64,000 bases of DNA, taken from Lathyrus oleraceus. Lineage: Eukaryota > Streptophyta > Magnoliopsida > Fabales > Fabaceae. Positions 1-64,000 of this stretch are shown piece after piece (position 1 is the stretch's first letter; the number at the start of each line of letters is the position of its first letter). Made by a program: the position numbers and the translations under genes. The notes beneath the pieces are model-generated. The model searched no databases, was not told where the DNA came from, and was given only the letters and a program-made list of their open reading frames with translations. The stretch is from NCBI RefSeq assembly GCF_024323335.1, contig NC_066583.1:410824031-410888030 (forward strand). The letters run 5' to 3'.

Positions 1-271
1 TTCCAGCTCGGTTGCTTCCGTGACCTTGACATCTCACTAAGTTATTTCTTTCCGGTGAGAATTCTCCTCGGGGGAATTTTGGACCTGTAACAATTAGAAA
101 TTTTTTATATAGGGAGTTAGAAAATTTCGACACCATGGTTAGAATGGGGATGAAGAGTGAACTATTAATCGTGAAGGGTGTTTTGGCGATAGGGTAGTGG
201 AAGTGGTGGTTATGGAAGCCTTGAGGTATGTGTTTTAATGGAGTTTTGTGAGGGTTTAGAGAGAGAGACTG

Positions 272-276
272 ATAAT
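272..276. repeat. Target site duplication ATAAT, left copy
   Basis: ATAAT at 272-276 is repeated exactly at 2935-2939 on the other side of the solo LTR. Five bases is the usual duplication size for Ty3/gypsy integrase. Confidence 0.9.
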
Positions 277-2934
277 TGTAATACCCCAAAATTTACCCTT
301 CATTTTTCCTGGAAGCATGGGATTATGTTTTACCCCTCATTCATGCATTCATTTTTAGGTAATTTTACATTTCATATTGCATTTCATCATGTAAATCAGA
401 ATTAGATCCAAGAAGCTTGAATATCATCCAAGACACTCTGTGGGTTCTATATGGGTGATCAGTCAACACAAGGGAATGACTTGAGTTACTTCCAACATGT
501 TCAAATAGGGTCTATTCATCATTCAAAACGCTAATCTTGAAGGAGCAAAAGTTTGTTCCTGAGCTGTCATGCTCGCTGGGCGAGCAGCGCGGTTCGCCTA
601 GCGAATCTGAACTATCATGCTCGCTAGGCGAGCAAATTCTTCGCTAGGCGAAGCCCATGCGTTTTAAAAATATTATAGAAAAGTCTTGGACTTGGACCTC
701 TCTCATTTGAGCCCACCAAGCCACGAAAGTCAGGTTATAAATTCAGTGGAAAAACCCTAGAGGAGCTAGAGAGAGAGAAGAGCTAACAGAATTAAGAGCA
801 GCCTCCATAGACACTGAAGAAAAAAAACTCCATCTCAGATAAACCCTAAGAATGCTTTGCAAACCCAACCGGGCAATTCAATTTCATTCGATCTCTCCAA
901 TCAGGTTTGCCCTATCTCCATTACTTTATACTTTCAATTTGAAATTTCTGAATGTATGAGGCATCATGGGTGAATTTGGAAGAGTGGGTATCGTTAGGTT
1001 TCACATGTGGTTTTAGATGTGCATGAATGTGTAGAATAATGCCTTGAATGTTTAATCACTTTGTTGCTGAGATGGATACCATAGGGTTTGGGGTTTCTGA
1101 AATCGTACTGTTATCAATGGAGAATCCAGAACCCGTAGGCATTCGCTAGCCCATCGTTAGGCGAGCCTTCAGCGAAGCTTCGCTAAGCCTTCGCTAAGCG
1201 ACACAGTAGCGATCGTGACAGTAGTTGGTTTTTCTGTTTTCTTTCTAATTTGTTTTGTGTTTGTTATGACATGTTTCCTATTGCATCCGAGTACATGTTT
1301 TAGTATGTATGTCATGTCTTGATGTGTGGATCCCTGCTCCCTGACTTTGAGTTTTGATACCCTTTTGATGCATTTGTTTGACAAGAGGTTTAGGCCTCCT
1401 ATCCTTGGTTGCTTTTTGAGAGCTTTTTGTGAACTTTAATAGCATGATTCATGTGGTTGCTATGATCCTTCTGTTTGGTGCAACTCTTGCTTACACCCCA
1501 TCTTGTCATTCTAACGTGTTTGTTGAGTTTTTATGAGGGCTCACATGACTCTTGAAGAGATAGCTTGCTTGGTATTCCACTTTATTTGTGGGATACCATT
1601 TGGAGATTTATTTCGATTACTTTACTGACTTGCTTCTTGAGAGATCACCGGGTTTCTTGCTTCTTTAGTTGTTATTACTTCGGATTTTTATCCGTGTGGT
1701 AGATCTCTTGATCCCTTTATCTTTCCCGCATTTTACCGCTTTCTTAGCTGGAAGACCTCGATAGGAGGCGATGTTTTTTGTGTGTTTACTTTTGTACCTA
1801 AAGACCTCCACGAAGAGGCAATTGATGGATAAAAGGGATTAGTAGTCAATCCCCCGTTATTCTGTGTGTCGTTCTTTATGCTCGCACTACGTGTCGGTGC
1901 TTCAGAACAAAAGCCCAAGATCTTTTGTCCGGTCAGTCAGTGGAGAGGGTTCCATCTTTCTTAATCCCCACTTTTTGTCATGAGCTCACCCTATCCAGGG
2001 TTAAGAGCTATGAGGTCTTATCCTCATTACCCTTTTGATCTGCTCACCCTGACGTTCAGTGTCAGTGGTTAAGAGCCCGTTTGATTACCCTTCCATGGCT
2101 TGTTTGTCGAGGTTGATATGAACCTTCTTGACTAAAGCCCTACCCATGTATGTTTGAACCCCTTGTTGGTGTGTTTACTTTATGCATGTTTGTTTTGTAT
2201 GGTGTGATCGTCTCCCCATAGGGTTGCTAGGCTTCGTATGGTCTCTCGTTTGCATGTCAATTAAGGTAGCACGGTTCCTTCGTCTTGGACTTCCTTTTTG
2301 CATGAGCATTCCTAAAACACAAACAAACTCATTGATTTTTCTTCTCCTAAGAACACGTTAACTCCTTCTACTACAGGTGAGTAAGTCTCCAAAGGTCGAG
2401 CATCCGGTAGATTGCGTAGTAACGTCGTTCACCTAAAAAACACAAAACAAACAAATAGGTTATCCGAACTACGGCTTGCTCTGATTCTCATTCCAAATGA
2501 GATACGTAGGCATAAGACGTGATGTCTTAGTGAGCATACTCCTCTTTAACCCATAGGTAGCCGAGCTACGAAGACTCTGATTCTCATATTCAAATGAGAT
2601 ACGTATGCAATGGATGCGACATTCGTGCGAGTCATTTTCTTTTGACCCCTCTTTCAGTAAATAGTAAATTAGACAAACCCACACCCTTTAGACAAGAACA
2701 ACAAGAGTGGATCCCGTAGAGTACTACGGATGCCTAGGGGTGCTAATACCTTCCCTTCGCATAATCGACTCCAGAACCCAAGATTTGGTTGCGAGACCTT
2801 GTCTTTTCCTTTCCTTTTTCCAGGTTTACTTCGAGCGTTTCCTTTCCCTCCTTTGGGATAAATAACGCACGGTGGCGACTCTTTTGTCATTTCTTTTTTC
2901 GCCGGTTGTTTCGTTTCGCATTTAGGTTGCGACA
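277..2934 (+). mobile_element. Solo LTR of the same family as the TAT-p LTRs
   Basis: A 2658-bp segment begins TGTAATACCCCAAAA and ends GGTTGCGACA. It is flanked by identical 5-bp target duplications ATAAT (272-276 and 2935-2939). The sequence is a close relative of the two LTRs of TAT-p (same start, same end, same order of internal motifs), somewhat longer. No primer site or internal region follows, so it is a solo LTR left by LTR-LTR recombination. A TATA-like TTATAAATT lies near 735, as in the other two LTRs. Four short palindromes built on CGCTAGGCGA lie at 571-652. Small ORFs inside it are chance readings of LTR sequence. Confidence 0.92.
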
Positions 2935-3153
2935 ATAATGATGAGGTTGATGAGAGAGAAGGTGGAGGGTTGAATGAAAATCTGATAATGATAAGGTAAA
3001 AGGTGGGTAAAGTGTGATTAAGATGGAGTTAATAGGTGGGGCCCATAAAAAAATTGAATTTAAAAAAAAATTTGCAAAAACCCGTCTTCCTGACAAGGTC
3101 TCCCGTGTCAGGCCACTGCCCATTCAAAATTTTCACATTTCCTTCAGTGCTCC

Positions 3154-3252
3154 TGACACGGCCCGTGTCAGCTGACACGGGTGGCCGTGTCAGGCCACTG
3201 CCACGCCCCTAATGTTCAACCTTCAGTGTTCCTGACACGGGTGGCCGTGTCA
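3154..3252. repeat. Three perfect palindromic hairpins built on TGACACGG/CCGTGTCA
   Basis: The same 8-bp arms occur at 3154-3170 (1-nt loop), 3173-3192 (loop GTGG) and 3233-3252 (loop GTGG). The last two sit in a 60-bp repeated unit. A degenerate related copy lies just upstream at about 3090-3115. They are in the noncoding 3' region of ATH-m, between integrase and the 3' LTR. Function unknown. Confidence 0.85.
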
Positions 3253-3541
3253 GACCACTGTTACTTCCTCTGTTTTCATGGTTTACCATACTTCTAACAT
3301 GGGCACCAGTGTCAGGCTGCACTTTTGGCCGCTTTTTCGGTTTTTTCTCCCGTTCGACCTGCATTCACTTGATTTTTCCGTTTGTCATGACTTAGACACT
3401 TATTGAAGTGATGTTCCCCTCCTTGTAGAGCTCTTGTGTAAACCTACAAACATACACAACTGATTAGAATTAAAAATGCGTGGGTTGCCTCCCACAAAGC
3501 GCTTCATTTAACGTCGCATGGCTCGACGGTCCTTTGTCTTT

Positions 3542-4914
3542 TCAGGTTAGACGGATTTTGTCTATCAGACCACCCTCCTGGTCTTGTAGGTACAGTTTGA
3601 CTCTCTTCCCTTTTACCTTGAACGTGTCCCCGTTTGTCGGATTTCTTAGTTCAACGGCTCCATGCGGGAATACTTTTTGTATCATAAAGGATCCCGACCA
3701 TCTCGAATTTAGTTTCCCATGGAACAACTTCAACCTTGAATTAAATAATAATACCAATTTTCCTTCATGAAGTTCTTTCTTCTGAATACGCTGGTCGTGC
3801 CATGTTTTGGTTTGTTCTTTATATATCATGGCATTCTCATATGCTCGATTTCTGAATTCTTTCAGCTCTTGTAATTGAAGAGTCTGAGATTTCCCCGTTT
3901 TGGATAGATCATTGTTGAGAAATTTGGTAGCCCAGAATGCCCTGTGCTCGAGTTCGAGCGGCAAATGACAAGCTTTACCGTAGACCAGTTGGTACGGGGA
4001 CATACCTATGAGGGTTTTGAACGTTGTTCGATATGCCCAGAGTGCATCCTCTAGCTTGATTGACCAATCTTTTCGTGATGCGCAAACTGTCTTTTCCAGA
4101 ATCTCCTTAATCTGTCGATTTGACACCTCAACCTATCCACTTGTCTGGGGATGGTACGGTGTGGCAATTTTGTGCTTTACATTGTACTTCCTTAGCAGGT
4201 TCTTCATCAGCTTGTTCAGAAAGTGGGTACCTTTGTCACTAATTAGTGCTCTTGGTACCCCAAACCGAGCGAAGATATAATTCTTTAGCAAATTGATCAT
4301 TACTTTCGCATCATTCGTGGGTAGTGTTACTGCCTCCACCCATTTTGACACATAGTCAGTTGCGACCAGAATGTATTTCTTTCCAAAGGACGGTGGGAAG
4401 GGTCCCTTAAAATCTATAGCCCACACATCGAACAGTTTTACCTCTAACATGGCATTCTGAGGCATCTGATTTTCTTTGATATGTTTCCTGTTCTCTGACA
4501 TCTGTCGCACTTTTTTACTATCTCTTGTGCATCTCTGAACAGTTTAGGTCAGTATAGTCCAGAATGGAGGACTTTTGTTGCGGTTCTATCTCCGCTAAAA
4601 TGTCCTCCATATTCTGAGTTGTGACAAGCTTTGAGGATGTCCCTTTACTCTTCCTCCGGAACACATATCCTCACCAGGTCATCTATTTCCTTTTTGTACA
4701 AGAATGGATCATCCCACACATGAAACCTGCAATCATGCAAAAACTTTTTTCTTTTGTTAGAGTCAAAGTCATCAGGTACTAGTCCACCTACCACAAAGTT
4801 CACGTAATCTGTGAACCAAGGGATATACGTAACGGCTAGGATACGTTCGTCGGTGAACTCATCTCTGATGGGGTGTCTTTCTTCTATTTCTTGAATCAGA
4901 GTCATCTGAGACAA
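3542..4914 (-). pseudogene. ATH-m integrase (broken)
   Basis: Integrase inserts element cDNA into chromosomal DNA. This is the last pol domain of ATH-m, read from 4914 down to 3542. The first part (4914-4645) leads into the zinc-binding domain, which is disrupted around 4500-4640 by stops and frame changes. The core shows [10 protein letters not shown] (first catalytic Asp) and [10 protein letters not shown] (second Asp; the family usually has DGG). After the third block a TAG near 4130 replaces a probable Gln just before VEVSNRQ, which holds the catalytic Glu. The C-terminal part ([16 protein letters not shown], then [13 protein letters not shown]) matches Athila integrases. Just beyond the stop is a stretch with the CACAAAGCGCTTC motif commonly seen after Athila pol. 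Inactive because of the stops. Confidence 0.85.
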
Positions 4915-6308
4915 GTGATCAGCAACATTGTTTTCACTCCCCTTCTTGTCTCTGATTTCCAGGTCGAACTCTTGTACTAGTAGGATCCATCACAACAACC
5001 TTGGTTTTGATTCCTGCTTGGCAAAAAGATATTTTAAAGATGCATGGTCAATATACACAATTACCTTTGATCCCAAAAAATAGGATCTGAACTTCTCAAA
5101 AGCATACACAACCACCAGGAGCTCTTTTTCGGTGGTTGCATAGTTCATTTGAGCAGGGTTCAATATGTGGCTTGCATAATAGATCACATGCAGAAGCTTC
5201 TCCTTTCGTTGCCCAAACACTCCCCCTACTGCATTATCACTAGCATCACACATTATCTCGAAAGGGAGAGACCAATCAGGGGCAATAACTATGGGGGCTG
5301 ACACAAGTTCTTTCTTCAGGGTCTCGAAGGCTTGCCTACACTCTTTATCAAAAAGGAATGGTGTATCCTTCACCAGTAGACTAGTTAGTGGTTTTGCGAT
5401 CTTAGAGAAATCTCTTATGAACCTGCGGTAGAACCCCACATGTCCCAAGAAGCTCAGGGTGCCGTTTTCATTTACCGAAGGTGGTAAATTAGCTATTACC
5501 TCGACTTTTGATATGTTCACTTCGATACCTCAGTTGGAAATCTTATGTCCCAACAATATACCTTCACGTACCATGAAATGGCACTTTTCCCAATTTAAGA
5601 TCAAATTTGTTTGCTGGCATCTTTCTAACACAAGTGATAAGTTAGTTAAACATTTATCAAATGAAGAACCGAATACTGAAAAGTCATCCATAAATACTTC
5701 CATATACTTTTCGGGCATGTCAGCAAATATTGATGTCATACACCTTTGAAAAGTTGTCGGTGCATTGCACAACCCAAATGGCATTCTTCTATAAGAGAAA
5801 ATTCCATAGGGGCATGTGAATGCAGTCTTCTCTTGATCTTCAGGGGCAACCACAATCTGGTTGTACCCCGAGTACCCATCTAGGAAACAATAGTAATCGT
5901 GTCCGACTAACCTTTCCAGCATTTGATCCATGAATGGTAACGGAAAGTGGTCCTTTCGTTTTGCCATGTTTTGTCTCCCGTAGTCTATCCACACTCTCCA
6001 ACTTGTAACAGTTATGGTTGGAATTAACTCATTTTTCTCATTTTTTGTCACTGTAGTGCCCCTTTTGGTACCACATGGAGTGGACTTACCCATGAACTAT
6101 CGGAAATAGGACAAATTAATCATGCATCCAACAATTTTACAACCTCTTTACGTATCACTTCTTTCATTGCTGGGTTAAGTCTTTGTTGTGGTTGCACAAC
6201 CGGTTTGTGATCATCTTCCATTAAGATCTTGTGCATGCGAACCACCGGGCTTATATCTTTCAGGTCCTCGATTGCCCATCCGATTGCGCCTTTGTATTTT
6301 TTTAGCAC
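4915..6308 (-). pseudogene. ATH-m reverse transcriptase and RNase H (broken)
   Basis: Pol converts element RNA to DNA. From 6308 downwards: an RT N-terminal segment (AIGWAIEDLKDISP, then QQRLNPAMKEVIRKEVVKLL) ending in an in-frame stop; a shifted frame with the RT core at 6093-5530 (FPLPFMDQMLERL, CFLDGYSGYNQ, MPFGLCNAPTTFQRCM, catalytic VFMDDFSVF); then RT connection and RNase H at 5520-4990 ([60 protein letters not shown]). The RNase H Asp and Glu are present. The usual DYRKLN reads DYGRQN. The region between 4990 and 4914 keeps the linker to integrase in another frame. At least two frameshifts and two stops. Confidence 0.85.
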
Positions 6309-6512
6309 TTGAATGAGTTCTGCTTCTTGGACACTTTGTATACTGGAATTGATAATATCTGAGCATTTTTTTTCAGTATCCAGAAATACATACTTCAGAT
6401 TTGTTGGTAGCCGCTTAAGGTTTACCCCTGTTTTGGGTTCTTCAGTGACATCTGATGGTGGTGGTGGTCTTAAATCTTCCCACCGGTGTGGTCTAGATTT
6501 AATCCATTCAGG

Positions 6513-7447
6513 TTATTTTTTCATCATAGCGAGCACTTCAGAATCCCCCTCCTCTTCATCACTTTCAAAAATCGATAGACTTAAGACATGTTCTAATGAT
6601 GACTGGGGCATATGCTTTTCAATCTCTTGAGCAATTACCTGATCTATTATCTCTATAGTGTGGATTGTGCCAATATCATCTTTGTATTGCATTGTGCTCC
6701 GCACATCTATTTTTAACTCTTCATCATAGACTTTGAGGGTCATTGTTCCTTCCTCTATGTCTATCATACATCGTCCTGTTTCCAAGAATGGTCTGCCCAA
6801 TATGAGAGGAATCTCCTCATCTTCGGGCATTTCCAGAAGGACGAAGCCAACTAGGAAAACAAACTTGTCAATTTTTACAAGACCGTCTTCTACAATCCCA
6901 TAAGGTCGCTTAACAGAGCGACCCGTAAACTGAAGTGTCATTCGAGTATCTTGAACGGTGCCAATGCCTAATTTCTTATAGATGGATAGTGGCATCAAGC
7001 TTACACTTTCTCCTAAGTCAATCAGAACCTTCTTGAATTTTCTATCCCCAATAGTGCATGGAATAGTAACCAATCCCCTGTCTTTCTTCTTTACTGGGAT
7101 TTTCATACCTTGCAGAATGGCACTGCTTGTTTCAGTTAGGATGATCAGGTCTATATCAGTAGAACGCTATTTGGAGATGATGTCTTTCATGAACTTGACA
7201 TATATTGACATTTGTTCTAATGCCTCGGAAAAAGAAATGTTTATTTCAAGCTTTTTGAACATTTCCAGGAACCTCTAAATTTTTTTTTCATGTTGATCTT
7301 TCTTCCTTTGTCTCGGAGGGTAAGGGAGTTTGATGACTGGTTTTGAACCTTTTCTTTCTCCTTGATAGGTGGCAACACCACTTCTTCATCTGGGTCCTTG
7401 GTTTCCTTTATTTCTAAATCCACTTCTAACAATCCATCTTCCTCCAC
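6513..7447 (-). pseudogene. ATH-m aspartic protease region
   Basis: The protease cleaves the Gag-Pol polyprotein. The best preserved part is 7106-6513, with LIDLGESVSLMPLSIYKKLG: the catalytic Asp is in a DLG rather than DTG setting, which is the known Athila form. It is followed by PLILGRPFLETGRCMIDIEEG, the second conserved block. An upstream acidic, charged linker (7447-7241) is in a different frame, so a frameshift separates it. The coding joins the RT segment across about 6509-6309 with stops. Good family match, not functional as it stands. Confidence 0.8.
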
Positions 7448-7750
7448 ACTGTTTTCTTCTATTAACTTCCCACTTCGGGTTACGACAGCGTTAACATTGT
7501 TATGTTCCCGCAGATTTTTTACCTCACCACTGGGTAGGGTCCCCGGGGCTTGAGAATTTTAAGCTAACTGTTGTGTTATCTGACCCATTTGGACTTCGAG
7601 ATTTTTTATGGAGGCAGTGGTGTTTTTCTGATTGGTTCTAGTTTCTTCTTGAAATTGCATGTTATAAGCGGCTAATTTTTCAATGGCGATTTCCCATTCA
7701 GCCTTTTTAGGTGCCTATTGTTGATGCTGTTGTTGATATTGAGTATGATA

Positions 7751-8822
7751 TTACCCTGTACCTTGTTGCGGAACATTCCCTCTCTGGTCTTTCCAGGAGA
7801 AATTCGGATGATTCTTCAAACCTGGGTTGTAAGTGTTAGAGTAGGGATTATTCTGCTTCAAGAATTTGATTTCTTTAATTTGTTGGGGGGTAGCAAAGCA
7901 ATAGAACGTGTGATGAGATCCATTATAGATTTCACAAGTGCTAGCCTGAGCCGGCTGGACCTGAGCTATCTGTTGAGTACCTATATTCATAGCTTTCAAC
8001 TTCTTGTCTACTTCGGCAGCAACTGTGTCTTCCAGACGGATTTTATTTATCTCTAATTTTAGATCAATCACCCCCTCTAGCTGACTAGTACACCTACCGT
8101 ATAATTCTAGATGCTAATTGGCAGCTATTGCTTCAATAATCCTCTTAATACTAGTGGCTGTTGAGAAATTTGTTGAGCCACCAGCTGTTGTATCAATCAA
8201 CTGTTTTATTTTTATTTTCATCCTGTTAATGAACATCTGCATTTGTTCGGTCTGGTCCATATTATGAGTTTGGACACGCTACTAAGAGCCTTTTTAATCT
8301 TTTGTAGGCGTCTCCCAATGATTCACCATCCTTCTGTTTGAAATTAAGTATTTCATACCTTTTTCTCAGGAATACTGATGCTGGAAAGTACTCATTTAAG
8401 AATGCTGTTTCCATCTCTTCCCATGATGTGATACTGCCGGCTGGAAGAGAGTAGAACCATTCTTCCGCATCTTCAGCAAAAGTGAACGAGAACATTCTTA
8501 TTTTTTTTGCTTTATCAGTATGACCATCAATTTTCAACGTGGTGCTCATGGTCAGAAATCTTTGCAGGTGTTTGTTGGCATCTTCATTAACCTTTTCGGT
8601 GAAAGGTTTTCTTTCCAATTGATTAATTGTGCTAGGATGTAGTTGAAAATTAGTCACATTCACCGGTTGGTTGATAAAGGTCAGTCGACCACCCAGTGCG
8701 TTTGCACCTCCATAGTCACCTAGGAGTCTTTTCGGAGGTGGAGGAGGTGGAATTTGAGGAACTTCAGCCATTCGTTCTTTGACTTCGAAGTGATCAGAGG
8801 TGCTTTCTTCTTTGGAATCCAC
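7751..8822 (-). pseudogene. ATH-m gag (broken)
   Basis: Gag forms the intracellular virus-like particle. The N-terminal segment 8822-8262 has the Retrotrans_gag-type core: FQLHPSTINQLERKPF, then DANKHLQRFLTM, AEEWFYSLPAGSITSWEEME, FLNEYFPASVFLRKRYEI and GESLGDAYKRLKRLL. This is the typical Athila order. It starts with an ATG and is followed by stops and frame changes near 8261-8072. The C-terminal segment 8071-7751 holds a decayed zinc knuckle (CEIYNGSHHTFYC, second Cys replaced by Tyr) and the Athila-typical NPYSNTYNPGLKNHPNFSW. Between 7750 and 7447 only scattered coding remnants remain. Confidence 0.82.
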
Positions 8823-8999
8823 TCTTGCGTTCCTGCGCCTTCAGTGAAGGGTTCTCTCGATCTCTGCGTCAAAAAGAAATTCAGCCGAGGGTTCTCCTCG
8901 TATACAGAAATTAGTAAATAATAAATGACAGAAAAATAATTTTATTTCAGAGTAATAAAATTTTATTTGAATTTAAAGTTAAACTCTATATTTTGGCAG
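8823..8999 (-). other. ATH-m leader between primer site and gag
   Basis: About 180 bp of AT-rich sequence between the primer binding site and the gag start. No ORF or clear structure seen. Confidence 0.6.
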
Positions 9000-9017
9000 T
9001 CCCCGACAACGGCGCCA
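9000..9017 (-). other. ATH-m primer binding site (tRNA-Asp type)
   Basis: Read on the minus strand, TGGCGCCGTTGTCGGGGA is complementary to the 3' end of plant tRNA-Asp (known 3' end ...CCCCGGCAACGGCGCCA) with one mismatch. It lies 6 nt inside the end of the 5' LTR, as expected. This primer is standard for the Athila/Calypso lineage. Confidence 0.88.
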
Positions 9018-9023
9018 AAGACT

Positions 9024-10037
9024 TGATCGGAAAAATAGCAAGTGTACTATTTTGCCTATTATAGTAATAATGGGGAAATTCCCCGAATGTCGATCTCAAG
9101 GACTGCAAGCCAATATCGAGTTCAAATTATCATTCAATTAAACAAAAAGTACGAATTTGGTTTTTAGATGTAGAAATACAAAAATACAAGCAAAGGCAAA
9201 TAAGAATGAAAATAAGGGTTTGTAGGGTAAGAGGAATAATGCCAGGGAAGGTGTATGATTTATCCCTGTGACAACTCTGAGTCACTTATTGCATCAACAG
9301 ATATCAATTACTACCAGTTCTCAATGGTATTTTCTCCTAAGTCCTTGGTGAGAAAACCTTTAATCAATCTACCCTAATTTCTATGTCCATACGCAATTAA
9401 GGTGAAGTTAAGCTTTCTTATATCAAGAACACTCTAGTTCATATAGGGTATCCCTAGTCCTAGGTGATATCTACTGCAAAGTAACTTTATGAAAACCTTA
9501 TCAATGGCGGTCCAACCTAATTGATAACCACAAAACAATCTTGATTGGTCCGAAAGAGAAAGCATTAAACACATCAAAAGGTTACCGTAAGAATAATATT
9601 ATAAACATAAAAGTATACTCAAATTCGTTACAATTCTAAATCAGGGACACCCCCTAGCATTGGGGGGTTTAGCTACTCATATTGTTCAAAACAAATGCAA
9701 GATAAAAATTACACATTACAATTATTTAGATGACTTCGATCTTCAATCGCTTCCGCTCATGAAAATCTTCAGCTCTCTGAAAATCGTCAGGCCTCCTCTA
9801 CCGGGGTTTTTCCACTCCTTTGCTTACTGGAGTTCCACGTGATCCCGCTCCGAGTTCCTCGATTCTTCTACCTGGACCTGTCGGACAAAAACACAAATAT
9901 CCCACGCGTAAAATCACAAAAATAAAAGTAAAGTATAATAATGAATGGAAATTCTTAATGATTATACTAGAAGTAAAATTTCCTTGAAAAGTACTAAAAT
10001 GCTTGCACAGCGTCTCAAAATCCTCAGTTTCTTGTCA
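9024..10037 (-). mobile_element. ATH-m 5' LTR
   Basis: On the minus strand the LTR ends ...CCGATCA at 9024, just outside the primer site. Its start is placed at the TGACAAGAAACTGAGG complement ending at 10037, giving about 1.0 kb. The inner end is secure. The outer end is a guess from the terminal TG, because the second LTR is outside the window and no target duplication can be compared. Confidence 0.65.
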
Positions 10038-13000
10038 GATTAGTAACCAAAACTTAATGAAAATGGTGACTGATCATGTGGCTCGGAACTTCTTAGCTTT
10101 GGATTTAGGTATGGAGTTGGTTAGATATGGTTTGGAGTTAGTTGGCCTTGACTCACTGAGTTAACTAAAAACTCAGTTGGTTAGTGAATGAGAAACTCAA
10201 TTAGTTATGTTAGTTTAGGTTGGTTAATGAATGAGTGAACTTGAGATTAGACAAGCTATTGCAGGTTATGGTTAAGTTGCAGTTATGCTGAAATGATTTT
10301 AGTGACCTGCTAATGATGTTGCAGGTTGAACTTAAGTGACTTTACTTTTTCCCTTTGAATTTATGAATAGCTTGATATGTGAATGTCAATAACTTTGGTA
10401 CATAAACTTGGTTCAGTGCTTCACAAGTTTTATCCCACTGCTGGTATTCAATTCCTCTGCCCTTACCTGTTTCTTTTGCTGCAACAAGCTTGAATGGATT
10501 TGGCATATCATCTCAACTTAAGGTTTAGGCATGGTAGACTTTTTGATGCAAGCTTGGGGAATGTTTGGCTTTGAGGTGTGCACACCACTATGATGAAGAT
10601 GCAATGCTGCTATGTCCTTGGTCTTACCTACTATGTTGGATCCTTTCTCAATTCAGTAGGTGGTGAGTGGCTAAGCATGGCTTGATTTTCTTATCGAAAT
10701 GCATGGAAAAAGCCTTGTGCTTGAGTTGGCATTGATTGGTTATGTCATGCTGTACAGGGGAATGCTTACTTGACTTTTTGCTCATGATGACCCTTGTTGA
10801 TATGCGTGGCCACTAATAGATTTTGCTTGTGGAAATTGCAGCTGGTGTGTAGTCACAGGTGAAGCAGAAATAGGTCAAGTGAAGTAAGACATTGGATCCC
10901 TAATGCAGATGCCTCATGGCTGCCCTTGGTGGTGATGACATGATGAGCTTGATGGTTCCATAAAGTTCAGGACAATGGTATGGAGTTTCATAGTCTACAC
11001 TTCTCCTTATATTCCATTATCTCACTAAACTATTGGCATGATGGTTGGTGTGGTGAGATGCTCATTTGGCTTGCTCTATGTTGAGATGGTTTGGTGGATC
11101 TCATGGGATCTCTGTCCTTGGTTTAAATAATGCCTTAGCAGGTTAGTAGGCTCACAAATATCCACCAGTCTGATTATGTTTCCAGGCTTGTGTTTTGGCA
11201 TTTAGCTTGTTGATAAGTCTTTGATTATGGGCCAGTTGCAACAGATTGATGGTATGTTGTCCCAAACTCCAACCTGGCCAATGTTCCTACAGTAGGTAAG
11301 ATACTTCTTGGTTTTGTTTTATGCACAACTGAATTTGTCATATGTGTGGCTGTTATATCAATAGGTATTTATGGAGTTGCAACATGTATTAAAGACCATG
11401 GTTGTCATATTTTGTAGCACATCTGGATTGGTTTTGTAAGGCTTCATCTGGATTAATGCAGTAAGATAATGTCATGGTGCATTGATGCTTTAGCTGCAAC
11501 TGTTACGTTGCAGATTGGTTTGTTTGCATTGTGAATTGGTTGGTCTATTTGCAGGGATGGTTCTTTTGCTGTAGCTTCCATGAGCCCTATCCATCATCAT
11601 GAAAACCAGGCCTACTGCATGTGTAAGTATGTCCAAGGGTCATGTAAATGTCCTGTGATTAATGGTGTTTTTGCATGATGACTGCAGCTGGTAGAAAATT
11701 CGACCTTTGCAACCTCATTGCTTGGATATGGTTTCATCTAGTAACAGACGCATTTACAGCATGTCTCCGCTGCAGGTCTTGACTCAAATAAGGCTTGGTA
11801 ATTATGTCCACTGCAGGGTCCAAAACAAACTCCTCATGCCTTTGTTCAATAGCAACAAAGCAAGGTAAATGGTATTGCCAAGGGTTGGATGGTTTGCTGC
11901 AGCAATAAGGCCAAACTGGTTGCATCATGCTCCTCAATAGTCAAACCATGCATTTCCTTTGGCTTGGTGAGTTTCTTTGGTTAGATCCATGAGTGATAAG
12001 CATAGGGCAATATTGGGATGTGTTAGAGTTCTTTTGAAATCGATTTGGGACAGATTAAGGCCAAGGGTTATTGATTCAAAAATGCCAAGACGACAGGGTG
12101 TGCTCAATGTGAATTACTTTAATGGAAGTAATCAATAAAAAACACCACCAAGCATGAAGATTGGATGACTCATTGAAACAAAAGGCTAGGCCAAGTTTGG
12201 ATGATCAAGGGCAAGTGACCGTTGACTTTGGTCAAAGTTGACCAAAAAGTCAACTGTTGACCAAAGTCAACAAATGGTCAAAATTCCATTTTCTTTATAA
12301 ATGGACATGGAATTATTGGTTAGGGTGAATTTTAGAGTTTTTGGATTTTGGGTTGACTTTGGTCAAAGTTTACCAAAACGTCAATTGTTGACCAAAGTCA
12401 ACAATTGGTCAAAAATGCCAAGACTTGTACTTTTTTGTGTAGAATCAAATGTGATGGTTTAGAATGATGTGAAATAGATTGAAATGGTAAAAAATGGTTT
12501 GAAATTGGTTTTACAATTGGTTTATTTATGACTTGAATGCTTGACTTTGAAAAGAAAATGACTTGACTAGTATATATATTAACAAGGCCATGAAATGAGG
12601 GCATAAGATTAGGGTTTGAATGAGATACCCATGAATCAATAGGAATGACCATCGATTGGTTTGTGACACAAGAAGGTTTTGTTTTTTGGATGACCATGGC
12701 TATAGGTGTACCAACAATCACATGAACAACACCATGACCTTAAGACTAAGACCAATGCCCATAGGAGACCAAAGCAGGGTTAGACCAAGTACATTGATAA
12801 TAGGTGAAGATTGGGGGTTCTGGATGCACAGTTAGGCCACCATGTCCATCTGATTCACCATCTCCTTGATTAGGGCTTCCCTGAGGCTTACCCCTCAAGC
12901 AAGTTTCTTGAATCAAGCCAAATGGCCCAACCATCAGTTTTCCAGTGTGTGAACCTGCATTAGGGTTTTGAAGGCCAAGATAAGGCCTAGGGAAGCTCCA

Positions 13001-13632
13001 TGAGACCATGCCTTGAGGAATTAGGGTTTTGAAGACCCTAGAAGATTTCCTGGCCAAATCTTTGTTGACTTCAAGCCTTTACCACCACAATTAGGGCTTC
13101 ACATTCCCCATGCTTATGATCTAATTAGACAATGCTTTTTAGACTTGGTATCCATACAAACCTTAGCTCACAGGCCCAAGTTTTTGAATCCATGATGAAT
13201 GATGCATGTGGATGAATTATGAATGTATGCAAGTGATCTCCTGATCAAGGGGTTGGATGAATAATTAAGAAAAGGGGAGGGCAAATTTTGGGGAACAACA
13301 GGATCCATATATGATGTTTAGAGCAAATGTAAACCAATTCTTGATTGTGCTCCTTGCATTGAGGGTCTCAAACCCTAGATATGAGCTTGATATAGCATAG
13401 GTGAGCATACACACTATCTGCAAAAGCAACAAACTATACATTGACATATTTTTGGTATTTTGGTTAGTAAATAAAGAAAAATGAAGTATGATACAATCAA
13501 ATGTGCTTGATGATCCCTCCCAAAGCAAACCCAATGAATGAGGGGTAAGGAGGATGTCAAGTTGTGATCCCAATGTCAATACATATGATGAGATATCATG
13601 AAGGATCTTAGGGTCAAAATTGGGGTCTTACA
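10038..13632 (-). mobile_element. OGR-m 3' LTR, 5' part (about 3.6 kb)
   Basis: The LTR start is at 13632 on the minus strand: TGTAAGACCCCAATTTTGAC, which closely matches the OGR-p LTR start at 35306 and 53653. The sequence just inside (13633-13770) matches, on the opposite strand, the region before the OGR-p 3' LTR (53520-53652), so this is a 3' LTR. The sequence stays noncoding down to about 10038, where ATH-m begins; the last part of the LTR is presumably beyond ATH-m, to the left of the window. A TATA-like stretch lies near 12292-12302. Identity of 10038-12000 as LTR rests on position only. Confidence 0.65.
12221..12402. repeat. Two long hairpins rich in W-box cores, flanking a TATA-like stretch
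   Basis: GTTGACTTTGGTCAA at 12221-12235 is the exact reverse complement of 12257-12271; with the inner arms AGTTGAC/GTCAACT (12236-12242, 12249-12255) this makes a hairpin of about 22 bp with a 6-nt loop. A second copy has the same 15-bp arms at 12352-12366 and 12388-12402. Each arm contains TTGAC followed by C or T, the known WRKY-factor W-box core. They flank the TATA-like TTTATAAAG (minus strand, 12302-12292) of the OGR-m LTR. Confidence 0.8.
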
Positions 13633-14199
13633 GCTGATCCTATTTAAGGACATTCTAACTGAGGAGGTGAAGGTTAAAATCTTCGTATCAACTCAGTAGA
13701 ATGGACTTAAATAACAACATATAGAAACAAATTTTGGTCCCTAAGAGACCTCATGGTGAATATGGTATGAATGTTAAAAAGAATCTCTGTGGGGAATATG
13801 TTGCCACAGAGGAAAAGAATCTAGAGAAACTGAAAGTCCATAGGAGTATAATACATCCCGTAAGGAAAACTCACTGGGGAGACAGAGTCTTTGGGGGATA
13901 AAAGATTGTGCGTAGGCCAGGCTACGACTTAAAACTGCTGGGGGACCCGAGGGATCCATGAAAATGAATCAGTGGAAAGACTCAGTCAGGGGATAAGAGG
14001 AAATCTGCAGGGGAAACGAGAAAATCAGAACAAAAATGAAATACCCGAACCAAATAGGAAAGGATGATTTCACTGAGGAAATACACACTCAAACTCAATT
14101 GGGGAAGAAAATATCTTTAACACTAGATTAGCAGAAGCATATTATCCACTACCGGATTCTGGGTAAGGAGATAACATAATCTGACAAAGAGGACATCCG
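13633..14199 (-). other. OGR-m region before the 3' LTR, with polypurine-tract-like end
   Basis: On the minus strand the sequence ends CCTTAAATAGGATCAGC directly before the LTR start. The OGR-p counterpart is AAATAGGGGCATC, so a decayed polypurine tract is likely. Repeated short units of the form CTGGGGA/CTCACTGGGG run through the region. No coding sequence. Confidence 0.6.
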
Positions 14200-15022
14200 T
14201 TACCGGTTAGGGTAAACATATCAAGGATGACTCACTGAGGAACACAGGAGGTGTACTCATTACCAGTTACTGGGTAAGAATATCCAGCTGGGGAAAAGCC
14301 AAATAGGATTTACAACTACCGGATACTGGATAAAAGACCACAAAGAAAGAGAATATTCGTCACTGGTTAAAGTGAACATATCAAGGATAGACTTAATGGG
14401 GAGAATATCCGTCATCAATCAAGATAAACGTATCAAGGATAGACTGTCGGGAAAAAGTAGGAATTACATCTATCAGTTACTGGTTAGAATACCAAAAAGA
14501 GAATATTTGTCACCGATTAAGATGAACATATCAAGGATAGACTCCGAGGGGGGAAATAGGAATTATATCTATCAGTTACTGGATAGAAAACCATAAGAGA
14601 GAATATCCATCACCGATTAAGATGAACATATCAAGGATATACTCCGTAGGGGGAAGTAGGATTTACAACTACCGGTTATTGGGCAGGAAAACGCAAAAAG
14701 GAGGAAATCTGACATCGGTTGGGATGAACATATCAAGGATTGACCCTCTGGGGAATAAAATAGGGAAAACAACTACCTTTTTACTAGGTAGAAAACCATG
14801 AAAAGAATATCCGTCATCGATGAAGATGAACATATCAAGGATAGACTCAGAAGGAAAGAATATCTGTCATTAGTTAAGATGAACATATCAAGGATAGACT
14901 ACCTGAGGAAACATGAAACGAATCCGCTAGAAAAACAGGAGGAAGTAGATTACTGTTACCGGGTGTTGGGTAAGAGTAAAGTACTCGCAAATCAAGAAGA
15001 ATGTTACCAGTTACTGGGTAAC
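14200..15022 (-). repeat. OGR-m array of short covarying hairpins (CAGTAACY / CTAACC loops)
   Basis: About a dozen degenerate units, many with a reverse-complementary stem of 5-6 bp around a constant loop. Plus-strand examples: TTACC/GGTAA (14200-14215, loop GGTTAG), TTACC/GGTAA (14260-14277), TCACT/AGTGA (14360-14375, loop GGTTAA), TCTATC/GATAGA (14568-14587), CTACC/GGTAG (14773-14791), TCATC/GATGA (14814-14829), TTACC/GGTAA (14956-14973), GTTACC/GGTAAC (15003-15022, loop AGTTACTG). The stem sequence changes from unit to unit while both arms stay complementary. The spacer AACATATCAAGGATAGACT recurs between units. Some units (for example near 14400 and 14505) have one mismatch. Confidence 0.85.
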
Positions 15023-16329
15023 AGGCTCTCGGGGAATCAAGGTATCTATCTAGGCAAGATCTAGAAAGAAAAAGTCAATCAAAGACTCAACCCAATGAGG
15101 ATATAACTCAGTGGGAGTGGTTCCATCCAGATAATCAACTAGGGAGGAAGCTGAAATAATAATCATCCACGAGGAAATAACTCAATGGGGAATGAGAAAG
15201 GTTAAATTCTTTCTGATTAAGAGGCTGACACTCTACAATTGAAGGAGGAAAGACACGCCAAATTTGCGTGGGAGAAAGGATATCATTATAACAGAGGATC
15301 AGAAAAATAATGAATCACAAAGTGCAATAATAATGCAATAATGAAATCTATGAATGTATATGTATATGTATATATGATGATTAAGCTGGCAAAACAATCA
15401 CAAGGATACAAGTGTCAATGGTCCGAATCATCGTAACATTACTCAGCCAATCTCAATAGGATGGAGGTATCAACCGGAGAAAGAGACATTAAGGATGAAC
15501 ATGAATCATCCATCTCGAAGGGTCGTCCCTGGCTGGGGAAAGAGGACAATTTTGTTGAGGATCTGCATTATCGACTCTGTGGGGAATTTTAGGTTAATAC
15601 CATATCAAATGGGAGATAACCTTGCAAAGGACCAGAAATATTTCTCAAGAATCAGTGCTAACAGGGAGCAGGCACAAATTCTGTTGACGACTCGAGGGGA
15701 GTAACAATCTGGGCTGAATCTATGTAAATCGTTGAGACGACGCGCCTACAACTCAAAAATAGGGAGGCAATTACAAACTCAGCTTGGGAAACCAACAAAA
15801 CTAGGTTGGAGAGGTTGGGTTTCCGTTCGGGAAAAATGACCGAACCAACTGCTTGAGGAAGACCAACAATGCTTCGCAGTTTAGGACTTACTTGTTCTCA
15901 GACCGCTGTTGATGTTCCTTTAATGAAATCGATTGCTATTAAAAAGTAATTGCTTTTATTATTTAAGAAAAACATGATTTTGATTTTTAAATTCAATTTC
16001 AAAATGATCATCATAAAATTTAATTACTTTTAGCTGAATAAATAAGAGTAGAAACGATTGGATAAAAAGCTCAACTTTATTTAATAGAATGGTAGTCTGT
16101 AAATGACGAGACTCCATAGATCCTTACAAAAGTTGAAAAATGGTCATTTACATGGAAAAGGGCTACATTGGATACAATGATCACTAATCCTTCTACCAAC
16201 CTTGATATCCATTGTGCGCTTGGCTTCGGTTGAAGATGACGAATCAAAACCAACCGATGTGCTTAAGAATGTCTTCAAAATCGAAGGTCAACCGAATGCA
16301 GTTACTTTTGCCATGATCCCTAATTTTTG
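15023..16329 (-). other. OGR-m 3' noncoding region
   Basis: No coding sequence. Contains degenerate CTCAATGGGGAATGAG-type units, an AT-rich stretch with a short TATATG microsatellite near 15355, and sequence linking the hairpin array to the integrase end. Nothing else recognised. Confidence 0.6.
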
Positions 16330-16478
16330 AATAAATTGCTCCAAGGTAGGGTACTAAATTTATTGGGATAAATTTTATGTTTTATGTCTCTAACTTTTGC
16401 ATGGATCGCCCTTTCGGGTTTTCGATCCACCGAGACGCTCATTTTTGCCTAAGTTTCCCTTTAGGGTTTTCAACTTAG
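16330..16478 (-). repeat. OGR-m post-integrase hairpins (three)
   Basis: Directly downstream of the integrase end on the minus strand: CTAAGTT/AACTTAG (16449-16455, 16472-16478), TGGATCG/CGATCCA (16402-16408, 16423-16429), both perfect 7-bp stems around an inner CCC...GGG, and AATAAATT/AATTTATT (16330-16337, 16357-16364), a perfect 8-bp stem. The same three positions are hairpins in OGR-p, where the third stem has a completely different sequence. See findings. Confidence 0.88.
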
Positions 16479-16497
16479 CGAGCCGATCCTTTCCTTT

Positions 16498-17854
16498 TAG
16501 GCGAAGTATTTCTTGACTACATCAACATTCACAGGACACGTGAACTCTTCACCATCCTAGTTATAAGAATCAAAGCACCTCCTGAAAAGGCTCTCTTAAC
16601 AACATATGGGCCTTCATAATTAGGAGTCCATTTGCCCCTAGAATCTGGCTTGAAAGATAAAATCTTCTTGAGCACAAGGTTACCTTCTCCGAACACACGA
16701 GGTTTGACCTTCTTATCAAATGATTTCTTCATTCTTTGTTGATATAATTGACCATGACACATGACAGTCAACGTCTTATCTTCAATTAAATTCAGTTGGT
16801 TATACCTGGTCTGACACCATTCAGCTTCTGTCAACTTGGCTTCCATCAGGACACATAGTGATGGGATCTCAACCTCTACAAGGAGCATAACATCCATGCT
16901 ATAAACAAGTGAGAAAGGAGTTTCCCCTATTGAAGTGCGGATGGATGTACGATACTCGTGCAAAGTAAATAGGAGCATCTCATGCCAATATTTGTAGGTT
17001 ACAACCATCTTCTGGATGATCTTCTTGATGTTCTTGTTTGCAACTTCAATAGCCCCATTCATCTTAGGTTTGTAGGGAGAAGAATTATGATATGCTATCT
17101 TGAAGTCTCTGCAAAGAGATTTCACCATATTATTATTCAAGTTTGACCCATTATCAGTAATGATCTTACTTGGCATGCCATAACGGCATATAATATGATT
17201 CTTGATAAACCTTACAACAACTTGCTTGGTTACATTTGCATACGATGCCACTTCAACCCACTCCGTGAAATAATCAATAGCCACAAGAATGAAACGATAT
17301 CTGTTCGAAGCTTTGGGCTCAATCATACCAATCACATTAATTCCCCATATGGAGAAGGGCCATGGAGAGGAAATGGCATTCAAAAGTGTCGAAGGAACAT
17401 GAATTTTATCTGCATAAATTTGACACTTATGGCATTTCTTCATAAACTTGCAACAATCAGATTCCATTGTCAGCCAATAGTAACTTGCTCTCAACATCTT
17501 CTTAGCCATAGCATGTCCATTAGAATGAGTACCAAAGGATCCTTCATGGAATTCACTCATCAATAAGTCTGCTTCGTGCCTACCCACGTATCTGAGCAGA
17601 ACTATATCGAAGTTTCTCTTGTAAAGCACATCACCATTCAGGTAGAAGTTGTCAGCTAATCTTCTCAAAGTCTTCTTATCTTTCAAAGATGCCCCGGGCG
17701 GGTAAATTTGACTTTGGAGAAAACACTTGATATCGAAACACCACGACTTTTCATCTTTGATCTCTTCAACAGAAAACACATGAGTTGGCCTATCAAGATG
17801 CATCACAATCAAATTTGGGAACTTCATTCCAGAATTTCACCACAATCATAGAAG
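16498..17854 (-). pseudogene. OGR-m integrase (broken)
   Basis: Last pol domain of OGR-m, read from 17854 down; a long open stretch covers 17827-16529. The N-terminal zinc-binding domain shows the His and Cys ligands (HEADLLMSEFHEGSFGTH, then CHKCQ). In the core the first catalytic Asp is replaced: WGINVIGMI has Asn (codon at 17338-17336) where relatives have Asp. The second Asp (IITDNGSN) and the Glu (MNGAIEVANKN) remain. The C-terminal part ends GKWTPNYEGPYVVKRAFSGG, then a frameshift garbles the last residues; the intact relative ends NSDAVKKYFA, still visible in another frame near 16498. Upstream, a frameshift near 17830 and then the TAT-p insertion at 17859/17860 cut it off from RNase H. 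Confidence 0.88.
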
Positions 17855-17859
17855 GCAAC
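17855..17859. repeat. Target site duplication of TAT-p, left copy GCAAC
   Basis: GCAAC here and CCAAC at 30807-30811 differ at one base; the rest of the duplication and the resumption of OGR-m coding support it as the TAT-p target site. Confidence 0.8.
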
Positions 17860-20024
17860 TGTAACACCCCAAAATTTGCCCTCCTCATTCATGCATTCAT
17901 TTTTAGGTCATTTAACATTTCATATTGCATTTCATCATGTCAATCAGAATCAGATCCAAGAAGCTTGAACATCATTCAAGACTCTTTGTGGGTTCTATCC
18001 GGGTGATCATGCAACACAAGGCGAAGCGCACGCGTTTAAAAAAAAAAAGTAACGAAAAAATAAATAAATAAATAAATAAAATATAACAGAAAAATCTTGG
18101 ACTTGGACGTCTCTCATTTGAGCCCACAAAAATCAGGTTATAAATTCTAGACTTCCATCTCCCCAAAAACCCTGGAAAAAGATAGTGAGAGAAGAGCTAA
18201 CAGAGTTCAGAGCAGCCTCTAGAGACTGAAAGGAACTCATCTGCAAAGAGCCAATCCCATCTCATATAAACCCTCAGATTGCTTTGCAAACTCAACCGGG
18301 CAATTCAATTTCATTCGATCTCTCCAATCAGGTTTGCCCTATCTCCATTACTCTATGCTTTCAATTTGAATGCTCTGAATGTATGAGGTATTATCGTTAG
18401 GTTTTGCATGTGGGCACATGTTTTAGTATGTATGTCATGCCTTGATGTGTGGATCCTTTCCCCCTGACTTTGAATTTTGATACCCTTTTGATGCATGTGT
18501 TTGGCAAGAGGTTTAGGCCTCCTACCCTTGGTTGCTTTTTGTGAGCTTTTTGTGAACTTTAATGGCATGATTCATGTGATTCTCTGTTTGGCGCAATTCT
18601 TGATTGCACTCCATCTTGTTTCTCTAACTTGTTTGTTGAGTTTTTTTTGTGAGGGCTCACATGAACCCTGAAAGGATAGCTTGCTTGGTATTCCATTTTA
18701 TTTGTGGGATACCATTTGGAGATTTATTCTGATTACCTGTATTGACTTGCTTTCTTTGATGGTGCCAGCTTGAGATATCTCCGGGTTTCTTATTTCTTTA
18801 GTTGTTGTTACTTCGGATCTTTATCCGTATGGTAGACCTTTTTGATCCTTTATTTTTCCCGCATTTTACCGTTTTCTTAGCTGGAAGACCTCGATAGGAG
18901 GCAATGTTTTTGTGTGTTTATTTTTGTGCCTAAAGACCTCCATGAAGAGGCAATTGACGGATAAAAGGGATTAATAGTCAATCCCCCGTTATTCAGTGCG
19001 TCGTTCTTTAAGATCACACTACGTGTCGATGCTTCAGAACAAAAGCCCAAGATCTTTTTTCCGATCGGTCAGTGGAGAGGGTTCCATCTTTCTGAACCCC
19101 CACGCCTTGTCATGAGCTCACCCTGTCCGGGGTTAAGAGCTATGAGGTCTTATCCTCATTACCCTCTGATCTGCTCACCCTGACGTCAATGTCAGTGGTT
19201 AAAAGCCCGTTTGATTACCCTTCCATGGCTTGTTTGTCGAGGTTGATATGACCCCTGTTGACTAAAGCCCTACCCCTGCGTGTTTGATCCCCTTTGCTGG
19301 CGTGTTTACTTTATGCATGTTTGTTTTGTATGGTTTGATAGTCTCCCGTTTGCATGTTTATTAAGGTAGCGCGGTTCCTTTGTCTAGGACTGCCTTTTTG
19401 CATGAGCATCCCTAAAACACCCCAACTCATTGATTTTTCTTCTCCTAAGAACATGTTTACTCCTTCTACTACAGGCGAGTAAGTCTCCAAAGGTCGAACA
19501 TCCGGTAGATTGCGTAGTAACGTCGTTCACCCAAAAACACAACCAACCCCGTAGTTAGCCGAACTACGTTTTGCTCTGATTCTCATTCTAGATGAGATAC
19601 GTAGGCATAAGACGCGACGTCTTACCGAGCACACTTACCTTTAACCCATAGGTAGCCGAGCTACGAAGACTCTGATTCTCATATTCATATGAGATACGTA
19701 TGTAGTGGATGCGACATCCGTGCGAGTCATCTCCCTTTAACCCCTCTTTAGTAAATAACACATTAGATAAACCCGCACCCTTTAAACAAGAATAAAAAAA
19801 GTGGATCCCGTAGAGTACTACGGATGCGTAAGGGTGCTAATACCTTCCCTTCGCATAATCGACTCCCGAACCCAAGATTTGGTTGCGAGACCTTGTCTTT
19901 TCCTTTCCTTTCTCCCAGGTTTACTTCGAGCGTTTCCTTTCCCTCCTTTGGGATAAATAACGCACGGTGGCGACTCTTTTGTCATTTCTTTTTTGGCCGG
20001 TTGTTTTTTTCGTAGGTTGCGGCA
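17860..20024 (+). mobile_element. TAT-p 5' LTR
   Basis: Starts TGTAACACCCC, ends GGTTGCGGCA, 2165 bp. It is about 190 bp shorter than the 3' LTR because 173 bp (positions 28613-28785 of the 3' copy) are missing, joined at a 3-bp AGG. TATA-like TTATAAATT near 18138. Contains a short AAAT microsatellite near 18060. Small ORFs are not supported as genes. Confidence 0.92.
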
Positions 20025-20026
20025 GC

Positions 20027-20044
20027 TGGCGACTCTGCTGGGGA
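20027..20044 (+). other. TAT-p primer binding site (tRNA-Arg type)
   Basis: TGGCGACTCTGCTGGGGA, 2 nt after the 5' LTR. Complementary to the 3' end of plant tRNA-Arg(ACG) with about two mismatches; identical to the OGR-m site and one base different from OGR-p. This primer is known for Ogre/Tat elements. Confidence 0.88.
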
Positions 20045-20985
20045 CCCTGGTTTCCCTAAGCGAGTCCCTCCAAGCTTTTGTAGGTTGCTTGTTTGTTGGG
20101 TGTTTATCCTTTTGTACAGTTATTTATTTTTAAGCCTTTACCTGCTTTATCTTATTGCATTGTGTACATATGATTGCCGTATTTGCTGGTTCTGTTTGTT
20201 AGGGTGGGATGTTCTATGAGTGATAAGCCCATTACCCAGGCTTGAGCGTACACACAGGTTTTAGAGTGGATAGTCATGAGGCTTGCATGGCGTGTTGCTA
20301 CGTTAAGTCGTTCATGAAGACCCACACCCAGACGAGGTTTCTTTTGGATATATTTTGTCCTACAGGTGTTCCGTAACGGCATGATGCTCCTCTAGAAATC
20401 GTCGACTCTGGTGACCATTTCCCGAGAACTCAGTCGAGGCCTCTCCTCCGAGACGTGATTATGTTAGCTCTGGTGGGCGCATTCTCGCTGATCAATTCGA
20501 GGACCCCGAGACTGGGAACTTGCTATTAGGATGTCCTGTTGAGGGGAGTCAGCGGAGGTCTTTTTATCCCGTAATAATGCCAAACCTTCAGTGGTAAACG
20601 TATTATTCTCGACTGAAGGGCTGAAGTTGACGAACTTCTGTTCTTAGAACCTACCAGTGAGGGGCGGGCTAAATTCAGGAAACCTTAACCTTCAACCCAC
20701 CCGGTTTTCTGGAGCAGCGCTTTGATCTTGTATTATATTCTTTAGTGGGGTTTCTCTTCAGACAGTGCAACCTGACAGATGTTCAAGCGGATCCAGCAAT
20801 CCTGATTGACATGCCTTTGCATTGCATAACATCATCTGCATATTTGCATCCAACATCTCATGCTTATTCATTTGGGGGTATTCCCTTTTTTAAGGGGGGT
20901 GCCTTAAAATTGAATAAGCAGCGCATCGCATACCATGCATACTAACCCTTGTTTATTTTGCAGGTGTCACCGCAGTGTCTAAAGT
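20045..20985 (+). other. TAT-p leader between primer site and gag
   Basis: About 940 bp without a supported ORF. There is no ORF1 here, unlike in OGR-p and OGR-m, where the corresponding stretch continues into a long ORF1. Confidence 0.7.
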
Positions 20986-22531
20986 ATGTTCCCTGTTTCA
21001 AGCATTATTGGTCCCAAGCGAGTCCACAGGTACCCGACAAAGGAAAATCGTCTGCAACTAGCGATGGACCAGGTACAGAAAGAGCTAGCTGATATGCGTG
21101 AAAGGATGGATCAGTTCATGACATTGATGACTGGTATGGCAGAAGCCCAGGAAAAGCTGAGGGAATTGGTTGAGCACCCGAGGCCCGATCCAGAGGTACA
21201 GATACCAAATGCTGATGGGAACGCTGATAACCCTGTGAACACTGGTAATGCGGGTAACACGAATGCTGATGGAAACCCGGGTAATGTTGGCAACGCGGGG
21301 AATGTTGGAAATGGTATTGGCGGAAGGTACAATGTTAATAAAGGAATTCGGATTAACGGGCGCCCCGTTACTGAAGATTATCAGTATGATCAATTCTCTT
21401 TGCACGACGAAGCCCATGAGACCACTCGCCGTATGGATGAGCTTGCTGAGAAGCTCAAATCTTTGGAGTCTCAAAATTCCTTAGGTGTTGATGTCACAAA
21501 TCTTGGTCTGGTTCAGGGAGTAAGGATCCCTCACAAGTTCAAACCCTACTACTTTTAAGAAATACAACGGGGCTTCTTGCCCACGCACTCATCTCCAATC
21601 TTATTTGGGAAGGTTGGGAGCCCACGCGAAAGATGAAAAGCTGTGGATGTACTACTTTGAAGACAGTCTAATTGGAGCTTCTCGTGAATGGTATTCTCAT
21701 TTGTCTCGTACTTCCATCAAGAGCTGGAAAGACTTGGCAGAGGCTTTTGTCAAGCAATATCAATACAACTTGGACTTGGCTCCAAATTGGACCTTATTAC
21801 AAGGAATGTCTCAGACTGCCAAGGAGACCTTCAGAGAATATGCTCAGCGTTGGAGACAAATTGCTGCGTCCGTCCAACCCCCTATGTCTGAAAGGGAGAT
21901 GGCGGACATGTTCATGAACACTCTTCAAGGCAATTATATTGAGAATTTGGCTGCTTGCCCGTCAATCAGCTTTGCAGAGATAGTAATTGCTGGAGAAAGA
22001 ATCGAGAGTCTGTTGAAGATGGGCCGAATTCAAGACAATAGTGCTTCCAAGAAACCGTTTGCTGGTAACGGTCAGCGAAGAAGAGAAGGCTAGACAAGCG
22101 TTGTGTATGCCGACAGAGGCAGGGGCAGAGGACGCCCTAATTATTATCAAGATCAAGTGGCCGCAGTCACTATTCCTACACCTGCTCCTCAACAGCAACA
22201 ACAGCCGCAATATCATCCGCAACAGCAACCCAGGTACAACAATCAACAGCGAGGAGGTAATTCGGGTCAACAGAGACACTATCAACAACGTCCAAGGCAG
22301 ACGGAACGGGTCATTGAGCCAATCCCCGTGCCTTATTCTGTATTACTTCCCAGGCTGATTGACCTGAATCTGGTTACATTAAGGACTCTGGCCCCACCAA
22401 TCGATCCCAATAATTTTCCTAGAGGTTATGATGTCAACGCCAGATGTGCTTTTCACTCCAACGCACCTGGCCATACTACAGATAATTGCAAGGCTCTCCA
22501 GCTAAAGGTACAAGATTTGAGAGATGCCTAG
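20986..22531 (+). pseudogene. TAT-p gag (frameshifted)
   Basis: Capsid polyprotein. It starts with an ATG; an early HRYPTK block corresponds to HRYNTR in OGR-m. A heptad-like helical segment (QLAMDQVQKELADMRERM) is followed by a low-complexity Asn/Gly-rich linker built of NADGN, NAGN and NPGN units (about residues 75-112). A one-base indel near 21550 shifts the frame; the capsid core then runs at 21560-22090 (WYSHLSRTSIKSWKDLAEAF, ETFREYAQRWRQIAASV). After a TAG at 22091 come a Gln-rich stretch and the zinc knuckle CAFHSNAPGHTTDNC, of the form Cys-x2-His-x5-His-x4-Cys. A TAG at 22529-22531 replaces a probable Trp codon. Confidence 0.87.
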
Positions 22532-24373
22532 GATATCAATTTTTCTCCGGTGCCTAATGTTATCCAAAACCCGATGCCAGCCCACGGCGGGCAGAGGATT
22601 AATGCTATTGATAGTGGGGAAAATTTGAATTTGGTTTCTGATGTGACTAAAGTGAAGACTTCGCTATCGGTGGTTAAAGACCGACTCTTGAAAGGATAGA
22701 TTTTCCCGGGCTATGGGGAAGATTGCAGAAATTGTCAAGCTGCCGAGAATGGATGTGACAGTTTGAGAAAAGGTATTCAGCAACTGATAGAAGAAGGTTG
22801 TCTTCAGTTCGATCAGACCCGTCCAGTGAAGAATGATGTGTCGACAGTGACGATTTATTTCACTCCTGAAGAAATATATGTTCCCGAGAGACCCGCTCCG
22901 ATAACAGTATATTTCCCAGAAAGTACAGAACTAGCAACAGTGAACGTCGAAAGTCCAGCACCAATTACAATTTACTCTGACAGCCCTCAATCGGCTTTGG
23001 TTAGTCCAGTCACCCTCACGGTACCAGGACCTGTTCCGTATGAGAAAGACAGAGCTATCCCGTGGCACTATGGGGCTGATATCTACTTCCAGGGGCGGAA
23101 AGTTAACAGGGAAGACATTGACATTGGTAGCTCCGCTGTAGACAATGTTGGAGGGGTTGGTGGCTTCACTCGCAGTGGACGCCTATTTGCACCATCAACA
23201 TTGCGCACGAATACTGAAGCTGAGGCAGCTGCCAAGGCTAAAGGAAAACAGGTAGCCACCGAAGAGGTTACTACTGAGGAAGCTCCTCCTAAGACCGCAT
23301 TCGAGAAGGAAGTGGATGAGTTTATGAGGATTATTAAGAAAAGTGACTACAAGGTAGTCGACCAGCTAAATCAGACACCCTCAAAGATCTCCATTCTCTC
23401 ACTATTGATGTGCTTTGAGGCGCACAGAGCAACCTTGTTGAAAGTACTGAATATGGCATATGTTCCACCAGAGATAACTGTTAACCAGCTGGAGTCGGTA
23501 GTTTCAAATGTAAACTCTAGCCATGGGCTAGGTTTCACCGACTACGACCTGACATCGGAGGGCAGGAGTCACAACAAAGCTTTGCATATCACAATGGAAT
23601 GCAAAGGGGCGGTGCTTTCCCATGTTTTGGTTGATACATGCAATTCTCTGAATGTTCTTCCAAATAAAGCCTTAATGAAGTTGGATTGCGGTGGCATCAT
23701 CCTGAAGCCAAGAAATTTAGTTGTGAGGGCTTTTGATGGCTCTAAGAGATCTGTCTTTGGCGAGATTGAGTTGCCAGTTAAGATTGGACCGCAGGTGTTA
23801 AAGAGCATATTTTGTGTGATGGATATCCAGCCTGCCTATAGTTGTCTGCTAGGTCGGCCCTGGATTCATGCCGTCGGTGCTGTTACTTCTACTCTCCACC
23901 AGAAGCTCAAATATGAACTAGAAGGTCAGGTCGTCATTATCTATGGTGAAGAGGATATTTTTGTTAGCCATCTGTCTACATTTAAGTATGTGGAGATGGA
24001 TGGCAAGATGCATGAGATGTTGTGTCAGGGCTTCGAAGCCATAAACATCAGTGAGGTCGCTCCCAAAGCTGTCTTTTCACCTAAGTCCGAGAAGGTCGGG
24101 ACTTCTATCTCTTCATACAAGCAAGCTGTTGAAGTGGTTAAAGCTGGTAATGCCCAAGGCTGGGGCAAATTTGTGGAGCCAGCCATCAAAGAAGACAAGT
24201 TTGGATTGGGGTTTACTCCGGGGTCTCAGAAGAACGAAGTCGGTACTTTCTCCAGTGGGGGTTTGGTTTCTCCCCACATCGTCAATGATGCAGATGAAGA
24301 CAAGGCTGACAGCGACTGTGACTTAGATAGCTGGATTCGCCCGTGTGTCCCGGGAGAAAAGCTCAACAATTGA
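22532..24373 (+). pseudogene. TAT-p protease region
   Basis: Same reading frame as the gag C-terminus. After a TAG at 22697-22699 (probable Trp codon, context KG-stop-IFPGY) an open stretch of 536 codons runs to the stop at 24371. It holds a proline-rich linker, VDQLNQTPSKISILSLLMC, and the retropepsin-like domain: HVLVDTCNSLNVLP, where the catalytic triad Asp-Thr-Gly reads Asp-Thr-Cys (23633-23641), then KAFDGS-like VRAFDGSKRSVFGEIELP, SCLLGRPWIHAVGAV and STLHQKLKY. The Gly-to-Cys change in the active site should inactivate it. The end of the frame corresponds to the splice-donor end of pro in OGR-p, but no convincing donor is seen here. Confidence 0.85.
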
Positions 24374-24660
24374 TCGTCCGAAAAAGTCGTCCGGGTTACT
24401 CTACTGAAGGAGTAATTTTTATTGTTTTCCTTTTATTACATGCATAATAAAGTCTTACACTTTTCCCAAGGTGTAATAACTCATCTATAGGGTCATCCAT
24501 TTAGTTACATTTCGCAATTATTTTCATCATCAATAAAGGACAACTTTTGCAAACAATTTTGTGTTCTCTTTCTTTCAATTATTTTACCTTTACAAAAAAT
24601 GGCAATGTTTCTCTTTCGTTCTTCCTTCCAAAAATCTCTCGTTCTAAGGTAAAGCATGAT
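24374..24660 (+). other. TAT-p spacer between pro and RT, possible intron
   Basis: AT-rich stretch with no coding match. It sits where OGR-p and OGR-m carry the pro/RT intron. CATCATGCAG at about 24666-24675 resembles their acceptor (TTATGCAG) and would give the same phase, but a donor is not clear. Confidence 0.45.
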
Positions 24661-24675
24661 CCTCCATCATGCAGA

Positions 24676-25715
24676 AATGAATACCCGGATCTCACTGCTA
24701 ACGACACTGTTATGGCCAAGTATGACTTCGATAATCCTATCTATCAAGCCGGAGAAGGGGTTGAGGAAGATTGTGAATTACCTGAAGAGTTAGCCAGGTT
24801 GTTGAAAAAGGAGGACCGAACTGTTACACCTTATCAGGAGGTGATTGAGACCGTCAACATTGGTACCGAAGACGACAAGAAAGAGATCAAGATCGGGGCC
24901 AGTCTACAGGCCGAGGTGAAAGAACAGTTGATCAGTTTGCGTCGTGAGTACGTCGACATCTTTGCTTGGTCCTATCAAGATATGCCAGGTTTGGATACAA
25001 ACATCGTTGTGCACAGGTTACCGTTGAATGAAGATATGCCGTCGGTGAAGCAGAAGTTACGCCGAACTCATCCCGACATGGCAATGAAAATCGAAGACCG
25101 TTGATCATGTACTTGACGGTGTTAGAAGGGTCAATGGGTTGTGTGCTCGGTCAGCATGACGAGTCAGGTCGAAAAGAGCATGCAATATACTACCTTAGTA
25201 AAACGTTTACCGACTGTGAACAAAGATACTCACTGCTCGAGAAAACTTGTTGCGCTTTGGCATGGGCTGCTCGCCAACTAAGACAGTATATGTTGACTCA
25301 CACGACTCTATTGCTATCAAAGATGGATCCCGTTAAGTATATTTTTGAAAAGCCAGCGCTTACCTGAAGAGTTGCTATGTGGCAAATGATACTGACAGAG
25401 TATGACATCCAATACACTTCACAAAAAGTCATCAAAGGAAGTGTCTTGTCAGACTATCTTGCAGAGCAACCGATTGATGATTACCAACCTATGAGGTTCG
25501 ACTTTCCTGATGAGGACATCATGTTTCTCAAATCGAAAGATTGCGAGGAACCACTCCCGGAGGAGGGGCCTGACCCTGAATCCAAATGGATCATGATGTT
25601 TGATGGGGCGGTCAACGTCAATGGTCGCGGAGTTGGTGCAATGTTGATCACGCCAGAGGGGGTTCATATGCCATTTTGTGCCAGAATAACTTTTCCCTGC
25701 ACCAACCATGAAGCC
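24676..25715 (+). pseudogene. TAT-p RT N-terminus fused to RNase H remnants (RT core deleted)
   Basis: The RT N-terminal extension is clear (FAWSYQDMPGLDTNIVVHRL, KQKLRRTHPDMAMKIED). At about 25100 the sequence jumps straight to the end of the RT connection and the Ty3-type RNase H (LIMYLTVLEGSMGCVLGQHD, YSLLEKTCCALAWAARQLRQ, KYIFEKPALT). In OGR-p about 700 bp with the catalytic YVDD lie between these points. GAAGACC is shared at the junction. A stop at 25365 precedes WQMILTEYDIQYTSQ and the start of the archaeal-type RNase H (IMMFDGAVNVNGRGVGAMLI), which is cut off at about 25715. In this family the Ty3-type RNase H is degenerate: there is no Asp at the usual first site. Confidence 0.88.
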
Positions 25716-26026
25716 GATACAATCAGCTGAGCCTAGTTGAGGAAAAGAGACTAGCAGCTATATGCCATGGCCAACTATATCAGAGACGAATGAAGAGAGC
25801 GTTTGATCAGAAAGTACGCCCTCGGGAGTATCAAGTCGGCGAATTGGTACTCAAAAGAATTCTTCCTCCCAACACATATCGCAGGGGCAAATGGACACTG
25901 AACTATGAGGGTCCATACATGGTTAAAAGGGTTTTCTCTGGCAGAGCTTTGATGCTAACAACCATGGATGGCGAAGACTTCCCATCCCCTGTCAACTCAG
26001 ACGCAGTTAAAAAATACTTCGCATAA
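25716..26026 (+). pseudogene. TAT-p integrase C-terminal fragment
   Basis: After the second deletion only the integrase tail remains: LVEEKRLAAICHGQLYQRRM, then KRAFDQKVRPREYQVGELVL, GKWTLNYEGPYMVKRVFSG and the end NSDAVKKYFA, matching the OGR-p end at 49928. The join with the archaeal-type RNase H is around 25710-25728. The rest of that RNase H, the zinc-binding domain and the whole catalytic core (about 1.2 kb in OGR-p) are missing. Confidence 0.88.
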
Positions 26027-26034
26027 TTGACCCG

Positions 26035-26217
26035 CTGGACAAAAGAAAAAGAGTCCAGGCAAAAAAGGGCATCCCGACGAACCAAGAAAAAAAGAGGTTC
26101 GGGCAAAAATTAGGGATATAAAAAAAAAATGTACACCCGATGAGTCGAAAACCCGAGAGGGCGGCTCAGGCAAAAAAAGGGTATCCCGATGGATTGAAAA
26201 CCCAAAAGGGCGGTCCA
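26035..26217 (+). repeat. TAT-p post-integrase hairpins (four)
   Basis: Four hairpins in tandem: CTGGAC/GTCCAG (26035-26040, 26053-26058), CGAACC/GGTTCG (26078-26083, 26096-26101), TGAGTCG/CGGCTCA (26141-26147, 26162-26168, one G-T pair) and TGGATTG/CGGTCCA (26190-26196, 26211-26217, two G-T pairs). The last two enclose an inner CCC-nnnn-GGG. Each is preceded by a CCCG-like box and followed by GGCAAAAA-like sequence. Same position as in OGR-p and OGR-m. Confidence 0.88.
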
Positions 26218-27346
26218 TGCAAAAGAGGGAATAAGCGAATGACTGCGATCTAAATTCATCTGTGTTATATCACCATTTCATTCAAGCCGACAATCTCCGA
26301 AGGTTAAAGATCGACTAATCATCCACTTCAGAAAGCAAGATGAGTAGAGCGTCTTGAGGTCATACGAGCCATAGCAAAGTCGAAACTCAGTGGGACCCGT
26401 ATCCACATTGCCATTAGGATAGTTTCTTTTGTTCAATTTATAGCGATCGCCTCATTTCAGGGATCAGCTTCCTGATGTACTCGCGTATTCCTGGCACAAA
26501 TTTTTCAACCAATGAAAGTCGAATAATTCAATTAAAAAGCCTCTTTATTTTTCATTTATCAGTGTGTTTGCAAAAGATGTCTGAATCTTTGATGAAACAT
26601 ATTGCATCTGAATATAATGGTGGCTTTTGTAGATGATTTGCACAGGAAAACATTTAAAATTGCTTTCAATGTGCTTAATCCCGGACGGTGAATTCAAACC
26701 GAATAATTCCCCCGGGACATACGTGTGTGATTGTAGGTCACAGGAACCGGATGCCAAGTCATGAATCATCATCCCTAAGCGGTTGACAAAGTCTCTCCTC
26801 AGTAGAGCATGTCCCCCAGTAGAGTTGCACCTTGTATCCTCAGCAACAGCGGAGTAGTTGCATCCCCAACAGACAAGAGGGTGGTATTCCCAGTGCTCAT
26901 CCCATTCCCCAGCAGATTATTTTTAACAGATTTGTTTTGATCCTCATCCTAAGGACGATTAGCATGTTCACATCCCCCAGCAAAGGTTGATTCCTACGAC
27001 ATTTCCCCAGGAAGTGCTTTCCCCACAGACTCCCCTCACAAAGCCTCGCCAAACAAAGTTCCCAATAGTTGATACCCCCCCAGCAAGGTCAACTTTTCAA
27101 AAAAAGGGAGAGCCGATTTATTTTTGGTGGTTCCCCGGTCCTGGAAGACGGATCATTCCCCCACAGAGCATTCAAGGATTGATGCAGCGATCCGTTCCCT
27201 ACCAGAATTTGCTTCCCCAAGCAGATTTCTTTTTGCACCATGCATAATATTGGCATTTGCATGCATATCATATCAAGCATACGCATAATCTGATAAACAG
27301 GTTCTTCAAAGAAGACTGAAGAGTTACTTTACAACCAAAGTCATGA
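26218..27346 (+). other. TAT-p 3' noncoding region with CCCCAG units
   Basis: No coding sequence. From about 26780 to 27240 degenerate units of the form CCCCAGCAGA or CCCCAGTAGAG recur every 25-40 bp. OGR-p has the same motif in its 3' region at 50590-51800 and OGR-m at 13640-14100 in reverse. Confidence 0.65.
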
Positions 27347-28287
27347 GATTCAGCCAGAGGATCGAGTGTGTGTGATCCAGCATGAGGGTCAGTTCAAAGA
27401 TTCAGCCTGAGAATCGTTTTTCAAAGAGCCAGCCTAAGGTTCAATTTGAAGACTCAGCCAGAGAGTCGCCTGCAAGCGTTATTTCCCCTGCAAGCCAGCT
27501 GGAGGAGTAGATTGACAGCTCAACAGAAAATCAGCCTACAAGAGGATCCAGCCCGCGGGTCGCCATTTAGAAAACAAAAGTCTAATTGAAGAGTCGTTAC
27601 AACATGTTCTTGCCTGAAGAATATGTACGAAGCCCAAAAAGTGGAATATTCTCGAAGCTGCATATCCAACATGAAGATTGGGTGTAGATTTCGGAAGAGG
27701 GTCAACCAGCGCATGCCTCAGGTGCGAGATCCTAATGATGGGAATTTATCAACGAAACAATCCAGATCTAGCCAGAAGATCGAAATCAAATTCAGCCAGA
27801 GAATCAAAGAGAATTGATTCAGCCAGAGAATCGAAACAAGTAGATCTAGCCCGAAGACCGACAATAGATTCAGCCAGAGAATCAAAGAGAATAGATTCAG
27901 CCAGAGAATCAAAGGGAATAGATTCAGCCAAAGAGTCAAAGAGAATAGATTCAGCCAGAGAATCAAAGAGAATAGATTCAGCCAGAGAATCAAAGAATGA
28001 AGATCTAGCCAGAAGATCGAAGTAGATCTAGCCATAAGATCGAAGAAGATCTAGCCAGAAGATCGAAGTCAGATTCAGCCAGAGAATCAAAGACGATTCA
28101 GCCAGAGAATCGAAACAAGAAGATCTAGCCAAAAGATCGAAGTAGATCTAGCCGAGGATCAAAATCGTATCCAGCCCGAGGATCAAAATTAATATCCAAC
28201 CAGAGGACTAAATTGAGTATAGATTCAGCCAGAGGATCGAAACTCCAAGTTAAGTCAGAAGACCGATTCAGATCCAGCCAGAGGATC
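27347..28287 (+). repeat. TAT-p array of 17-nt covarying hairpins
   Basis: About 25 copies of a 17-nt unit: a 5-nt arm, a 7-nt loop close to AGCCAGA, and a 5-nt complementary arm. Arms seen: GATTC/GAATC (27399-27415 and many later), GATTC/GGATC (27347-27363), GATCC/GGGTC (27374-27390), GAGCC/GGTTC (27426-27442), GACTC/GAGTC (27451-27467), GATCT/AGATC (27765-27781), GATCC/GGATC (28271-28287). Changes in one arm are matched in the other, often through G-T pairs. From 27800 the units are regularly spaced every 25-27 bp with AAAGAGAATA spacers. Exceptions with a mismatch occur near 27843 and 28192. A reading frame rich in SARESK repeats crosses it and is an artefact. Confidence 0.9.
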
Positions 28288-28436
28288 GGAAGAAAAATAA
28301 ACAGCGCGGTGTATTTCAGCATTTTTGTGGTGTTCTCAGAGAGCAAATTTTTGGGTTGTCTTTGGTATTCAATCACAGCTCACCTTGTTTGTCTGATAAA
28401 TTGTTCGCTTTCATCCAGCTCGGGTTAGCTGATGAT

Positions 28437-28450
28437 TGAATAGGGACAAC
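28437..28450 (+). other. TAT-p polypurine tract
   Basis: GAATAGGGACAAC directly before the 3' LTR start; the same layout as AAATAGGGGCATC in OGR-p. Short and mixed, so only a likely tract. Confidence 0.6.
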
Positions 28451-30806
28451 TGTAACACCCCAAAATTTTCCCTCCTCATTCATGCATTCATTTTTAGGTC
28501 ATTTAACATTTCATATTGCATTTCATCATGTCAATCAGAATCAGATCCAAGAAGCTTGAACATCATTCAAGACTCTTTGTGGGTTCTATCCGGGTGATCA
28601 GTCAACACAAGGGAAAGACTTAAGCTACTTCCAACAGGTTCAAATGGGGTCTATTCATCACTCAAAGCGCTAATCTTGAAGAAGCAAAATCTGTCCCCGA
28701 GCTGTCATGCTCCCTAGGCGAGTAGCGTGGTTTGCTTAGAAAAAGGAATTGGCATGCTCGCTAGGCGAGCAAATCCTTCGCTAGGCGAAGCGCACGCGTT
28801 TTAAAAAAAACAAAAAAAAACAAAAGAAAAACAAAAAATAAATAAATTAATTAATTGATAAAATATAACAGAAAAATCTTGGACTTGGACCTCTTTCATT
28901 TGAGCCCACAAAAATCAGGTTATAAATTCTAGACTTCCATCTCCCAAAAAACCCTAGAAAAAGATAGTGAGAGAAGAGCTAACAGAGTTCAGAGCAACCT
29001 CTAGAGACTGAAAGGAACTCATCTGCAAAGAGCCAATCCCATCTCATATAAACCCTCAGATTGCTTTGCAAACTCAACCGGGCAATTCAATTTCATTCGA
29101 TCTCTCCAATCAGGTTTGCCCTATCTCCACTACTCTATGCTTTCAATTTGAATGCTCTGAATGTATGAGGTATTATCGTTAGGTTTTACATGTGGGCACA
29201 TGTTTTAGTATGTATGTCATGCCTTGATGTGTGGATCCTTGCCCCCTGACTTTGAATTTTGATACCCTTTTGATGCATGTGTTTGGCAAGAGGTTTAGGC
29301 CTCCTACCCTTGGTTGCTTTTTGTGAGCTTTATGTGAACTTTAATGGCATGATTCATGTGATTCTCTGTTTGGTGCAATTCTTGATTGCACTCCATCTTG
29401 TTTCTCTAACCTGTTTGTTGAGTTTTTTTTGTGAGGGCTCACATGAATCCTGAAAGGATAGCTTGCTTGGTATTCCACTTTATTTGTGGGATACCATTTG
29501 GAGATTTATTCCGATTACTTGTATTGACTTGATTTCTTTGATGGTGCCAGCTTGAGAGATCTCCGGGTTCCGTATTTCTTTAGTTGTTGTTACTTCGGAT
29601 CTTTATCCGTACGGTAGACCTTTTTGATCCTTTATTTTTCCCGCATTTTACCGTTTTCTTAGCTGGAAGACCTCGATAGGAGGCAATGTTTTTGTGTGTT
29701 TATTTTTTTGCCTAAAGACCTCCATGAAGAGGCAATTGACGGATAAAAGGGATTAGTAGTCAATCCCCCGTTATTCAGTGCGTCGTTCTTTAAGATCACA
29801 CTACGTGCCGATGCTTCAGAACAAAAGCCCAAGATCTTTTGTCCGGTCGGTCAGTGGAGAGGGGTCCATCTTTCTGAACCCCCACGCCTTCTCATGAGCT
29901 TACCCTGTCTGGGGTTAAGAGCTATGAGTTCTTATCCTCATTACCCTCTGATCTGCTCACCCTGACGTTCAATGACAGTGGTTAAGAGCCCGTTTGATTA
30001 CCCTTCCATGGCTTGTTTGTCGAGGTTGATATGACCCCTCTTGACTAAAGCCCTACCCCTGTGTGTTTGAGCACCTTTGCTGGCGTGTTTACTTTATGCA
30101 TGTTTGTTTTGTATGGTTTGATAGTCTCCCGTTTGAATGTTTATTAAGGTAGCGCGGTTCCTTCGTCTAGGACTGCCTTTTTGAATAAGCATCCCTAAAA
30201 CACCCCAACTCGTTGATTTTTCTTCTCCTAAGAACTTGTTTACTCCTTCTACTACAGGCGAGTAAGTCTCCAAAGGTCGAGCATCCGGTAGATTGCGTAG
30301 TAACGTCGTTCACCCAAAAACACAACCAACCCCGTAGTTAGCCAAACTACGTTTTGCTCTGATTCTCATTCCAGATGAGATATGTAGGCATAAGACGCGA
30401 CGTCTTACCGAGCACACTTACCTTTAACCCATAGGTAGCCAAGCTACGAAGACTCTGATTCTCATATTCAGATGAGATACGTATGCAGTGGATGCGACAT
30501 CCGTGCGAGTCATCTCCTTTTAACCCCTCTATAGTAAATAACACATTAGATAAACCCACACCCTTTAAACAAGAATAACAAAAGTGGATCCCGTAGAGTA
30601 CTACGGATGCGTAGGGGTGCTAATACCTTCCCTTCGCATAATCGACTCCCGAACCCAAGATTTGGTTGTGAGACCTTGTCTTTTCCTTTCCTTTCTCCCA
30701 AGTTTACTTCGAGCGTTTCCTTTCTCTCCTTTGGGATAAATAAGGCACGGTGGCAACTCTTCTGTCATTTCTTTTTTCGTCGGTTATTTTTTCGCAGGTT
30801 GCGACA
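28451..30806 (+). mobile_element. TAT-p 3' LTR
   Basis: Starts TGTAACACCCC, ends GGTTGCGACA, 2356 bp. It is nearly identical over long stretches to the 5' copy, which lacks 28613-28785. That extra part carries palindromes GCTCGCTAGGCGAGC (28756-28770) and TTCGCTAGGCGAA (28777-28789), also found in the solo LTR at 619-652. TATA-like TTATAAATT near 28919. Confidence 0.92.
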
Positions 30807-30811
30807 CCAAC

Positions 30812-32912
30812 ATTGCAAGAGAATCTGCCATCCGGTTTTCATCTCGAGGGATATGATGAAATTCAACCTTTGTAAAGAAAGTTGAAATCCTCCTCGCTTA
30901 AATCTCTATATGGTATCAAACCGGGTTGATTCGTCTCCCATTCACCTTTGATCTAATTCACAACCAAAGATGAATCTCCATAGACGTCAAGATATTTGAT
31001 TCTGAGATCAATGGCCTCTTCAAGCCCCAAAATACAAGCTTCATACTCAACCATATTATTTGTACACTTGAAAGTCAATCTAGCTGTAAACGGAAAATGA
31101 CTGTCTTGAGGAGTAATAATCATTGCCCCAATTCCATTACCATACTGATTAACAGCTCCATCAAATACCATGCCCCAACGGGAACCAGGTTCTGGCCCTT
31201 CTTCAAGCAATTGTTCATTGCAATCTTTCATTTTCAAGTACAAGATCTCTTTGTCAGGAAAATCATACTGCATTGACTGATAATCTTCAATCGGTTGGTG
31301 GGCCAAATGGTCAGCCAAGACACTACCTTTAATTTCTTTTTGAGGTCGGTATTCAATATCATACTCGGATAACAACATCTTCCAACGGGAAATCCTTCCA
31401 GTTAAAGCAGGCTTCTCAAAAATATACTTGATTGGATCCATTTTGGATATCAACCAAGTGGTATGGTTCAACATATACTGACGCAGAGGCTTAGCAGCCC
31501 AAGCCAATGAACAACAAGTCTTTTCAAGCATAGAATACTGAGTCTCACAGTCAGTGAATTTCTTACTGAGGTAGTAAATTGCATATTCTTTCTTTCCAGT
31601 TTCATCTTGCTGACCAAGAACACAACCCATACTTTCTTCAAGCACAATCAAATACATGATCAACGGTCTTCCTTCAACAGACGGAGACAGAATCGGAGCC
31701 TCAAGCAGATATTCTTTGATCCTGTCAAAAGCTTTCTGGAAATCCTCGATCCAGTCATAAGACTGATCTTTCCGAAGAAGCATGAATATAGGCGCACATG
31801 TGGCAGTCATATGCGATATGAATCTTGAGATATAATTCAAGCTGCCGAGAAAACCTCTAACTTACTTCTCGATTTTGGGAGCAGGCATCTCTTGTATTAC
31901 TTTGACCTTGGCATGATCAACTTCAATACCCTTCTCACTGATAATAAAGCCCAACAACTTACTAGAACGAATACCAAATGTACACTTATTGGAATTCAAG
32001 CGGAGTTTGTACTTCCTCAAACGCTAGAATAGCTTTAACAAATGTTCAACATGTTCTTCTTCATTACTGGATTTAGCAATCATATCATCAACATAGACTT
32101 CAATCTCTTTATGCATCATATCATGAAAAAGAGTGGTCATTGCTCTCTGGTATGTTGCACCAACATTCTTTAAACCGAAAGGCATCACTCTATAACAGAA
32201 TGTTCCCCCAAGGTGTAATGAATGTGGTCTTCTCCATATCTTTGGGTTCATCTTGATCTGATTATAACCGGAAAATTGGTCCATAAACAAAAAGCCTTTT
32301 AATTTAGTTGTATTGTATACCAACATATCAATGTGTGGCAGAGGGAAATCATCTTTCGAACTAGCTTTTTTCAAATCTCTATAATCAACGCACATGCAAA
32401 GTTTTCCGTCCTTCTTCGGAACAGGAACAATATTGGTCACCCACTACGGATACTCAGCGGTAACAAGGAAACCATCATCGATCTGCTTTTACACTTCATC
32501 TTTGATCTTTACTGCCATATCAGGATGAGTCCTCCTCAACTTCTGCTTGACTGGAGGGCATTCTGGCTTCAACGACAATCTATGCTCCACAATCTCAGAA
32601 TCCAAACCAGGCATGTCTTGATAGGACCAAGCAAACACATATGAATATTCTCGAAGAAGATCAATCAACCCCTTCTTAACCTCCAGACACAATTGAGACC
32701 CAATCTTGACCTCCTTCACATCATCTTCGGAACCCAAGTTGACTAGCTCAATCTGCTCTTCGAATGGCTGAATGGATTTTTCCTCATGCTCAAGTAGACG
32801 AGATAATTCATCATACACTTCTTCATCACTTTCTTCCTTAGCCTTAAACACAGGGAATTCAAAGTTTGGAGAAGGAGTAGGATCATTGTATCCAATGGGT
32901 TTAGAAACCAAC
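30812..32912 (-). pseudogene. OGR-m reverse transcriptase, RNase H and archaeal-type RNase H (broken)
   Basis: Pol of OGR-m, read from 32912 (second exon start) down to the TAT-p insertion. The RT N-terminus shows SYVFAWSYQDMPGLDSEIVE; stops follow near 32488 and 32445 (the second probably a Gln codon). The RT core 32440-32024 has DYRDLKKASSKDDFPLPHID, FMDQFSGYNQIKM, a pair of compensating frameshifts near 32230, and catalytic EVYVDDMIAKS. After a stop come LNYISRFISHMTATCAPIF, the degenerate Ty3-type RNase H (MYLIVLEESMGCVLGQQD), and the archaeal-type RNase H with its Asp (VFDGAVNQYGNGIG), Glu (NNMVEYEACILGLEE) and Asp (LDVYGDSSLVVN). Then a stop; the last catalytic block is lost in decay near 30830-30950. 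Confidence 0.88.
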
Positions 32913-33175
32913 CTGCATAATGATTTGATATTTTGGTTTTAGAGAAGTGAATTGTGATCAAATATTATGCAGATGGACAATTTAGTATTTATTTATTTAT
33001 GTTTTATGTGATTACCATTTTCAGAAAAGGAAAAAGTAAAAATAAAAACATCATAGATGTGGATGAATAGAATTGCATTTTATTGATGATAAAATTGAAA
33101 ATGCCCAACAATATTCACTTCTCCCTTAGGCATAGGAGAAGGATTTTTCTCAAAAATAATGAAAAAACAAATTAC
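32913..33175 (-). other. OGR-m pro/RT intron (predicted)
   Basis: On the minus strand the pro frame ends ...HRSK and then TAA. The last two codons read AAGTAA, so the donor GTAA overlaps the stop. The acceptor TTATGCAG ends at 32913. Splicing AA to G restores a Lys codon and leads in frame into LVSKPIGYNDPTPSPNFEF of RT. Length 263 bp; same phase and nearly the same ends as in OGR-p. Confidence 0.78.
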
Positions 33176-35305
33176 TTCGAGCGATGGACAATAACAGGAA
33201 CATCTCCAACAACCCAATTGTTGCAAGCCTTTCCATGCGTCACATAATTGGCGCAATCTTCATCTTCGTCACCCTCGATTACAATAGCTGAGTGTTGTTC
33301 ATTACCATGGATGAAACCTCTGCTAGGGAAAATCAGTTGCATATCTTCAACTTTGACATTGAACATCCCTCGCTGAAATCCCAATCCTGCTATGTTCTTG
33401 TTCTCGGCGACCTCTACCATACGGCCCTACTGATCAGTACTGCCATCTTCAATAATTTTCTGCGCATCTTTGAAAGAGGACATGGGTGCCCCAGTTTTCT
33501 TCACTTCAACAATAGATAGAGCTTGGAACGGTGTTCCAACCTCCTCCTCAACCTCCACATACGTAAAGGACGACAGATGGCTGAGCAAGAGCATTTTTTC
33601 TCCACCCAAAGTGACAAGCTTGCCATTCTTCACAAATTTCAATTTCTGGTGTAAAGTGGATGCTACAGCTCCAGCCTCATGGATCCATGGCCTTTCGGAG
33701 AAGCAGCTATAGGCCGAGTGGATATCCATTACTTGAAAACCACTCTGAAAGGCCATCCACTCGGAAGGTACACTTCTCCTATGACAGTCTTGCGAGAACC
33801 ATCAAAAGCTTTGACGATTACACCACTATAACTCATCGGGGCGCCTTGATAGGATAATCTGGACAGAGTTGACTTGGGGAGTACATTCAAAGAAGAACCG
33901 GTATTAACTAACACATTGGACAATGCATCCTCCTTATAGTTCATCGATATATGCAGTGCCAGATTTTGATTTCTGGCTTCCTCAGGAAGTTCTTCATCAC
34001 AAAAGCTCAAGTTTTTGCAGGAAGTGATGTTAGCCACAATGTGGTCAAATTGATCCACAGTTACATCGTGTTCCACATAGGCTTGCCCTAACACTAATTG
34101 CAATGCTTCTCTGTGCACTTCCGAATTCATGAGCAGAGACAACACTGAAATTTTCGAAGGAGTTTGGAGCAGCTGCCCCACCATATTAAATTCTCTTTTC
34201 TTAATTAATCTTAGTACCTCGTCATCATCATCAGGCTTCAATCTGCTGGATTCATCAGACTGACACATTGGAGCACTAACTGGATTTACTACGGGTACAT
34301 CAAGCTTCTTACCAACAGGCACATCTTCTACATTCTTCGGGAAAACGTGACCAAATACACGACCATTACGGGTCACCTTCGCAATATCGACAATGTTCAC
34401 AACAGAATTGGTCGTAGGCAGCAGAACTTCTTGACTATTCTCTACCATGGTAGCATTATACTGGTAAGGAACAGCTCTATCGGATGCATATGGGACGGGT
34501 CCCACTAATCGTATCACTAACAGTGATACCGATCTGTTGACATTGTTGCTCCTGCTACTATCAAATTGAATTACTACCCGCTCAGGGGTCTTGAACACCA
34601 GAACAATAACATTCACATCATCTATATCCCTCGACTGTTTAATCTGGATTACATTCTCATCCATCAACTTCTGGATATCTCTCTTGACGATCAAACACCC
34701 ACAGGGGTTTACACTGCAAATTTCACAACCATCATGGTCATGCTCGTAATCATTGATGGTACATAGGGTCATATGCATCTCCACCAGGACCTATGGATAC
34801 GTCGCACATCGAATACTCTGAAATTTCCTGGACAACCATCTACCATATTGACAGAGGAATTACCATGAGCGGGCGATGGGTTGGCTTTCACATTTGGCGA
34901 ACGGTCCTCAAAGGACACCATCCCACTTTTTACAAGCTTCTAGACCTCATACTTCAACGGGTAACAGTTTTTGATATCATGGTCGGGAGCTCCTTGATGA
35001 AAGGCACAACGAAGTTCGGGCTTATACCACCATGGAAGTGGTTCTGGGATTTGCGGCGGATTTCTTGGTTGAAGTAGGTTCTTGAGAACCAAAGACGGGT
35101 AGAGTTCGGCGTATGACATAGGAATAGGGTCAAAAGAGACCTTCTTGCTCTCGAAATTTTGTCGTTGTTGATTATTGTTGTTAATAATGTAGTTGTTTGT
35201 TTTTTATTGTGGTTGTTATTGACGTTGTTGTTGAACTGGTACTGATTGATTGTTTAAAAATACTGAAATAACTAACGAGACTTGGGGATGATGCTGACGC
35301 GGTAG
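33172..35305 (-). pseudogene. OGR-m gag C-terminus and protease (broken)
   Basis: This is the continuation of the OGR-m gag after the OGR-p insertion. From 35305 down it holds a Gln/Asn-rich stretch in a broken frame and a zinc knuckle CAFHQGAPDHDIKNC (about 34990-35035, Cys-x2-His-x5-His-x4-Cys). From 34784 it reads a long open stretch (CEICSVNPCGC, then SKISVLSLLMNSEVHREALQ). The protease active site reads LVNTGSSLNVLPKSTLSRL: Asp is replaced by Asn (33905-33897). A frameshift near 33730 precedes VMDIHSAYSCFSERPWIHEA. The final segment 33420-33172 ends at the splice donor. Inactive because of the lost Asp and the breaks. Confidence 0.85.
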
Positions 35306-38300
35306 TGTAAGACCCTAATTTTGACCCTAAGATCCCTCATGGCATCATATCATTGCTCATTGCATTTGCCTCAAGGATCATAGCATCTTGGCTCCTTACC
35401 CTTGGGTTGGGATTTGTGTGAGTTGGTTTGAGACCACCAAGCATGCTTGAATTGTATATTATTGCTTTTTCTATTTGTTTTACTAACCAAAAGCACAAAA
35501 ATATGTCACTAACTTTGTTTGTTTTGAAGCTCAAGCAGTCATGTGATCCAAGGCTCTTAGGATGGATCCTATACCCATTGAAGTGGCTAGATGAAGATGA
35601 AAGCAAGCATGACAATGGTTACCAAATCTCTCAATCATCATATATGCCTCTCAAATATCTCAATTTGTCAATTTGATCAAGATAAACCAAAGGGCTTGAG
35701 GATTGTTTCCCAAGGAAACCCTAATTCAACCTTGCATTGACTGTGCCTTGCTCATGAAGCAACCTCAACCTATGATCAAATACAATCAAGGGAAGTTATT
35801 TAATTCATCATTTTATGCATCTATGAGATTATGTGAGTGTCCTTAATCATTAATTCGTGAAGATTTGAAGTTTGGCTTTGAGAAGTTGATCAGTCAATTC
35901 ATTTGACTATTTTGAAATCCACTGAGACCTAACTTTTGATGTGTTAGTCAAATGAAGGTGACCCCAAGATAATTAATGTTCTTAAGAACCATATGAACAA
36001 CTTTCATGTTCATAAAAATTTCATTTGAAACATGGAAGGTCATCATTCATTTAAAAACATTATAGGTCATTTTGACTGAAACCCTAATTTTGGGTCAACT
36101 TCCCAAGGACCTAACTCCTTCATTCTTTATGATTTTGAGGTAAGACCAAGTGAATTGGAAATTTTAAAATGTCTAATTCAATTGTTATGTTGTACAAAAT
36201 TTCATAATCCTAAAATAAATACATGTGATAACACAAAACATTATAGGTCACTTTGGACCAAAGTCAATGAAATGTGAAAAAGTCCAACTTCAACTGCCCA
36301 TAACTTTCTCATAAAAAATCCAAATGATGCAACATTTTAGTCCAAATTGATTGTCCTGAAAAGATATACAACTTTGATATTGGAGGTTTTGTCATTTGAG
36401 GCTTGTATCATTGAAACAGAAGGGCTTGAAGTTGGTCCATTTTTGCAAAATTTCCATATAGATGTTTTGTACTTTGAACTTCATGGCCAGTTTTCAATAT
36501 TTTCCCAACTCCAAATGGATTTTTCTTCAACATAACATTTGTTCCTTATGTCAATACCTTTCCAACCATTATCCACATGCTTATGTTTCAATTTTGCAAA
36601 TGGCATTTTCGAAGAGGTGAAGTTTTGGGTTCAATTATGCATAACATGTTAAAATTCCATGCACAAGCCAATGCATTGCCATCTGCACATCCAAATCCAT
36701 TTGTTTGATCATTAGCACTCAAATGCAATTGAGTTTGGGCCTCACATGCGCCTGTACAGGCCCATGCATGGAGGATCCAAGTTCATGCACACACGAGTTT
36801 CCCACACATTGCATCAGCCTTGGCTATAAATAGACATGCTTGCTTCATTTGAAAACTAATCTAGAGGCGCCTGAAGCTCTGCACAACTGATTCCCCAACC
36901 CTCCATTAAAGGAATTCTGAATTTTTTCTCCATTTTTTGAGCTCAAATTTCAACTTCATTGGTTGATCTTTGGCTTCCAAATTCCTTAGCCTTGCTTCCT
37001 TGTTACTTTAAGATCAAGCTGCCTAGAAGATTTGGATTGGATCAAGCTCATAAAAACTGCACTTCAAAGGTTTTCACTCCAACTATTTTCCTTCGAATCT
37101 CTTTGGATATTGAACATTATTTGTATTGGTTGGCATCTCTGAAGTCCTCATGTGAGAGGCAATTGGTTTGTGGTTTTAATTTTGTGAATTGAACAAGTTC
37201 AGATTGAACACCTCATTTTTCCATCTCAGATTTCTTCCTCTATAGGGATCTTGAGTGGAAATTAAGGTTACAGGGGTGATGTACATCACCTCAGCTTTCG
37301 AATGCTATATAGATCGCGCGTTTTAGTTGAGGTTCGAAAACCTGCAACAGGTGGCCGGAACTGGCCTTCTCACCGGAGAAGTCGGTGGTTTCCACGACTG
37401 TCCCCACGCGTTTGAATCTTGGCCTTTGGATCAAGCTTCCTAGATCTAATCTTGACCATTGCGTGTTATGACTTTTTTTAATTCAGCACGTGACGCATTG
37501 ACTAGTTACTATGGTACGCGTGCGCTTCTAATCCATTGGATGTTGCCACGTCAATTAATGTAGTCATCCAACGTTCCAGATTTTTCTCTTTTATTAATTT
37601 CTGTTTTATTTTCTTTTATTCCATTTTATTTCAAAAATTCATAACTTCTTTATTTGGAATCACAAAAATATGGGACCAATTGCAAAACAATTCTCTTAAA
37701 TTCTAGTTTCTAAAAATGATTTTTAATTATTTTTGTGATTCGATTTAATATTTTTTGTGAATTATTTATTTGCTTGTTATTTTTAATGCATTTAAAATAC
37801 TTTTTGATATTCAAAAATGCCAAAAATATTTTCTTAACATCCTTGGATAATGATGAATCTATGAAAAATATTCTCATCAATTTCTTAATTGATTTGAGAT
37901 TTATTTGAGATTTTATTCCAATTATGTTATTTTTCTTCATTTTTAATTGTTTAAAATTAGTTTCTGTTTTCCAAAAATGATGAAATTTTTTGTCAAACCT
38001 TGTTTGACCATGTTAGACTTATGATGATCCAATTGGACTTTTCCAAGTTGATTTGAATTGGATTTGAAGTTTGACCTTTATTTGTATATTTTATTTCAAG
38101 TATTATTTTAATTCCAAAAAATACCAAAAATATTTTTGTTATTTCTTGACTTCTAAGCTTTATCTCACTTCTATTTACCATTGATTGATGTTGATTCCAT
38201 TCATGATTGATCAATGTGTTTTGGTTATGTCTTTTGAATTTCAATTATGTACATTCCATTTCCATCTTCTTCTTCTTCTTCTTTTTCTTTTTGACCAATG

Positions 38301-40208
38301 AGTTAATGATTAGTGGTTAGCCTGGACATATGAGAGGCTTAACCTTCTTTGATCCAAATCAAATTCATCTTGATCAAAGATCAAGTGAATCGCTTTACAT
38401 TAAAGATATGTTGCTTCTTGGTCAAGCAAAAAACCTTAATCCATACAAGGTCATTCTTCTTTTCTTTTGGCATGGCAAGTTGTAGGAGCTTGGATTACTA
38501 GTCATGATCTCTAACTTGTGTTTATTTGCCTATAGTTTTATTGACCGGCCTCAAATAGGTGCGACTACTACATTAGTCCACTTACGATTGCTTAACATTT
38601 CACTAAATTGTGTTATGGCACACTAACACTAACTACTAATCACTAACTTTTAATTCAAGCATTTAATTCTTGCAATTTACTTTAATGCAATTTAAATTCT
38701 TGCTTATTTATTCATTTGTATTTGCCCTTTGCTCACTTGAGCTCATGTTTATGTTTATGCAATTTGCCTATTGCTCACTTGAGCACATTATTGTATATAC
38801 TATTGCCTTGTGCTTGTTTTATTTTTTGTTTGTGTGAACCCAATGTAAAATGGAGAAAGGAGTTAGATTTAGGACCTTACCTATGCTAAATGGAGTTTCA
38901 AGAGCAACTAGGCTTCATGCCTTTAGAATGTTAAATATGTTGAAGAGCAACTAGGCCTCATGCCTTTAGAGTGCTTAATCATAAAGATGACATTGAAAGG
39001 ACTCCTAATTCTAAACTCACTTTTGTCCATTATTTTTATTGCATTGTGGAACCTTTTTATTTATGTGTTCTTGTGATATGGATACCAAACTTGAGCTATT
39101 TAGAACGACCGTTGTCATGAGCATTCAAGACAAGAGAGACAAATCCAAATTGGAGGATCCTAGGAGCTTAATTGAATATTTGCTTGATTGCTTGAGTTAA
39201 TTGCTTATTGCTTGCTAAGTCCAAAGGAAAGGATCAACTTGGATCATCTTTATGATCTCAAGAAGGGAACTGCAAGTGGTTTTATTTCTCTTCCCTCATC
39301 TTTGCATGTTTAGGACCTAGCCCTTCAATTCTTCTCTCCACTCTAACCCAAGCCAAACCTTTTTGTGCAAACATTAACATTGTTTTCAAAATTAGAAACC
39401 TAGGCGCTATGCCTTTGATTTTTTTCAAAACTCTTTTCATAACACTTATTTTGAATTGAATCTTAAGTCAACTTTGACTTTATTTTGTGAATACTTTTCA
39501 TTTGTAAATACAACTCATTCAAACTGTTTTTGTGTTTCCAATGGCCACGTTTGCCAAAGCTTTTCATAAACATTGGCTATTAGGTTTGAGTTATCCTAGT
39601 GGTTGATATAAACCTCACCTGTATCCTTAGTGATTGGACTATAAGCCTTCCATACTTAGTATAGGGTGGATCCCTCAGTAGTATGTTGAAGCTCTCCTCA
39701 CATGGTGGATTTGTGGTTTTAGGTTGAGTTTTCTCCCTTTGATAACAAAAGACCTTAAGGATTTTGACCAATCAATTCACCAATTCATTTTGAGATTTTT
39801 ACCCTGAACTACGAGGTTTTGATCCTACCTTTTTAAGATGGTACGTAGGCAATGGGTTTATCCCTTCAAACACAAAATTATAAATAATTTGTATATTCTT
39901 TTCTCATCTCCCCAATCATGTTTGCACAAATATTTTCACAAATACCAACCTACCATACAACATTTGTAAAAAGGGCTCCCTTTGAGTACTAAGGATGTTT
40001 TTGGTGCTTAAAACCTTCCCATTGCATAACCAACCCCCTTACCCAGATCTCTGACATTTTTATTAGTTTTTGATTTGATAAAACTTCTCCGTTTTTGTTC
40101 TCTTTCTAACCTTTCCTTTGGATAAATAGAAGTGTGGTGGCGACTTGAATTGTATGATTTACTTTTGATTTAGTCAATAAATCTAAAGGTAACGAATACC
40201 CCGCTACA
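35306..40208 (+). mobile_element. OGR-p 5' LTR (4.9 kb)
   Basis: Starts TGTAAGACCCTAATTTTGAC, ends CCCCGCTACA. TATA box TATAAATAG at 36825-36833, conserved in the 3' copy at 54884-54892. It carries 297 bp (between TTTCCC at 36501 and 36798) that the 3' LTR lacks. A CTT microsatellite lies near 38265. No genes; short ORFs are not supported. Confidence 0.93.
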
Positions 40209-40214
40209 AAAAAG

Positions 40215-40232
40215 TGGCGACTCCGCTGGGGA
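40215..40232 (+). other. OGR-p primer binding site (tRNA-Arg type)
   Basis: TGGCGACTCCGCTGGGGA, 6 nt after the LTR end. One mismatch to the complement of the plant tRNA-Arg(ACG) 3' end. Confidence 0.9.
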
Positions 40233-41134
40233 TATTCTTCCTAGTGGGTTTTGCCTACTTTTTACCTTTGTTGTATTGTATGTTTATATTATTTTGTGAC
40301 ATTTTTTTTTTTGCACATTTGGGATGACTGTATTGTTTGTAATGTATGAATTACTTGATATATCAATTGCTTGTGTGCTTGGTGGTGTCTTGTGAGATGA
40401 GTTCTATACCCGAACTCGAGTGAACTTATGATAGAAGAATGGCATAGTCTTGTTGACTTGTATGGAGTTATTCCTTAGCAAGTTGACTTGCAAGCCCATT
40501 CACTTGGTGGAGGTTATGTTGGGATCAATATTTTCACACGAGTAGTCGTGGTTAGGCATTACTCTTTCCAATATATGCCTTAGAAGCCAAGGACCTTAGA
40601 TTACCTAGCCCATCTTGGCCTATTTTAGGATGTAGTGCGAAGGTCATTCAAGTGTAAGATTTGATACGATTGTTACACGATACTACACTCATAAGAGTCT
40701 CTCTTGAGAATATTTTTGGAATACGAGTAGTCGTTTATCCGATAATATCCGAAAGATGAGATGATGATTATGGGTACCTCTTTTAGAACATGATTGTCAG
40801 GTTTAACCATAGTATACTCCCTTTGGGTGGTTCTTAACCGAGACTCCATGCTCGTGACTTGCAACAAACCCTTGATTCGCGGTTGATCCGTTCTCGTATA
40901 TCCTTAATATCAATGGAACTTGGGTGTTGATAAGGTATAAACCATAATCCACCAAAATGGATGATTGATATTAAGGATGACTTGATTCATCCTGTGACCT
41001 TTGTGTGGTATGTTTTGCTTGATCCTTGAGTGTGATTGTTGCATCCATGCATTCATGCATTCATACACATCCATATCATCAACAATGAGAAAATTTTCAA
41101 GGAACTTAAGAGGTCTATATTCAAATTTTCAGAC
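40233..41134 (+). other. OGR-p leader between primer site and ORF1
   Basis: 900 bp, noncoding as far as I can see. It is homologous to the OGR-m leader at 62823-63671, including GGATTGATA/TTGATAAGGT-like stretches near 40920-40960, so leader sequence is conserved between the two elements. Confidence 0.65.
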
Positions 41135-42567
41135 ATGGATAAGAAAAGAAGGAATACGAAGAAGTACAGTTTCAGACAACCAGACTTGAAAGAGTTAAGG
41201 AGTTTGACATCCTATGTATTAGATCCCTTGGAGTTCAAAGCTCGCCATTGGAAGCTTTTGTCTATTCTTGCTACTCAGGTGGATGAAGGTCTGATGAGTG
41301 TGTTGGTGAAGTTCTATGATCCCTTGTACCGTTGCTTCACATTTCCAGATTTCCAGCTTTTGCCTACCTTGTGGGAATACCTATCTTAGATCAGTTGTCG
41401 TTTAGTGGCTTGGTGAGAGTTCCTTCTTCCCAAGAGATTGTTGTTCTGTTGCATATAGATGAATCTGTTATTGGTGCTTATATGACTACCAAAGGTGGAA
41501 TTCAAGGTCTCCCATCTGATTTCCTCATTGCTCAAGCTACTTTGTTTAGGAAGGCCATGAGTGAGGACGCCTTTGAGGCCATATTTGTACTTCTCATCTA
41601 TGGGCTAGTGTTATTCCCCAACATCGACAATTTTGTGGATGTGAATGCTATTAGGATTTTCTCTACTCTTAATCCCGTTCCGACTCTGTTGGGTGACACT
41701 TATTTCTCTTTACATATGAGGAACGCAAAGGGTGATGGTACCATTATATGCTGTTTGCCTCTATTGTACAAGTGGTTTATTTCACACTTGCTACAGACGC
41801 TTTCCTTCAAGGAGAACAACGGATGTCTACGGTGGTCCACGAGACTTATGTCTCTCACTAATGATGATATCTTTTGGTATAACAGTGTATATGATGGTGT
41901 GCAGATTATTGACTCTTGTGGTGAATTCTCCAATGTGCCTCTTCTTGGTACATGTGGTGGGATTAACTACGACCCTGTTTTGGCACGTCGTCAGCTTGGG
42001 TTCCCCTTAAAGGATAAAACTAATAACATTCTGTTAGAAGGTGTGTTCTTTCAAGAGGGTAAAGATCCCCAAAACTTGAAGGGCAGGATGGTCCGCGCTT
42101 GGCGCAAGATTCATAGGAAGGGAAGGAAAGAGATGGGTCCGAAGAATTGTATTGCTTTGGAACCCTATACCTCGTGGGTTAGGAAAAGAGCTTCTGAGTA
42201 CCGCATGCCCTATGACTACCCGAGACCTACACCTATGGTTATGGTTGGGCCTTCAACCCTCCCTAACCAATGAGTAGAGGAGTTAAGAGATGAAGACCGT
42301 TCGCGTGCTTGGGTCCGTGAGCGAGATGAGCTACTTCAGCAACTCAGAGATAAGTATGCTTTGATAGAATTTTTGGAGCAACAGGTTATCGACGAGCCTG
42401 ATGATGTGGTTACTTCTCTTCTTCCTCAGTCATCCAGGTTTTGGAAGAGGAAGTATGACCGACTCGCCAAGGAGAAGGCAGATATGGAGGCAGCCTATGA
42501 GAGAGAGGTGAAGAGGCTTCATGTAGCTTATCTTTCGGTCTCGAGAGCTTTGGACGATTGCTTCTAG
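41135..42567 (+). pseudogene. OGR-p ORF1 (Ogre-specific protein, broken)
   Basis: Ogre elements are known for an extra ORF before gag, of unknown function. Start ATG at 41135 gives MDKKRRNTKKYSFRQPDLKE, matching the OGR-m protein start. Conserved blocks: LDPLEFKARHWKLL, LVKFYDPLYRCFTFPD, then GIPILDQLSFSG, AFEAIFVLLIYGLVLFPNID, HMRNAKGDGTIICCLP, NGCLRWSTRLM, ARRQLGFPLKDK and GPKNCIALEPYTSWVRKRA. The block around LLPTL...GIP is reminiscent of plant mobile domain (PMD) proteins; this is inference only. The C-terminal part (RERDELLQQLRDKYALIEFL, EKADMEAAYEREVKRLHVAY) looks like a coiled coil. Breaks: a 19-nt deletion near 41370 shifts the frame, and an in-frame TGA lies at 42271-42273. Otherwise one frame to the stop at 42567. 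Confidence 0.85.
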
Positions 42568-42839
42568 GGTTCCATAGAATGTTCATTTTCCTTCTCTCTT
42601 GTATTGTATTTGGTTACCAAGACTGTACTTCTTTGGTCTAAAAAATTTTCTAGATATTATTGATATGATTTTTCCATTATATGTCTAAAAGATTAATATT
42701 TCCTAAATATTTGCAAATAGATCTCTAAAAATTCCGTAAACAAAAATAAAGCATATGCACAAGCATTGCATGCATCATATACATAAGCAGGTTTTGTTCA
42801 GGGCTTCTTGATCAGTGGTCTAACTCTGTGTTCTTCATT

Positions 42840-44471
42840 TATTTTGAACACAAGTTGGCGCACCGTTACTACACCAGAGCCAACTCTTCAAAGCTAATGG
42901 ATCACCTCGAGCAAGTAAATAGAGAACTCAAGGAGGAAGTGGCATGATTGACTGCCCTGATGGAGTCATTCTTGGACGCCCAAATCCAGTCTTCTCCAAC
43001 GCCTTCAACTCCTCCCCAGAGGAAGGTCATTTCAGAGGTTACTTCCTCTACCTTGCCTACTGCCGGTGCTCACTTTGCTCCGTCTTCTATGCCATCCGGG
43101 TTTCCCTAAGGGATACTCGCTAATTTTGTTCTAGAGGGTCTCGCCCCTACTTTTGCTTCCCTGTCGGCATCTAGCCCGGTCCTTGCTGTGCCACCTCCAG
43201 TTGTGCATACTTTGCCGAGAGTTTATGACACCATTTATTACTCTGAGCCGTCTGAGGGCCCAGATGTCTACGAGAAAATGGACGCTATGAATGATCAATT
43301 CCTTGAGCTGCGCAAGGAACTTAAAAATCTAAGAGGAAAGGACCTTTTCGACAAATCTGCCGCGGAGTTGTACCTCGTGCCAAATGTCAAGATTCCTATC
43401 AAGTTCAAAGTGCCTGACTTTGAAAAATATAAAGGAAACACTTTCCCGCTCATCCATCTTGTGATGTACGCACGCAAAATGTCGACTCAAACTGACAACG
43501 ATTAACTCCTGATCCACTAGTTCCAGGATAGCCTGTCCGGTGCCGCATTGAGATGGTATATGGGCTTGGATAGTGTGAATATTCGCTCCTTCAACGACCT
43601 TGGCGAAGCTTTCGTCAAGCAGTACAAGTACAATGTTGATATGGCTCCCGATAGGGATCAACTGAGGGTTATGACCCAGAAGGAGAAAGAAACATTCAAG
43701 GAGTAAGCCCATAGGTGGCGTGAATTGGCTGCACAGATTGTGCCCCCGCTCGAGGAGAAAGAAATGACGAAGATCTTTCTCAAGACTTTAAGCTCTCTCT
43801 ACTATGAGCGGATGATTGCTAGCGCTCCCTCTGATTTCACCGAGATGGTGAACATGGGGATGCGACTAGAGGAGGGAGTCAGGGAAGGATGCCTGACCAG
43901 AGAAGAAGGCTCTTCTGCCAAACGTTATAGGGAATTTGCCAAGAAGAAAGATGGAGAGACACATGTTGAGTCCTCCCATGTCAAACAAAGAAGACCCTTT
44001 ATGAAGAGGAAGATTATGCGCCCGACCAGTACCCAGCACCAGGTGGCTCATATAGCACCTTCCTTCTAGGAAAATCAACATTATCAGCATCAGAACCAGC
44101 AACAGCAACATCGACAATATCAACAGCAATAGCATCGTCCGCAACAGCAGGCCTACCAGCCTCGAAACAACAATCAAACCAGCACTAGCTATGATAGGAA
44201 GAGGGTCACTTTTGATCCTATTCCAATGACCTACGCTGAATTATATCCTTCACTGATTGAAAGGAAGCTGATTACTCCACGTGACCCACCTACTGTACCG
44301 ACTAACCCTCAGTGGTGGTATAAGCCCGACCTTCACTATGTTTATCATTCCGGTGCTCCCGGACATGATGTGGAGAAATGTTACCCTCTCAAGACCGAGG
44401 TTCAAGACCTTGCTAGAAGCGGTATTTTGTTTTTCGAGGACGTAAGTCCTAACATGAAGAAGAACCCATAG
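42840..44471 (+). pseudogene. OGR-p gag (multiple in-frame stops)
   Basis: The frame is continuous from at least 42840; the ATG of the OGR-m relative is not preserved. Order: KLAHRYYTRAN, a coiled-coil-like segment (EQVNRELKEEV), a Pro/Ser-rich linker, VYEKMDAMNDQFLELRKELK, VKIPIKFKVPDFEKYKGNTF, the capsid core ALRWYMGLDSVNIRSFND, EAFVKQYKYNVDMAPDRDQL, and EMTKIFLKTLSSLYYERMIA. A Gln-rich stretch leads to a zinc knuckle whose first Cys is Tyr (YVYHSGAPGHDVEKC). At least eight in-frame stops and no frameshift; several fit one transition from Gln or Arg codons (TGA at about 42945, TAA 43503, TAG 44130, TAG 44469). Confidence 0.88.
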
Positions 44472-46208
44472 CCCGAGCATGGGAAATCTGCTATAAATAT
44501 GGTTCAGGGTTGTCCAGGAAAGTACAAAGTTAGATATGTCATCCATATCAGACAATCATTGGTCGAGATGCATATACTGTTTTGTGGATACAGACACTAT
44601 GAGCATGGCCATGACAGCTGCTGTGTATGCACTGTCAATGAGAGGGGATGTCGCCAAGTAAGGAAAGACATCCAAGAAATGTTGGATCAGGGTGTGAACG
44701 AGATACTTCAGAATTGTGATGAGGATGAAGTTAATGTTATATCCCCTGTCTTCAGAATACGTGAGCCTGTTGTTGTCAAATATGATGGCAGCAAGCAAAA
44801 GGCCTCTCCTACTCTCGTTATTAACCCAGTTGCCCCTGTTCCATACTCTTCAGACAAGGTTGTTCCCTATCGATATAATGCAGTTGCATTAGAAGATGGG
44901 AAGGAGGTGACTCTACCCTCCACTTTTGTGACAAGTATTTCTGATGTCAGTGGATTGACCCGCAGTGGTCGTGTTTTTTCGGCGCCGCCGAAACCCCAGG
45001 TTGACACCAGAAGAACTGATGTTGTTGATAATGTCGTCCGTCCTGTAGGGATTTCTTCTACTTCTCCGAATTCGGAACTTGTTGTTAACAAACCTGCCGT
45101 TACTGTTAGAGCTCCTGTCTCTGTTGGCCAGAATGGGATGTTGGTAGAGGACTGTGATGAGATGTTGAGGCTCATCAAGAGGAGCGAGTATAATCTTGTA
45201 GATCAGCTGCTTCAAACTCCATCAAAGATATCTGTGTTGTCTTTGCTGATGAACTCTGAGCCACACCGCGAAGCTTTGCAGAGGGTATTGGACATGGCAT
45301 ACGTGGATCACGATATCACAATAGAACAGTTTGATAGCATTATTGTGAACATAACTGCTTGTAACAACCTGAGCTTTTGCGATACTGATCTTCCCGAGGA
45401 GGGAAAAGAACACAATTTGGCACTACACATTTTAATGAATTGCAAGGATGATGCCCTGCCTAATGTGCTGGTAGACACGGGATCATCGCTGAATGTGTTG
45501 CCAAAATCCACTCTGGCGAAACTTTCTTACCAGGGGCCTCCCATGAGACAAAGTGGAGTGGTAGTCAAGGCTTTTGATGGATCCAGAAAGACTGTGATTG
45601 GTGAGGTTGAGCTCCCAATCAAGATAGGACCTAGTGATTTCCAGATCACTTTCCAGGTCATGGATATCCACCCATCATATAGTTGTTTGTTAGGCGGACC
45701 ATGGATTCACGAGGCAGGCGCCGTGACATCCACCCTACACCAAAAGTTGAAGTTCGTAAAGAACAAGAAGTTGATGGTGGTAGGGGGAGAGAAGGCTCTC
45801 TTGGTAAGCCATTTGTCTTCCTTTTCTTACATTGATGCTGAGGACGAGGTTGGGACGTCGTTCCAAGCCTTGTCTATTGCTGAGCCTTCTAAGAAAGGAG
45901 CTTCTTCATTTGCGTCCTACAATGATGCGAAGTTGGCCATTGAGCATGGCGTAACTACTGGTTTAGGACAAATGATTAAGCTGGAAGACAATAAATCTCG
46001 GGCTGGCATAGGGTACTCTTCAGGCACTTTCAACAAGCATGGGCTATTTCAGAGTGGTGGTTTCATCCACACGGTCGAAGACCAAGAGGCTGCTGCTATA
46101 GTGGAGGATGGTGCAGAGGAAGATTCTGGCAACTTTGTCATCCCTGGAGGAGTCTGCAATAATTGGGTCGCTATTGATGTTCCAACAGTTGTCCATAAGT
46201 CCACGTAA
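44472..46208 (+). pseudogene. OGR-p protease region, with intact active site
   Basis: Continues the gag frame after the TAG at 44469-44471 and stays open for 569 codons from 44499. It begins with a Cys-containing block (SCCVCTVNERGCRQVRKDI), a linker, then SKISVLSLLMNSEPHREALQ. The retropepsin-like domain has an intact NVLVDTGSSLNVLPKS (Asp codon 45474-45476), VVKAFDGSRKTVIGEVELP, VMDIHPSYSCLLGGPWIHEA and STLHQKLKFV. The frame ends VPTVVHKST with a TAA at 46206-46208 that overlaps the predicted splice donor. Of the three Ogre/Tat copies here only this one keeps the protease Asp-Thr-Gly. Confidence 0.88.
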
Positions 46209-46472
46209 TGTTCATTTTTGTTTAAAAACCCTTCTCCCATTCCAAAAGGAGATGTGATGACATTGTTGGCACATAAATACAATGATATTCATTCAAAAAT
46301 TACATGTTAAATGTTTGTTTTTCCAAATTATTTTCACTTTTTGCTTTTTTGCATGAAATTGGTGATCATTAAAAAACCCCAAAAAAGAGAATAAAATCAA
46401 CCTTTTCATCTGCATAATGATTTGCCTTGTTTGAATTCTAAAATCTCTTTTATATCCAAAATCATTATGCAG
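46205..46472 (+). other. OGR-p pro/RT intron (predicted)
   Basis: Pro ends in codons ACG TAA. The donor GT is at 46205-46206, so unspliced RNA stops 2 nt into the intron. The acceptor AG is at 46471-46472 in TTATGCAG. Splicing joins AC to G (Thr) and continues in frame into LIKPIEHNDPTPSPNFEF of RT. Length 268 bp, phase 2. OGR-m has the same arrangement. An intron between pro and RT is known for Ogre elements. Confidence 0.82.
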
Positions 46473-48120
46473 GTTGATCAAACCCATTGAACATAATGAT
46501 CCAACACCATCTCCCAACTTTGAGTTCCCTATATTTGAGGCCGAAGAAGATGATGTTGAAGAGATTCCTGATGAGATTACCCGTCTGCTTGAGCACGAAG
46601 AGAAAATCATTCAGCCACATCTTGAGAATCTGGAAACAGTCAACTTGGGGTCTGAAGATTGTGTTTGCAAAGTGAAGATCGGGGAACTCCTGGAAGAGTC
46701 TGTGAAGAAGGGGTTGATTGAGTTGCTACGAGAATATGTCGACGTCTTTGCCTGGTCATATGAAGACATGCCTGGTCTGGATACTAATATCGTGCAATAT
46801 TTCCTACCTTTGAAGCCTGAGTATGTGCATGTGAAGCAAAAGCTCAGAAGAACTCATCCTGATATGGCAGTGAAGATTAAAGAAGAAGTTCATAAGCAAA
46901 TTGATGCGGGGTTTCTGGTGACTTCTACATATCCTCAATGGGTGGCCAATATTGTGCCCGTGCCTAAGAAAGATGGAAAAGTCCGAATGTGTGTGGACTA
47001 TTGAGACTTGAATAAAGCTAGTCCGAAAGATGATTTTCCTCTACCACATATCGATATGTTGGTAGATAATATAGCTAAAATTAATGTCTTCTCATTTATG
47101 GATGGATTCTCCGGATATAATCAGATCAAAATGGCACCCGAGGATATGGAGAAGACAACATTCATCACACCTTGGGGAACATTCTATTATCGAGTGATGC
47201 CCTTCGGTTTAAAGAACGCCGGAGCCACGTATCAATGTGCTATGACTACCTTGTTTCATGATATGATGCACAAGGAAATCGAGGTGTATGTTGATGATAT
47301 GATTGCAAAGTCAAGAACGGAAGTTGAACATGTAGAGCACTTGTTGAAGCTTTTTCAGCGTTTGAGGAAGTATAAACTCCGCTTGAATCCTAACAAATGT
47401 ACATTTGGAGTCCGTTCTGGTAAGTTATTGGGCTTTATTGTCAGTGAAAGAGGTATTGAAGTTGATCCTGCCAAGGTTAAAGCAATACAAGAGATGCATG
47501 CGCCCAAAACTGAGAAGCAAGTCCGAGGTTTTCTTGGCCGCTTGAATTATATTTCCAGATTTATATCCCACATGACTGCCACATGTGCGCCAATATTCAA
47601 GCTCCTCTGGAAAGATCAGCGTCATGATTGGACCGAGGATTTCCATAAGGCCTTTGACAGTATCAAAGAGTATTTGTCCGAGCCTCTGATTCTGTCTCCA
47701 CCTGTGGAAGGGAGACCCTTGATTATGTACTTGACTATTCTTGAAGACTCTATGGGTTGTGTATTGGGTCAGCAAGATGAATCAAGGAAGAAAAAGTATG
47801 CAATATACTACTTGTGTAAGAAGTTCATTGATTGCGAGTCTCGATACTCAATGCTTGAGAAAACATGTTATGCTTTGGCTTGGGCTGCTAAGCGCTTACG
47901 TCAGTATATGTTGAATCATACGACTTGGTTGACATCCAAAATGGATCCAATTAAGTATATCTTTGAGAAGTCTGCTTTAACATGGAGGATTGCCCGTTGG
48001 CAGATGTTGTTATCTGAGTATGATATTGAGTATCGAGCTCAAAAAGCTATTAAAGGTAGTATCTTGGTTGACCACTTGGCACATCAACCAATTGAGGATT
48101 ATCAGTTTGTTCAGTATTCT
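46473..48120 (+). pseudogene. OGR-p reverse transcriptase and Ty3-type RNase H
   Basis: RT N-terminus FEAEEDDVEEIPDEITRLLE and FAWSYEDMPGLDTNIVQYFL, then KQKLRRTHPDMAVKIKEEV and VANIVPVPKKDGKVRMCVDY. A TGA at 47002-47004 stands where the relative has Arg (DYRDLNKAS), a single CpG transition. The RT core is otherwise complete: FSFMDGFSGYNQIKMAPED, VMPFGLKNAGATYQCAMTTL and the catalytic EVYVDDMIAKS. After the connection (GRLNYISRFISHMTATCAPI) comes the degenerate RNase H (MYLTILEDSMGCVLGQQD, YSMLEKTCYALAWAAKRLRQ), without the first catalytic Asp of active Ty3 enzymes. A one-base deletion near 48118 shifts the frame. Confidence 0.9.
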
Positions 48121-48600
48121 TCCCTGATGAGGAGATTCTGTATTTGAGAATGAAAGATTGCGATGAGCCTACGCTCAATGAAGGGCCAGAGCCTGGTTCC
48201 CGATGGGGCATGATGTTTGATGGCGCTGCTAATCAATATGGAAATGGTATTGGGGCAGTGATTATTACTCGTCAGGGCACGCATTTTCCTTTTACAGTGA
48301 GGCTAACTTTCAAATGCACGAATAATATGGCGGAATATGAGGCCTGTATTATGGGATTGGAAGAATGTATTGATCTTAGGATCTAACATCTTGATGTTTA
48401 TGGTGATTCGGCCCTTGTTGTTAATCAGATTAAGGGTGAATGGGAGACGAATCAGCCCGGCCTCATCCTATACAGAGATTATGCGAGGAGGATTTCAACT
48501 TTCTTCACTGAGGTTGACTTTCATCTTATTCCTCGAGATGAGAATCGGATGGCAGATGCACTCGCTACGCTTGCTTCTATGATTGTGGTGACATTCTGGA
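48121..48600 (+). pseudogene. OGR-p archaeal-type RNase H
   Basis: Tat-lineage elements are known to carry a second RNase H of archaeal type after the worn Ty3 type. All four catalytic acids can be read: Asp in MMFDGAANQYGNGIGAVII, Glu in NNMAEYEACIMGLEE, Asp in LDVYGDSALVVNQIKGEW and Asp in IPRDENRMADALATL. A TAA near 48385 (probable Lys codon) interrupts it; the frame then continues into integrase. The frame is the one entered after the one-base deletion near 48118. Confidence 0.87.
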
Positions 48601-49930
48601 ATGAAGTCCCTAATATCACTGTGATGCGCTTGGATAGACCAGCTCATGTATTTGCAGTTGAAGACGTGAAGGATGATAAGCCATGGTATTATGATATCAA
48701 GTGTTTTCTTTAGAGTCAGATTTACCCGCCTGGGGCATCTGTTAGAGATAGGAAGACTTTGAGGAGATTATTTGGCAGTTTCTACCTCAATGGCGATGTG
48801 CTTTATAAGAGGAATTTTGACATGGTTCTGCTCAGATGCGTGGATAGACACGAAGTAGACCTGTTAATGACTGAAGTCCATGAGGGTTCATTTGGTACTC
48901 ATTCCAATGGACATGCCATGGCTAAGAAGATGTTGAGAACAGGCTACTATTGGGTGACAATGGAGTCTGACTGCTGCAAATATGTGAGGAAATGCCACAA
49001 GTGTCAGATTTATGCGGATAATATTCATATTCCCCCGACACTTCTAAATGTGATTTCCTCCCCATGGCCTTTCTCTATGTGGGGAATTGACATTATTGGC
49101 ATGATATAGCCAAAAGTGTCCAACGATCACAGATTTACTCTCGTAGCAATTGATTACTTCACCAAGTGGGTTGAAGCGGCATCATATGCAAATGTGACCG
49201 TGCAGTTGGTTGTGAAGTGTATCAAGAATCAACTCATATGCCGTTATGGTGTGCCAGACATGATCATTACTAATAATGGATCTAACTTGAACAACAAGAT
49301 GATGAAAGAGCTGTGTAGCGAGTTCAAGATTGCACATCATAATTCTTCTCGTTATAGACCCAAGATGAATGGGGTTGTTGAAGCTGCTAATAAGAACATC
49401 AAGAAGTTTATTCAGAAGAACGTTGTTACGTAAAAAGATTGGCATGAGATGTTGCCATTTTCTTTGCATGGCTATCGTACATCTGTCCGCACTTCAACAG
49501 GGGCAACCCCTTTCTCTCTTGTTTATGGCATGGAGGCTGTGCTCCCCGTGGAGGTTGAGATCCCATCAATGAGAGTCTTGATGGAAGCCAAGTTGACTGA
49601 TGTTGGATGTGTTCAGAGTCGTTATGACCAGTTGAACTTAATTGAAGAGAAGAGATTGACTGCCATGTGTCATGGTCAATTATATCAACAAAGGATGAAG
49701 AAAGCCTTGATAAGAAGGTCAAGCCTCGTGTGTTCCGAGAAGGTGACCTTGTGCTCAAGAAAGTCTTGTCTTTCGCGCCTGATTCCAGGGGCAAGTGGAC
49801 TCCAAACTATGAAGGTACATATGTTGTTAAGAGAGCCTTTTCAGGCGGTGCTTTGATACTTACAATTATGGATGGGGAGGATTTCACTCGTCCTGTGAAT
49901 TCAGATGCAGTCAAGAAATACTTCGCCTAA
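48601..49930 (+). pseudogene. OGR-p integrase
   Basis: Same frame as the preceding RNase H. Start region MRLDRPAHVFAVEDVKDDKP, TAG near 48712 (probable Gln). The zinc-binding domain is visible (HEVDLLMTEVHEGSFGTH, CHKCQ). Core: WGIDIIGMI (first Asp intact), a stop near 49110, AIDYFTKWVEAASYANV, then IITNNGSNLNN where the second catalytic Asp is Asn (codon 49272-49274), and MNGVVEAANKNIK with the Glu. A TAA at 49431 precedes SLHGYRTSVRTSTGATPFS. A one-base deletion near 49705 shifts to the final frame, which ends GKWTPNYEGTYVVKRAFSGG and NSDAVKKYFA with a stop at 49928. Confidence 0.9.
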
Positions 49931-49949
49931 AATAAAAACAAATAGCTCG

Positions 49950-50104
49950 CTAAGTTAAAAACCCAAAAGGGCGGCTTAGGCAAAAATGAGCGTCTCGGTG
50001 GATTGAAAACCCAAAAGGGCGATCCAGGAAAAAGTTAGAGACATTAAAAATGAATATATATATATATCCCGCTAGATTGAGTACCTCACCCTGGGGCAAT
50101 CTAG
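49950..50104 (+). repeat. OGR-p post-integrase hairpins (three)
   Basis: Twenty bases after the integrase stop: CTAAGTT/GGCTTAG (49950-49956, 49973-49979, G-T pairs), TGGATTG/CGATCCA (49999-50005, 50020-50026, one G-T pair), both around CCCAAAAGGG, and CTAGATTG/CAATCTAG (50072-50079, 50097-50104, perfect). Flanking boxes such as GGCAAAAATGAGCGTCTCGG and CAAAAATTAGGGAT are shared with OGR-m, where the third stem has a different sequence that still pairs. Confidence 0.9.
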
Positions 50105-52291
50105 GCAAAAATTAGGGATTTAGCAAGTAACTGCATCCTGACAAGACTTTGTTTTTCAAGCCGTCTTCTGTCAAAGATTCTCGCTCAGTCACCGTCAACT
50201 GAAGCTTCAAATACATTGGATTCAGAGTTGGTGGAGAAATGGTCATTATGTTCAATGTATCCTTTTTCCAATATATATCACCAATTTCAAATTTGTAAAG
50301 ATCCATGGAGTCTTGCCATTTGCAGACTACCATTCTATCCAATAAATTTGAGCCTTTATCCAATCCCTTGCACTCTTATTTGTTTCTGTTTAACAAATGT
50401 TTGCATGTTTTAATTGATAAATATCATTGTTTTAAACAAATAAAGTTTTATAAATTGTTTTAAACAAAGTGAACATTTCACAATGACTGGAAGGATAAAT
50501 GGAATGTCTTCAGTGCTCTCCCAAGGATAGTACGATTTCCAAAAGGGTAAGGCATTTGTTCATATTCCTAGCATATTTGTGTCCTCTTCATCATCTTTCA
50601 GGTTGTCTCCTCAGTGAGCGCAGAAAGGTAATACACCACCAAAGTCCCCAGAGAGTCTAGAGTTTGGTCTCAGCCTTCTAGCTCCCCAGTGAGTCTGGAT
50701 CTAGCATCGGTGTTTTATCATTTATATGGTTGTCATCCCTTGTGGGGATTGACCTGAATCCCTTATAGATTGAAAAATTGACATGCTATCCTTTTTCAAG
50801 GAAGTTGGTCTTCCCTCATTAAGATTGGAAACCTCCCGCAGAGTGAGCAGGAAATCCCAGCATGAGGGGGATTTTTAACAAGTTGGTTTGTAGCTTATCC
50901 CCAGCGGATTCGCATACATTGATATCCAGCAGGTTTGCCTACCGTTCATCCTCAGCAGGTTTGCTCACATTAGACTCCCCTAGTTTGGTCACCAGCAGGT
51001 TATCTCCAGCTGATCTCCTACAGGTTATCCCCGGTTCAATCGTCAACAATTTTTCCCTAGTGGAGTTGCCTGATCGGAGCCTGATTGTTGTTGCTTCCTC
51101 CTTCTCGGATAGTTTCCTCCTAGAAGAGTCGGTGATGAAAATGTTTATTTTCTATCCCCAACGGAGCGGTGTTTCTCTTCTCCTCGGCAGAGATTGTTTC
51201 TCCAGCAGTATGAGGAAATGTGATGGTTATTGGAACTTTTGTTTGGTGGTTATTCCCCACGGAGTTTCATATATTTCCTTGGTTTTTCCCAGTAGAGTTA
51301 CTTCTACGGTGGATCTTATCTGTGTTTAACTTCCCCAGCTAAGGCTCTACCTGATCCTAGTTTGGCTTTGGAACTTCGAGGAGGATGTGTTGATTCCTTA
51401 CCTAGTGGAGTGACTGGTTCTCCTTCTCCGCGACAGAGATATTCCTTCCGTGGTTAGAAGTGAATGTTTTATTTGATGTTCTTCTGTTTAATGGTTGTTC
51501 CCCATAGAATTCCACATCACCCCCTGATAAGATCCCCAGTAGAGTTCTTCTATGACTGATCTTATCCATGTCTCTGCTTACTGTTGGAAGATCCCCAGTT
51601 TTGGTGCTTGTGACCCTTTGCTTATTCCCAACGGCGGTCTCTGATCCCCGGTGATCCTGCTTGTTCCCCTAGCAGTGGTCTTTGTCCCTGGCAGCGACTT
51701 CGCTCGATCCTCAAAGGTGATTGGCTTCCTGGTATTTGTTGCCCCCATCAGAGTGGATGTTCCCCTGAGGGCTTGGCTTTCTCTTATGAGATGTTGTACC
51801 GGTTGATTCTTGGACCTGTTTGTGTTAGATATGTCTGTTTGTCAGCATTAATCATTAATAAACAATGCATATACATGCATATTTATAGCATTCAGATATT
51901 CATGTTGCATCTTTTGCCATATATCTTTGCTTGTTATATCCTGCTAGGTTGTGAAATGTTCTTCCCCAAGCAGATGTTTGTGTCTGATCTCTCCATTTAG
52001 AGTCAACCCCATTAGGCAGAAAGTGTCTATCCTTTCTTCCATATTCCCCACTGAGTTACGTCCTCGTGGATGATTATTGCTTCAGTTTCCTCCCTAAATA
52101 TGTATTGGGATGGAATTACTCCCCTGAGTTATATCCTCATTGGGTTGAGTCTTGTTTCATTGCGTCTCTCTAGTTTGTCCCTAGATTGACTCCTCTTGTT
52201 ATTTTCCCCTGCAGTTCCCTGTGGTTCAGATGATCAATTACTCCGTAAACAGTAATTGTTCATTCTCTTCCCAGTGAATTTTTGTGGCCTT
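50105..52291 (+). other. OGR-p 3' noncoding region with CCCCAG units
   Basis: No coding sequence. From about 50590 to 51800 it is filled with degenerate CCCCAGCAGG / CCCCAGTAGAGTT units 20-50 bp apart. An AT microsatellite (TATATATATA) lies just upstream near 50057. The 155-codon open stretch at 50862 has no recognisable domain and crosses these repeats; I do not call it a gene. Confidence 0.65.
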
Positions 52292-53209
52292 CTACCCAGT
52301 ACCCGGTAGTTGTAAGTCCTATTTTTGTGGATTACTACCCAGTAACCGGTAGTTGTAAACCCCATTTTGTCCCCGTGCAGAGTTAAACCTTGATTATTGT
52401 TCATCCTAACCGATGACGGGTACTCTCTTCTGTGGTTTTCTACTCAGTAACCGGTAGATGTAATTCCCTCTTTGTTGGTTATCTTTTTCTAGTATTCGGT
52501 ATTGATACTCCTTCAGTTTTGAGTATACCACCCAGTAATCGATGATATATCTCTTGGATAATTGCTCTGATTAAGCAATTTATCCCCAGCGAGTCATCTT
52601 TTATTTGCCCTTGTTTGGTAATGGTTGTTTCTCCCCTTTGATTGGTCATCATTATATTCCCAGTAACCGATATCCCAATGTCCTTTCTTTTTGGTTGATT
52701 TATCCTTTATTAACCCAATAATCGGTTGTGGATAATCTTCCATTCGATTATATTATCTATGTTTTGACGGTAATAGATAATATATCTCATGCGCTCTTCA
52801 GTCGAAGCCTTTATTCTTCCCCAGTAGAGTAAGATTCGTATTTCCTTATGGGACCGAATGTCCATCTTGTAATCGAGTTCGCTTTTTCAGCCCTCCTTTC
52901 GGATGATGAGTGTCTTGGAAATATTCCCCAATTCACGCCTGGTTGTTCACCTATTATATGCCCAGTAACCGGTATCCATGGTGTTCCTTCCTTTCTTCTC
53001 CCTATTATGACTTTTTGTCCCCTATGGAGTCCGATTTTCCTGAGTTGAAATATACCTTTTAGGTTTTCCTCAGATGTTCGGATGATCAATATCTCTCACC
53101 TTTATACCGGTCTTAGATATTCTTTCTCCCTGAGCATGTTGCCTTTTCACCCTCATACCGGTGTTTTGATCACATGTCTCTTCGAGCTTATTACCCAGTA
53201 ACCGGTAAT
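52292..53209 (+). repeat. OGR-p array of short covarying hairpins (CAGTAACY / CTAACC loops)
   Basis: Dispersed units 40-100 bp apart: CTACC/GGTAG (52292-52309 and 52335-52352), TCATC/GATGA with loop CTAACC (52401-52416), CTACT/GGTAG (52440-52457, one G-T pair), ATTACC/GGTAAT with loop CAGTAACC (53190-53209). Others near 52510, 52660 and 52970 are weaker. Loop types and stem behaviour match the OGR-m array read on its own sense strand. Confidence 0.82.
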
Positions 53210-53652
53210 ATCTCATTGTTCTCTTCCTCGGCTGAATCCCTTTCAGGTTATTCCCCATCCAAGTTTGTTGTATTGGCATATTCCCCAATACATGCATCTT
53301 TGCGTCAGCTCGAGTCTTTCCATTGATTTATTTTCATCGAATCCCTTCGTGTCTCCCAGCAAGTTTCAAGTTGTGACCTGCTCACGAATTTTTACCCTTT
53401 ACTCCCCCAGAGTCTCTGTCTCCCTAGTGAGTGTATTACTCCTTTGGATTTTCAGTTTCTCCTGATTTCTTTTTTCCTTTGTGGACATATATCCCCATAG
53501 AGTATTAACTTTTGCATACATACATTTGCATCATGAGGTCTCTTAGGGACCAAAATTCGTCTATTTGTTATTATTTAAGCCCATTCTAACTCGTCGAGAC
53601 GAAGATTTTAACCTTCATATCTTCGGCTAGAATGACCTTAAATAGGGGCATC
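53210..53652 (+). other. OGR-p end of internal region with polypurine tract
   Basis: Noncoding. The last bases AAATAGGGGCATC (53640-53652) are the likely polypurine tract just before the 3' LTR. The 130 bp before it match the OGR-m counterpart at 13633-13770 on the other strand. Confidence 0.7.
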
Positions 53653-56600
53653 TGTAAGACCCTAATTTTGACCCTAATATGCCTCATGGCATCATATCAT
53701 TGCTCATTGCATTTGCCTCAAGGATCATAGCATCTTAGCTCCTTACCCTTAGGTTGGGATTTGTGTGAGTTGGTTTGAGACCACCAAGCATGGCTGAATT
53801 GTATATTATTGCTTTTTCTATTTTGTTTACTAACCAAATGCACAAAAATATATCACTAACTTTGTTTGTTTTGAAGCTCAAGCAGTCATGTGATCCAAGG
53901 CTCCTAGGATGGTACCTATACCCATTGAAGTGGCCAGATGAAGATGAAAGCAAGCATGAAAATGATTCCCAAAGCTCTCAATCATCATATATGCCTCCCA
54001 AATATCTCAATTTGTCAATTTGATCAATATAAACCAAAGGGCTTGAGGATTGTTCCCCAAGGAAACCCTAATTCAACTGTGCATTGACTGTTCCTTGCTC
54101 ATGAAGCAACCTCAATCTATGATCAAACACAATCAAGGGAAGTTCTTTAGTTCATAATTTTATTCATGTATGAGCTTATGTGAGTGTCCTCAATCATTAA
54201 TTTATCAAGATTTGAAGTTTGGCTTTGAGAAATTGATCAGTCAATTCATCTGACTATTTTGAATTCCACTGAGACCTAACTTTTGATGTGTTTGTCAAAT
54301 GAAGATGACCCCAAGAGCAAAAATGTTTTTAAGAACCATATGAACAATGTTAATTTTCATCAAAATTTCATTTGAAACTTGTAAGGTCATCATTCATTTC
54401 AAAACATTATAGGTCATTTTGACTGAAACCCTAATTTTGGGTCAACTTCCCAAGGACCTAACTCCTTCATTATTTATGATTTTGAGGTGAGACAAAGTTC
54501 ATTGGAAAGTTTAAGATGTATAACTAAATTGTTATGTTGGAAAATATTTCATAATCTTAAACAAAATACATGTGATAATACAAAACATTATAGGTCACTT
54601 TGGACCAAAGTCATTGAAATGTAAAAAAGTCCAACTTCAAGTGCCCATAACGTTCTCATCAAAACTCCAAATGATGCAAAATTTACGTCCAAATTGATTA
54701 TCTTGAAACGATATACAACTTTTATGTTGGAGGTTTTGTCATTTGAGGCTTGCATCATTGAAACAGAAGGGCTTGATGTTGGTCCATTTTGGAAAAATTT
54801 CCATATTCATGTTTTGTACTTTGAACTTCATGGCCAGTTTTCAAAATTTTCAAAATTTTCCCACACATTGCATCAGCCTTAACTATAAATAGACATGCTT
54901 GCTTCATTTGAAAACTAACCTAAAGGCGCCTAAAGCTCTGCACAACTGATTCCCCAACCCTCCATTAAAGGAATTCTGAATTTTTTCTCCATATTTCAAG
55001 CTCAAATTTCAACTTCATTGGTTGATCTTTGGCTTCCAAATTCCTTAGCCTTGCTTCCTTGTTACTTCAAGATCAAGCTGCACTGAAGATTTGGATTGGA
55101 TCAAGCTCATACAAACTGCACTTCAAAGGTTTTCACTCCAACTATTTTCCTTTGAATCTCTTTGGATATTGAACATTATTTGTATTGGTTGGCATCTCTA
55201 AAGTCCTCATGTGAGAGGCAATTGGTTTATGGTTTTAATTTGTGAATTGAACAAGTTCAGATTGAACACCTCATTTTTCCATCTCAGATTTCTTCCTCTA
55301 TAGGGATCTTGAGTGGAAATTAAGGTTATAGGGGTGATGTACATCACCCCAGCTTTCGAATGCTATATAGATCGCGCGTTTTAGTTGAGGTTTGAAAACC
55401 TGCAACAGGTGGCCGGAACTGGCCTTCTCACCGGAGAAGACGGTAGTTTCCACCACCATCCCCACGCGTTTGAATCTTGGCCTTTGGATCAAGCTTCCCA
55501 TATCTAATCTTAACATTTGCGTGTTATGACTTTTTTTAATTCAGCAGGTGATGCATTGACTAGTGACAATGGTACGCGCACGCTTCTAATCCGTTGGATG
55601 TTGCCGCATCAATTAATGAAGTCATCCAGCGCTCCATATTTTTTCTCTTTTATTAATTTCTATTTTATTTTCTTTTATTCCATTTTATTTCAAAAATTCA
55701 TAACTTCTTTATTTGGAATCACAAAAATATGGGACCAATTGCGAAATTTTTCTCTTAAATTCTAGTTTCTGAAAACGATTTTTAATTATTTTTGTGATTC
55801 CATTTAATATTTTTTGTGAATTATTTCTTTTCTGGTTATTTTTAATTCATTTAAAATACTTTTTGATATTCAAAAACGCCAAAAATATTTTCTTAACATC
55901 CTTGGATAATGATGAATCTATGAAAAATATTCTCATCAATTTCTTAGTTGATTTGAGATTTATTTGAGATTTTACTCCAATTATGTTATTTTTCTTCATT
56001 TTTAATTGTTTAAAATTAGTTTCTGTTTTCAAAAAATGATGAAATTTTTTGTCAAACCTTGTTTGACCATGTTAGACTTATGATGATCCAATTGGACTTT
56101 TCCAAGTTGATTTGAATTGGTTTGAAGTTTGACCTTTATTTGTTCATTTTATTTTAAGTATTTTTTTAATTCCAAAAAATACCAAAAATATTTTTGTTAT
56201 TTCTTGACTTTTAAGCTTCATTTCACTTTTGTTTACCATTGATTGATGTTGATTCCATTCATGATTGATCAATGTGTTTTGGTTATGTCTTTTGAATTTC
56301 AATTACGCACATTCCATTTCCATCTTCTTCTTCTTCTTTTTCTTTTTGACCAATGAGTTAATGATTGGTGGTTAGTGTTAATACCTTAGGATTGGCATTA
56401 ATTTTGTAAAATAAATAATGTAATCATCTCTGTTGTTTTAATATGTTGGGTTGAAGAAGTTCAACATCTGGACCAACATGTCATGTACGATGTCACGACA
56501 TCATGTCTGTGACATCGCACATGTGTAGAAAACTGAATTAATTAATTCAGTATATATTCTGGGATTAGTGAGGATATTTGGTGAATATCCTAACTCCCAT

Positions 56601-59600
56601 GTGGAGGTCTGAAAGACTCAATCAGAATATATATAGGCTCAAAATAAGGAGATATATATGGAGAGATTTTAGGATTGAAGACCTTGATTGTAGCAGAAAG
56701 TTTCTGCTGACTTTGTAACACCAAAGGAGAAGTTTGTTGCGATTTCTGAAGGCCCAAATCCAGTTGGGTGATTAGGTTATAAATAGCATATTGTAACCTA
56801 GTTTTTGTAAGCCTCTTAGAATGAAAACTTAGGGGGGGTGTGAGGTAAACCTCCCAACGTGTGGGAAGGTTACCATGTGTTTCTCAGTGTTCAAAGCTGA
56901 GAGTATTTGTAACTCAAAGCCTGTAGGCAAGAGTGATTATGTGCTTGAACGAAGCTGTGAAGCAAGTTCAAGTTGTTTAGCATTACATTGTATTAGTAGT
57001 GATAGAAATGGAAACTGGAGGTTTCTATCTAGGAGTTCCTAGGTATAGATTGCATTGGGTAGGGATTAAGTGAAGAGTTGTAAATGGGGGAGTTTAACTC
57101 TGAATTAATACTGCTGATAGTGGATCTTCTTCCTGGCTTGGTAGCCCCCAGACGTAGGTGATGTTGCACCGAACTGGGTTAACAATTTCTTGTGTTTGTT
57201 TACCTTCTGCATGTTATAATCCTGTCTGCCATAACTCAGGTTGTAATTCAGTCTGCTTATAAAGTTAATAATAGACCTGATACATAACCTTTTGTTTGAA
57301 TGTCAATCAGAATGTTTTGACATTCATCATTAACAACACATACTGAATAATAGGCATGTTGATCTCAGTTCAGTATTTAGTTAAGTCTGGTCTTCAAGAG
57401 GATAACAAACCTGGCCAAAGGTTCATAGTGAAACTGTCAAACTGGATGTCTTGACAGTTGTTCGTGTAGGTTGATACTGAAGTAGAGACTGGTTAGTCTT
57501 TCACAGTCTAGCAAAGATAGCTCAGTCTGTTTTCAGGAACATAACAGAATCAGCATGAGGTATATGTTCTGGATGTTAAACTGAATGTTGTGACATTCAC
57601 ACCAAACAGTTTGTGCTAAATTGTAGGATAATTAGTTTTTCTGTTTCAGCATTTTTCTCAGGCTATTATTTAGGAATCCAACAGCTGAGCTAAAATCCAG
57701 GAAAATAACAACTAACCTACAATTAATGAACCTAACAAATAGCTTATTTGTCAGCTCCCTAATGTGTGGAAATTAGGTTAACTTGCTTGACTTTTAGTTT
57801 AGGAAACACGCCAGCAAACTGGAATACAGTAACAGGTGATGGTAAAATCAATATTGATATATCATGTTGATAATTGTGCAAACACAACGGAAGTAAGTGT
57901 GGTGTTTGATCTATGTTGTGTCTTTGTACAAGAAGGACATAACTAGGTGTTCTTCCATTCTAAGTTACAATGTTGGATCAGATGTCATGACTTGCAGTAG
58001 AACATCTGAATTCTGACTGTGCCAGAATTTCAGTTAGCCTGGACATATGAGAGGCTTAACCTTCTTTGATCCAAATCAAATTCAACTTGATCAAAGATCA
58101 AGTCAATTGTTTGCATTAAAGATAGGTTGCTTCTTGGTCAGGCAAAAAACCTAAATCCATACAAGGTCATTCTTCTTTTCTTTTGGCATGGCAAGTTGTA
58201 GGAGCTTGGCTTACTAGTCATGATCTCTAACTTGTGTTTATTTGCCTATATTTTTATTGAGCAGCCTCAGAAGGGTGTGACTACTACATTAGTCCATTTA
58301 CGATTGCTTAACATAGCGCTAAATTCCCTTATGGAACACTAACACTAACTACTAATCACAAACTTTTAATTCAAGCATTTAATTCTTGCAATTTACTTTA
58401 ATGCAATTTAATTTCTTGCTCATTTATTCATTTATCTTTGCCCTTTGCTCACTTGAGCTCATGTTTATGTTTATGCAATTTGCCTTTTGCTCACTTGATC
58501 ACATTATTGTGTATATACTATTGCCTCGTGCTTGTTTTGTTTTTTGTTTGTGTGAACCCAATGCAAAATAGAGAAAGGACTTAGATTTAGGACCTTACCT
58601 ATGCTAAATGGAGTTTCAAGAGCAACTAAGCCTCATGCCTTTAGAATGCTAAATATGTTGAAGAGCAACTAGGCCTCATGCCTTTAGAGTGCTTAATCTT
58701 AAAGATGACATTGAAAGGACACCTAATTCGAAACTCACTTTTGTCCATTATTTTTATTGCATTGTGGAACCTTTTAATTTGTGTATTCTTGTGATGGGGA
58801 TACCAAACTTGTGCTATTTAGAAGGACCATTGTCATGAGCATTCAAGACAAGAGAGACAAATCCAAATTGGAGGATCCTAGGAGCTTAATTGAATATTTG
58901 CTTGATTGCCTGAGTTAATTGCTTATTGCTTGCTAAGTCCAAAGGAAAGGATCAACTTGGATCATCTTTATGATCTCAAGAAGGGAACTCCAAGTGGTTT
59001 TATTTCTCTTCCCTCATCTTTTCATGTTTATGACCTGGCCCTTCTCTTCTTCTCTCCACTCTAACCCAAGCCAAACCTTTTTGTGCAAACATTAACATTG
59101 TTTTCAAAATTAGAAACCTAGGAGCTATGCCTTTGATTTTTTTCAAAACTCTTTTCATAACACTTATTTTGAATTGAATCTTAAGTCAACTTTGACTTTA
59201 TTTTGTGAATACTTTTCATTTGTAAATACAACTCATTCAAACTGTTTTTGTGGTTCCAATGGCCACTTTTGCCAAAGCTTTTCATAAACATTGGCTATTA
59301 GGTTTGAGTTATCCTAGTGGTTGATATAAACCTCACCTGTATCCTTAGTGATTGGACTATAAGCCTTCCATACTTATTATAGGATGGATCCCTCACTAGT
59401 ATGTTGAAGCTCTCCTCACATGGTAGATTTGTGGTTTTAGATTGAGTTTTCTCCCTTTGATAACAAAAGACCTTAAGGCTTTTGACCAATCAATTCACCA
59501 ATTCATTTTGAGATTTTTACCCCGAACTACGAGGTTTTGATCCTACCTTTTTAAGATGGTACGTAGGCAATGGGTTTATCCATTCAAATATAAAATTTTA

Positions 59601-59935
59601 AATAATTTGTATATTCTTTTCTCATCTCCCCAATCATGTTTGCACAAATATTTTCACAAATACCAACCTACGATACAACATATTTAAAAAGGGCTCCCTT
59701 AGAGTACTAAGGATGTTTTGGGTGCTTAAAACCTTCACATTGCATAACCAACCCCTTACCCAGATCTCTGACATTTTTATTAGTTTTTAGTTTGATAAAA
59801 CCTCTCGGTTTTTTATCGCTTTCTAAACTTTCCTTTGGATAAATAGAAGTGCGGTGGCGACTCGAATTATATGATTTCTTTTGACATATTGCATATTTCT
59901 TTTGACATGAGGCCCTTTACGAATACCCCGCTACA
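53653..59935 (+). mobile_element. OGR-p 3' LTR, interrupted by a solo LTR
   Basis: Starts TGTAAGACCC, ends CCCCGCTACA. After removing 56376-58032 and one GTTAG it is about 4.62 kb against 4.90 kb for the 5' copy; most of the difference is a 297-bp deletion at a TTTCCC repeat (here near 54858). TATA box at 54884-54892. Close to its right end about 20 bp of LTR sequence is replaced by a copy of the flanking OGR-m gag sequence (see 59889-59967). Confidence 0.92.
56376..58032 (+). mobile_element. Solo LTR of a different retrotransposon family, in the OGR-p 3' LTR
   Basis: 1657 bp, starts TGTTAATACC, ends CAGAATTTCA, flanked by GTTAG at 56371-56375 and 58033-58037; the empty site is seen in the 5' LTR near 38318. 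TATA box TATAAATAG at 56778-56786. GAACTGGGTTAACAATT (near 57173) is a motif I associate with Ty1/copia SIRE/Maximus-like LTRs, so a copia origin is likely but not proven. No internal region. Confidence 0.88.
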
Positions 59936-59967
59936 TGTTGCATATTTCTTTTGACATGAGGCCCTTT
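59889..59967. repeat. 30-bp host-derived direct repeat across the OGR-p right junction
   Basis: A 30-base sequence starting TTGCATATTTCTTTTGACAT occurs at 59889-59918, inside the LTR, and again at 59938-59967, in flanking OGR-m gag. Between them are the last 17 bases of the LTR and TG. The 5' LTR has different sequence at the inside position. TTTCTTTTGA is shared by LTR and flank and could have seeded the copying. Confidence 0.85.
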
Positions 59968-61138
59968 TCTGCCTCCCTAGTGAAACTGCATTGGTTTTAC
60001 CTTCCTTCTTTCTGGAAAAACTGCTTCCGTACTTCTTGCTGGATGACACCTCTTCCTTAGACAGACGTCCCTCTCGGACTCCTTCCTCCAACTTCATCCA
60101 CATGTTTACCATTTTGGTAAAATTACTGGGGGCAATAGCAATCATTCGTTCGTAATAAAAAGAACTCAAGGTCTTAAGGAATATCTTGGTCATCTCCTTC
60201 TCTTCCAACAGAGGATTGATCTGAGCAGCAAGCTCTCTCCACCTCTGGGCATACTCTTTGAATGTCTCTTTGTCCTTTTGAGACATTGACCTTAGTTGGT
60301 CTCTATCAGGCGCCATGTCCACGTTGTACTTATACTGTTTCATAAAAGCTTCACCGAAATCGTTAAATGTGCAAACACTTGCACTGTCTAGCCCCATGTA
60401 CCACCTCAAAGTGGTACCAGTCAGACTATCTTGGAAGTAGTGAATCAATAGCTGATCATTATCAGTTTGCATTGACATTTTCCTGGCATACATAACAAGA
60501 TGGCTAAATGGACAAGTATTTCCCTTATACTTTTCAAAGTCAGGGACTTTGAACTTCATCGGGATCATGACATTTGGTACCAAGCAGAGTTCAATAGCAC
60601 TCTTCCCAAACAGGTCATTTCCTCTCAATGTCTTCAATTCCTTTCGCAGCTCAAGGAACTGATCCTTCATCTCGTCCATCTTTTCATAAACATCCGGACC
60701 CTCAGACGGCTTGGAATGATAGATGATGTCCTCAACACGAGGAAAAGTATGGACGACTGGAGGCGGCACAGACATGACCGGGCTAGATACCAGCATGGAA
60801 GAAAAAGTAGGCGCAAACCCTTCAGGCATGAAATTTGGTGGCATTCCCCACGGGAATCCGACAGGAATAGTTGGACCAGATTGAGTAGCAGCCACATGCA
60901 CAATTGAAGTAGTAACCTCTGAGATGACAGTTCTCTGAGGAGGAAGAGTTGCGGGAGTTGGAAAAGACTGATTATGTGCAGCAAGAACAGACTCCTTCAT
61001 AGCAGTTAGACGAGCAATCTCATCTTTCAACTCTCGGTTCTCTTGCTCTAAGTGCTCCATAATTCGGGGTTGATTGGCGCGAGTGTTGTATCGGTGAGTC
61101 AGCTTGGCTGAAGCACTGAAGAATAACCGATAAGACAT
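59936..61138 (-). pseudogene. OGR-m gag N-terminal part, cut by OGR-p
   Basis: The best preserved gag of the window: an open frame from ATG at 61138 down to the insertion. Order: LTHRYNTRANQPRIMEHLEQ, a coiled-coil-like segment (EQENRELKDEIARLTAMKES), Pro-rich linker, VYEKMDEMKDQFLELRKELK, VMIPMKFKVPDFEKYKGNTC, capsid core TLRWYMGLDSASVCTFNDFG, EAFMKQYKYNVDMAPDRDQL, KETFKEYAQRWRELAAQINP, EMTKIFLKTLSSFYYERMIA. The frame then runs into the OGR-p LTR by chance, adding about 20 foreign residues with a doubled MSKEI. The C-terminus continues at 35305 downwards. No stops in this 400-codon part. Confidence 0.9.
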
Positions 61139-61405
61139 CTGGAAGAAGAATCCTGTTATGTAAATGATGCATGAAATGTAATGTTTTATTTATTTTTGTT
61201 TTCAAGGAACATACTATTTTATTTGCAAATATATAATAATAACAATTATAATAATCTGATTGACTATAAAATCTCTTTTATTCATATAATTTGGAAGGAT
61301 TACACTGAGTACAATTTCAGAAACCAAAATACAAATACAAGAGAAAAGGAAACTAATCACCCTAACAACAGTATCAGATGATCTGGCAGGAGGTACATAC
61401 TTCCT
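61139..61405 (-). other. OGR-m spacer between ORF1 and gag
   Basis: About 270 bp, AT-rich, no coding match. The OGR-p counterpart is 42568-42839. Nothing else seen. Confidence 0.6.
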
Positions 61406-62822
61406 TCAGATGCGTCGAATCTCGGACTCAAAAGAAGTCTTCATCTGAGCCCTCTTCCAAGCACCGAAAGGCTGACGCATACTAAAGGAAGATAGACCCT
61501 CTGGATCTCTCTGTCTCTTCACTGCTCGGTCTTCAAGAAGTTCAATAAGCGCGTCTTTGTCTTTAGACTCAAGTTGCAACTCCTCATGCCTTCGGCTCAA
61601 AGCATGGAACTGCTCTTCCCACATATCCTTCTCTTGCTTCATCTTGGCGAGTGCGTCTTCCAACTCCTCAACATCTTGGTTAAGGAGAGTTAATGTCTCA
61701 TCCACAACCATAGACATAGGTCTCAACATAAGGCATCTTCAACTCCAAAGCTCTCTTCTTCACCCAAGTAGTGTAAGCCTCCAAAGTTACACAGTTGCAC
61801 GGACCAAACTCGGATCTTCCTTTCATATGCACGTTATGCCAAGCATGCACCACCTTTTTCTTCAAATGTTGGGGATCTTTACCCTCTTGATAGAAAATAC
61901 CTTCTAATTGAGTCTTATTAGGTTTGTCTCTCAAGGGGAACCCAAGTTGACGACGAACCAAAGCAGGGTTGTAGTTGATTCCTCTTTGTGTACCAAAGAG
62001 AGACACATTAGAGAATTCACCACAACTATCAATAATATCCAAGCAACTCAATGAAGAATCATACCAAAAAATCATCATTAGTGAGGGGCATAAGTCTCTG
62101 AGACCACCGTAGACATTGTTTGTTTTCCATAAAAGCAGGTATTTGAGGCAAGTGCGAAATAAACCACTTGTATAAAAGAGGAATACATCACACAATAGTT
62201 CCACCACCTTTAGAATTCCTCAAATGCAAAGAGAAGTACATAACACCCAACAAAGTGGGCACAAGATTCCCAATCAAGAAAATTCTAATGGCGTTAATAT
62301 CAACAAAATTGTCAATGTTACGGAACAAAGTGAAACCATAGATGAGTAACACAAAGATGGCTTCAAAAGCATCAACGATACAGGCTTGAGCAAAGGCAAT
62401 ATCTTTTCCTATGAGAAACTCAGATGTCAACCAAATATTCCTCCTTTCTTCGCCCAATGAGCCTCAATCTCATACTTCTTCAGATGAATAGCATCAACTA
62501 TAACATGAGATCCAAGAATCTCCTCTAATCCACTAAAAGTCACCTTGTCAGAAACAGGTATTCCCAAAAGACGGGCATACTCCTCTAACGTAGGCATAAG
62601 CTGATGATCGGGAAAAGTGAAGCAACGGTAGAGAGGATCATAAAACTGAACCAACACACTCAAGAGTCCTTCAACCATGTCAGTAGACAACACAAATAGA
62701 AGTTTCCCATGATGTTGCTTGAAGTCCAAGGGATCTAATATAAAATATGATACCTTCCTTATCTCTTTCAAATCGGGACATCTGAAATTGTACTTCTTAG
62801 TGTTCCTTCGTCCATAATCCAT
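61406..62822 (-). pseudogene. OGR-m ORF1 (Ogre-specific protein, frameshifted)
   Basis: Homologue of OGR-p ORF1, start ATG at 62822. Blocks in order: RRNTKKYNFRCPDLKEIRK, DPLDFKQHHGKLLFVL, LVQFYDPLYRCFTFPDHQLM, PTLEEYARLLGIPVSDKVTF (this copy keeps the 19 nt that OGR-p lost), AFEAIFVLLIYGFTLFRNID, LRNSKGGGTIV, NNVYGGLRDLCPSLMM, RRQLGFPLRDKPNKTQLEG and CNCVTLEAYTTWVKKRAL. The last segment (61729-61406) is a strongly charged coiled coil (EELEDALAKMKQEKDMWEEQ, RHEELQLESKDKDALIELLE). Frame changes occur near 62440, 62200 and 61715. The PTLEEYARLLGIPV block resembles plant mobile domain proteins; inference. Confidence 0.85.
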
Positions 62823-63671
62823 GGTCTGAAAATATTTGCAAATAAAACCTCAATTCCTTGAAGCTATTTTTCGTGTGATGAATGTTATGATGCACATGAA
62901 TGCATGAATGCAAAAATCACAAATAAGGGATCACACACAGGGCAAACAAAGGTCAAGGGATGAATCAAGTCATTGTCAAGATCAATAATCCATTTTGGTG
63001 GATTATGGTTTTAACCTTATCAACACCCAAGTTCCATTGACATTGACAAGACTTGATTGTATCAACCAAGAATCAAGGGTTTGTTGTGAGTCACGAGCAT
63101 GGAGTCAGGTTACGAACCATCCTAAAGGAGTGTACTAAGGATAAAAAAACATGTACATCATGTTCTAAAGAGTTCCCAGAGTCTTAATTCCATCTATCAG
63201 ATATTATATGTTAGGATGACTGACTCATCGACCCATAATATTCTCAAGAGAAACTTGTCTGAGTGTAGTATCATGTAACAATTGTTATCAAGTCTACACC
63301 TAAACAGTCACCGCACTACATCCTAAATAGGCCAAGTTGGGTTAAATGTTCTAAGGTCCTCAGTTTCTCGGACCCCATATCAGAGAAAGTGATGCCTAAC
63401 CACAAATAACTTGTATGACATTCATGACTCCAAAAGGGTCTCCACTAAGGAGATGGATCTCAAGCAACTTGTTAAGGACTATTCCACACAAGTCGAACAT
63501 GACTATACCATCCTCCTACCTTAATTGCACTCAAGTTCGGGTTAGAACTTATCTCACCACTCAGAGATCACCAAACATAACAAGCAGATTATATCTTACA
63601 AACAAGTATAAAAACATCATATATACAATTATATACACATAAAAAAGTAGGCTAAACCCACTGAGGACTAC
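62823..63671 (-). other. OGR-m leader between primer site and ORF1
   Basis: About 850 bp without a supported ORF, homologous to the OGR-p leader. Confidence 0.65.
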
Positions 63672-63689
63672 TCCCCAGCAGAGTCGCCA
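63672..63689 (-). other. OGR-m primer binding site (tRNA-Arg type)
   Basis: On the minus strand TGGCGACTCTGCTGGGGA, 9 nt inside the LTR end. Same as the TAT-p site. Confidence 0.9.
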
Positions 63690-63698
63690 CTTAATTTC

Positions 63699-64000
63699 TG
63701 TAGCGGTAAATTCATAACCATTAAGTTACGGATAAACTTAACGTCAATAAAACCAGATTCGCCACCGCGCTTTTATTGTCTCCAAAGGAATAGGGAAAAG
63801 TAAGAACAAAACCCAAAGATAAGAAGTTTACAAATCAAAACTAATAAAATGTCAGAGATTACAGGTAAGGGGGTTGGTTACATAGAGGGAAGGTGTTAGC
63901 ACCCAAAGTGTCCTAGGTACTCCTAGGGAGCCCTTTTTTATGTGTGTATGTGTTTTTGGTATAAAATAATGATTGCAATAGATAGAGTGTCGGGATGATA
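63699..64000 (-). mobile_element. OGR-m 5' LTR, inner end only
   Basis: On the minus strand the LTR ends ...TACCGCTACA at 63699, with sequence (GGTGGCGAATC, CTTACC...CTCTGACATTTTATTAGTTTTG) clearly related to the end of the OGR-p LTRs. The rest is beyond the right edge. Confidence 0.88.

Follow-up and report, generated by a model that had tools for sequence, protein, structure and literature searches.

Constant loops on covarying stems in the 3' UTR of a Tat/Ogre-lineage retrotransposon: a predicted RNA docking array

Are the matched arms of a tandem array in a plant retrotransposon an accident of repetition, or do its units work as hairpins in RNA? The question is raised by positions 27347-28287 of the window (the whole stretch of 64,000 nucleotides of Lathyrus oleraceus DNA analysed here), which belong to the 3' UTR of element A, on its sense strand and between pol and the 3' LTR. 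The original prediction had read there about 25 strictly 17-nt hairpins. The unit design is indeed 5+7+5 nt with the loop AGCCAGA, and all five arm pairs, Watson-Crick (WC) or G-U, form in 23 units, of which the one at 27687 has an unrelated loop. Three one-mismatch units carry the loop (27789, 27843 and 28168), the remaining one-mismatch candidates in 27347-28287 having unrelated loops or lying off register. Two units are weak (28193, with two mismatches, and ~28248, with one), and in unit 28145 the loss of one base has abolished the in-register pairing. The original observation is confirmed, with the length of 17 nt holding for most units and not for all. The seven arm combinations named beforehand were all present, together with others: GATTC/GAGTC (27921), GTTCT/AGAAT (27606) and, in other copies of the family, GGTCT/AGACC. 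As had also been claimed, the early units (27347-27467) are the most diverse and yet all pair.

Table 1. Coordinates of the elements, hairpin arrays and structured motifs in the window
Feature	Position	Strand	Remarks
Family B hairpins, loops CAGTAACY and YTAAYY	14149..15021	-	3' UTR of minus-strand Ogre-type element
Motif, three copies	16316..16480	-	Minus-strand Ogre-type element; third copy weak (E 0.12)
Element A (TAT-p; Tat/Ogre-lineage LTR retrotransposon, family A)	17860..30806	+	Broken pol
Element A 5' LTR	17860-20024	+	
Element A gag domain	21605-22093	+	Pfam PF03732
Motif, four tandem copies (26033, 26075, 26138, 26187)	26033..26233	+	Element A, just after integrase remnant
Early diverse units (27347, 27374, 27399, 27426, 27451)	27347..27467	+	17 nt each, five pairs each
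Isolated unit, arms GATCC/GGGTC	27545-27561	+	GATCC/GGATC in 24/30 copies
Isolated unit, arms GTTCT/AGAAT	27606-27622	+	
Main array	27765..28138	+	15 units, 6-10 nt linkers; starts 27765, 27789, 27816, 27843, 27867, 27894, 27921, 27948, 27975, 28002, 28025, 28048, 28072, 28095, 28122
Array end	28145..28287	+	28145 decayed, 28168 one mismatch, 28193 weak, 28222, ~28248 weak, 28271
Element A 3' LTR	28451-30806	+	
Motif, three copies	49948..50119	+	Plus-strand Ogre-type element
Family B hairpins, loop CAGTAACC (8 nt), also CTAACC (6 nt)	52238..53208	+	3' UTR of plus-strand Ogre-type element

Element A was inserted inside a minus-strand Ogre-type (Tat) element. Its LTR pieces agree at 95.5% over 2025 columns and at 98.2% over 166, its flanks (GCAAC and CCAAC) are alike at 4/5 positions, and directly after the 5' LTR stands TGGCGACTCTGCTGGGGA, a putative PBS that we take to match tRNA-Arg. 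Its ORFs are short, and its pol remnants were recognised from the DNA of two other Tat elements in the window, to which they are ~70% identical. In Ogre/Retand elements a second RNase H lies between RH and INT, as RH-aRH-INT (PMC6317226). Such a second domain was found in the minus-strand sibling, where RT_RNaseH is followed by a partial RVT_3 within one ORF and INT (rve, H2C2) occupies a separate ORF on the far side of the inserted element A; on this point element A is placed by similarity to its siblings only. Another hallmark of the Tat clade, a long 3' region with tandem repeats, is seen in element A itself: ~2.2 kb separate the end of the INT-region similarity from the 3' LTR, and the array there was found by TRF. 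A coding role of the array region was rejected, since no ORF of at least 150 aa, sense or antisense, occurs in 26230-28450. Elsewhere in the window, a solo LTR of the same family (277-2934, plus strand) has ATAAT at both flanks, and a C-rich repeated word (CCCCA, often followed by GYRGA) runs on the plus strand through both 3' UTRs, at 26814-27215 and 50646-53493.

The palindromes are not those expected by chance. Counting WC-only 5-bp hairpins with loops of 4-9 nt, we found 20 in 27340-28300 (961 nt), compared with 3.7+-2.0 in 60 dinucleotide shuffles, a control in which the repeats themselves are destroyed. The MFE of the array region had a z of -3.38, none of 20 shuffles being equally stable, and a scan of arm offsets around AGCCAGA (29 sites in the element A 3' UTR) had its optimum at exactly 0/0, with a z of 6.9. 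The repeated word CCCCAG, used as a control in the same 3' UTRs with fewer sites, gave no clear arm pairing (best z 2.6). On these three results chance palindromes were rejected.

The original prediction had proposed comparing joint changes of both arms in related copies with those in shuffled arms. Scoring 40 of 3400 candidates gave 30 loci of family A (L001-L030, the window's own copy included), 83-100% identical, in which the early-unit sites were also followed. Units were chosen blind to their arms, by loops within one change of AGCCAGA; the aligned copies yielded 845 (143 distinct), a set that includes off-register decoys such as ATCGA/TTCAG. Paired cells amounted to 81.0%, against 59.1+-1.1% when the arms were re-dealt (maximum 62.1 in 500 deals), and in the count that had been proposed, both sides had changed in 167 cells, where re-dealt arms gave 44.6 (maximum 74). 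Related copies are not independent in these statistics, and neither are cells, because recombination can shift whole hairpins between sites. Pairing fell to 33-48% when the register was slid by one base, and to 18-48% when the 3' arm of the loop-selected units was slid by 1 or 2. A comparison of 19 sites across the 30 copies revealed that every site has its own majority stem and that most departures from it belong to one copy; on the flank tree, paired switches within a site were few. Among sites picked by hand, and hence chosen for pairing (24 in A, 10 in the plus-strand and 14 in the minus-strand Ogre-type element, B+ and B-), the family A majority stems comprise nine distinct arm pairs, all fully paired, and 0/5000 shuffles did as well.

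The same design recurs with other loops. Both Ogre-type elements of the window carry the loop CAGTAACY (8 nt) and the loop YTAAYY (6 nt) on covarying stems. For B+ we compared 30 copies (L031-L060, the window included, from 40 scored of 13,429 candidates), whose majority stems are CTACC/GGTAG, TTACC/GGTAA, ATACC/GGTAT, TAACC/GGTTG, ATGCC/GGTAT, TTACT/AGTAA, TCATC/GATGA and, with one A-C, CCACC/GGTGA; for B- there were 11 sequences, the window and 10 of 40 places, and the outer pair at the orthologous site 14161 is T-G, T-A, G-C or C-G in different copies. Paired cells reached 86.4% in B+ (71.5% re-dealt), 85.6% in B- (71.2%) and 77.8% in the 6-nt loop class (60.2%), with both-side changes of 64 vs 19.0, 38 vs 11.4 and 38 vs 13.4, respectively. 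Slides of the register pointed the same way. At the hand-picked sites, the 8 distinct majority arm pairs of B+ average 4.875 pairs (1/5000 shuffles as good) and those of B- are fully paired in 7/7 (5/5000). When the B-element 3' UTRs were scanned in full on the sense strand, G-U pairs included, hairpins were barely denser than in shuffles (177 vs 169 and 117 vs 113), so the signal lies in the loop classes and not in overall structure. Changes shared among B+ copies gave A-C 38 times and G-U 10 times; several of the A-C involve the G of the CpG formed where the loop's final C meets the arm, and may reflect decay, perhaps through methylation. In B, ACCGGT spans the border of loop and arm. A separate structure in the 3' UTR of the plus-strand element, seen by eye, is the perfect 9-bp inverted repeat GATAAGATC / GATCTTATC at 51526-51566 (plus strand), whose 23-nt loop contains CCCAGTAGAG.

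A third loop came from an unselected sample of Tat 3' UTRs marked by a conserved post-integrase word. From the first 20 places listed on contig C1, two were skipped (a neighbour repeated at 7.7-kb steps) and 18 were fetched, 1.0-3.4 kb downstream. A locus was counted when three or more units sharing a loop class were fully paired, a threshold set after the table had been seen; by this measure 11/18 carry hairpin arrays: one with loop A (L076), five with loop B (L071, L075, L078, L082, L086) and five with the loop CGGTAA, here called family C (L073, L077 and L081 by de novo discovery, L083 and L084 later, the last two lying 6 kb apart and perhaps not independent). L079, with two paired units, and L080, with one, stayed below the threshold, and none of the A, B or C loops was found in L072, L074, L085, L087 and L088 (5/18). 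The last three were scanned for known loops alone; in L072 and L074 the de novo loop search also found no array, a search that is insensitive because it returned nothing for L079, L080 and L082 despite their known-loop units (few in two, five in one). On the opposite strand no locus had more than one unit per class, in a scan of three classes that left out the 6-nt B class. The array of L076 (G000:C1:1559227-1561627) belongs to an A subfamily whose early units, with the loop AGCCTGA, were amplified at a step of ~52 nt, late units being present besides.

Family C stems include GATGT/ACATC, GGTGT/ACACC, GCCAT/ATGGC, ACCAT/ATGGT, GATAT/ATATC and GATAC/GTGTC. Pooling the four loci in which eight or more units pair gave 40 distinct units with a mean of 4.12 pairs, against 3.22+-0.12 in shuffles (maximum 3.65 among 1000), and 16 arm pairs were fully paired. 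Exact copies of one family C unit, GGTGTCGGTAAACACC, number 14,438 in the 3.80-Gb genome (reversed control 0); at G000:C1:1486070-1486756 this unit is repeated 12 times at a satellite-like 61-bp step, and elsewhere at 84 bp steps. The pattern GATNNAGCCNGANNATC, which itself fixes the outer three pairs, has 54,809 genome-wide matches vs 21 for its reversed control, and of the first 100 matches listed, from eight C1 arrays, 94 pair at both free positions by hand count.

Do the stems form in RNA? Majority pairs at the hand-picked sites were 227 WC, 12 G-U and 1 unpaired, and changes private to a single copy gave G-U 41, A-C 38 and transversions 44 times, that is, they were indifferent to pairing. 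Independent mutation of the arms, which the original prediction took as its refutation, is thus what the private changes display and what the family-level differences do not. Since the hand-picked sites had been selected for pairing, the count was repeated with sites chosen by loop alone (40/41 with at least 3 pairs): the majority pairs were then 178 WC, 9 G-U, 2 A-C and 11 other mismatches. The resulting excess of G-U over A-C at the family level (9:2, vs 37:32 for private changes) is suggestive and not significant (Fisher p 0.106). Folding separates the strands: mean stem probability was ~0.50 for the sense strand (25 values) and 0.10 for the antisense, although 10/25 units had a global pair probability <0.3 on the sense strand. 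The preference is confined to the array stems, the antisense being the stabler strand when folded whole (-269 vs -234 kcal/mol), and the first ten units folded alone gave -0.1 to -4.6 kcal/mol. The original prediction is thus supported in part. Four lines of evidence favour RNA pairing around a constant loop (covariation, dependence on register, stems that fold on the sense strand, and recurrence in other families), and the array very probably consists of functional RNA hairpins; the suggestion that a protein binds the loops is a reasonable conjecture.

Three known kinds of RNA structure were rejected. A known Rfam family was rejected, with no match at the gathering cut-off in the window and none at E<=1 in the 3' UTR (25900-28460). 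By eye, self-complementary words in the loops AGCCAGA, CAGTAACC and CGGTAA do not exceed 2 nt, which disfavours dimerisation by kissing loops. The anticodon and T arms of tRNA also have 5 bp and 7 nt, and their loop consensus is U33 or a TTC-type loop, respectively; AGCCAGA has neither, and a tRNA mimic was rejected.

A second structured motif, 47 nt long with a 6-bp covarying stem, stands directly after the integrase in all three elements (Table 1). Its best copies contain a GAAAA/C internal loop, a CCC/GGG stem with a GNRA-like loop and then a G-C-A-rich tail; in element A the inner stem and GNRA-like loop are found in the last two copies. The search of 61 sources (the window and L001-L060) gave 107 matches, all within the window and L001-L030. 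In an alignment fitted to the model, which favours it, 98.3% of outer-stem cells are paired, each of the six pairs is changed on both sides somewhere, and both-side-changed cells number 99 vs 29.2 shuffled; slides left 17-54% paired. Pair types showed no excess (11 vs 12.1 in shuffles), and the inner stem hardly varies. The motif core GAAAACCCGAAAGGGCGNNNC has 33,482 exact matches genome-wide (reversed control 0). With the array and the motif, the same 3' UTR employs one design twice, an invariant apex carried by a stem that covaries; the motif is possibly as interesting as the array.

What might the array do? The best explanation, to which we give a probability of roughly 0.6, is a cis-acting multivalent docking array on the genomic RNA for a putative loop-reading protein, perhaps Gag. 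The sense (genomic) RNA would display the same loop on a row of short hairpins joined by purine-rich linkers, the stems being kept for pairing alone; a constant loop on a free stem would be the trace left by a loop-reading partner, and weak hairpins on short linkers would suit avid, cooperative binding. Tandem amplification during replication could supply new units, and selection on replicating copies would maintain pairing, inserted copies then decaying neutrally. The hairpins, their covariation, the sense-strand preference of these stems and the presence of several families are what the analysis shows. From them we infer selection rather than mutational matching, a protein as reader, and Gag and packaging as reader and role: that the array is a platform for a loop-reading protein is predicted as likely, and Gag with packaging is a tentative proposal. 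One host contains families with different loops (AGCCAGA, CAGTAACY, CGGTAA), so that a reader encoded by the element is likelier than a host factor, and because this partner apparently evolves with the element, Gag would be the first choice, in selective packaging of the genomic RNA; a signal for nuclear export or retention would be the second.

A CTE/RRE-like signal of this second kind, recognised by a host protein and not by Gag, is unlikely. It would fit the position between pol and the 3' LTR, and a soybean Ogre relative has a gag-pol intron, in the description given by PMC3305785, so that spliced and unspliced RNA may both need to leave the nucleus. Were the reader a host protein, every family should have the same loop; the loops differ, though B and C share GUAA, which leaves a host reader some room.

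The main rival to a functional array is mutational matching, in which template switching by reverse transcriptase or DNA polymerase within a quasi-palindrome copies one arm from the other, so that arms match without function. It offers a mechanical account of the matched arms, and the stems of family C do run on, a sixth pair being paired in 29/40 distinct units. The longer palindromes that it predicts are not seen in family A, where the sixth pair is paired in 24.5% and the stem ends at 5 bp (48% and 36% of distinct units in B+ and B-). It also predicts perfect arms with no bias between G-U and A-C; among arm pairs recurring in at least 4 loci (A and B) or at least 2 (C), 15 are all-WC, 18 have WC plus G-U and 6 include A-C, the rest being 15 with other mismatches (decoys and true array units) and 8 non-stems. 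The G-U bias speaks against mutational matching and needs more families, the count with loop-only sites being not significant. Against the functional reading itself, four recurrent A array units (TATCC/GGATC, TATCC/GGACT, GGTTA/AGACC and GATTA/AGACT) keep real mismatches. Mutational matching leaves the constancy of the loop across units and families unexplained, and we consider it improbable.

An ordinary minisatellite, with two or three palindromic founder units amplified and covariation reduced to founder variation, is very unlikely. The late units of the array are near-identical, as it would have it, and two stem types (GATTC/GAATC and GATCT/AGATC) make up 423/825 loop-selected units. Against it stand the nine majority stems of A and the 16 paired combinations of C, the same design in three loop families, and the five early, non-amplified units, every one of which pairs in spite of their having the greatest diversity; loop-selected pairing and family C largely refute it. 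DNA palindromes bound by a dimeric protein, suggested by arms that are inverted repeats, were rejected and are scarcely credible: such a protein would demand fixed half-sites and leave the spacer free to change, the reverse of the constant loop and varied arms seen here. The sense strand also tolerates G-T pairs, and these stems hardly form on the antisense.

A docking array of RNA hairpins would change how these repeats are regarded. Tandem repeats in the 3' UTRs of Tat/Ogre/Retand elements were reportedly treated by Macas in a 2009 paper in Gene. The passages devoted to them in PMC7004042, PMC11963269 and PMC3305785 describe DNA repeats; those of Retand are there called of unknown function (PMC11963269), and the minisatellites of soybean GmOgre are mapped as DNA (PMC3305785). 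Like the array, they lie between pol and the 3' LTR, consist of family-specific tandem units, are hypervariable and are a source of satellites; they differ in being treated in these passages as DNA, with no hairpin reading. The words 'hairpin' and 'secondary structure' have 0 occurrences in the main texts of PMC7004042, PMC11963269, PMC3305785 and PMC6317226, and no hairpin reading of such repeats was found in the searched titles and beginnings of abstracts, a collection with subscription journals mostly outside it. The enod40 RNA, which took up transposon stem-loops according to the portion of PMC10578108 concerned, is a different matter. In Lathyrus sativus, Ogre makes up 45% of the genome, and most of the satellites studied there originated from its 3' UTR repeats, in the account of PMC7004042.

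Covarying hairpins with family-specific loops suggest that the repeats have an RNA job and are not junk, and they bring the function of the repeats within reach of experiment, by asking which protein recognises the loop. That the hypervariable 3' UTR repeats of Tat/Ogre elements are in general a fast-evolving functional RNA, with family-specific loop codes, a co-evolving element-protein reader and satellites as fossils, is an idea to which we give somewhat less than even odds. If it is true, each family would single out its own RNA in a crowd through a loop code, the repeats would no longer be mere by-products of replication errors, and plant satellites would become readable as relics of RNA elements.

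Known RNAs offer partial parallels. The Xist A-repeat and Drosophila roX present tandem stem-loops in one RNA as a protein platform, as proposed for the array; they are host chromatin RNAs, not parts of a retroelement, and their loops and stems are unrelated. The MS2 operator is likewise a hairpin read through its loop, and engineered arrays of it are used to tag RNA; it is naturally a single high-affinity site, with another loop and a bulge. Closer are the multiple packaging signals of RNA viruses, several stem-loops per genome with a common loop motif in the examples given by PMC7612645 (RGAG loops in HBV), PMC8677749 and PMC5431903 (parechovirus), and the array has, as predicted from sequence, the same many stem-loops with a common loop and variable stem. 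In those examples the viral signals are read by capsid or core protein and are dispersed through the genome; the array, known from its sequence, is clustered, tandem and rather evenly spaced in the 3' UTR.
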